Positions 1-35,412 of a stretch of 35,412 nt of DNA are shown here, piece by piece. The stretch covers positions 1 through 35,412 of the IMG/VR virus record IMGVR_UViG_3300013103_000032; one strand, written 5' to 3'. How positions within the stretch are numbered: the first letter of the stretch is position 1; every line of letters begins with the position of its first letter. A program made the translations under genes and the position numbers. The notes under the pieces were generated by a model. The model was not told the origin of the DNA. It was given only the letters and a program-made list of their open reading frames with translations, and made no database searches. The stretch comes from a virus.

Positions 1-837
1 AGAAAAGAAACAACAACAGATCTAGGTATTCTAGAAACTGGTGGGTACGCTACAGGTTTTGCCGTGAACGAAGGCCCACATCTTACAACAGGTAACTATT
101 TATTAGCAGATGTTTATGGTGGTGCACAAGTGTCTCCTTGGACAGGTATGACATTAGAGAAGTTGGCTACACCACAGACAGAGAGCGGATTTGCTGAGGC
201 AGATGGTGACTTTACGTGGGTACTAAATAATACTGAAAACGGTACACTTGATCAATGTGTTGCGTTCTTAGACGCACTTGCGCAGACTGATGATGATATT
301 GATTCAGGCTCTGAGACAGTAACTAACGGTCAAAGAGTTAACGAGTGGTATTCGTATAATGGTGCTGGTCAGGTTGTTACTCAGTCAGGTGCAGATTCAT
401 TAGGGCTATTCATTGAGAATGTTCCTGTAAGTGATGAGCAAAGAATTGTGTTCACAGCAGACGATACAGCTACAAAAACTAGACCATTCTCTGTTGAGCT
501 TGTTGGTGATACTGGTGCGTTAGCACCTACGGATGTTGAAGCTTGGTACCATATGTTTGGTCTTGATGATTTTAACACTGTTAGTGCTATTACAGTACTA
601 AATGCGGGCGGTTCTGCTATTAAAGGGAATGTTGCTGATGACCACATCAATAACAAGATTGTTAATGCCTTCGATTACGATGGTGATACGGTTCTTGGTG
701 ACGCTGCTACAGATAAGGATTGTGTATTCCTTGTTGAAGGTGATGGAACTGTAACTCAGGCTAAGACTGTGTTTACTATTACAAGACAGACAACTGTTGC
801 ATTTGCAGCTATACCGGCTACGGAAAACAACGTTTAG
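1..837 (+). CDS. Virion/tail protein, 5' end outside window (hypothetical)
   Basis: The frame is open from base 1, so the gene starts upstream. A GTG at 64 exists, but nothing marks it as the real start. The visible 278 residues end at a TAG immediately followed by TAA. The sequence is rich in Gly, Thr, Asp and Val in short alternating stretches, typical of beta-rich phage structural proteins. There is no signal peptide or membrane segment. I do not recognise a family. Its place just before a beta-helix tail spike and upstream of the portal suggests a tail or decoration component, which is inference from position only. A hairpin terminator candidate follows 14 bp after the stop. Confidence 0.6.
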   Translation, partial: RKETTTDLGILETGGYATGFAVNEGPHLTTGNYLLADVYGGAQVSPWTGMTLEKLATPQTESGFAEADGDFTWVLNNTENGTLDQCVAFLDALAQTDDDIDSGSETVTNGQRVNEWYSYNGAGQVVTQSGADSLGLFIENVPVSDEQRIVFTADDTATKTRPFSVELVGDTGALAPTDVEAWYHMFGLDDFNTVSAITVLNAGGSAIKGNVADDHINNKIVNAFDYDGDTVLGDAATDKDCVFLVEGDGTVTQAKTVFTITRQTTVAFAAIPATENNV

Positions 838-851
838 TAACTAAGTTTATG

Positions 852-871
852 CAAGACTCCTAGGAGTCTTG
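852..871 (+). terminator. Perfect 20-bp palindrome, candidate terminator
   Basis: The two halves CAAGACTCCT and AGGAGTCTTG are exact reverse complements, giving a hairpin of about 7-8 bp with a small loop. It lies in the 66-bp gap between the truncated gene and the tail spike gene. The following bases (TTCTAAGCTT) are only weakly U-rich, so termination may be partial. It could also be an RNA processing or stability hairpin. Confidence 0.5.
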
Positions 872-903
872 TTCTAAGCTTAATCAGATAAGGAAGGAAT
901 ACA

Positions 904-3060
904 ATGCTTATAGATCATATAGATGCAGAGAATAGACTAATACACTTGTCAGTAGAAACAATGAATATTGCTTGGCATCCTGTGGAATTGTACCAGGAAG
1001 TACGGGCTCTTAGGGTTTCAGATGAGACTCTGCGAGGTTATGACAACTTCATGGAAGGTGCAGGTAATATTAACAAGGGCGGTGGAAAAGCTACTGAAAG
1101 ATACTTTACACTGATGTTTGGGACAAGGATTGTACCTTACGATGAAAGTCATGTTATTGACATCACTGGTACACTTATTACAGATGACGGGTATGAAGGT
1201 GCTTTTTGTTTTGACAAGAGTCACTTAAGTGCCGGTGTGTCAGTGGATATTCAGTACGCACCAAAGCAGGTTGAGGTTATTAACCTTAACTTTGACGACC
1301 TTGTGTACTCGAGTTTTCAAGGCGGAGTATGGGTCGACCCTATAAACGGGTATGAAGACGTAGGTACAGACAACCTTCCTAACGGGAACACGGAGAGACC
1401 TGTTAAGTACGTAGAATTGGCAGTAGAGATTGCGAAAGATAGGGGATTTAGAACAATCCATGTACTTGAAGATATTGAGCTCGGAGAGGGTGTAGACATT
1501 AAAGGCATGAAGCTTATAGGCGTATCTCACTCAAATACGGATTTAACAGTACTTCCTGAATGTGAGTGTCACTTAACTATATTTGAATCGTTTAATATAG
1601 AAGGAACACTTGATGGTGGAAGTGAGATTAGTCGCTGTGTAATAGGAGACCTAGACTTCTTTGAAGGTCACATCCACGATAGTGTACTGAGAGGTGTGGT
1701 GAAACTATCGTCTACTCTTACTGGACATGCAATTCTAGACAACTGTAATGCACTTGATATCGGTAGCCCACCAACACTGGATGTTAATGGCTCGCTGATG
1801 AATGTAACAATGCCACACTGGTCAGGACCGTTGATTATCAGTAATGTAACAGAGGACATTAAAGTTGGACTTGGAGTAGATGCAGGTAAGATAGTGCTAT
1901 TGCCAAGTTGTGTCAATGGACACATTGCTGCATCTGGAGCTGGGAACATGGACAATATGAGTGCTCATGGATGCTTAGTGTCAAACGGACTTACGGACGG
2001 TATCGACATTAATAATATTAAGAGATTAATAGAGTACTTAAGACCTCACCATACAGGTACAGGTAACATGTGGTTCTGGGATCCTATTAACGGCGATGAC
2101 GAATGGGATGGAATGGCCGAAGAGAGGGCCTTTAAGACGTTTGCAAAGACACATGAAGCAGTTGTTGATAATAACCACGACATTATTGCAATAGTGCCAG
2201 GAGACCCATCTGGCGTAACTATTATTAATGAGAAGGTTACCTTTACAAAGAATTATGTATTCATGAGAGGACCAGGTAGAGATGTTATATTTAGGTACAC
2301 TAATGAGACTGTTGGATTTGACATCCAGAGTAATGGTGTAGAACTGTCTGGATTTAGGGTTGAGAATACGACTGATGACTCAACTGCGATACATAGTACT
2401 GGTAAGTTCACTATGGTAAATAATGTATGGCTAGAGAAGTGTGACAGAGGGATGCTGTTTGAAGACCATCACCCTATTATTAGTAACATGAAGATACATA
2501 CACCAAAGTCGTATGCAATGAGATTCCAAGGAGATATATCACACGGAGAGATCACTAACATAACTTGTGGCGGAGCAAGGCAAAACGCAGTAGAAATTGA
2601 TACCACAGCAGCATCTGGTGGGATCAAGATGAGAGATAGTGTACTGACTATGTCGCAGGGTTCGGCAGTATGGCTTGGACCAACTACGAAGAGATTTATG
2701 GCATTCAGTAGTAATATCATTACAAATAATGTGGTTGACTGGACTGACGAGAGTGGTGGAGACGACAACAAGAACTACTCTATGGGTAGCACTGTTGAGA
2801 CTGGACTTGACGAGGACTCACTACATAGTGCCTTAGACTCTTATGAGAATAAGGAAGACTATAAGGCAGATGTGTCTAACTTAGAAGTAGGCTTAAGCGG
2901 AGTACCTGCAGATGTATGGTCATATGTAACTAGAGAATTAACAGTAGCGGCTGGTCTTACTCCTGAACAGGAAGCGAAGTTGGATGAGATTATAACGGAC
3001 ATAAGTGAAGTGCCTACAGCGGTAGAGAATGCGGATGCAACATGGGGCAAGATCATATAA
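904..3060 (+). CDS. Beta-helix tail spike / fibre protein
   Basis: A 718-aa protein whose middle two thirds show the short alternating hydrophobic/polar strands and regular Asn/Gly turns of a right-handed parallel beta-helix, the fold of many phage tail spikes. Two segments, near residues 141 and 390, share the pattern W-x-D-P-I-N-G followed by Arg and an F/V-x-x-aliphatic helix. This resembles the N-terminal cap entry of pectin-lyase-like beta-helices and suggests two helix modules in tandem. The first ~120 residues probably form the attachment domain. The last ~50 are helical, with a PADVW-SYVTREL motif like those near the ends of tail fibre proteins. The start has a good upstream site (AAGGAAGG). 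The stop overlaps the next start (TAATG). Its likely role is host surface binding, possibly with glycan cleavage; no catalytic residues can be assigned. Confidence 0.75.
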   Translation: MLIDHIDAENRLIHLSVETMNIAWHPVELYQEVRALRVSDETLRGYDNFMEGAGNINKGGGKATERYFTLMFGTRIVPYDESHVIDITGTLITDDGYEGAFCFDKSHLSAGVSVDIQYAPKQVEVINLNFDDLVYSSFQGGVWVDPINGYEDVGTDNLPNGNTERPVKYVELAVEIAKDRGFRTIHVLEDIELGEGVDIKGMKLIGVSHSNTDLTVLPECECHLTIFESFNIEGTLDGGSEISRCVIGDLDFFEGHIHDSVLRGVVKLSSTLTGHAILDNCNALDIGSPPTLDVNGSLMNVTMPHWSGPLIISNVTEDIKVGLGVDAGKIVLLPSCVNGHIAASGAGNMDNMSAHGCLVSNGLTDGIDINNIKRLIEYLRPHHTGTGNMWFWDPINGDDEWDGMAEERAFKTFAKTHEAVVDNNHDIIAIVPGDPSGVTIINEKVTFTKNYVFMRGPGRDVIFRYTNETVGFDIQSNGVELSGFRVENTTDDSTAIHSTGKFTMVNNVWLEKCDRGMLFEDHHPIISNMKIHTPKSYAMRFQGDISHGEITNITCGGARQNAVEIDTTAASGGIKMRDSVLTMSQGSAVWLGPTTKRFMAFSSNIITNNVVDWTDESGGDDNKNYSMGSTVETGLDEDSLHSALDSYENKEDYKADVSNLEVGLSGVPADVWSYVTRELTVAAGLTPEQEAKLDEIITDISEVPTAVENADATWGKII

Positions 3061-3332
3061 TGGAAAGCTTCGGAGAGAGACTACTTGAAATGAGTACGCT
3101 CTTCAGTGGGAACACTGCGAGAGATCATTTCTTGAACGTGAGTAAGCCTGATGAGGTCTACCTGGAAGGTGAGAAGGAAATCTATATAGACTCTCATAAG
3201 TACATCTCCGGTAGGGTTTATCTTGTATCAACTGAAGGGTCTGTAGAAGTAGCAGGTGCGTCAGGTGGAATAGATATAATGGAAACAAGTGGAAGTATAG
3301 TACCCCGTAGCATAGACGGCGATATTGAATAA
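3060..3332 (+). CDS. Hypothetical 90-aa protein after tail spike
   Basis: I chose the ATG at 3060 because it shares its A with the spike gene's TAA stop (TAATG), a junction type repeated throughout this genome. An in-frame ATG at 3042 would add six residues and a 19-base overlap. The product is small, with a polar N-terminus and a beta-rich middle (YLEGEKEIYIDSHKYISGRVYLV) that ends in Gly/Ser-rich sequence. No family is recognised. Tight coupling to the spike suggests a tail accessory or spike-associated protein. Confidence 0.55.
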   Translation: MESFGERLLEMSTLFSGNTARDHFLNVSKPDEVYLEGEKEIYIDSHKYISGRVYLVSTEGSVEVAGASGGIDIMETSGSIVPRSIDGDIE

Positions 3333-3343
3333 AAGGAATAAGA

Positions 3344-3766
3344 ATGGCAAAAGAATTAGTAAGTGCAGACGTAGAGAGACCGGCAGGGGATACATTCCCA
3401 AGTAAGTCAACAATCAAAGTAAATGGAGTTCCCATAGACCTTACGGACTGGGATGTGGACCTTAGGTATATGAAGGACGACGTAGAGTGGGTAATCAACT
3501 GTATTGCCACTGACGTGAAAGGTGGTAGAGTAAGTATCTATCCTCATGGGCGAACTAGAGCGGAAGCAGATGCATCAGGGACTAGATTATCACCTGAGGA
3601 TTATGTCATGACAGGTTTGACAGGTGCAAATCAAGTATGGGATGAGGACGAAGCGAATGCGAAGTATCCTTTCTATCTAGTGCGGACTAGGCTGTTCGAT
3701 GGGTATCTTGAAGAGATGACACACAATTCGGGGAGCATACAATTGGCGGCACGCTATCTAAGCTAA
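3344..3766 (+). CDS. Tail accessory protein, BppU-N-like (tentative)
   Basis: A 140-aa protein starting 11 bp after the previous stop, with an AAAGGAATAAG site. Residues ~15-60 read as a beta-sandwich opening, with GDTFPSK, IKVNGVPIDLTDWDVDLRYMKDD and then a strand-rich segment. This resembles the N-terminal domain found in phage baseplate upper proteins and many small tail-adaptor proteins, where a 'PiDL' turn precedes paired strands. That resemblance is by eye only. The position after the tail spike fits an adaptor or chaperone for the spike. The protein ends 8 bp before a promoter-like element. Confidence 0.5.
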   Translation: MAKELVSADVERPAGDTFPSKSTIKVNGVPIDLTDWDVDLRYMKDDVEWVINCIATDVKGGRVSIYPHGRTRAEADASGTRLSPEDYVMTGLTGANQVWDEDEANAKYPFYLVRTRLFDGYLEEMTHNSGSIQLAARYLS

Positions 3767-3773
3767 GTCAAGC

Positions 3774-3795
3774 TTAAGCAAGACTGAGGTATACT
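3774..3795 (+). promoter_or_regulatory. Promoter-like element TTAAGC-N10-TATACT
   Basis: TTAAGC at 3774-3779 is followed by exactly ten bases ending in GG and then TATACT, in the 70-bp gap before the HNH endonuclease and portal genes. The same arrangement occurs at 7168, 10573, 11896, 16195 and 19055, and on the minus strand at 29928. No consensus sigma-70 -35 box sits 17 bp upstream of the -10-like hexamer. Confidence 0.55.
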
Positions 3796-3836
3796 ACAGA
3801 CATATAACTATAATATATGAGGTAATAGGTGAATAA

Positions 3837-4547
3837 ATGAATACTAACGACGAAACCGTAGAGCTATATAAGTGTAACACATGTAATGAGTTACTCCCAG
3901 CGAGCTGCTACCCACTACGCAAAGAGAAGCCAAGAGGTAAGTGTAAAAAGTGTGTAGCACACATAGGTAAGCTGCGTAGAGCTGGTAAACAAGAAGAGAT
4001 AGTAGCACTATACGTAAAGAGGGAAATCCCGGACTACACCCTAGATAAAGAGTGTAAAGTTTGTGGTATAGTTAAACCTGCAGAGGAATACCCAAAGAAT
4101 GGACACAGACGTAAAAATACGTGTAAGAGCTGCGCTAGTATACGTACTAAAAAGTATAGAGATAATAAAGAAGCGTATGGTGATATAACAGAAGAGTTTA
4201 ACTGTAGGAGTTGTGACATACTAATAACACCAGGGGAAGTCTATATACAGAATAAACGAACTAATCAACCGTGTACACAATGTAAAGATTGCTACTTCGC
4301 AGATGTTAACAATAGAAAAGCTAGAAGACGTGTAAAAATAAAAGAGTCTAGGCAAGTAAATACTGTAGATGAAGAGGCTAGAATTAGAGAGATATATCGG
4401 CAGTGTAAAAAACTAAATAAATCAGGTACGACTAAGTATGAGGTAGATCATGTCAAACCACTTAGTAAGGGTGGAGCTCATCATCCAGACAATCTACAAA
4501 TACTAACTGCTAAAGAGAATAGGTCTAAGGGTAATAAATATGAATAA
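3837..4547 (+). CDS. HNH homing-type endonuclease with zinc-ribbon repeats
   Basis: A 236-aa protein that probably nicks or cuts double-stranded DNA as a free-standing homing endonuclease. The N-terminal half carries cysteine-pair modules (CNTC...CKKC, CKVC...CKSC, CRSC...CKDC) typical of zinc-binding modules. The C-terminal ~35 residues contain the HNH core: VDHVKPLSKGG, then HHPDNLQIL and the final basic ENRSKGNK. The VDH and N residues expected of the family are present. The gene sits immediately before the portal gene and overlaps its first 8 bases. That fits an intergenic homing endonuclease placed beside a conserved structural gene. Its target is not known. The tract of AAT repeats at the junction may be a scar of insertion. 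Confidence 0.85.
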   Translation: MNTNDETVELYKCNTCNELLPASCYPLRKEKPRGKCKKCVAHIGKLRRAGKQEEIVALYVKREIPDYTLDKECKVCGIVKPAEEYPKNGHRRKNTCKSCASIRTKKYRDNKEAYGDITEEFNCRSCDILITPGEVYIQNKRTNQPCTQCKDCYFADVNNRKARRRVKIKESRQVNTVDEEARIREIYRQCKKLNKSGTTKYEVDHVKPLSKGGAHHPDNLQILTAKENRSKGNKYE

Positions 4548-6720
4548 TAATAATAATAATAACAGTAATAATAGAGTCTATGGCTATCCAAAGTTAACAG
4601 CATGGCCGTTTGAGCCTTCTTTCAAGGAACTGAGTACAGACTTGACAGAAGCAGACAGTAGTAGACAGACACAGATAGACAAGATCGTTCAGTATCGGGA
4701 AGATATGGATGGTGGGAAGCCTATCAGTAACACTGTACGGAGCAAAGGGAAGTCAACACAGAGACCTCTTGTTATTCGTAAGCAAGCAGAATGGGCATAT
4801 CCAGTTATGGAAGAGCCTTTCTTAAGTACACAGGATATGTTCATCATTCAACCAAGAGGAAGAGATGATGAAGATGCAGCGAAGCAGAATGGAATGTTAC
4901 TGAACTGGTTCATGAGTACGAAGATCAATAAGAGTGCCTTTATAAGTGAGATGGTTCGAACTTTATATGACGAAGGAACTGTAATTGTTAAGGACGGATG
5001 GACTGTAGAAGAGGAAGAAGTAGAGGTAGAAGAGATTGTACCTGTATATGGAACACCTGAAGAGTCTTTAGTGGCTCTACAACAACAAGTTCAAGCTGGC
5101 CAAATTGACGAAGCGCAAGCTCAAGCAATGATGGAAATGGGTGAACCTGTTCAGATTGGCGAAGAGACTGTAATGAGAGTGGAAACTAGAACTGTAAGTA
5201 ATCATCCAACTCTAGAGGTTGTGGACAATACGAATATCATCGTTGATCCAACTTGTGATGGGGAGATAAGCAGAGCACAGTTCATTATACATGAGTATGA
5301 GACAGACTATGCAACTCTTAGAAGTCAGAAGTATGACCCTAAGACGAAGACAGGAATATATAAGAATCTTAGTAAAGTAAGATTCGAATCTGAGAAAGAT
5401 AATCCTTATGGAGATTATGACTCAACAGAGAAGACATCGTTCTTCTTTCAAGATAAGCCTAGAGCGAAAGTAAAGGCATATGAGTATTGGGGATATTGGG
5501 ATATTGATGGTAGAGGGGGATTAACTCCTATCGTTGCAACATGGATTGGCGAAGTGATGGTCAGACTAGAGAAGAATCCTTATAGTCATCAAGAACTTCC
5601 TTTCTCAGTAGCAAGATATATGCCAAGAAAGAAAGAATTCTGGGGTCAACCAGATGGAGAACTTCTTAAAGAGAATCAAGAGACAATAGGAATATACACA
5701 AGAGCAATGCACGACCAGACTATAACGAATGCGTTAGGTCAGAAATTAGTGGATGAGACTCTATTTAATAGTCCGAGTCAGTGGCAAGCATTCCAAAAAG
5801 GGAATGATGCAAGATTTAGACCAGGAGCGAACCCAGACACAATGATCTGGAAGAGTAAGATAGAACCTATAGACAAGTCTGCCTTTGATATGATTAACTT
5901 CCAGAGAGCGGATGCAGAGAGTATTATTGGAAAGAAAGCCTTCGGAGAAGGTATAAGTGGAGCCTCACTTGGCTCATCTGTGGGTGGAATCAGGTCAGCA
6001 ATGGATGCAACGAGTAAGAGAAATCTTGGAGTTCTTAGACGAATCAGTGATGAGTTACTACGGAACCTGGCGAGACATATGCTTGTGAATGCACAAGAGT
6101 TCTTAGACGAAGAGACTGTAGTTAGACTAAGTGATGGAGAATTTGTAGACATCCTTAAGCAAGACTTACAAATGGAGTTCGACCTTAGAGTGGACATAAA
6201 TACACCTGAGAAGGAACAAGAAGTAAGTGACAAGATCGCATTCATGTATCAGACAATGAGTAATGACCAACCTTCTGAGTTACAGAAGATAATGATGAAG
6301 AAATGGGCGACTGTAAATAAGATGCCTGACATCGTTAAGGACATAGACGAAATGCCTGAACCTGAACCATCTCCAGAAGAGATTAAGATGCAACAAATGC
6401 AAATGCAGATTATGGAACTTGACATAGAATTAAAGATGGCAGAATTAGCGAAAGTTGTAAAAGAGACAGAGAAGATAGACGCAAATATCTCAGAGACAAT
6501 CTTAAGAACTCAAGATAATCAAGACAAGAAAGCAAGTACGGCGAATGTACAGAATGCACAAGCAGAGAAGATCAGAAGTGAGCAAGATGAGCTGGATGCA
6601 CGCTTTATCGAGCATAGGAGCGGAAGAGTTCGAGAGAAGGAGCTTCAAGATAAGGCGATGGACTTCGAAGCACAGGCAGCAATAGCAGAGCAAACAAAAA
6701 CAAAAGAAGGAAATAAATAA
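4540..6720 (+). CDS. Portal protein
   Basis: A 726-aa protein that should form the dodecameric DNA gate at the capsid vertex. Evidence is its size and composition. A long mixed alpha/beta body includes WAYPVMEEPFLSTQDMFIIQPRGRDDE, and the family-typical core ELPFSVARYMPRKKEFWGQPDGELLKENQETIGIYTRAMHD, where podovirus portals of the N4/P22-like type have their clip and stem. The C-terminal ~110 residues are a Met/Gln/Glu-rich coiled coil, as in barrel-forming portals. It lies upstream of scaffold and major capsid genes, the usual head-gene order. The first 12 residues are MNNNNNNNSNNR, a low-complexity Asn tract. The start overlaps the end of the HNH gene, and the stop overlaps the next start (TAATG). 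Confidence 0.85.
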   Translation: MNNNNNNNSNNRVYGYPKLTAWPFEPSFKELSTDLTEADSSRQTQIDKIVQYREDMDGGKPISNTVRSKGKSTQRPLVIRKQAEWAYPVMEEPFLSTQDMFIIQPRGRDDEDAAKQNGMLLNWFMSTKINKSAFISEMVRTLYDEGTVIVKDGWTVEEEEVEVEEIVPVYGTPEESLVALQQQVQAGQIDEAQAQAMMEMGEPVQIGEETVMRVETRTVSNHPTLEVVDNTNIIVDPTCDGEISRAQFIIHEYETDYATLRSQKYDPKTKTGIYKNLSKVRFESEKDNPYGDYDSTEKTSFFFQDKPRAKVKAYEYWGYWDIDGRGGLTPIVATWIGEVMVRLEKNPYSHQELPFSVARYMPRKKEFWGQPDGELLKENQETIGIYTRAMHDQTITNALGQKLVDETLFNSPSQWQAFQKGNDARFRPGANPDTMIWKSKIEPIDKSAFDMINFQRADAESIIGKKAFGEGISGASLGSSVGGIRSAMDATSKRNLGVLRRISDELLRNLARHMLVNAQEFLDEETVVRLSDGEFVDILKQDLQMEFDLRVDINTPEKEQEVSDKIAFMYQTMSNDQPSELQKIMMKKWATVNKMPDIVKDIDEMPEPEPSPEEIKMQQMQMQIMELDIELKMAELAKVVKETEKIDANISETILRTQDNQDKKASTANVQNAQAEKIRSEQDELDARFIEHRSGRVREKELQDKAMDFEAQAAIAEQTKTKEGNK
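4543..4573 (+). repeat. (AAT)n microsatellite encoding poly-Asn at portal N-terminus
   Basis: Six AAT codons, then AAC AGT AAT AAT, directly follow the portal start codon and encode Asn7-Ser-Asn2. The tract begins inside the overlap with the HNH gene, whose TAA stop is read from the same repeat. Such a tract can vary by slippage in steps of one residue without disturbing the portal frame. Confidence 0.9.
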
Positions 6721-7160
6721 TGGATAATCCATACATGCAAGCACCTAACGGTGACAAGTCAGTGGCAGATGAGAATCTGTCTCTGAAAAGACAGAACAGA
6801 GACATGCAACTAGCAGGTGAACAACTTCAAGGGGAGAATGGAAGACTTATGAATGAGCGAGACGAACTTGCGAGTGCTATGGCCAACCCTGGAGTAGATG
6901 CAAATGTGGGTGGACTAAGACAACCTGCTATGGACAGAGGTCCTCAAATGAGTCCTGAAGAGGCGGTAGCCGACGCAATTGTTACTCAGGGTATAGATCC
7001 AAATGAACTTCATCAGATGATGGTCGAAGGTGGTCAAGACCCTGAACAAGCAGGAATGTTAATAGGGACAGTATTGCAGCAGGTCCAAGAAGCCGAGATG
7101 GCTCAGGCTGATTCTAATGAAGCAGTAAATAGGTACTCTTTAAGTCAATTAGGTAGATAA
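6720..7160 (+). CDS. Hypothetical head-region protein, 146 aa
   Basis: It starts at the ATG that shares a base with the portal stop (TAATG). Residues ~20-55 predict a coiled coil (SLKRQNRDMQLAGEQLQGENGRLMNERDELASAM). The C-terminal half has Gln/Asp/Glu-rich helices (MSPEEAVADAIV, DPNELHQMMVEGG). It is soluble, with no Cys and no membrane segment. I recognise no family. Strict coupling to the portal and its place before the scaffold-like gene suggest a portal-associated or assembly factor. Confidence 0.65.
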   Translation: MDNPYMQAPNGDKSVADENLSLKRQNRDMQLAGEQLQGENGRLMNERDELASAMANPGVDANVGGLRQPAMDRGPQMSPEEAVADAIVTQGIDPNELHQMMVEGGQDPEQAGMLIGTVLQQVQEAEMAQADSNEAVNRYSLSQLGR

Positions 7161-7167
7161 GCTACCT

Positions 7168-7189
7168 TTAAGCAAGAGTAGTATATAAT
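7168..7189 (+). promoter_or_regulatory. Promoter-like element TTAAGC-N10-TATAAT
   Basis: TTAAGC at 7168-7173, a 10-base spacer and a perfect TATAAT at 7184-7189, in the 119-bp gap after the 146-aa gene. It would drive the 134-aa, scaffold and capsid genes. The leader of about 85 bases contains GGCAATGTGCACGTAG (7239-7254), echoed in the leader at 11,976. Confidence 0.65.
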
Positions 7190-7279
7190 ACTTCTAATAG
7201 ACCAACAAGTAGACGTCTAAAAACTCTATCTAATATAAGGCAATGTGCACGTAGTGTAGTAACCTAAAGGACAGCGGCA

Positions 7280-7684
7280 ATGACTAAAGACAACCGGGAC
7301 TTAGAAATAGAGGCTATAGACAAAAGAATAGCTGCTATACAGGACGACAAAGAGCAGATCAAGAAGTATGCAGAAGTAGCAAAGGCATTAGAAGTAATGT
7401 GTGCAACTGATGAATATAAGCTTGTAATTGAACAGGTATTCCTTAAGGAAGAGACAGAGAACATGATGGACCTATTAAGCGGGGACAGCCAGTTACAAGA
7501 CTCAGACGTAGAAGGTATTAACAAGATACTAAGTGTTGTTAGAGGATTTAAATCTTTTATTAAGAACACGAAAGAACTTGGAGATGATGTACAAGATAGA
7601 TTATCAATATGTGATGCTCGTATAGCAGAAGAGAAAGTATATAGAGATGAAGTATTCAAGAACGAAGGAGAGCTAGATGGCTAA
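7280..7684 (+). CDS. Hypothetical coiled-coil protein, 134 aa
   Basis: A highly charged, mostly helical protein. The first 30 residues (RDLEIEAIDKRIAAIQDD) have a clear heptad-like pattern, and a second helical stretch covers residues ~90-130. It has no recognised domain and no membrane segment. The start follows an AAAGGA site 9 bases upstream. The last 8 bases overlap the start of the acidic scaffold-like gene. Position and small helical character suggest a capsid assembly or head-completion helper; this is inference. Confidence 0.6.
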   Translation: MTKDNRDLEIEAIDKRIAAIQDDKEQIKKYAEVAKALEVMCATDEYKLVIEQVFLKEETENMMDLLSGDSQLQDSDVEGINKILSVVRGFKSFIKNTKELGDDVQDRLSICDARIAEEKVYRDEVFKNEGELDG

Positions 7685-9086
7685 CCAGGAAGTAGAATAC
7701 GAAACAGAAATGGATAGACTAGACGCTCTTATGAGTGGAGAGTTAAAGCTGGAGCATGAAGCTCCGGAAGACGAAGATTACAACGATGAGGACACTGATC
7801 AATCAAACGAATCAGATACTGAAGATGACAACGACGAAGCAGAAACGAATGACCAGAATGACGAGGACGGTAGTGAGACTGAAGAAGATGACGAAGACAG
7901 TACTGATGACGAGGATGAAGAACACACTCAAGTAGAAGACGGTAATTCAGAAACTGAAGACGAGGAAGAGTCGGACGAAACAGCGGAAGCTAATGAAGCC
8001 AAAGACGAAGGTGAAGACAGTACAGAAACAGCAGGTTCAGAAGAAGATTCGAGTGACGGTTCGGATACGGAAGATGAAGAAGGTACAGATACAGTTGATT
8101 ACAAAAAAGAATATGAGACATTACAGGAAACTAGTAAGGCTCATAAGGACTTCTACGACAAGGTGACTTCAGAATTTACTGCCAATGGAAAGACTATGAA
8201 AGGATTTACAGACCCAGAGAAAGTGATCCAGAGTCAACAAATGGCAGCAGGTTTTAGTGAGAAGATGAGTGGCTTTAAGCCGTACAGACCTTATATGGAC
8301 ACTATCAAGAAACAAGGTTGGTTAGAAGACCCATCGAAGTTTGATATGGCAGTGAACCTTATGAATAAGGATCCAGAGGCAATAAAGCAACTTATCAAAG
8401 ATAGTGAGTTAGATATAGACGACTTAAGTCTATCTATGGATGACATAAACTATAATGGTCAGACGCATACAGCGAGTACGGCCGAGGTTGCGTTAGATGA
8501 CGTAATGTCAAGTGCTAGAGCACATGGTGTTGAAGACAGGATGGTACAAGCTTTAAGTGGAAGTTGGAAAGAGGATGGAAGTCTAATGGAAATCCTTGAT
8601 AATCCAGCTGACGCAGAAGGACTTGTGAACCACATGGTCGAAGACGTCGATGGCAATAGTATTTATAAAGATATTCAAGCTAGGGTTAGTGAGAGACTAA
8701 GAACCGACTACGCAGGTAGCTTTTCAACTAAGAACTCACTAGCACAGTACAGAGCGGCAGCAAGTGAGCTTGAGAACGAGTATCGAGAATCTGTTAAGCA
8801 GGGTAAACTGGATGGGATAAAGACTGCGCAAGCAGCTAAGTCTCAGAGAGTTGAAGACGAGAAAGTGAAGATAGAACAGGCCAGAGTAGAACGTGAGTAT
8901 AAAGCGAACGTTGAGAAAGAGGCGAGTAAAGTAAGTTCGGCTAGAAACAAAGCTGCAAGTGTAAGTAAGCCAAAGAGGAAGACTAAGGCAAAGCCTAAGT
9001 TTGACCCTATAGACAAGTCACAATCATTAGAGGGTGATGCGTTGATGGAGTACTTTAACAAGCAGATTCTTGGCAAGAACTACTAG
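7677..9086 (+). CDS. Acidic scaffold-like capsid assembly protein
   Basis: A 469-aa protein directly upstream of the major capsid gene. Residues ~20-140 are an extreme acidic tract dominated by Asp, Glu, Ser and Thr, with almost no hydrophobic residues. Residues ~140-270 are a mixed folded region, and ~350-440 form a long charged helix (VKIEQARVEREYKANVEKEASK). The C-terminus is strongly basic (KPKRKTKAKPKF) before a short helix. Acidic body, coiled coil, basic capsid-binding tail and position before the capsid gene are the usual signature of a tailed-phage scaffolding protein. In N4 the gene next to the capsid gene is annotated variously, so the function is inferred. The start overlaps the previous gene by 8 bases, and the capsid gene begins 26 bp after the stop. 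Confidence 0.65.
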   Translation: MANQEVEYETEMDRLDALMSGELKLEHEAPEDEDYNDEDTDQSNESDTEDDNDEAETNDQNDEDGSETEEDDEDSTDDEDEEHTQVEDGNSETEDEEESDETAEANEAKDEGEDSTETAGSEEDSSDGSDTEDEEGTDTVDYKKEYETLQETSKAHKDFYDKVTSEFTANGKTMKGFTDPEKVIQSQQMAAGFSEKMSGFKPYRPYMDTIKKQGWLEDPSKFDMAVNLMNKDPEAIKQLIKDSELDIDDLSLSMDDINYNGQTHTASTAEVALDDVMSSARAHGVEDRMVQALSGSWKEDGSLMEILDNPADAEGLVNHMVEDVDGNSIYKDIQARVSERLRTDYAGSFSTKNSLAQYRAAASELENEYRESVKQGKLDGIKTAQAAKSQRVEDEKVKIEQARVEREYKANVEKEASKVSSARNKAASVSKPKRKTKAKPKFDPIDKSQSLEGDALMEYFNKQILGKNY

Positions 9087-9111
9087 ACCGAAAACAAAAA
9101 GGAAAAAATAG

Positions 9112-10515
9112 ATGAGTAATCAAACAAAAGTATTTAACGATGGCGAGTTAACGTCGAACACAATTGACAGACAGTTTACACCAGAGTTCGTATCAAAGGC
9201 AATCGTTGAGATGCCAGCAAGACAGACAGTATTTATGGATAGAGGGAATAGAGATAATCAACCTGAGAACCATGGAGATACTTTCACTAAGCAAGTTAAT
9301 TATCCTGTATTACATAAAGATAATATGATTGATGGTGGTATTGATGCAAATGGTGCAATCTTACTAGGTAATAACTGGTATGTATATCTTAAGTCAGGTG
9401 CTCTTGATAGTACATATACTGCAGATGAGTACATGGTAAATGGTGCAATGGATTTTGTAGCAGGTGTAGCAGCGGCTAAGGCAGCAGCAGTAGCCAGAGT
9501 AGCAGCAATTGCAGATTCAGCGACAATGAAGTCAGGTGCAGGTTCAATCAGAAATGGTCAGAATTCATTCTTAGTTGAAAAAGATGGTTTAACTCCAATT
9601 CCAGAAAATGGTGGGCAAATGAATGAGGTTAATGGATCTACAAAGTTAGTATCTGCTAAGGTTGATTTATTTGGTGCAAACTCTAAGTATACAGTTAAGT
9701 CTGTGAAGTTAGATTCAAGGGTTAAAGAGATTGGTAGAACAATCAAAGACTTAGGTAGATATAGAGCCGAAGTTCAAGAAGGTCAAGCTAGAGCATCTGT
9801 TATTTCAGCTTCTGAAGCAAATAGAATGTGTGCATCTGATACAGGTGTATGTCCAGCAGAACTTGATGGTAATGACGTATTAACATACGAAACATTTGAA
9901 GCTTGGGAACAAGATTTACAAAATGCAGAGATTCCATTACAAACTATGATCATCAGTGGTTCAACTAAGATTGACACCAAGACTGTAGACGGTTCTTACA
10001 TAGTGTACATTGCTAAGGAATTAGTGCCTACATTAAGAAAGATCAAAGATGCAAACGGTGATACAATTTGGATGTCTCCAAAAGAGTATTCATATGGTAT
10101 GGGAACAAAAGCTTTTGATGGGTTAGCTGGTGAAGTGGGTGCTTTCAAAGACTTACCTTTCAGATTTGTAGTTGTACAAGATATGCCTACTTATAAAGGT
10201 CAAGGTGAAGAAGTAGCAGGTACAGGTGATTCAGCTTCAGCTGGAACTCAAGCATTAGCTTACAAGACAAACGGTTATTACGATGTATTCCCATTAGTTG
10301 TAATTGGTGACGATGCTTATACAACATTATCATATGGTTGGGGAAATGTTTCTGCGAAGCATATCAAACCTCAGAATCAAATTGGTGTTGGTGACATCTA
10401 TGCAACAACAGGTGCAGTAATCACTCAGTGGTCTTACGGTTTCTTATGTTACAGACCTGAGAGGCTACGTCAATTAGCGTGCGTGGCAACTAAAACAGGT
10501 ACGATCGTAGCCTAG
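9112..10515 (+). CDS. Major capsid protein, N4-gp56 family
   Basis: A 467-aa protein that should form the HK97-fold capsid shell. The N-terminal helix region (FTPEFVSKAIVEMPARQTVFMDRGNRDNQPENHGDTFTKQV) and the C-terminal QWSYGFLCYRPERLRQLACV match the pattern I know for N4-gp56-type capsid proteins, which end with a strand containing 'GFL.yRPER'. An Ala-rich insertion lies near residues 115-140 (GVAAAKAAAVARVAAIADSA). Codon choice (GGT, ACA, GCA, TTA) differs visibly from the AGA/GGA-rich neighbours, as expected of a very highly expressed gene. It starts after an AAGGA site, and terminator-like hairpins follow the stop. Confidence 0.88.
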   Translation: MSNQTKVFNDGELTSNTIDRQFTPEFVSKAIVEMPARQTVFMDRGNRDNQPENHGDTFTKQVNYPVLHKDNMIDGGIDANGAILLGNNWYVYLKSGALDSTYTADEYMVNGAMDFVAGVAAAKAAAVARVAAIADSATMKSGAGSIRNGQNSFLVEKDGLTPIPENGGQMNEVNGSTKLVSAKVDLFGANSKYTVKSVKLDSRVKEIGRTIKDLGRYRAEVQEGQARASVISASEANRMCASDTGVCPAELDGNDVLTYETFEAWEQDLQNAEIPLQTMIISGSTKIDTKTVDGSYIVYIAKELVPTLRKIKDANGDTIWMSPKEYSYGMGTKAFDGLAGEVGAFKDLPFRFVVVQDMPTYKGQGEEVAGTGDSASAGTQALAYKTNGYYDVFPLVVIGDDAYTTLSYGWGNVSAKHIKPQNQIGVGDIYATTGAVITQWSYGFLCYRPERLRQLACVATKTGTIVA

Positions 10516-10533
10516 CCTCTCTCTGGGAGATTA

Positions 10534-10549
10534 GCCCTTTAATTAGGGC
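10534..10549 (+). terminator. Hairpin after capsid gene, candidate terminator
   Basis: GCCCT and AGGGC pair around a TTAATT loop and are followed by CTTGTCTTT, a moderate U-rich run. A smaller TCTC/GAGA hairpin lies just upstream (about 10,520-10,530). Its place immediately after the capsid gene and before a new promoter-like element fits an intrinsic or partial terminator. Confidence 0.55.
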
Positions 10550-10572
10550 CTTGTCTTTCAGTTAAGGTCGTT

Positions 10573-10594
10573 TTAAGGAAACATATGGTATAAT
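10573..10594 (+). promoter_or_regulatory. Promoter-like element TTAAGG-N10-TATAAT
   Basis: TTAAGG at 10,573-10,578, a 10-base spacer ending in GG, and TATAAT at 10,589-10,594. It stands 24 bp upstream of the GIY-YIG endonuclease gene and just after the capsid terminator hairpin. Confidence 0.6.
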
Positions 10595-10618
10595 CTTTTA
10601 TAAACATAAAGGATCCAT

Positions 10619-11899
10619 ATGGAATTAATACAAATAACAAATTCAAAGCCTGAGTCAGAAGGTTCTCTAAGAACCAAACGATTTGGGCTTTTTCTATGCC
10701 CAGCTTGTAATGAGCAGGTAGAGAGACCTCTTTCACATGGAAGAAGAAACAAAAGCTGTGGCAAACAAGAATGCCGTAAAGCAATGTTCACGCCGTCAGG
10801 AAAGAACTCAGGGCCTCGAAAAGCAAACCCTATAACAACTAACCCCCACTACTCTGCCTATAAGTACCATTACAGCACTGTCAAGGAAAAGACTTCTAAA
10901 TGGCCTACCCTACAACTATTCAAGGAAGATACATGGGAAACGTACATCATATTCAAGGATAATAACCCTGGTGTCCCTTTGACATACATCCTAGATGGGG
11001 AAGATCTAGAGTGGGTATCTGCAAAGAAATTAAGTAAACTTTACCTAATAGCCGCCGGTCCTTACGTAAAGATAGGAGTCTCTTCTAATATTCCTGACCG
11101 ACTTACTATCCTCCAGGTAGGGTCTCCAGTGGAACTTGAACTCCTATTCTCTGTTGAGGTTAGAGAAGCCTATGCATTAGAGCGTTACTTCCACGGAGAG
11201 TTCAGTTCTCAAAGTGTACGTGGTGAGTGGTTTACGCTAACAAGCGAAGATATTCTAGGGATAGAAAACTACTGTGCCAACTCTATCATAAACGGGCAGT
11301 GGGTTCCAGGAGAAGGTGTAGAATTATATCCATTACTGCCTAGGTCTCTTTCGAAGCCTATATCTAAGGAAGTTATTCCATCAGTACACACAACTACAGA
11401 AGAGTGTCCGGAGATCGTAAACGATAGGTCAGCACAGAAGGAAGCGACGACTAAACACTCTTTAACAGGCGCTAGAATATACTCTTATTGGCAGACTATG
11501 AAGAAAAGAGCGAAGAAGAATGGAAGTATTGTATGTAAAGAGTGGCAAGATGCTCAGACATTCTATGACGATATGTACGAAGGCATGTTAGCACAGGATG
11601 CCTTGCATAGTGCAGATAAGAAGCCAGGTAACAAGACATCTATGGTGTATACGGAGAGTACGGAACCTGTAGGACCTACAAACTGTAGATGGGGAACATA
11701 TATGGAAAGTGCGGCCGTATGGTCAAAACCTATTCAGAAGATATCTCTAACGACAGGAGAAGTTATTGCGAAGTATGTATCTGTAAAAGAAGCAGCCGAA
11801 GACACCTTGTCCGCAATAGGCTCAAAGATATCTGCAGTATGTAGAGGATCTCGTAAGACACACGCAGGGTATGGATGGAAGTACCTAAGCAACCCTTAA
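10619..11899 (+). CDS. GIY-YIG (T5orf172-type) homing endonuclease with NUMOD1-like tail
   Basis: A 426-aa protein that probably acts as a free-standing homing endonuclease. Residues ~25-55 hold a zinc-finger pattern (CPAC then CGKQEC). Residues ~140-205 match the T5orf172 branch of GIY-YIG nucleases: LYLIAAGPYVKIGVSSNIPDR, then ALERYFHGEF and GEWF, which gives the Tyr, Arg, Glu and His expected in the active site. Two copies of an AP2/HNH-associated type segment occur near residues 77-110 (HYSAYKYHYSTV) and 284-320 (IYSYWQTMKKRAKKNG...KEWQD). The last ~55 residues look like a NUMOD1 DNA-binding helix (SLTTGEVIAKYVSVKEAAED). It is inserted between the capsid gene and the next virion gene, with its own promoter-like element. 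Confidence 0.88.
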   Translation: MELIQITNSKPESEGSLRTKRFGLFLCPACNEQVERPLSHGRRNKSCGKQECRKAMFTPSGKNSGPRKANPITTNPHYSAYKYHYSTVKEKTSKWPTLQLFKEDTWETYIIFKDNNPGVPLTYILDGEDLEWVSAKKLSKLYLIAAGPYVKIGVSSNIPDRLTILQVGSPVELELLFSVEVREAYALERYFHGEFSSQSVRGEWFTLTSEDILGIENYCANSIINGQWVPGEGVELYPLLPRSLSKPISKEVIPSVHTTTEECPEIVNDRSAQKEATTKHSLTGARIYSYWQTMKKRAKKNGSIVCKEWQDAQTFYDDMYEGMLAQDALHSADKKPGNKTSMVYTESTEPVGPTNCRWGTYMESAAVWSKPIQKISLTTGEVIAKYVSVKEAAEDTLSAIGSKISAVCRGSRKTHAGYGWKYLSNP

Positions 11900-11917
11900 G
11901 CAACATAGAGGTATAAT
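11896..11917 (+). promoter_or_regulatory. Promoter-like element TTAAGC-N10-TATAAT
   Basis: TTAAGC at 11,896-11,901 overlaps the TAA stop of the GIY-YIG gene. A 10-base spacer ending in GAGG and a perfect TATAAT at 11,912-11,917 follow. It precedes the 195-aa gene by 97 bp. The leader carries GGCAATGTACATAG (11,976-11,989), similar to the leader element at 7239. Confidence 0.65.
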
Positions 11918-12013
11918 ACATACAACAACGTAGTACAAACAATAAGAACAGACTCCCGTTAGGGCTAATAAATATGGCAATGTACATAGGTACAACCACT
12001 AAGGAAAAATAGA

Positions 12014-12601
12014 ATGATCAAATTAACAGGCGAAGAAACTAAAGCACAGCTAATCACAGTATGTGAAGAAAACGGTATCGAAATCGAAGGTAAACCAACA
12101 AATCAAGCAATCAGAGACTTAATCGAAGCACATGAAGACTTTGAACCAAATGCAGCAGACACATTAGAGAAATTGACAGATGTAGCAGTGGACGAAGTTC
12201 CAGGAGAAGTTGTAGACGAAGTAGGTGTAGCATTAGTAAAATCAACTAGTAAACTGGATGATATTCAGGAAGATAACAATAGAAGAGTTCTTATCTCAGT
12301 AACAGACCATGACAACTCTCAATCAATTGAGAATGACGTAGAAGAAAGACTATACAGTGCCTCTTGGGGTAATAGACTTATGGGTGTAGCTCATGAGAGT
12401 GTTCTTGTAAATGGATCAGCACAATACGCAAGTAGAGGGTTTATCAAACATATGAGAACTTTGACATATGGACAGTCTATAACAGACTCAAATGGGAAAG
12501 TAAAGACAAACCCTAAGAAGAGATTTACTATTAATGAACTAACTGGTTGGTCGCAAGAACAACTAGACGGCCTTAAGAAATCTCAAATGGGTAGAATGTA
12601 A
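12014..12601 (+). CDS. Virion-region protein with HeH/SAP-like N-terminus
   Basis: A 195-aa protein. The first ~40 residues (TGEETKAQLITVCEENGIEIEGKPTNQAIRDLIE) have the helix-extended loop-helix pattern of HeH/SAP/LEM-like modules, which are frequent in small phage structural proteins next to capsid genes. Residues 40-95 form an acidic linker, and the C-terminal ~100 residues are mixed. Upstream AAGGAAAAAT serves as ribosome site. It is the first gene after the capsid if the inserted endonuclease is ignored, so a capsid decoration or head-completion role is plausible. It ends at a strong terminator. Confidence 0.6.
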   Translation: MIKLTGEETKAQLITVCEENGIEIEGKPTNQAIRDLIEAHEDFEPNAADTLEKLTDVAVDEVPGEVVDEVGVALVKSTSKLDDIQEDNNRRVLISVTDHDNSQSIENDVEERLYSASWGNRLMGVAHESVLVNGSAQYASRGFIKHMRTLTYGQSITDSNGKVKTNPKKRFTINELTGWSQEQLDGLKKSQMGRM

Positions 12602-12610
12602 TCTATATCG

Positions 12611-12634
12611 AGCACACTTCGGTGTGTTCTTTTA
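12611..12634 (+). terminator. Intrinsic terminator with UUCG tetraloop
   Basis: AGCACAC and GTGTGTT pair (one G-U pair) around a TTCG tetraloop and are followed by CTTTTAT. It lies directly after the stop of the 195-aa gene. This is the clearest rho-independent terminator in the window. No promoter-like element was found between it and the next gene at 12,656, so read-through probably feeds the downstream genes. Confidence 0.85.
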
Positions 12635-12655
12635 TAAATTAACAAAGGAAGTAAT

Positions 12656-12907
12656 ATGGCAGATGTAGTATGGAGTAATATAATCGGAAATAAGACACTA
12701 GAGGATGGTGGATACGCTGGTGACTTACTAGAAGTTGCTATGCTTCATTTAGTTAAAGCAAAGGAAGATGGAACTCTGACAGAGGGACAAGTCGGTGAGA
12801 TATACGCTGTGACAATCTCAGCAGTATTTCAGCAAGCAATCGGATATGAAATGCAGAAAGAGAATCAAGAAGCTGTGAACGATCAAGTACGTAGAAGGAG
12901 TGTTTAA
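12656..12907 (+). CDS. Hypothetical small virion-block protein, 83 aa
   Basis: The start follows AAAGGAAGTAAT. The protein is helical, with a conserved-looking beginning (VVWSNIIGNKTLEDGGYAGDLLEVAMLHLVKAKEDG) and a long second helix (VGEIYAVTISAVFQQAIGYEMQKE). There are no Cys and no membrane segment. It is the first member of a chain of four genes, each linked by a 1-base TAATG overlap and ending in the radical SAM fusion gene. Family not recognised. Confidence 0.65.
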   Translation: MADVVWSNIIGNKTLEDGGYAGDLLEVAMLHLVKAKEDGTLTEGQVGEIYAVTISAVFQQAIGYEMQKENQEAVNDQVRRRSV

Positions 12908-13410
12908 TGGCATATACATCAGAGACCTACCTAGAAGAGTATAAGACAGTATTCGAGGACCTACTAGAACAAGCCACAATAAGTACAACGACAGGCAAAG
13001 ACTCTCTTATGGAGAAACTATTCTTAGAGATTGACGCAGCAGTAACTGATGAAGAAATAACAGTCAGAGACGCACTCTCGCTGAAAAAAGATGCCTATAT
13101 GCAAATGTTAACTGCTCTTACTGGTCAGAGCCAAAAGACTGCGATTACACTAGTGGATAAGAAGTATAAGTTCGGTGGGGAAATATCTCTACAGGATGAG
13201 CAAATAGCAGGTTCGGAAGCGGATACAGCTTATAAAGTAGCGAGTAAACTAGCACTAGAAGATCAGGTTACACATAATAGGTTAATTAAGGGATTGTCAT
13301 CAGTTGCAAATGTAAATGGTATGGCCCTTGGTGGTGGAGTAGCAGTGGAGTCTGAACAACTTGAGCAGTTCAATGACATCCTATACGAACTAGTACCAGA
13401 AATAGTGTAA
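12907..13410 (+). CDS. Hypothetical helical virion-block protein, 167 aa
   Basis: A helical, acidic protein (YLEEYKTVFEDLLEQATISTTTGKDSLMEKLFLEIDAAVTDEEI) whose start and stop both lie in TAATG overlaps with its neighbours. The middle has a repeated 'LTGQSQKTAITLVDKKYKFGGEISLQDEQIAGSEAD' stretch typical of self-assembling phage proteins. I recognise no family. Strict translational coupling implies production in step with the next two proteins. Confidence 0.6.
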   Translation: MAYTSETYLEEYKTVFEDLLEQATISTTTGKDSLMEKLFLEIDAAVTDEEITVRDALSLKKDAYMQMLTALTGQSQKTAITLVDKKYKFGGEISLQDEQIAGSEADTAYKVASKLALEDQVTHNRLIKGLSSVANVNGMALGGGVAVESEQLEQFNDILYELVPEIV

Positions 13411-13841
13411 TGCAGTTAGAATTAGACGACATAGGGTCTAGAGCCTCTCTAGCTCTAATCAAGGCCTCTAATGCCAGTGGATCAATAGACGAGGATAGGG
13501 TTAAATTCCAGAACCTTGCTCTAGAGAATGGAATAACATTTGACGCAAATGGAGATATCCAGGCTAATGAACTGTACGACAAGGCAGAGATCGCAATGGA
13601 AGTACTTGGAGTAAGTACTAACACAGTAAATCACAGACTTGTTCTTGACGAGTCTATACTCAACAATAAACTTAATGCAATAGCAAACTTATTTGGAGTT
13701 ACATTCAACGGAGATGGAACTATTAACACAGAATCATATAACGGACATACTCATGAATATGCAGATGCAACTATTAACGATACTGCCGACGGAAGTGGTA
13801 CACAAACTAATACAACAAGAGAGACTCAAGGAGTCAGCTAA
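13410..13841 (+). CDS. Hypothetical 143-aa protein just upstream of radical SAM fusion
   Basis: Begins at TAATG after the previous gene and ends at TAATG before the radical SAM gene. It contains two similar 'fold-like' halves: NLALENGITFDANGDI near residue 40 and NAIANLFGVTFNGDGTI near residue 95, an internal duplication. The C-terminal ~30 residues are Thr/Asn/Asp/Gly-rich and include GHTHEYAD, a His-x-His turn seen in tail-tip and tail-fibre proteins. Being coupled directly to the maturase gene, it is a possible partner or substrate of that enzyme. It has no Cys, so any modification would not be Cys-based. Confidence 0.6.
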   Translation: MQLELDDIGSRASLALIKASNASGSIDEDRVKFQNLALENGITFDANGDIQANELYDKAEIAMEVLGVSTNTVNHRLVLDESILNNKLNAIANLFGVTFNGDGTINTESYNGHTHEYADATINDTADGSGTQTNTTRETQGVS

Positions 13842-16195
13842 TGGACAATAGAATAAGCATGTACTTTGCCGTTAGTAAAGAGTGTAATCTCAGATGCTCA
13901 TACTGTTACCTTAGTGAGGACAACAAAAATGTAAAGACTAGCGACTCTTCTAATATAAAAGCAGTTAGAGAGTTTCTTGCTAAGTGTAGAGAAGAGGATA
14001 TAAGCATACATAATGTTGGGCTGCACGGGGCAGAGCCTACAATGCTGGCCCCAGAAAGTATAGCAGAGATAGCTGGTATGTTCATTGATGTTATATCTGG
14101 AAAAGTTACCCTACAATCAAATGGAGTAAATCTTACTAGAGACTATTTTGACAGAATGCTAAGCACAGAACCAAGGATTAGAGACTCTATGAATATAGGG
14201 TTCAGTCTTGACGGACACGAAGAGATACATAATAAATACAGGGGAAAGACTCACGATATAGTTGTATCAAATATGCTTATATCTAAGCAGCTTGGCTTTC
14301 ATACACAATTCCTTTCAGTTATAACTAATGATACTGTTCAACAGCTTGATAAGTTTACTGAGCAAGTGCAGTCTTTGGTTAATGCAGGAATATCGTATGA
14401 ATTTAAGATTGTTGAGCATGATCATTCTATGACTCTTGAGAATAGGATGGAGTTCAGCAAATGGACTAGAGATAATGAGTTTACTGCAGGATTACAACCG
14501 CTCAAGAAGAATATATGTATAAACATGGGTAATGATTGCTCATTTATGGAGTTTGATACTGACGGGTCTACTTATAGCTGTAATAAGGTATTTGATGATC
14601 AATTTTCATTCGCAAATTGGAAGACTGAAAAGCTACAGGATATTCTTGTCAAACGTAAAAGTGTGTATAAGAATGAGCCTATAAGCAGTGCTTGTGATAG
14701 TTGTGAATACAGTGAGTTATGTAACGGAGGATGCCCAATAAGTAGGGTTGACGGTCTTCCTGAAGACTGTGTGATACGTAAAGATATTTATAGGCACGGG
14801 TTCAAGCCTGAGTTGAATAATAAATCATTAATAGGTTCTACTGGATGTGGATGCGGCGGATGCGGAGGTTCTGGGGATAGTAGTGCTGACGGAGATGGAA
14901 GCAGCGGAACAGGCGGAAGTGCTGGAGGTGGCGGAGGTACAGACTCAAATGGTAACTCTGATACCGGTGGTCTAGGAGGAACTCCTGGGGGCGGTCTAGT
15001 AGGTGGTACTGGGCCTAACGCCGCTCCCTCGGCAACTGCTGCAGAAAACCAAGGATTTGAGGATACTGTAGGTAGAGGGATGGTGACGTCAAATGATGGT
15101 TGGGCCACACAAGAGGGCACAGTGTCTCATGCTCAGTCTATGTTCGGTTTCGGTTATGACACTCATACTAACATGGCCACTATGGCCGGATTCACCGCTG
15201 CTGCGGAGGCAGTTGCAGATATTGTAGAAGCCTTTGGTGGAACAATAGGTTCTGGCCCTGCTGACACAATGTCAGCAGAAACGGCCCAGGCAATAGGGTC
15301 TGTAGCTATGGCAGCAGCAGGCTATGCCACTGGAGTTAGAGGAATTCAGGCAGCAGCAGCAGTGGCAACAGCAGTAGTAGATACGGCAGTAGCTACTGGT
15401 CATATGGACGCGGAGGTAGCTGCACAGGCTAAGGCCGCTATTGCAGTTGTATCTATAGTCACCTCTTTACCTGGGCAGGTGGCAGGAATTAACGCAGCAA
15501 TGAATGCTCGTGGTATGCCTGCAGCAGCTAGAGCTATGATAGGAATGAAGGTTGCAGCAGGACTGTATGGATTATCATCTCTCGGACAGGCAGCAGCAGC
15601 GGCTGGACTGACAGGTGGTCTTACCAATGCGGGAGGTCTTTCATACGGTGGCACAATGGCATTCGGATTATTTGCAAATAGTCTTGGAATAAACCCCGCA
15701 GACAGTCTAGCTGTCCTAGGCGCATACCAAGCATTCACTTCTCTCAGTGCGAAGAGCATAGATGTAAACTCTGTACAGAATGATCCATTCGAATGGATGG
15801 CTGGTGGAGCGAAGTATGAAGCACAGTTTGCAGGTGGTATTGCATATCAACCTAACAAGGTGCGTGATTCAAAGAATATAGCGGCTCACTCATTTGGAAT
15901 AAGTAAGGAAGATAGGGTTCAACTATTCCAAGAAGATGGAAGATATACAAATCTAGAACCTATTGACACATCAATTAATACTACACAGTCATCAGTAGCT
16001 CCTAAACAGCTTATGCAAAAGAGACTATCGAGACTTATTGAAGACTATAACGAGAGTGTGGAGAGTGCCGAGTATGTAGACACTACTGCGAAGTCTGAGC
16101 GTACAGCAACTGCTGTTGGAAGCTGGTCTGGGCAGGGTGAGAGAGACAAGATGTCATCTGAGATCAAGGAACTGCTCGCTAAGTTAAGCAAGTAG
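13841..16195 (+). CDS. Radical SAM/SPASM maturase fused to Ala-rich virion-type domain
   Basis: A 784-aa two-part protein. Residues 1-~320 are a complete radical SAM/SPASM enzyme. The SAM-binding 4Fe-4S motif is C15-x3-C19-x2-C22 (CNLRCSYC). A GGEP-like GAEP lies at 63-66, with LQSNG near 91 and FSLDG near 121. The SPASM signature C226-x15-G-x4-C247, C285-x2-C288-x5-C294-x3-C298 and C310 supplies seven Cys for two auxiliary clusters. Known relatives use SAM radicals to modify peptides or protein side chains (anSME, PqqE and RiPP maturases). Residues 332-395 are a Gly-rich linker starting GCGCGGCGG (C336, C338, C341). Residues ~400-650 are Ala/Gly-rich hydrophobic helices like those of virion ejection proteins, and the rest is polar. 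It begins at a TAATG overlap and is one uninterrupted frame. The reaction and target are unknown. Confidence 0.9.
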   Translation: MDNRISMYFAVSKECNLRCSYCYLSEDNKNVKTSDSSNIKAVREFLAKCREEDISIHNVGLHGAEPTMLAPESIAEIAGMFIDVISGKVTLQSNGVNLTRDYFDRMLSTEPRIRDSMNIGFSLDGHEEIHNKYRGKTHDIVVSNMLISKQLGFHTQFLSVITNDTVQQLDKFTEQVQSLVNAGISYEFKIVEHDHSMTLENRMEFSKWTRDNEFTAGLQPLKKNICINMGNDCSFMEFDTDGSTYSCNKVFDDQFSFANWKTEKLQDILVKRKSVYKNEPISSACDSCEYSELCNGGCPISRVDGLPEDCVIRKDIYRHGFKPELNNKSLIGSTGCGCGGCGGSGDSSADGDGSSGTGGSAGGGGGTDSNGNSDTGGLGGTPGGGLVGGTGPNAAPSATAAENQGFEDTVGRGMVTSNDGWATQEGTVSHAQSMFGFGYDTHTNMATMAGFTAAAEAVADIVEAFGGTIGSGPADTMSAETAQAIGSVAMAAAGYATGVRGIQAAAAVATAVVDTAVATGHMDAEVAAQAKAAIAVVSIVTSLPGQVAGINAAMNARGMPAAARAMIGMKVAAGLYGLSSLGQAAAAAGLTGGLTNAGGLSYGGTMAFGLFANSLGINPADSLAVLGAYQAFTSLSAKSIDVNSVQNDPFEWMAGGAKYEAQFAGGIAYQPNKVRDSKNIAAHSFGISKEDRVQLFQEDGRYTNLEPIDTSINTTQSSVAPKQLMQKRLSRLIEDYNESVESAEYVDTTAKSERTATAVGSWSGQGERDKMSSEIKELLAKLSK

Positions 16196-16216
16196 TAAGT
16201 CTTAGTATGGTATAGT
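16195..16216 (+). promoter_or_regulatory. Promoter-like element GTAAGT-N10-TATAGT
   Basis: A weaker copy of the shared element: GTAAGT at 16,195-16,200 overlaps the last base of the fusion gene's TAG. A 10-base spacer ending in GG and TATAGT at 16,211-16,216 follow. It lies 31 bp before the 148-aa gene. Confidence 0.45.
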
Positions 16217-16247
16217 AGATAAAAATAAAAGTAAACAAGGAAATAAT

Positions 16248-16694
16248 ATGGCATGGTATGACGCAATAGGAGGCGGATTAAAGGCTGTTGGAAGCTGGGC
16301 AACTGATGATAAGGACGGATGGTTTGACAATAAAGGTATGTCTGGTGCATTCTTCGGAAAGGATGGGGGATTTGGAGGATCGGGAAGCTCTCTTGGAAAC
16401 GTTGGAAGCTGGTTGTCAAATAAAGACGGTAAAGGTATGTCAGAAGGCATGGGCAAGTTACTAGGAACTGGAATTGGTGCAGCAGCTAATATATACGGAG
16501 CTAGAAAGAACGACAGTCTGCAAAGAGACTTAATGAGTCGTTCTGACGCAGCAGACAAGTATGCGATGGGCAAGACTGCAAAACAAGAAGAGAACTTCAA
16601 AACTGCACTAGACAACTCAAAGCGTAGAGCACAGAAGCGAAAACTTGAAGGCACTAATACTGACTGGGCATTCGATGGAAGTGGTGAACGATAA
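16248..16694 (+). CDS. Small internal-virion-type protein, 148 aa
   Basis: The N-terminal half is Gly/Asp/Trp-rich (WYDAIGGGLKAVGSW, GAFFGKDGGFGGSGSS, GSWLSNKDGKG). It is followed by a hydrophobic GTGIGAAANIYGA stretch and a basic C-terminal helix (NSKRRAQKRKLEG). The Gly-rich amphipathic start and basic end resemble small podovirus internal virion proteins that accompany the larger ejection proteins; this is inference from composition and order. The start follows AAGGAAATAAT, and the stop overlaps the next start (TAATG). Confidence 0.6.
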   Translation: MAWYDAIGGGLKAVGSWATDDKDGWFDNKGMSGAFFGKDGGFGGSGSSLGNVGSWLSNKDGKGMSEGMGKLLGTGIGAAANIYGARKNDSLQRDLMSRSDAADKYAMGKTAKQEENFKTALDNSKRRAQKRKLEGTNTDWAFDGSGER

Positions 16695-19042
16695 TGGCGT
16701 TCTTTGAACCTAAAGGAGCTGAGAACTACGCAAGACTAGCGGCTCAAGCAGGCAATAGGTCTATTGACTACATAAGCCAATTAGGGGCAACTCTATCAAA
16801 AGGCATTACTAATCAAGCGAAGATTAATAGAGAGACTGCAAACAAAGACGCACTCTTAGCTCAGAAGAGTGGGTACACAGGTGACCCATCTGAAGAGTCT
16901 AAGAAGATAAGTGACAAAATTGGCATGCTCGCTAAGAGGGGACAAGAACAGTACCCAAATGCAAAGAACCCTTACGGACAGGAAATAGACGCTCTAACAA
17001 GTCAATTGCAAAGTATTGACACTCAAGGGCGTAAAGACTATGCAGGCGTTCTTGCAGGCGGAGATCAAGCTACTCAAGAGAAGATGATCGCCCTTGACAG
17101 ACAAGCAAAGATGGCCGGGAGAGCGGATCAACTATTCAACTGGAAAGTACAGGACAGGGACAAAGCACTTCTTAAAGAGAAAGGTCTCGAACATATAAGC
17201 AACCAGGACGTGAACACGGCATGGGGAGCTCTTGGAGACAAGATCAACGCAGGAATCTTAGCAGATGAGAAGCAGCAGAAAAAGGATGGGACATATATAG
17301 ACCCTACGAAGTATGCAAATGCAGACCTATATAACGAGGCCATAAAAGAGCGTGGAGATAACGACCAGTTTGACTCTCTAGCGAACGAGAAATTGAACAA
17401 TCTTGGACAGATGGAGATGAGTAAAGCAGATCGGGCAACTAGATCAGCAGAACTTACAGCCCAACTTGCGAAGTATGGTATAACAGGAAAAGAAGCTCGT
17501 ACGGAAGTGGAAGCCTTGATGGGAACAGGCGTGAAGTCTGGGAAGTTGACAGATGTTCAGAAGAAACAGTATGACATATCTCTAAAGAAGATTAAGAACC
17601 TTAGAGAAGATAAGGATCTTAAATCAGGAATAAAGACTAATAAAGCTGGTGGCAAGTATATGAGTACAAAAGGAGGCGACAAAGCTCTTTTAGATGTACA
17701 AACTAAACTATCTAAGGCAGGGTATGAAAGCTCTGTAATAGGTACGGACTACGGATATAACCAACTTCTTGACGCGGATATTCAATTCAAGGATAAAGAA
17801 GGTAAGGTACATACGACAACAACTAAACAGGCATTGCAAGCAGGGTGGATAACATCTGACGCAGTTATATCAATCGTGGATGCAAATGCAGAGTGGACAC
17901 TTGGAGATGACAAGGACGAAATAAGGGGAACAGCACTTAAACACCTTGCAAATAAGATTGATCCTAAGAAGTATAGTGGGAATAACCTTAAAGCAAAGTT
18001 GGCAAAGAACTCTGAATGGGAACAAGCAGAACTTTCTAAATTAAGTGCAAGTCTTGGAGGAACGAAGGAAGGTAGATCTCAGAATGAGGTTGTGCAAACT
18101 TTGTATGACGAGATTCGTAATGGTGGAAAGAAGAAAGAGACTCCTGGAAAGGATGTCTCTGGTAAAACAGGAGGGACAGACCCTTATGCAACTCCAAAAG
18201 AAGCAACTGCAGACGATCTTATGAAAAGTCTTACAGATAGAGCGAATGCTCCTATCGGACAGGGAATTGCAGCAGACAATTATGCAGCACTTACTCCTGA
18301 CGTAACTGAAGCAAGTGTGAATGCAGACCCTCTTGCAGCTCTGAAAGAGCAAGTGAAGCAGGAGGCACCTTCTAGTGCTCCCTTAAAAGTGGATGCAGAG
18401 ATAGCTGTAATGGATAAGTTAGGTATTGACCCGGATGACGTAAAGCCTATTGAAGTACTGAGGGCTATTGAGGAGTATTCAAAGACTAGTGCCCGTGGAC
18501 TGCTTCCTACTGACTTAGAGGCTGCGAGGAAGTACTACGAAGGACAGTACGGTCCTGGGCAGTTATTTCTTGACGCAGGTACTCAGGGGATTAAAGGTGT
18601 CTTATCGGCTACTGGTGAAGGACTCACAGCGTTAGCTGACGAAGCTGTTAGACTTCCTGTAAATGTAGCTAGAGGATTTACAGGTGGCTCTGTTCTTGAT
18701 AACCCTCTGCAGACCTCTGTAGGTGGACTTAAAGAGTCGTTAGCAACTAGTAAACAGGAAGCAGCACAGGAGCTGGGAAGATTATCAGGAGAGAATCCTG
18801 AGGAACTTGCAACAGCTATGGAGATAGCATCAATTGCCATCCCTGGCGGAGTTGTAGGCCTGGCTAAACTACTAAAACCTCTAGGTCTTAGGAAGTCTAG
18901 AGAGACTCTTTTGGAGCTTTCAAAGGTAATTCGTAATGGGAAGGTTGACCCTGCAGCCCTTCAGAGCTGGACAACTAAGGTAAGGAGAACATCAGGTACT
19001 AAACACTATCGACCTAAACCTAGTGGAAAGTACAGCTTCTAA
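16694..19042 (+). CDS. Large internal virion / ejection-type protein, 782 aa
   Basis: A long, helical, Lys/Glu/Gln-rich protein. Residues 1-~480 are charged helices with coiled-coil potential. Residues ~500-600 form a Pro/Ala-rich linker. Residues ~630-750 contain amphipathic or moderately hydrophobic segments (GIKGVLSATGEGLTALADEAVRLPV, AMEIASIAIPGGVVGLAKLLKPLG) that could interact with a membrane. The basic C-terminus is TKVRRTSGTKHYRPKPSGKYSF. Position between the small Gly-rich protein and the vRNAP-like gene matches the place of N4 internal/ejection proteins. No catalytic motif was seen. Start by TAATG coupling. Confidence 0.6.
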   Translation: MAFFEPKGAENYARLAAQAGNRSIDYISQLGATLSKGITNQAKINRETANKDALLAQKSGYTGDPSEESKKISDKIGMLAKRGQEQYPNAKNPYGQEIDALTSQLQSIDTQGRKDYAGVLAGGDQATQEKMIALDRQAKMAGRADQLFNWKVQDRDKALLKEKGLEHISNQDVNTAWGALGDKINAGILADEKQQKKDGTYIDPTKYANADLYNEAIKERGDNDQFDSLANEKLNNLGQMEMSKADRATRSAELTAQLAKYGITGKEARTEVEALMGTGVKSGKLTDVQKKQYDISLKKIKNLREDKDLKSGIKTNKAGGKYMSTKGGDKALLDVQTKLSKAGYESSVIGTDYGYNQLLDADIQFKDKEGKVHTTTTKQALQAGWITSDAVISIVDANAEWTLGDDKDEIRGTALKHLANKIDPKKYSGNNLKAKLAKNSEWEQAELSKLSASLGGTKEGRSQNEVVQTLYDEIRNGGKKKETPGKDVSGKTGGTDPYATPKEATADDLMKSLTDRANAPIGQGIAADNYAALTPDVTEASVNADPLAALKEQVKQEAPSSAPLKVDAEIAVMDKLGIDPDDVKPIEVLRAIEEYSKTSARGLLPTDLEAARKYYEGQYGPGQLFLDAGTQGIKGVLSATGEGLTALADEAVRLPVNVARGFTGGSVLDNPLQTSVGGLKESLATSKQEAAQELGRLSGENPEELATAMEIASIAIPGGVVGLAKLLKPLGLRKSRETLLELSKVIRNGKVDPAALQSWTTKVRRTSGTKHYRPKPSGKYSF

Positions 19043-19054
19043 ACTAAGCAAACC

Positions 19055-19076
19055 TTAACCATAACTTGGGTAATAT
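19055..19076 (+). promoter_or_regulatory. Promoter-like element TTAACC-N10-TAATAT
   Basis: TTAACC at 19,055-19,060, a 10-base spacer ending in GGG, and TAATAT at 19,071-19,076, in the 66-bp gap before the giant vRNAP-like gene. It is the most divergent member of the shared element. A TATAGTTTATAAACTATA inverted repeat lies just after it (19,073-19,090). Confidence 0.4.
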
Positions 19077-19108
19077 AGTTTATAAACTATATTTCCTAAG
19101 GAAGATGA

Positions 19109-22100
19109 ATGAATTACAAAGACTTATTGCGAGAGATTGACACAGGTGTTTCACAAAGCCAGGATCAAAGTGGCGGATACCAAATGTCTGGAGGGCTTCT
19201 AACTAAAGAGGACCGACTTGAACAAAGAACTAAAGAAAAACAAGCACGACTCGGTGCACAAGAAGCAAACACATTAACAGGTGCACAACTACAACAAGAA
19301 TTAAGTGACGCCGTAAATAAACAGGTGTATACAAGATCTGACGGATCTCAATTCCAATACGACTTTCAATCAACGAATGCAGATGGAACTTATAAAGACA
19401 CAAGCAAAGAAATTGAATACACAGGTGACGGAAGTAAGTACAAAACAAGAGACCTATATATAGATGACACCCTTCAAGGGAACATGAAACTAGGTCTTGC
19501 ACGAAGTGATCAAGAAGGGTATAAAGGAAGGTATGACAAGAATATTCATCCTTCTTGGGGTCTTGCAGACAATCAAGAACTAGCAGGATCAAGAGGAGTA
19601 ACTCCAGAAGACGGAGCACTTCTTAACGTAACACTGCCTTATGGAGCAGCAACTAAGTTTGAACAACTTGTGCATACAAACAAAGGCCAAATAGAGAACA
19701 GAGCAGCAGGACAGACATGGGACGAGATTGATGCCGTTAGGCCTCAATATGGGAGTGGTGTAAGTGAGTACACAACTCCAAACGCACCTATATGGAATAT
19801 AGACTCTCAACAATCAACAGAACCTTTACCAGCAGACACATACATGCCTGGGAGACTAGGACTAGACACAACAGACCCAGAAATAGCGAAGTACCTAGTG
19901 TCAAATGAAAGTAGAGCGGCTGACAGCAGTCGTGCAATGAATGTTGTTAAGGCCGCAGGCGTAATGGCGAGTACGTATGCCTTGAATGCAGCAGCATTTG
20001 TGGCAAATATAGGTAGCGAGGACATGGGTAATACTGTGTTTGGTACAGCCAAAGAACGTAGAGAGGGTGTCGAAGAATATTTCGGATATGACGCTAGTCA
20101 CAGTAAGGAACAGATGGACATGATCGAGAAGATCGCTCTTGAGAATATGTCACAGGAAATTGTGGAAGAAGAGAAGGGCTGGTTCGATAAGTATATAGAG
20201 GAGGAAGGGTCTGAAGGCATACAAGCCTTTAACAGACTTATATCAAATCTAGATGGCGATGAAGCTATGCAAATTATTCAGAAGTCTATTGAGACTCCTG
20301 AGACAGCAGTGGAATTCTATGGCGTTATTCTAGGAGAAGTCTTAGTAGGAAAAGGAGCAGGATTACTTACAAAAGCAGGGCGAGCACAGCGTAAGTTAGG
20401 TAAAATGCGTAAGGTAGATAACCTAGACCCTAAGAAGATTGAAGCCTTTGAAAAAGTACAAGGACTTACAAACTTCAACAAGGCAGCTCTAAAAGTAGCG
20501 CAGAACTCACCGTTAGTGGCGATAGCAACAGGTATGAGTGTAGAGCAAGAAGAAGAGTTCTTTGAGAAGTACGATCGAAGATGGACAAATACAGAAATGG
20601 CAGGATCAGTATTATTAAATACTGTGAACTATAAGCTAGAGAAGTTTACAGATGTACAACTGGCAAAAGGTCTACCAGTATTGCAGAGTGCAATCTCTAA
20701 AGGTATAGCACAGTTGCCTAAGAGTATGCAAGCAGCCGCAGCGAAGAGTATGATCTTGCAATTGACGGGAAGAGTAGCACAAGTAGCAGGTGGAGCTGTT
20801 GTGGTCGAGCCTATGCAAGAGGGTATTCAAGGCCTTATGGAGGAATTGAACAAGTATAACCTTATAGGAGAGGACTCTCAAGATCTTACGAAGGAAGAGC
20901 AGGGAGACATTGCGAAGAATGTAGCAACTGGAATGTTGGCAGCACCGGGGTCAGCAGTCGTTATGCAAGCACCTTCGGCAGCCAAGTATGGGCTTGGAGC
21001 AACTCTTGTAGCGGCAGGAAAGCAAGTAGACAAGAGTATAGCGAAGAATAAAGCGACTAAGGATGCAAAGATCGAGGCAGCAGACCTAAAGAGCAGAGAA
21101 GAAGGTCTACAAGACGTAGAACTTGGACAGGCCTTTGAAACTCCTACAGAAGAGACAATCGTAGAGAACGAAGATGGAACGAAGTCTAGTAAACAATTAT
21201 TCAAGAGTGCACAAGAAATCCAAAGCGAGAGTAAAGACAAGGCAGAGTATCAAGTAAAACTTGAGCAGAATAAGCAAGACGTAATAGGAAGTATATTCAA
21301 CCTTAATGAAGTGGACAAAGGGCAGTTATCTAGAGAAGGGGAAGCTCTTAAGAAGTCTGACTCTAAAGCCTTTGAAGCAAGAATGGAGCAAGTAGAGTCT
21401 TGGATGGGAGAGTACGCAAGTGCATTCACAGACAAGGACGGAGTTGTGAAAAGTGCAACTGTTCAGAGAGAGTTGGATACTGTAGAGAGCGCCATTCAGA
21501 GTGTTCGAGACCAGGACCTATTAGCAAGACAAGAAGCCTACGAGGAGATCGAGAGAGAAGACAGAACAAAGGCAGAGACAGACATCGTTAAAGAATTTGC
21601 AGAGAAGCAGGAACCTCTTAAGGACATGTCTGTAGAAGAAAGAACAGAGAGTATCTTTGTACAACTGCAAGCAGCAGAGGGTCTTGTAGATGACAAAGTA
21701 GAGGCGAAAGAGATCTCACCAGAAAGAATAAAAGACCTAAGACATATAGCGAAGAAATCTGCAGAGCATATGGAAACATTAGGAATGAGTGGATCAGCAA
21801 GAGATGTGTTCAGTCCAGATCCTTCTATTCTTAAGGCAAGAGCAAAGTCGGAGAAGAGTACAGACAAGAAGTCAACTAATGTGGATAAACTATCTGTAGC
21901 ATCCTCGTCTGTTAAGAAGTTTATGGACAACAGTATCGAAGGAGCAAAGGAACTTATATCTTCTGTGAATTATCTGTCTAACGACACTCAACTAGAGCAT
22001 AGAGTTATTAAGAAATTAACAGAGGGTGAAGATAGTAAGGTATTTAACAAGACAGCGAAAGCTATTAGTAAAGTATTAGCAAACCCTAGTGAGGAAATGG

Positions 22101-25100
22101 CACATAAACTTAACAGAGTCTTTAGTGAGGCAGGTATAGACCAAGGACAGGCATATGTTCTAGCAAGCACAATGTTGGGAACAATTAACTCAGCCGTTAA
22201 TGCAGATACAGGACAACGAAGAACTGTGGCCCTTGAGGACCCTGGCATGAAAAAGGAAGAATACCTAGCAAGTAAAACTAACGCAGTTATGCAGGGTGGT
22301 AAAGACTATTACACAAGTCAAGGCCTTACATCGAAGGGTAAACCTGCGGCAGTAGCTGCGGAGTACATGAAGGCAGGAGACTTAGGACTACATATCCTTA
22401 AAGAAGCTGGACTAGTGGAAGAGACAGACTCAATGATGTACACTCTTCTAAGTGATAGAGTAATAGCGGCTGGTGGGAATGGCATGAAGAGACTAGGTCA
22501 AGACGGTAGGGGACTTTCTTTTAAGGGGAAGAGAACAACAAAATCTACTGATGACTCAAGCGCAAGACTACTAATGGAAGATAAAGGCCTTAAGATAGTA
22601 GATACAGAGAGTATGTTCGATGTGAACAACCCTCAACGTAAGGAAGTATTCTCTTACTCAAGTGACATAGGAGATATATTCAGTAGATTTAATAGACTAT
22701 TACTACCTAGTAATGTAGAACTACCTAGAATATCTAATGACGCAAACATAGTGGAGATAGCCAGTGTTGTTGTAGACAATAGAGTAGTGCCTTATAGAGG
22801 AACAGTAGAACTTATTGAAGAGGCAAGTGATGTGCCTGCAGCAATAACAGGCGAAGCTGTTGAGATCTTAACAAAGATCAAGACTATAAGAGATACTAAG
22901 TTCAAAGGAAACCTAGACAAGATGCTTATGCAGGAAGAGCATGCATGGGTGAAAGGTTATTTAGGTGTTGAAGAGTATGACACGAAAGCAGCCTTACTTA
23001 GTGAGAATGAGCGAGGAGTAACCACTTCAAGAATGAGAGACCTAAACGGGATCTTAGACAACTTAGACACTCTTACAGGAGACCTGTTCTATGACTATCA
23101 AATAGATGTTAATCAGAGAATAACAGCCAGACAAGTAATCATGAATTACCAAGGCAATAGCAGTCTTGTTCGGCAGATAATGGGTTCAGCGAAAGAGTAC
23201 TCTATCAACGTGTATGAGAAAGATGGTCAGACAATTACACCTATTATGGACGAGACATTAAATGACCTTCTAGACAATCTAGGGATCGCTAAGACACCTG
23301 AAGACTATAAGGTTATGAAAGAACAAATCCTATCAGGGACTCTAGAAGGGGATAACCTTATAGGGAGATTGAGAAGAATTTACGCAGACTATAGTGGAGA
23401 AAAGTTACCTCAAGCCCTTCACTTCCTTATGGGACCTAAAGGAACTAATCCTGAGATCAAGAAATTCAAGGGACAAATCCCTAAGCTTTTAAAACTTATG
23501 AGTGCTCTTGATACCTTAGGTAAGGTAGAGAGTAATAAAGTGAATACACATTTCCTAGTAGAGAGTGATGCGTCAGCGTCAGGTGTATTCAATGTACTAT
23601 CAGATATTGTTGGACGTAACCCTGTAGAGGGTAAGAAGATGTTAAGACAATTAGGCGTTCAAGTGAAGGGAAGTGGGCCCATAACGGCGGACGAGCTAAC
23701 AGATGCCTATAATATGTTACGTATAGCAGCAGATGGCGTCTTAAGTAAGGCAACTAAGTCAATACAAGAAAACTCATCGGACGAGGGTGAACTTAATACC
23801 CTTTTGAAGGAACTAGATGAATTAGGGATAGATGCAAGAGATCTTGCAAAATACCCAGTTATGACTTGGTTCTATTCAGCAGGAGCGAGTAGTATTACAG
23901 ACGACCTTGTGAAGAAACTTACAGAGGCCGTAGTGAGAAAAGCAGTATTAGGAGATAGAAAAGCTCTTGACCACCTTGGACGTATTATCAAGAAAGACAA
24001 TATAGAGATCACAGATGTGGTAAAGATAGAGCCCGGGAGTCCTGAACACTTATTAATCATAAAAGAGTACAGTGAACTTGGAAATATGTATACATCGAGT
24101 CTTGATAAGGCCTTTCCTGGCGTGTCAGCTTATAAAGAAGACATGGCACGTATCTTTAAGGAGACTGTAGACCATGCGAATGTAAACGGAAAAGATTACT
24201 TCAGAGGAATTGTGAAATCAGCAACAAGAGCGTACCACGAATCAAACGAGGACAAGAATAAGTATGGACTAGAAGGGACAACGAGTCTATATAAGATGAA
24301 CCAACAACAATTGGATATGTCTAGTGAAGAATTAGTGAATGCGGATCTCTTAGACTCAAATGACGACGGCAAAGGCTTTAGAGCAACTAGTGTAGCCTTA
24401 CCTAACATCACATCAATAATGGCTCTTCTAGCACAGAACCGGGATTTCGGTCAGTTGAGTATAGGTATGCAGGCAATCCTGGACAAGATGGGTATGGACG
24501 TTGAGACATTCTTAATGGTGCACGATGCATATTACACAACAGCTGAACAAGCGTTGATAGCAGCAACGGCAATTCATGAAAGTATCCCTGAAATGGCTCG
24601 TAAAGGAGACTTCACAGAGATGCTAATCTGGGGTATGTCTAGAGCAATTCATGAAATGGAGCAAGATCTAAGTAACTTTAAAGAAGGTACGGAAGAGAGA
24701 AGATCGTTAGAGATAGGGATCAAGGACCTAGCAGAGGCAAGAAACAAGGAGAAAGCTCAGAACGACATCTATATAGCAGAGAAAGTAAAGATCCTTAAAG
24801 GGTCTACTACGAAGCTATTTGGAGTGAGAGACATAGAGAAGATTAAGACAGGAAGTGAGGCGAGTGTAGAGTCTACACAGGAGCAGGAAGCAGAGAAGCC
24901 TGTAAAGAAAGAAACACCAAAGGAAACAAAGAAGAAAGAACCTTCTAAAGAAGAGAGTGCATTGGCACAGTTCAAGAAGGACAAGAACGTAATGAACTTC
25001 CTAGCGAATATGGACTCTAGTATACAGGAAGACGTAGAAGCACAGGACATTACATTCCACTTTGGAGCAGAGGGAAGACCTGAGACACCCTACGAAGATA

Positions 25101-25702
25101 CTAAGACGTTCATGCAGGGAAATGTAGTGTATATGGGAAGCAAGGCAGAGGCAGGTGTGAATGAATTGAAGAATACACAACACACAGCAGAGACTCTTCT
25201 AGACCTTATAGGGCATGAAGTAGAGCATATAGCAACTATAGACTACCTAACTTCTAAAGAAGGGAAGAACTCAAAAGAGTACAAACTATTAGAGAAATTA
25301 CTAAGTAATGTAGACAAGTGGCAAGTTACACCTAGTTCGAGATTAGGAATGATCATGAATGAGCCTAGTACAGATCGACAAATCAAAGAACTTGTAGCCG
25401 TGTATAATGGAGAGGCAAGTGAGAGAGTACGACTTATAAAAGATCTAGAGAATGCAGCTGGAACAAGTGTATCAAGTAGGATAGTGAAAAGCATAGAGTC
25501 TCTTATTAGGAATATACATGCCATGATTGGCAGAGGTAATGTAGACTTTAATGAGTTGAGTACAGACAGTGTGGTAGCGTCTCTAGAGACTATCTCAAGA
25601 GATGCAAGAGTGCATAAGGCCTTAAGTTCAACAAGCACTAAGGCAAATAATGTTATACTATCTAAAGAAGATATAAAGAATATAAACAAAAGGTGTAAAT
25701 AG
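19109..25702 (+). CDS. Virion RNA polymerase (N4 vRNAP-like), amber-terminated N-terminal/catalytic part
   Basis: A 2,197-aa protein with motifs of T7/N4 single-subunit RNA polymerases in the right order. Motif A is ESDASASG, with D1487 as metal ligand. Motif B is R1577-x3-K1581-x7-Y1589 (KYPVMTWFY, close to T7's KRSVMTLAY). Motif C is VHDAYYT, with H1805-D1806. A degenerate DxxGR-like DVNQR lies at 1333-1337 after FYDYQI. Residues 1-~1000 are a long, largely helical region. After the polymerase, a Lys/Glu-rich linker (~1925-1965) leads to a domain with the zinc-protease-type motif H2036-E-V-E-H2040. In N4 the vRNAP (~3,500 aa) is packaged in the virion, injected with the DNA and transcribes early genes from hairpin promoters. 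Here the frame ends in TAG and continues in the same frame as the next gene; together they would make about 3,157 residues plus any residue at the TAG. Confidence 0.85.
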   Translation: MNYKDLLREIDTGVSQSQDQSGGYQMSGGLLTKEDRLEQRTKEKQARLGAQEANTLTGAQLQQELSDAVNKQVYTRSDGSQFQYDFQSTNADGTYKDTSKEIEYTGDGSKYKTRDLYIDDTLQGNMKLGLARSDQEGYKGRYDKNIHPSWGLADNQELAGSRGVTPEDGALLNVTLPYGAATKFEQLVHTNKGQIENRAAGQTWDEIDAVRPQYGSGVSEYTTPNAPIWNIDSQQSTEPLPADTYMPGRLGLDTTDPEIAKYLVSNESRAADSSRAMNVVKAAGVMASTYALNAAAFVANIGSEDMGNTVFGTAKERREGVEEYFGYDASHSKEQMDMIEKIALENMSQEIVEEEKGWFDKYIEEEGSEGIQAFNRLISNLDGDEAMQIIQKSIETPETAVEFYGVILGEVLVGKGAGLLTKAGRAQRKLGKMRKVDNLDPKKIEAFEKVQGLTNFNKAALKVAQNSPLVAIATGMSVEQEEEFFEKYDRRWTNTEMAGSVLLNTVNYKLEKFTDVQLAKGLPVLQSAISKGIAQLPKSMQAAAAKSMILQLTGRVAQVAGGAVVVEPMQEGIQGLMEELNKYNLIGEDSQDLTKEEQGDIAKNVATGMLAAPGSAVVMQAPSAAKYGLGATLVAAGKQVDKSIAKNKATKDAKIEAADLKSREEGLQDVELGQAFETPTEETIVENEDGTKSSKQLFKSAQEIQSESKDKAEYQVKLEQNKQDVIGSIFNLNEVDKGQLSREGEALKKSDSKAFEARMEQVESWMGEYASAFTDKDGVVKSATVQRELDTVESAIQSVRDQDLLARQEAYEEIEREDRTKAETDIVKEFAEKQEPLKDMSVEERTESIFVQLQAAEGLVDDKVEAKEISPERIKDLRHIAKKSAEHMETLGMSGSARDVFSPDPSILKARAKSEKSTDKKSTNVDKLSVASSSVKKFMDNSIEGAKELISSVNYLSNDTQLEHRVIKKLTEGEDSKVFNKTAKAISKVLANPSEEMAHKLNRVFSEAGIDQGQAYVLASTMLGTINSAVNADTGQRRTVALEDPGMKKEEYLASKTNAVMQGGKDYYTSQGLTSKGKPAAVAAEYMKAGDLGLHILKEAGLVEETDSMMYTLLSDRVIAAGGNGMKRLGQDGRGLSFKGKRTTKSTDDSSARLLMEDKGLKIVDTESMFDVNNPQRKEVFSYSSDIGDIFSRFNRLLLPSNVELPRISNDANIVEIASVVVDNRVVPYRGTVELIEEASDVPAAITGEAVEILTKIKTIRDTKFKGNLDKMLMQEEHAWVKGYLGVEEYDTKAALLSENERGVTTSRMRDLNGILDNLDTLTGDLFYDYQIDVNQRITARQVIMNYQGNSSLVRQIMGSAKEYSINVYEKDGQTITPIMDETLNDLLDNLGIAKTPEDYKVMKEQILSGTLEGDNLIGRLRRIYADYSGEKLPQALHFLMGPKGTNPEIKKFKGQIPKLLKLMSALDTLGKVESNKVNTHFLVESDASASGVFNVLSDIVGRNPVEGKKMLRQLGVQVKGSGPITADELTDAYNMLRIAADGVLSKATKSIQENSSDEGELNTLLKELDELGIDARDLAKYPVMTWFYSAGASSITDDLVKKLTEAVVRKAVLGDRKALDHLGRIIKKDNIEITDVVKIEPGSPEHLLIIKEYSELGNMYTSSLDKAFPGVSAYKEDMARIFKETVDHANVNGKDYFRGIVKSATRAYHESNEDKNKYGLEGTTSLYKMNQQQLDMSSEELVNADLLDSNDDGKGFRATSVALPNITSIMALLAQNRDFGQLSIGMQAILDKMGMDVETFLMVHDAYYTTAEQALIAATAIHESIPEMARKGDFTEMLIWGMSRAIHEMEQDLSNFKEGTEERRSLEIGIKDLAEARNKEKAQNDIYIAEKVKILKGSTTKLFGVRDIEKIKTGSEASVESTQEQEAEKPVKKETPKETKKKEPSKEESALAQFKKDKNVMNFLANMDSSIQEDVEAQDITFHFGAEGRPETPYEDTKTFMQGNVVYMGSKAEAGVNELKNTQHTAETLLDLIGHEVEHIATIDYLTSKEGKNSKEYKLLEKLLSNVDKWQVTPSSRLGMIMNEPSTDRQIKELVAVYNGEASERVRLIKDLENAAGTSVSSRIVKSIESLIRNIHAMIGRGNVDFNELSTDSVVASLETISRDARVHKALSSTSTKANNVILSKEDIKNINKRCK

Positions 25703-28585
25703 ATGGCATGTAGTTCAATAGATAAGTTCAAACAAATAATAGAGACTCTTGAGAGTAACAAAGTTCCTTACAGTCAATTAGAAGCAACAGCCTTAAGAGA
25801 GTTAGAGAAGAACTTTCCAAAGGATGTAGAGAACGTACAGGAATACCTTACAAAGGAAGGAACATATGGAATCGGAGGATTTGCAACTGAAGCAAGTATC
25901 GTAGCGAACAAGTATGTAAGTAACCAACTTATTGGAGCAGGAGAGATCGTAGAAGGGTGGACATCACCTAAGATCAAGGCATGGCATGACAAAAGAATGG
26001 CAGACAGTAGACTGTATAAGGAAGCATATACAGCTCTTTCAACAGGATTTGGAAATGAAGAACTAATCAAAGAGATCAAGGCCAGTCTGTTTTTGACAGG
26101 AGACCTACCTAGAAAACTTATAGCGCAATTGACAACTATAGCAGACGAATCTGCAAGACGAACTCATGAGATCTTAGACTCAGAAATGCCTGCATTAGAC
26201 AGACGTATAGAGCAAGAAATAAAGAGTGAGAAAGACAGAGAGAAATTGAATGAGATCTTTGGCGTAAGTGGATTTGGAAATCTATTGGATATAGACGGCG
26301 TAGTAGAGAGACTGCAGAAGGGTGAACCTCTAGAGGACATTATAGCGTATGTGCGTAGTGCAGACGAGTATGGGACTATGCAGGACAAGAAGTCAGATGA
26401 ATTATTGAGTTATTATGTAGACAGGGACATCAAGGATCCTACTCTAATGAATGCAGGGACTGACCACGGAGTGGCAGCATTAGTAGCCCTTAAACTTCTA
26501 CAGAGAGACAACGAAGCGGGGTATAAACTATTCAAGAAAGTGTATAAGAACCACAATGGTCTGTATCAAGAGTTGTTCGAATTGACAAGTGCAGTGAAAT
26601 CTCTTAACGACGTAGTGAATAAGAATAAGCATAACATGAGTGTAGGAGCAGCACAAGACGTAGCATATAACGACTATGACGGACATAACACTATGGAAGT
26701 GTATGACGACCTTCATGAGTATCATATATTGGAAGAGGGTGACGAGCATAAGAGTATATACACGAGTGAAAGTACACCTTGGCAAATCTTGACATTACCT
26801 TCTGAGAAGAATCTAGGACTAGCCTTTAGAAAGAAAGACAGTCAATTCCAAGAAGGACTTGGAGTGAATAAGAATAGAATAGCAAATGGACTTCATTTGG
26901 ATAGTAAATTCGTAGAGGGTAAGTTCGACAAGAACACAACAGAAGAAGAGAAACTAGACTGGCTTAGTACCAATAACATCATCATGACAGATCATGGAAC
27001 ATATAGCACATATAGAAAGATCTTGAATATGGACGAGTTCAATGGAGCGAGTGGGAAGAAGAATATAGCACATACCTTATATAGAACATATGTACATAAT
27101 CTAGGCCTTATAGAGACAAACTCTGCAAGACAGTTCATTGTAGATCGTATGACTACAAAGGGGGACCATGGGGCATTAGATGCCTTAGAACGTATAATAG
27201 GGAACAATGCGAAAGTAAAGATGGATGACAGGAAAGAAGTGCCTGTATTCCTGGACACAGATGTGCCTTGGAAGACTATAAAAGAGAAGTATCCTAAAGT
27301 ACATAAGATGTATAAGGAAGCGAAGAATCTATCTAGTTATGGAAACTTCAACGCACAAGTAAAGTATGTGCGTAAAGACGTGAGTGACATGATCGTAGGT
27401 CACAGACAAGACAGTCTATTCAGTGACAACTCACCTAGAATCCAAGAGTGGGAACGTGTGTATAAGCAACTAGTACAGATGGTCAAACTTAAGATGGTCG
27501 TAGCCAATCCAGCAAAACTGGGTGTGGACATGATGAGTAATGCAGGTGTATTGATGACTATGGATGTGGACGCAATGTCTGCAGCCAAGCGTGCAAAGGA
27601 AGCAATCCAGTATTCAGACGAAATGAGTAAACTAGAGGGCGAACTTGTTAAAGCGAAATTGGGATTGTCAATGGCAGAAGCCGTACAAACTCAGACGAAA
27701 GGGAGTGTACATAGAACATCTATGGCACAAAATAGAGTAGACAAAGCACTTAATGCAATAAAAGTACATCCTTATTATGACGCGATCAAGTATGGATTTA
27801 TCCAATCAATGGGAACATCTATGGCAATCAAAGAGTTCGACACAATTAGTGGACTTCAACATACAATAGACAACATGGTGAAGAAAGTAGTGGAAGATGG
27901 AAATGGGAATAAAACAGAAGTACATAAAGCAATCGTATGGTGGATGAATGCAGGATTTAATGTAGACGGAATCTTAGAGGCGGCAAGTAAAATAAGCGCA
28001 ATAGAGGGAACGAGTTTTAGTCAAGAATTAATGGATATTGGGAAAAGATTGAAAGACAAGAAGACGAGTGAAGATACTGTAAGGTATTTAAGTGAATTTA
28101 TGGCAGCACCTAGTTCTGAAGCCGTTAGGCAAGGAAGTAGAGTAATGCAACTTGGAGACGCAATGGCCAGATGGGCATTGTACCAAGATCGTGTAGAGAA
28201 GGGTATTAAAGAATATAAAGATGTGAATAAGCAAAAGCCTGTAGGTGGTGCCTTAGAAAAGATAAAAGATGATGCGGCAATTATTGCCTTAGATACGTTC
28301 GTGGATTACAGACTGAATATGCCTGCAAAGATCAAACAATTGAGTGATATTGGAGTATTATTATTCCCGTCGTTCTGGATGAGAACGCAGAAAGTTATAT
28401 ACGGTCTTGCAAAGAATACGCCCTTAAATGCGGGAGTGGGATTCTTAATAGCAGACCTATTAGGGACGACTGGAGCCAGTCTAATGAGTGCGAATATTAT
28501 TACGAAGGGTGTGAATGGAAACATACTACATCCAGGTGTGGATGTTCTAAGTTACGAGACTATATTATTTACAGGAGGGTTCTAA
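25703..28585 (+). CDS. 960-aa continuation of the vRNAP-like frame (candidate vRNAP C-terminal domain)
   Basis: The start ATG directly follows the TAG of the vRNAP-like gene, in the same reading frame with no spacer. An AAAAGGTG sequence ends 9 bases before the ATG, so independent initiation is possible. The protein is mostly helical, without obvious catalytic motifs. Its end (FVDYRLNMPAKIKQLSDIGVLL, FPSFWMRTQKVIYGLAKNTP and a hydrophobic GVGFLIADLLGTTGASLMSA segment) has the look of the C-terminal part of giant injected phage proteins. In N4 the C-terminal domain of vRNAP is needed for its packaging into virions. By order and combined length this ORF is the best candidate for that domain, either as a separate chain or by read-through of the TAG. 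Its TAA overlaps the opposite-strand stop. Confidence 0.65.
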   Translation: MACSSIDKFKQIIETLESNKVPYSQLEATALRELEKNFPKDVENVQEYLTKEGTYGIGGFATEASIVANKYVSNQLIGAGEIVEGWTSPKIKAWHDKRMADSRLYKEAYTALSTGFGNEELIKEIKASLFLTGDLPRKLIAQLTTIADESARRTHEILDSEMPALDRRIEQEIKSEKDREKLNEIFGVSGFGNLLDIDGVVERLQKGEPLEDIIAYVRSADEYGTMQDKKSDELLSYYVDRDIKDPTLMNAGTDHGVAALVALKLLQRDNEAGYKLFKKVYKNHNGLYQELFELTSAVKSLNDVVNKNKHNMSVGAAQDVAYNDYDGHNTMEVYDDLHEYHILEEGDEHKSIYTSESTPWQILTLPSEKNLGLAFRKKDSQFQEGLGVNKNRIANGLHLDSKFVEGKFDKNTTEEEKLDWLSTNNIIMTDHGTYSTYRKILNMDEFNGASGKKNIAHTLYRTYVHNLGLIETNSARQFIVDRMTTKGDHGALDALERIIGNNAKVKMDDRKEVPVFLDTDVPWKTIKEKYPKVHKMYKEAKNLSSYGNFNAQVKYVRKDVSDMIVGHRQDSLFSDNSPRIQEWERVYKQLVQMVKLKMVVANPAKLGVDMMSNAGVLMTMDVDAMSAAKRAKEAIQYSDEMSKLEGELVKAKLGLSMAEAVQTQTKGSVHRTSMAQNRVDKALNAIKVHPYYDAIKYGFIQSMGTSMAIKEFDTISGLQHTIDNMVKKVVEDGNGNKTEVHKAIVWWMNAGFNVDGILEAASKISAIEGTSFSQELMDIGKRLKDKKTSEDTVRYLSEFMAAPSSEAVRQGSRVMQLGDAMARWALYQDRVEKGIKEYKDVNKQKPVGGALEKIKDDAAIIALDTFVDYRLNMPAKIKQLSDIGVLLFPSFWMRTQKVIYGLAKNTPLNAGVGFLIADLLGTTGASLMSANIITKGVNGNILHPGVDVLSYETILFTGGF

Positions 28586-28589
28586 CCCT
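28576..28589. terminator. Small hairpin spanning the convergent stop codons
   Basis: AGGGT and ACCCT pair around TCTA, followed on the plus strand by TCCTTTC. The stop codons of both convergent genes lie in the loop and 3' arm. A 5-bp stem is weak, so this is only a candidate bidirectional terminator. No better one was seen at the convergence point. Confidence 0.3.
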
Positions 28590-28731
28590 TCCTTTCGGAG
28601 TTAAGTTCGGATATTACTGAGTACAGTACGTATGCAACGAATAGAAGCACTATGAGCCAAAAGGCGGCATAAGCAGCAATACATCCAATAACAATGGCAA
28701 TCGCCATCATGAAGTGTTTAAAGTTCTCCAT
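28582..28731 (-). CDS. 49-aa single membrane-spanning protein
   Basis: A short gene read from ATG 28,731 to TAG 28,582, preceded by a near-perfect ribosome site (AGGAGATCA). It starts inside the end of the kinase gene (14-base overlap). The translation begins MENFKHFMM, then about 30 residues are almost entirely hydrophobic (AIAIVIGCIAAYAAFWLIVL, then LFVAYVLYSVI), and it ends SELNSERKG. This predicts one long or two tightly packed membrane helices and a charged C-terminus. A small holin-like or membrane-remodelling role is possible but unproven. Its stop overlaps the stop of the opposing virion gene. Confidence 0.7.
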   Translation of the reverse strand: MENFKHFMMAIAIVIGCIAAYAAFWLIVLLFVAYVLYSVISELNSERKG

Positions 28732-29233
28732 TGATCTCCTTTAGGATAGTCCACGAAGCATTCTCATCTCCGTTCACCTTAGTAAAGCGGATAGACTCCT
28801 CGTCAAGGAAGGACTCAATAGCCACTCCAATGTCGTCGGACTCAGATTCTGTCTGGTTCCTGCCGTTTGGATTGTACGCCTTTGTCCTATTAATAAAGAA
28901 GTACTCATTATCGTATAGAGAGTTCACCTCTCGTACGAATGGGACGAATGTCTTTGGAAAGTCTAGAGGTGTATATAGTATAGAAAGTAGAAGTGGACTG
29001 TCAGTTATGACATAGTCTACCTTACCTTTTAGTCTAGCTATTCTCCTGTGTTGTTTAGCGAAGATGTAATCTTGTTGGGCGAAGAGGTTATCCCTCTCTT
29101 CCCATACAACGTCCTTAGCATACTCTGTAACGAGTTCTACCTCTAGGCCTTGCAACTTCATCTGTGCGAATAGCATAGCAGCCGTAGTCGACTTACCGGC
29201 ACCTGGCTGGCCAATTAAATTAATTACCTTCAT
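28718..29233 (-). CDS. P-loop nucleotide/nucleoside kinase-like ATPase
   Basis: A 171-aa protein that probably phosphorylates a nucleotide or related small substrate. The Walker A motif GQPGAGKST is at residues 8-16 right after the first strand (KVINLI). VELVTEYAKDVVW at 32-44 and the Walker-B-like strand DYVITDSPLLL at 73-83 (Asp-Ser-Pro) match the AAA/NadR-like kinase group often found in phages. The C-terminal half includes a lid-like FFINRTKAYNPNGRNQ with Arg residues. The start overlaps the 79-aa gene by 14 bases and has an AAGGAGAGA site. It sits with ribonucleotide reductase and MazG-like genes in one nucleotide-metabolism block. The substrate cannot be told from the sequence. Confidence 0.8.
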   Translation of the reverse strand: MKVINLIGQPGAGKSTTAAMLFAQMKLQGLEVELVTEYAKDVVWEERDNLFAQQDYIFAKQHRRIARLKGKVDYVITDSPLLLSILYTPLDFPKTFVPFVREVNSLYDNEYFFINRTKAYNPNGRNQTESESDDIGVAIESFLDEESIRFTKVNGDENASWTILKEINGEL

Positions 29234-29459
29234 CTATTCTCTCCTTAGCGCGTATGACCTTTCGCATAGACCGTATAAGGTCTAAGGCAGCGAGGTCTAC
29301 GCTGTGTCCTTGCATAACGTTAACAGTTAGTGTGTGCTCAAACAGTCCCTTAGATGTAGAGGTGGCTACAACAATAGTGCCTGGCATAACATCCTTGGTA
29401 CGTACCTTCAAAGGGTGTATCTTAATATGTATGTCTAAAGGTTCTTCTATCTCGTTCAT
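29220..29459 (-). CDS. Hypothetical 79-aa protein
   Basis: The start follows AAGGAGAATAA. The N-terminal two thirds are beta-rich (LDIHIKIHPLKVRTKDVMPGTIVVATS, HTLTVNVMQGHSVDLAALDLIRSM), and the C-terminus is a basic helix. No family recognised. It lies between a 136-aa unknown and the nucleotide kinase in a tight run (10-bp gap before, 14-base overlap after), so it is probably cotranscribed and cotranslated with the kinase. Confidence 0.6.
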   Translation of the reverse strand: MNEIEEPLDIHIKIHPLKVRTKDVMPGTIVVATSTSKGLFEHTLTVNVMQGHSVDLAALDLIRSMRKVIRAKERIDEGN

Positions 29460-29468
29460 TTATTCTCC

Positions 29469-29879
29469 TTATTGGAATAGGTTTTTACCAACTCGTTCAG
29501 GCCTAGCCTTTGAAGTCGGAGTGTCTTTAGCCTCTTGGGCTCGTAGTAATTTACGCTCTTTTAGGGACATAACCTTCACAGTCTTAGCGCCATTCTTTTT
29601 CATATCCTGGATCTTGACCTTAAGCATCATATAGTACTCATCAATTTCGTCGTCATCTATAGTCAGCTTAACAGTGGCTCTGTTCTTACCACCTTTGTCA
29701 GATCCAAAGTAAGCAACGAATTGTGTAGAGTTTTTAAGTTGTTGTAAATAACCACCTGTAAAGTTTTCAAGTGTTTTACCCTCAGGGGCGATTTCAGTTA
29801 GTGTAGCGTCCATATCAGTCATGGCATCCTCCAGTGTGTTTGTTAGTATCGAGCTATCAAATAGTTCGTGTAGGGTCAT
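29469..29879 (-). CDS. Hypothetical 136-aa protein, first gene of the downstream early-type operon
   Basis: I chose ATG 29,879 over the upstream in-frame ATG at 29,894, because an excellent AAGGAGGT site lies 6 bases before the former and would otherwise be inside the coding region. The protein has an acidic N-terminal helix region, a short beta region (STQFVAYFGSDKGGKNRATVKLTIDDDEIDEYYMMLKVKI) and a basic C-terminus (SKARPERVGKN). No family recognised. The combination of strong ribosome site and a promoter-like element 28 bp upstream marks it as a well expressed lead gene. Confidence 0.65.
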   Translation of the reverse strand: MTLHELFDSSILTNTLEDAMTDMDATLTEIAPEGKTLENFTGGYLQQLKNSTQFVAYFGSDKGGKNRATVKLTIDDDEIDEYYMMLKVKIQDMKKNGAKTVKVMSLKERKLLRAQEAKDTPTSKARPERVGKNLFQ

Positions 29880-29906
29880 AAAGACCTCCTTCATTGAGTA
29901 TAGTGT

Positions 29907-29928
29907 ATTATAGCACGGGTAACCTTAG
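29907..29928 (-). promoter_or_regulatory. Minus-strand promoter: CTAAGG-N10-TATAAT with extended -10
   Basis: Read on the minus strand, CTAAGG (29,928-29,923) is followed by ten bases and TATAAT (29,912-29,907) within TGCTATAAT, an extended -10. This is the same spacing as the plus-strand elements. It lies 28 bp upstream of the start of the 136-aa gene. Confidence 0.7.
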
Positions 29929-29978
29929 AGACAGTTTAAGCACCTTACGGAAATGGGCAAAACCCTAAGGACCGTTAT

Positions 29979-30009
29979 GGCCTTATCACCCTTGACCTAA
30001 GATAAGGCC
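29979..30009. repeat. 9-bp perfect inverted repeat, 13-base loop
   Basis: GGCCTTATC (29,979-29,987) and GATAAGGCC (30,001-30,009) are exact reverse complements. Neither side has a U-rich run, so a simple terminator is unlikely. A protein-binding site or RNA structure just upstream of the minus-strand promoter is more likely. Confidence 0.7.
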
Positions 30010-30064
30010 TTAAACCCCTTTAAACTGTATCTAATACCTAAACCTCTACTAGACAGTAGTGTGC

Positions 30065-30120
30065 AAAAAAAAAGAATGGTCGTAGGTACTATACATCGAA
30101 GTTCGTAAGTAGCTTACGAC
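30065..30120 (-). terminator. Candidate minus-strand terminator with T9 run
   Basis: On the minus strand, GTCGTA (30,120-30,115) can pair with TACGAC (30,084-30,079). Five bases and then nine T residues (30,073-30,065) follow. This could end transcripts from the MazG-like operon. The pairing competes with the more stable hairpin at 30,103-30,119, so the call is weak. Confidence 0.35.
30103..30119. promoter_or_regulatory. 7-bp hairpin with 3-base loop, candidate vRNAP promoter
   Basis: TCGTAAG and CTTACGA pair perfectly around a 3-base loop (TAG on the plus strand). N4 vRNAP promoters are hairpins with a 5-7 bp stem and a 3-base loop having a purine at the centre. This one has A at the centre on the plus strand, which would be the template for the downstream minus-strand genes. 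The link to the vRNAP-like gene is inference. Confidence 0.45.
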
Positions 30121-30123
30121 AGT

Positions 30124-30136
30124 CATACATTGTATG
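30124..30136. promoter_or_regulatory. 5-bp hairpin with 3-base loop, adjacent to the first
   Basis: CATAC and GTATG pair around ATT, four bases from the neighbouring 7-bp hairpin. Two such hairpins side by side in the one large gap of the early-type block suggest tandem sites. An AT-rich 5-bp stem could still arise by chance. Confidence 0.35.
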
Positions 30137-30335
30137 TATATCGTAAACACTTACCCTAAGGAGTGCTAAGGCAGTCTAGGGTCAGCTGAGGAAAGAGCGG
30201 GTGTTCCTAGGTGTAGCCGAGGATCCTTACCTTACTATTACCTTCCTGTTACTTACCCTCTCTAATGTAGACACGGCGAGTCACCCACAAACCATACTTT
30301 ATGACAAACAAACCTACCCTTTTATTAAGTAGAGA

Positions 30336-30431
30336 CTACACCTTACCAGCAAGCCTATCAAAAGCGTCTTTCAACTCCTTAACAGACAAGCCTATATTAG
30401 CCCTTATCCAAGTCATTATATAATGTATCAT
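30336..30431 (-). CDS. Small ORF, 31 aa, coupled to the MazG-like gene
   Basis: ATG 30,431 overlaps the TGA of the MazG-like gene (ATGA), a usual coupling arrangement, with a weak AAGG upstream. The translation starts MIHYIMTWIRANIGL and continues SVKELKDAFDRLAGKV. The latter part is a clear amphipathic helix resembling the start of the 147-aa protein (QGIKDAFKGLDKILEE). It is too short for a family call. A chance ORF cannot be excluded. Confidence 0.4.
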   Translation of the reverse strand: MIHYIMTWIRANIGLSVKELKDAFDRLAGKV

Positions 30432-30889
30432 GACCTTGCATCCAATATAGCCTGTAATCTGTCCTCAGGAGGAGTAAAATCTGTAGGCTTTGTAATCTTT
30501 CCTTTATCATCCTTAGGAGCGTGTAGCTTCTGTAAATTAGCCTCATGAACAACCTGTAGACCTTCAACCATCTGAGCAGGCGTAAGTCCCAATTGGAACA
30601 GTGCACCATAGTTCAAATAGATCGAGTCTAAGTGTTTGTCAAATCTATCGACGTCAGAGATGGCACCACCTTCGATAGTTGCCCAGGTCATAATGTGACG
30701 TGACATCTCTTTAGGTGTGTCAGAGTCCAGAGTCATTCCATGTCCAGGTGTGTCGAAGCCTTCAAGGGCCTCTTCAATCTGCATAGAAGACTGTAAAGCA
30801 TCATCATAAGATCCTGGAGTATTTCCCCAAGCCTTATTGATCTTACATATGTCTTCTATAAGTGTGTATGACTGTTTTTTATTAATCAT
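30428..30889 (-). CDS. MazG / PRA-PH-like NTP pyrophosphohydrolase
   Basis: A 153-aa all-alpha protein that probably hydrolyses a nucleoside triphosphate to the monophosphate. E39-E40-x2-E43 gives the metal-binding EExxE of the MazG superfamily, and D84-x3-D88 (RFDKHLDSIYLNYG) supplies the second acidic pair. The C-terminal VVHEANLQKL-x-KGKITKPTDFTPP matches the 'vH.sNmsKl...GKv.Kp..f.pP' ending of phage phosphoribosyl-ATP pyrophosphohydrolase-like proteins. The start is at TAATG with the upstream gene. It belongs with the ribonucleotide reductase, DUF3310 and kinase genes as part of nucleotide-pool control. Confidence 0.75.
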   Translation of the reverse strand: MINKKQSYTLIEDICKINKAWGNTPGSYDDALQSSMQIEEALEGFDTPGHGMTLDSDTPKEMSRHIMTWATIEGGAISDVDRFDKHLDSIYLNYGALFQLGLTPAQMVEGLQVVHEANLQKLHAPKDDKGKITKPTDFTPPEDRLQAILDARS

Positions 30890-31332
30890 TACCCTATATC
30901 CACTATCAGAGCTTTTAACTCAGCAAGTGTCTTTAGAGTGTGCGCAGTATGTGGTTTAACAGGTTCAGATCTCTTTAGAGTATTATTTATAATCTCATCG
31001 ATCATCTTAATGTTGTGACAATTTATACAGTAAGGCTCGTCCTCTGGAGCAGGCTCTTCGTAATATTCCTCATCATCTTCAGAGATATTCAAGTACGCAG
31101 CTAACCCATCTGACATAGTGTCAGTAGGAATTTCAGTACCATACTTCTTAGTAAGTGCATCTAACTCCTCTTCAGGATTCATATACATAGGCTCTTCAAA
31201 GTCTATATAAGTCTGTCTAGGGTCGTCTAAAGTCTCTTTAGTCTTGTGGTCTTCTATAACATTCTCAATCTCTTCTAGGATCTTATCCAGGCCTTTGAAA
31301 GCGTCTTTTATACCTTGTTTTGTAATATTCAT
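30889..31332 (-). CDS. Acidic CxxC protein, 147 aa, unknown
   Basis: A strongly acidic protein (DEEYYEEPAPEDEP) with a single CINCH motif near residue 100 that could bind a metal only as a dimer or with other ligands. The N-terminus is a helix (KQGIKDAFKGLDKILEEIENVIEDHKTKETL). The start is preceded by AAAGGAAACAC. It follows a 109-bp gap and is coupled by TAATG to the MazG-like gene. No family recognised. Confidence 0.6.
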   Translation of the reverse strand: MNITKQGIKDAFKGLDKILEEIENVIEDHKTKETLDDPRQTYIDFEEPMYMNPEEELDALTKKYGTEIPTDTMSDGLAAYLNISEDDEEYYEEPAPEDEPYCINCHNIKMIDEIINNTLKRSEPVKPHTAHTLKTLAELKALIVDIG

Positions 31333-31365
31333 GTGTTTCCTTTTATTTATTATTGTTTACCAGTG

Positions 31366-31425
31366 CCTGATGCAGTTTGCAACCAGGAACCATTCGGCCA
31401 CTACGGTATGGACAATGAATGTCCA
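31366..31425. repeat. Two hairpins in the 109-bp gap before the acidic CxxC gene
   Basis: TGGACA (31,409-31,414) and TGTCCA (31,420-31,425) pair around a 5-base loop. A second, bulged hairpin pairs CCTG..TGCA with TGCA..CAGG (31,366-31,387). The region has no U-run typical of a terminator and no clear promoter hexamers. It may be an RNA processing or regulatory structure between the phosphoesterase and CxxC genes. Confidence 0.5.
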
Positions 31426-31441
31426 CTCCCATATTGTATAC

Positions 31442-32623
31442 TTAGGCATCTACCATCTTTATATTAAAGACAGCCCTACTCAATTCACCATACTCAGTGT
31501 GGTATGTAATAGCCTTAGCATACCCTATAGAGCCTCTGTAGCCAATTGACTGTGCCCAAAAATCCTGAGGAATAAGATTCTTATGGACTTCTGTTGTACA
31601 TAACTTACCCTCTTTAATCTCATTGTGGTGTAGGTGTCCGAAGTGGAAGTATCTATACTCAGAGTCTGAGAACGTAGCAGCATTGTCTGCGACTAATGTC
31701 TCAGCAGCTCCTGTAGGCCGAAGTTGATGACCATGCGCAAAACCTAAGATGTTCCTACCAAATGTATGGTATTGCTGTGTAAGTTCTCTATCTTGGTAAC
31801 CTATAACAACCCTTGGTTCGTTCTTATACCATGCAGCAAGAAATGCCTTAAGGTATATAGGAACTTGGTCATTATGATTTCCAGGGACAGAGTAGAAATA
31901 TACAATCTCATGTTTTAGAAGGGCTTGATCAATTATGTTCAACATAATGTCAAACGTAGCCTTAACAGTCGTAGAGTGCCTACCATCAACATCAAGATGA
32001 TGGCCAGACTTCGTCTGTTTAGAGTCATCCACTGCATGCATCAGATCACCTAAATCAGTAATCACAGCGTACCGTGAAGCAGGGGCTGTAGCAACTAAAT
32101 AGTTCATAGATTCCTTAACCCACTCAGCAACAATCTTAGTATCCCAATTCTGACCATGGTGTGCATCATCTCCGTGGATAAGTGCTCCGACATGTAAGTC
32201 TGGGATAGGGTAGAATGTCGTTAGAAGGTCCTCAGAGATAGTGGGAGCAGTAACTGCGTCAATAGGTTTAACATCTTCTATAATAATGCCTACAGCCTCT
32301 CTGAAAGCATTTAATTGCTGTTCCTTCTCTACATCTGCCTTAATCCAAACTCCACCATCTTCTAACTTGTGATACCTAGAGATACCCGTCAGGATAGTCC
32401 CTTCATGTACAGATACACCTTGTTCAAGTTCTAACAAGCCTTTGGCTTTGTAAGTCTTTACTCGTGTGTACGTAGAAGCAGCACCTTTCTTAGAGATACC
32501 AAACTTCTTACAAAGATGTTTATGGAAGTCTAATGTGTTCCCAGAGAATACTTTGTATTCCTCTATGAACTCCTGTTGTGTAATCTTTTGTTTAGAGCCT
32601 TTGGCTCGTCCTTGTTTACCCAT
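31442..32623 (-). CDS. Calcineurin-like metallophosphoesterase with N-terminal HTH-like region
   Basis: A 393-aa protein from ATG 32,623, which shares a base with the upstream TAA (TAATG). An in-frame ATG at 32,635 would lie inside the previous gene and lacks a spaced ribosome site. Metal-ligand motifs of the calcineurin-like phosphoesterase family are all present in order: D-L-H near 142-144, LGD near 191-193 (LGDLMHA), GNH near 248-250 (PGNHND), HGH near 297-299 and GHLHH near 329-333. Residues 1-65 are basic and helical (QEFIEEYKVFSGNTLDFHKHLCKKFGISKKGAAST), like a helix-turn-helix DNA-binding segment. Such phage enzymes may act as nucleases or phosphodiesterases on DNA or nucleotides. The substrate is not determinable here. 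Confidence 0.85.
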   Translation of the reverse strand: MGKQGRAKGSKQKITQQEFIEEYKVFSGNTLDFHKHLCKKFGISKKGAASTYTRVKTYKAKGLLELEQGVSVHEGTILTGISRYHKLEDGGVWIKADVEKEQQLNAFREAVGIIIEDVKPIDAVTAPTISEDLLTTFYPIPDLHVGALIHGDDAHHGQNWDTKIVAEWVKESMNYLVATAPASRYAVITDLGDLMHAVDDSKQTKSGHHLDVDGRHSTTVKATFDIMLNIIDQALLKHEIVYFYSVPGNHNDQVPIYLKAFLAAWYKNEPRVVIGYQDRELTQQYHTFGRNILGFAHGHQLRPTGAAETLVADNAATFSDSEYRYFHFGHLHHNEIKEGKLCTTEVHKNLIPQDFWAQSIGYRGSIGYAKAITYHTEYGELSRAVFNIKMVDA

Positions 32624-33060
32624 TAGTACCACCATTCCTTTAATTTAACATCTTTTCTAGAGATTCCTATCTCACCTTTAGCCCGTAACTTTATAGAGTA
32701 CTTATCTGAGTAGTGGTCAGCAAGAAAGCCCATAAAACCCTGCAGCCAGGCATGCGCCTGAGCATTTGTAGTAGCATCTGGATCGTAATCCTTAGCCTCC
32801 CAATGACCAACCACATGAGTTCCTGAAGAACTGTGTGAATTATCAGACAAGTAAGTCTCGTATTTAATATAACTTAGCGTAGTCTTACCCACACCTTGCA
32901 CATCCTCAAAAAGTAACTGAGAAACCTGCCACGTATTAAGTATGAGCCCCCTATCACTGAGTTCGTCTAATTTCTCTTTTACTTCCGGTCTACGACTTAC
33001 GTGTTCACGTAAAGTCTCCGGAGTCAACATATGAGGGATTACCTCTGTGAATTTATTCAT
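32623..33060 (-). CDS. Hypothetical 145-aa protein
   Basis: I chose ATG 33,060 because AGGAG lies 8 bases upstream; an earlier in-frame ATG at 33,078 would extend further into the DUF3310 gene. Residues ~1-45 are helical, and the rest is mixed with many aromatic residues (HVVGHWEAKDYDPDATTNAQAHAWLQGFMGFLADHY). The end KLKEWWY is read into TAATG. A GVGKTT sequence is present but does not form a proper Walker A motif. No family recognised. It sits between the DUF3310 and phosphoesterase genes. Confidence 0.6.
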   Translation of the reverse strand: MNKFTEVIPHMLTPETLREHVSRRPEVKEKLDELSDRGLILNTWQVSQLLFEDVQGVGKTTLSYIKYETYLSDNSHSSSGTHVVGHWEAKDYDPDATTNAQAHAWLQGFMGFLADHYSDKYSIKLRAKGEIGISRKDVKLKEWWY

Positions 33061-33544
33061 TAGATGTCTCCTGTTCAATAAGTCTATCTATGTACCACTT
33101 AGCCTTTTCAAGGTCTTGTAGTCCATTCTTTTTCTTCCATCTAGAGATATATTTAATAACATTAGCCTCGTGGAATGGGATCTCATTAGCCTCTATGTAC
33201 TCCAAAGGCTCAATAGCCTGTGCATAATGCTCACCACCAACTTGTGGCTTTGGACGTGTAGTTAAGCCATGCTCCTCCCAATCCTCTGTAGGGAATTTTG
33301 TCAGAGTATGTACCTTATTAGCGTACTTCTTTTCTGTCTGCACAGCATTGGCAGGAGTAGAACACACGACACATGCAGGAGGGTTTCCTCCCCATATGTG
33401 CGGATCACAAACTCCTGTGGACAAGCCAGCAGGAGCTCCTTCTTGGAAGTATATCTTGTAAGGTTTTTCTATTGGCTCAGGCTTTATAGCCTGTAGCTTA
33501 TCTTGTTCGAGTTCAATCTCGGCAAGTATTCTTTCTGGACTCAT
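33053..33544 (-). CDS. DUF3310 (SaV-like) protein with extended N-terminus
   Basis: A 163-aa protein. Residues ~100-160 match the DUF3310 pattern VGGEHY...IEPLEYIEANEIPFHEANVIKYISRWKKKNGLQDLEKAKWYIDRL, a short domain common in phages and sometimes described as nucleotide-kinase-like, with no firmly established activity. The first ~100 residues are an extension with CDP...PPACVVC, a possible Cys-pair metal site, that most family members lack. The start follows AAGGAGGACTA, a strong site. The end overlaps the next gene by 8 bases. Confidence 0.85.
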   Translation of the reverse strand: MSPERILAEIELEQDKLQAIKPEPIEKPYKIYFQEGAPAGLSTGVCDPHIWGGNPPACVVCSTPANAVQTEKKYANKVHTLTKFPTEDWEEHGLTTRPKPQVGGEHYAQAIEPLEYIEANEIPFHEANVIKYISRWKKKNGLQDLEKAKWYIDRLIEQETSNE

Positions 33545-33559
33545 TAGTCCTCCTTATAG

Positions 33560-33727
33560 TTAGGCATAGACGTCCTTCTTAGGCCATCCGTCCTTTAGTA
33601 GTACCTTCTGAACTGGCTTAGCGACAAGTTCTTGGTACGCTCGTTGATTCGTCTGAATGTTCATGACAGCCTGTAACTGTCTTGCAAACGTAGAATCTTT
33701 TGGATTTGTAGGCGTGACTACGAACAT
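33560..33727 (-). CDS. Small ORF, 55 aa, directly after nrdB
   Basis: ATG 33,727 follows the nrdB TAG with no spacer, and the frame ends with TAA at 33,560. The translation begins MFVVTPTNPKDSTFARQLQA, is helical in the middle (VMNIQTNQRAYQELVAKPV) and ends LLKDGWPKKDVYA. Codon use resembles its neighbours, and the space (183 bp) would otherwise be empty in a gene-dense operon. No family recognised. Confidence 0.55.
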   Translation of the reverse strand: MFVVTPTNPKDSTFARQLQAVMNIQTNQRAYQELVAKPVQKVLLKDGWPKKDVYA

Positions 33728-34837
33728 CTACGCGTAGCCTGGTAGAGTTTCGTAAAACTCAATAGGTACGTGCTTGTTAATCTTCCCAAGTAAGTAAGCC
33801 GCAGAGTCAGACTCGTTATTGGCATTCTGTTGGTTAGATAAGTTCGTGTATTTGTCAGCCCATGAACAAGGATTTGTAAGTCCTTTAGTGTGAGTCAACC
33901 CTATAGCAGCCTTAGCTTTAGACATATTCCAATCGGAATACTGTCTAAGAACAGGAGCAGACAACCCTAGAAGTCTAGCGTCGTCTCTGAATAGGTAATC
34001 AATCCACATATAGTCAGCCTCAGCGGCTGCCTTGTACATGTCCTCAATCTCTGGTCGAAGTTCTTCGAATAGATATTTCCAATCAGTGTCTTTCTTAAGC
34101 TTGTTAATCAAGTACACCGTCATCGCAAGATGATTTGACTCATCTACAGATATCTTACCCATTGACTTCCCAGAGGATTCCATCAGTCCGTTCTCAGCGT
34201 AGGCAAATGTTGTAATGAATGAAGTCTGGAATAGTCCAGCCTCTAGGATGTTCAAGGCGTATAGAGACTTGATCAGAGATCTTTTGTGAGCCTCTTCAGA
34301 GTATCTATTAGGCTCCCCAGCGTTTGTAATTACTGCTAAGGCGTTCATTTCAATAGTGTCATCAAAGCAATCAACAATCATTTGAGCTCTTTGCATAATT
34401 TCGGGCGTAACCATAATCTCATCAAATACTTTTGTCGAGTTTAGTGGGAGTGCCTTAATAAGATCGGCATAAGAAGCCGAATGAATTGACTCTTGAAAAG
34501 CGTGAGTTACCCACCACTCCTCTAGTTGAGGATTAGTCGTAATAGGTAAGAACACTTCTGCAACTGTTCGAGTTGCAACAGAGTCAAGTACTGTCTGGAA
34601 CTTCAGATTGGCTAGGAATAGTTGCTGTAGCTTTGGTGTAAGCTGTGCAAAGTCCTTAGCATCTTGAATGTACGAGAAGTCACCTGGAAACCAGGTTAAT
34701 CCTAAAGCTCGTTCTGTTCTCCTCTTAATCCAAGGATTGATCGGTAGGTCAAGTCTAGCTACGTTTCTTGCCGTTCCCAAAAACAAGGGCTCCACCGTAA
34801 AATCCACAACTATAGGGGAAAATACTGAATTATCCAT
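33728..34837 (-). CDS. nrdB: Ribonucleotide reductase class Ia small subunit
   Basis: A 369-aa protein that houses the di-iron/tyrosyl-radical cofactor used with NrdA to reduce ribonucleotides to deoxyribonucleotides. All ligand positions known from E. coli NrdB are present: D85 (TVLDS), E116 and H119 (FQESIHSASY), E199 (LNILEAGLF), and E233 and H236 (SVDESNHL). The radical tyrosine is Y123. Length fits the family (E. coli about 375). The start follows GAGGAGCAACAA. The gene overlaps the preceding 73-aa gene by 8 bases and lies downstream of nrdA, in the usual order with one small gene between. It should supply dNTPs for phage replication. Confidence 0.95.
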   Translation of the reverse strand: MDNSVFSPIVVDFTVEPLFLGTARNVARLDLPINPWIKRRTERALGLTWFPGDFSYIQDAKDFAQLTPKLQQLFLANLKFQTVLDSVATRTVAEVFLPITTNPQLEEWWVTHAFQESIHSASYADLIKALPLNSTKVFDEIMVTPEIMQRAQMIVDCFDDTIEMNALAVITNAGEPNRYSEEAHKRSLIKSLYALNILEAGLFQTSFITTFAYAENGLMESSGKSMGKISVDESNHLAMTVYLINKLKKDTDWKYLFEELRPEIEDMYKAAAEADYMWIDYLFRDDARLLGLSAPVLRQYSDWNMSKAKAAIGLTHTKGLTNPCSWADKYTNLSNQQNANNESDSAAYLLGKINKHVPIEFYETLPGYA

Positions 34838-35051
34838 TTGTTGCTCCTCTGTAATTTATCTCATTCTGTAAAACCTCTAGCTCAGTAGAGCAGTCAACGG
34901 GACTACCAGCACCTTGAAGAACAGCGCCGTGCCACGAGTTAAACTCGGCAAGTTCTTTCTCCAGTTCTGGAACTGATAGACCCTGTATATACTGTTCTGC
35001 ACGAACACCACTCAGGTGTACCTTATTAGTCTTATCATATATCTTAAACAC
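34830..35051 (-). CDS. Hypothetical 73-aa protein between nrdA and nrdB
   Basis: Starts at GTG 35,051, preceded by AGGGGGTT, and overlaps the end of nrdA by 8 bases; it also overlaps nrdB by 8 bases. The translation has a beta-strand start (MFKIYDKTNKVHLSGV), a helix (SVPELEKELAEFNSW) and a single Cys. It is not a ferredoxin (no Cys cluster), nor glutaredoxin (no CxxC), the usual partners encoded beside class Ia reductase genes. No family recognised. Confidence 0.55.
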   Translation of the reverse strand: MFKIYDKTNKVHLSGVRAEQYIQGLSVPELEKELAEFNSWHGAVLQGAGSPVDCSTELEVLQNEINYRGATNG

Positions 35052-35412
35052 TACAACCCCCTGAGCACCCGTGTTGGCCCTCTACCTCATTCTCTACCTT
35101 AATATTAGAGTAGTATAGAGTCTTACATCCAAGATGTTTTGCTAGAAATAAATCATGTAGAAGTTCTGTCATAGGTATTTTACCGTCCTCATAAAGCTCT
35201 GGGTTGTAGAAAGTATTGGCAGAGATCGATTGATCGATCCAAGCCTGTGTAACTGCAACGTGCTTTAGAAAGTCCGGCGTAATAGCTCTGTCAAATGCAA
35301 AGTCATACTTGTCAGCAAGCTTTAAAGCATCAGGAGCAAACTGAGTAAGAACAGCCGTCTTAGTAGTCTTGATCGTAATCAAGTCCCTAATAGGCTCTAT
35401 ACCTGAAGTCTG
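35044..35412 (-). CDS. nrdA: Ribonucleotide reductase class Ia large subunit, C-terminal part
   Basis: The frame is open to the window edge, so only the last ~122 residues are visible. An in-frame TTG at 35,382 is not a credible start. The sequence matches the C-terminus of E. coli-type NrdA: GIEPIRDLITIKTTK near the edge (E. coli has GIEPPRG-x-SIKASK), then QAWIDQSISANTFYNPE, KIPMTELLHDLFLAKHLGCKTLYYSN. The terminal CSGGC keeps the two redox-active cysteines of the swinging C-terminal tail that receive electrons from thioredoxin or glutaredoxin. The nucleotide-binding and active-site regions lie outside the window. Confidence 0.93.
   Translation of the reverse strand, partial: QTSGIEPIRDLITIKTTKTAVLTQFAPDALKLADKYDFAFDRAITPDFLKHVAVTQAWIDQSISANTFYNPELYEDGKIPMTELLHDLFLAKHLGCKTLYYSNIKVENEVEGQHGCSGGCSV

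Follow-up and report, generated by a model that had tools for sequence, protein, structure and literature searches.

A radical SAM/SPASM enzyme fused in frame to a virion-type domain in the tail-plug slot of an N4-like phage

A single open reading frame in the virus DNA analysed here joins a radical SAM/SPASM enzyme to a C-terminal domain, and the analysis confirmed this to be a true in-frame fusion. It is known from one metagenomic virus contig (the window, 35,412 bases, a whole IMG/VR record) and lies between the tail-tube gene and the equivalents of gp52 and gp51, which is the gp53 slot of phage N4. With a confidence that falls somewhat short of even, we propose that an N4-like phage merged a radical SAM/SPASM maturase with the protein of the tail-plug slot, and that the maturase modifies a tail-gating protein. 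This bears on the open question of how short-tailed phages keep the tail closed and then release hydrophobic proteins. A modifying enzyme in the tail-gating slot predicts virion proteins with modifications that are invisible in sequence, and suggests that some viruses may finish their injection machinery chemically with enzymes of their own. The first-pass annotation knew of no described system of this kind and the open-access literature indeed yielded no radical SAM-virion protein fusion; such absence is weak evidence, but judged by the papers covered, no radical SAM enzyme attached to a structural protein of the virion would have been described before this one.

Gene order and the reading frame of the fusion

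Because the window carries portal, scaffold and capsid genes together with a C-terminal vRNAP part, its virus can be classed as an N4-like phage of the Schitoviridae. The order from portal to vRNAP is that of DL64 and N4 (phrog_1216, phrog_1357, phrog_2206), namely portal, scaffold, capsid, gp55, gp54, gp53, gp52, gp51 and gp50 (Table 1). In N4, gp54 is the tail tube, gp53 the tail plug, gp52 and gp51 have ejection roles and gp50 is the vRNAP (PMC12633501). The relatives used for comparison were collected by scanning with the portal and with the capsid protein, which brought in about 100 distinct contigs from related phages. Two of these, L036 and L008, carry the genes to which the gp54-related ORFs of the window are linked, and both genes themselves match N4 gp54 (E = 4e-4 for L036 10193, 4.8e-11 for L008 16933). 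The gp52-position protein begins with MAWYD, as in L008.

Table 1. Coordinates of the features discussed, in the window unless a relative (L number) is named; E-values as obtained
Feature	Position	Strand	Size or basis
N4-like portal	4540..6720	+	phrog_1216 6e-155; DL64 portal E 4e-119
Major capsid protein	9112..10515	+	phrog_1357 1.6e-45
gp55-position gene	12014..12601	+	homologues in L036, L008 and many relatives
gp54-like tail-tube protein, N-terminal part	12656..12907	+	45% identical to L036 10193
Second gp54-related ORF	12907..13410	+	E 7.6e-9 to L008 16933
Small virion-type protein with HTHEYADATINDTADGSG tail (HxH-tail)	13410..13841	+	TAATG-coupled to fusion
Shine-Dalgarno AAGGAG of fusion gene	13828..13833	+	direct sequence reading
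Fusion gene, radical SAM/SPASM + virion-type domain	13841..16195	+	784 aa
Radical SAM/SPASM enzyme, residues 1-320	13841..14800	+	PF04055 9e-12; TIGR04085 8.5e-10; anSME fold
Gly/Ser-rich linker, residues 321-405	14801..15055	+	translation; predicted disordered, pLDDT <40
CXCXXC in linker (C336, C338, C341)	14846..14863	+	translation; GCGCGGCGG
Ala-rich C-terminal domain, residues 406-784	15056..16192	+	L008 homologue; gene order of N4 gp53
gp52-position protein	16248..16694	+	148 aa; position and size only
gp51-position protein	16694..19042	+	782 aa; position only
Split vRNAP region, first part	19109..25702	+	2197 aa; E 2e-7 to L036 N-terminal part
vRNAP C-terminal part, separate ORF	25703..28585	+	960 aa; phrog_2206 4.6e-11; DL64 vRNAP 4.7e-7
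ACP + ketoacyl synthase + small ORF, directly 5' of tail-plug gene	L021:9812-11319
ACP + ketoacyl synthase + small ORF, directly 5' of tail-plug gene	L024:17460-18988
ACP + ketoacyl synthase + small ORF, directly 5' of tail-plug gene	L046:15853-17425
Slot with lysyl hydroxylase-type 2-oxoglutarate-oxygenase-like gene + GNAT-like gene	L032:19229-20693		350 aa (oxygenase-like), E 0.0083

Some further observations concern the wider block. The vRNAP region (19109-28585) consists of two ORFs, the first of which contains HExxH at residue 2036, as in the C1 domain of N4 and DL64; an HMM search did not detect the polymerase core in this 2197-aa ORF. In L036 and L121 the split precedes HExxH. On either side of the portal-capsid block stands a homing endonuclease gene (3837-4547, HNH/endonuclease VII-like; 10619-11899, T5orf172/NUMOD-type), and similar ones are located 3' of the capsid gene in many relatives. 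The window also encodes, on the minus strand (33728-34837), the small subunit of an oxygen-using class I ribonucleotide reductase beside the oxygen-sensitive radical SAM enzyme; the phage is therefore probably not confined to hosts that are strictly anaerobic, if the reductase is used as usual.

The fusion had been annotated as one uninterrupted 784-codon frame placed within the virion block by TAATG coupling, and both statements hold. Translation from the ATG to the stop meets no interruption, codon statistics favour one common frame on either side of the junction without a frame change, the start is preceded by a good Shine-Dalgarno sequence (AAGGAG-N7-ATG), and a TAATG overlap couples the ORF to the gene upstream. 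It might be argued that an assembly or sequencing error joined two adjacent genes, given that the record is single and metagenomic, that the genes are separate in L036, and that the halves differ in GC content (37% against 49%). We consider this very unlikely in view of the shared frame and of the junction itself, where a flexible, Gly-rich linker of about 85 residues connects the enzyme to the C-terminal domain and looks like what would be expected of a natural tether. Moreover, none of the internal start codons has a usable Shine-Dalgarno sequence; at the ATG of residue 414 an AGAGGG abuts directly, a spacing that is too short.

The enzyme half and its closest known systems

Residues 1-320 can be placed in the SPASM subfamily of the radical SAM superfamily. 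The first-pass annotation had described a full enzyme of this kind, and the profile searches it suggested give significant matches for both parts: 45.9 bits against a cut-off of 29.5 for Radical_SAM in Pfam (PF04055, E = 9e-12) and 38.9 bits against 27 for SPASM in NCBIfam (TIGR04085, E = 8.5e-10). A PHROGs match likewise marks this region as radical SAM. The motif for the catalytic [4Fe-4S] cluster, CX3CX2C, is present at C15/C19/C22, followed by GAEP at residues 63-66 and SLDG at 122-125. Seven SPASM cysteines extend from C226 to C310 (C226-X15-G-X4-C247 ... C285-X2-C288-X5-C294-X3-C298-X11-C310), and this spacing matches the canonical signature CX9-15GX4C ... CX2CX5CX3C ... C exactly. Structure prediction bore out the N-terminal part, with mostly high confidence over residues 1-190 and a TIM-barrel-type, anSME-like fold (Foldseek to anSMEcpe 4k37, E = 6.8e-12); the model of the C-terminal domain was poor.

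All ten catalytic and SPASM cysteines are kept, the motifs are intact and the enzyme is putatively active. CX3CX2C and the SPASM cysteines also recur in divergent phage homologues, and identity to relatives is approximately 25%. This retention of cysteines and motifs despite the low identity to relatives argues against the idea that the enzyme domain has become a structural head of the plug, with catalysis incidental or lost. Its N-terminal position would fit such a role, as would the globular core and the beta-feather that the N4 plug shows outside the tail tube (PMC12633501); nevertheless we rate this as quite improbable.

The family of the enzyme can be narrowed down to some extent by comparison. 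The best match in both structure and sequence is anSMEcpe (PDB 4k36-4k39; TIGR03942), which shares the radical SAM + SPASM fold, CX3CX2C and the seven SPASM cysteines. The window protein, however, reaches 86.8 bits where the equivalog cut-off for anaerobic sulfatase maturases is 349, has no recognised sulfatase nearby, and carries a virion-type domain. The RiPP maturases (YhhB, DynA, PapB, GrrM and others) have the same architecture and many of their models give weak matches, but here too the window enzyme stays below all cut-offs: the best NCBIfam score is 67.4 against 445 (YhhB), with the remainder far lower, and no named radical SAM/SPASM equivalog in NCBIfam reaches its cut-off. It further differs from these maturases in being joined to a large protein and in lacking a recognised precursor gene. 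No adjacent precursor peptide gene was recognised; the Cys-bearing linker and the small upstream gene are candidates. Known phage radical SAM proteins (phrog_1802; CP220, CAM-P21) are stand-alone genes, none of them fused to a virion protein; in CAM-P21 the gene adjoins tail genes, and the 11 stand-alone radical SAM genes of CP220 have been discussed as metabolic modules (PMC2853527).

The tail-plug slot and the origin of the fusion

The C-terminal domain comprises about 380 Ala-rich residues, predicted at low confidence to be all-helical. AlphaFold, run on two sequences, gave a pLDDT of 33 and the model was kept out of the fold searches; matches of the Ala-rich domain to KDPG aldolase in the PDB were rejected as composition-driven. 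The only match obtained for this half is the slot protein of L008 (18327-19835, E = 2.6e-6 over 109 aa). No match to gp53 (phrog_2220) was found in PHROGs, hhalign against gp53 gave a probability of 0.9% and thus no relation, and profile comparison with gp53, L036 and L132 yielded nothing. Annotated phages searched with the domain gave no match either. Scanning IMG/VR with the two C-domain homologues returned solely the contig of L008, and direct scans of that collection returned no relatives when queried with the fusion, with the gp51-position protein or with the capsid protein by itself.

Earlier this domain had been likened to virion ejection proteins, for which we found no sequence support; going by position, it corresponds best to the tail plug of N4. 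N4 gp53 (phrog_2220; PDB 9YFT) occupies the same operon position, between the tail tube and gp52/gp51/gp50, and both proteins show a hydrophobic stretch leading into a hydrophilic C-terminal tail. Unlike the window protein, gp53 has no enzyme domain, and sequence homology between the two is undetectable. The C-terminal half can be described as the protein in the tail-plug position; given the missing sequence relation to gp53 and the poor model of the domain, its identity as the plug is positional.

The position bears on whether the fusion could be cargo, by which a functional radical SAM enzyme anchored in the virion would be brought into the host along with the DNA, to act there early in infection. 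N4-like phages do carry and eject a large enzyme, the vRNAP, and the fusion belongs to the same operon. However, the proteins ejected by N4 are gp50-gp52, whereas gp53 is the plug of the tail tip, where receptor binding is proposed to displace it (PMC12633501). If the C-terminal half corresponds to this plug, delivery to the host becomes less likely. In addition, [4Fe-4S] clusters would need to survive outside cells and the L036 enzyme is a separate gene without a virion-type part. Overall, such a delivery role seems distinctly improbable.

The relatives point to how the fusion arose. In L036 a separate radical SAM gene of 316 aa occupies the same slot and overlaps by one base (TAGTG) with the next gene, which encodes a hydrophobic slot protein of 280 aa with zero cysteine. 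L008 has the C-terminal homologue without an enzyme in its slot, as was found on searching for C-terminal relatives that lack the enzyme; its radical SAM gene of 606 aa is located elsewhere, adjoining tail genes. Because L036 keeps the two-gene order unfused and L008 has the C-terminal homologue alone, the window gene can be regarded as a merger of two neighbouring genes. In the tree, a group with moderate support (SH-aLRT 86, long branches) is formed by the enzymes of the window, of L036 and L008, and of two Campylobacter-type phages, the last two being encoded next to tail genes. The L008 enzyme is 38% identical to the enzyme beside the tail genes of Campylobacter phage CAM-P21. A second fusion was found neither among 166 radical SAM ORFs nor in the whole relative records scanned with PF04055; G019 and G053 do have radical SAM genes, but outside the slot, and the match in G031 is sub-threshold. 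That the fusion is seen once, that the tree branches are long and that enzymes in the slot could serve other targets all count against our main explanation. As a separate observation, the radical SAM proteins of the schitovirus L008 (4924-6744, 606 aa) and of L086, a Mu-like Campylobacter phage (7980-9737, 585 aa), are 38% identical and have a common C-terminal extension, and both genes adjoin tail genes.

According to the merger explanation, a stand-alone radical SAM/SPASM gene would have joined with the next gene, encoding the gp53-slot protein. The enzyme would act on a tail-gating virion protein while assembly proceeds in the host cytoplasm, using SAM and its auxiliary Fe-S clusters, and the resulting modification might be a cross-link, a thioether, an epimerisation or an oxidation. 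The likeliest target would be its own helical C-terminal domain or the Cys-bearing linker, or else the product of the small coupled gene upstream. The three linker cysteines, a feature added to the earlier reading, are conspicuous in this respect: the block 12014-28585 has only three cysteines outside the fusion ORF, and the linker alone has three. Since cysteine is absent from the L036 plug-slot protein, a thioether or other Cys reaction on this protein cannot be common to both phages. Fusion would hold enzyme and substrate together, in a manner comparable to borosin precursors, non-viral proteins in which a methyltransferase and the substrate it acts on are fused. As in our proposal, enzyme and substrate there form one chain, although the enzyme is not a radical SAM protein.

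The small upstream product is an alternative substrate candidate, and leads to the reading of an action in trans, directed at a different target in the virion or host such as this HxH-tail protein or a tail fibre, with the fusion merely tying enzyme expression and stoichiometry to tail assembly. In L008, and also in Mu-like phages of Campylobacter, related enzymes have tail-fibre genes as their neighbours. Near the same slot, the HTHEYADATINDTADGSG tail is also present in L008 17852 (E = 2e-9), and L036 10498, situated close upstream, is akin to the HxH-tail genes of the window (E = 6e-4) and L008 (1e-5). Still, no substrate family accompanies the enzyme and the HxH gene of L008 is far from its enzyme, so that we regard action in trans as improbable, if deserving consideration.

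Other enzymes in the slot

Enzymes of other types are found between tail tube and plug in further relatives. In L021, L024 and L046 the slot holds a ketoacyl synthase, an acyl carrier protein (ACP) and a third small ORF. The synthase (PDB profile, E = 1.2e-10) keeps the nucleophile Cys and both His, and the ACP (3.3e-5) has the D-S motif; the plug of L021 is genuinely related to gp53 (phrog_2220, E = 2.2e-27). A GNAT-like slot gene (E = 0.0022) is present in L045, L029, L020 and possibly L004. As a control we compared, with Pfam, all slot proteins of 14 relatives with every other protein in the same blocks. Such enzyme families were matched by 7 of the 34 slot proteins and by none of the 91 others. 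Several of these matches are under curated cut-offs, homology links the three synthase loci, and the comparison was done after the pattern had been noticed. Outside the slot, Pfam matches were confined to homing endonucleases and chance matches. The slot thus appears to be a home for modification-type enzymes in schitoviruses, for which the control is support rather than proof. No such slot before the tail plug was found described in the open-access literature, though this absence is weak evidence.

A wider, rather unlikely reading is that podoviruses have a maturation step that has so far escaped notice: enzymes whose genes stand immediately 5' of plug or ejection genes would chemically modify the proteins that gate and carry DNA ejection. 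This step would then be radical SAM cross-linking or oxidation in the window phage, with the enzyme and its substrate in one fusion, and fatty-acyl transfer (ACP/ketoacyl synthase/GNAT-like) or hydroxylation in others. An ACP-ketoacyl synthase pair with a small third gene precedes virion-type genes in the unrelated podophage MW202545.1 as well (L153:7351-12334). There the pair is followed by two virion-type genes whose products are very rich in cysteine, and also by a third gene and one for a transglycosylase, and from the gene order we infer that these include ejection proteins. The MW202545.1 proteins include a cysteine-rich one of 639 aa and one of 412 aa with a CCSCCCSCCC run.
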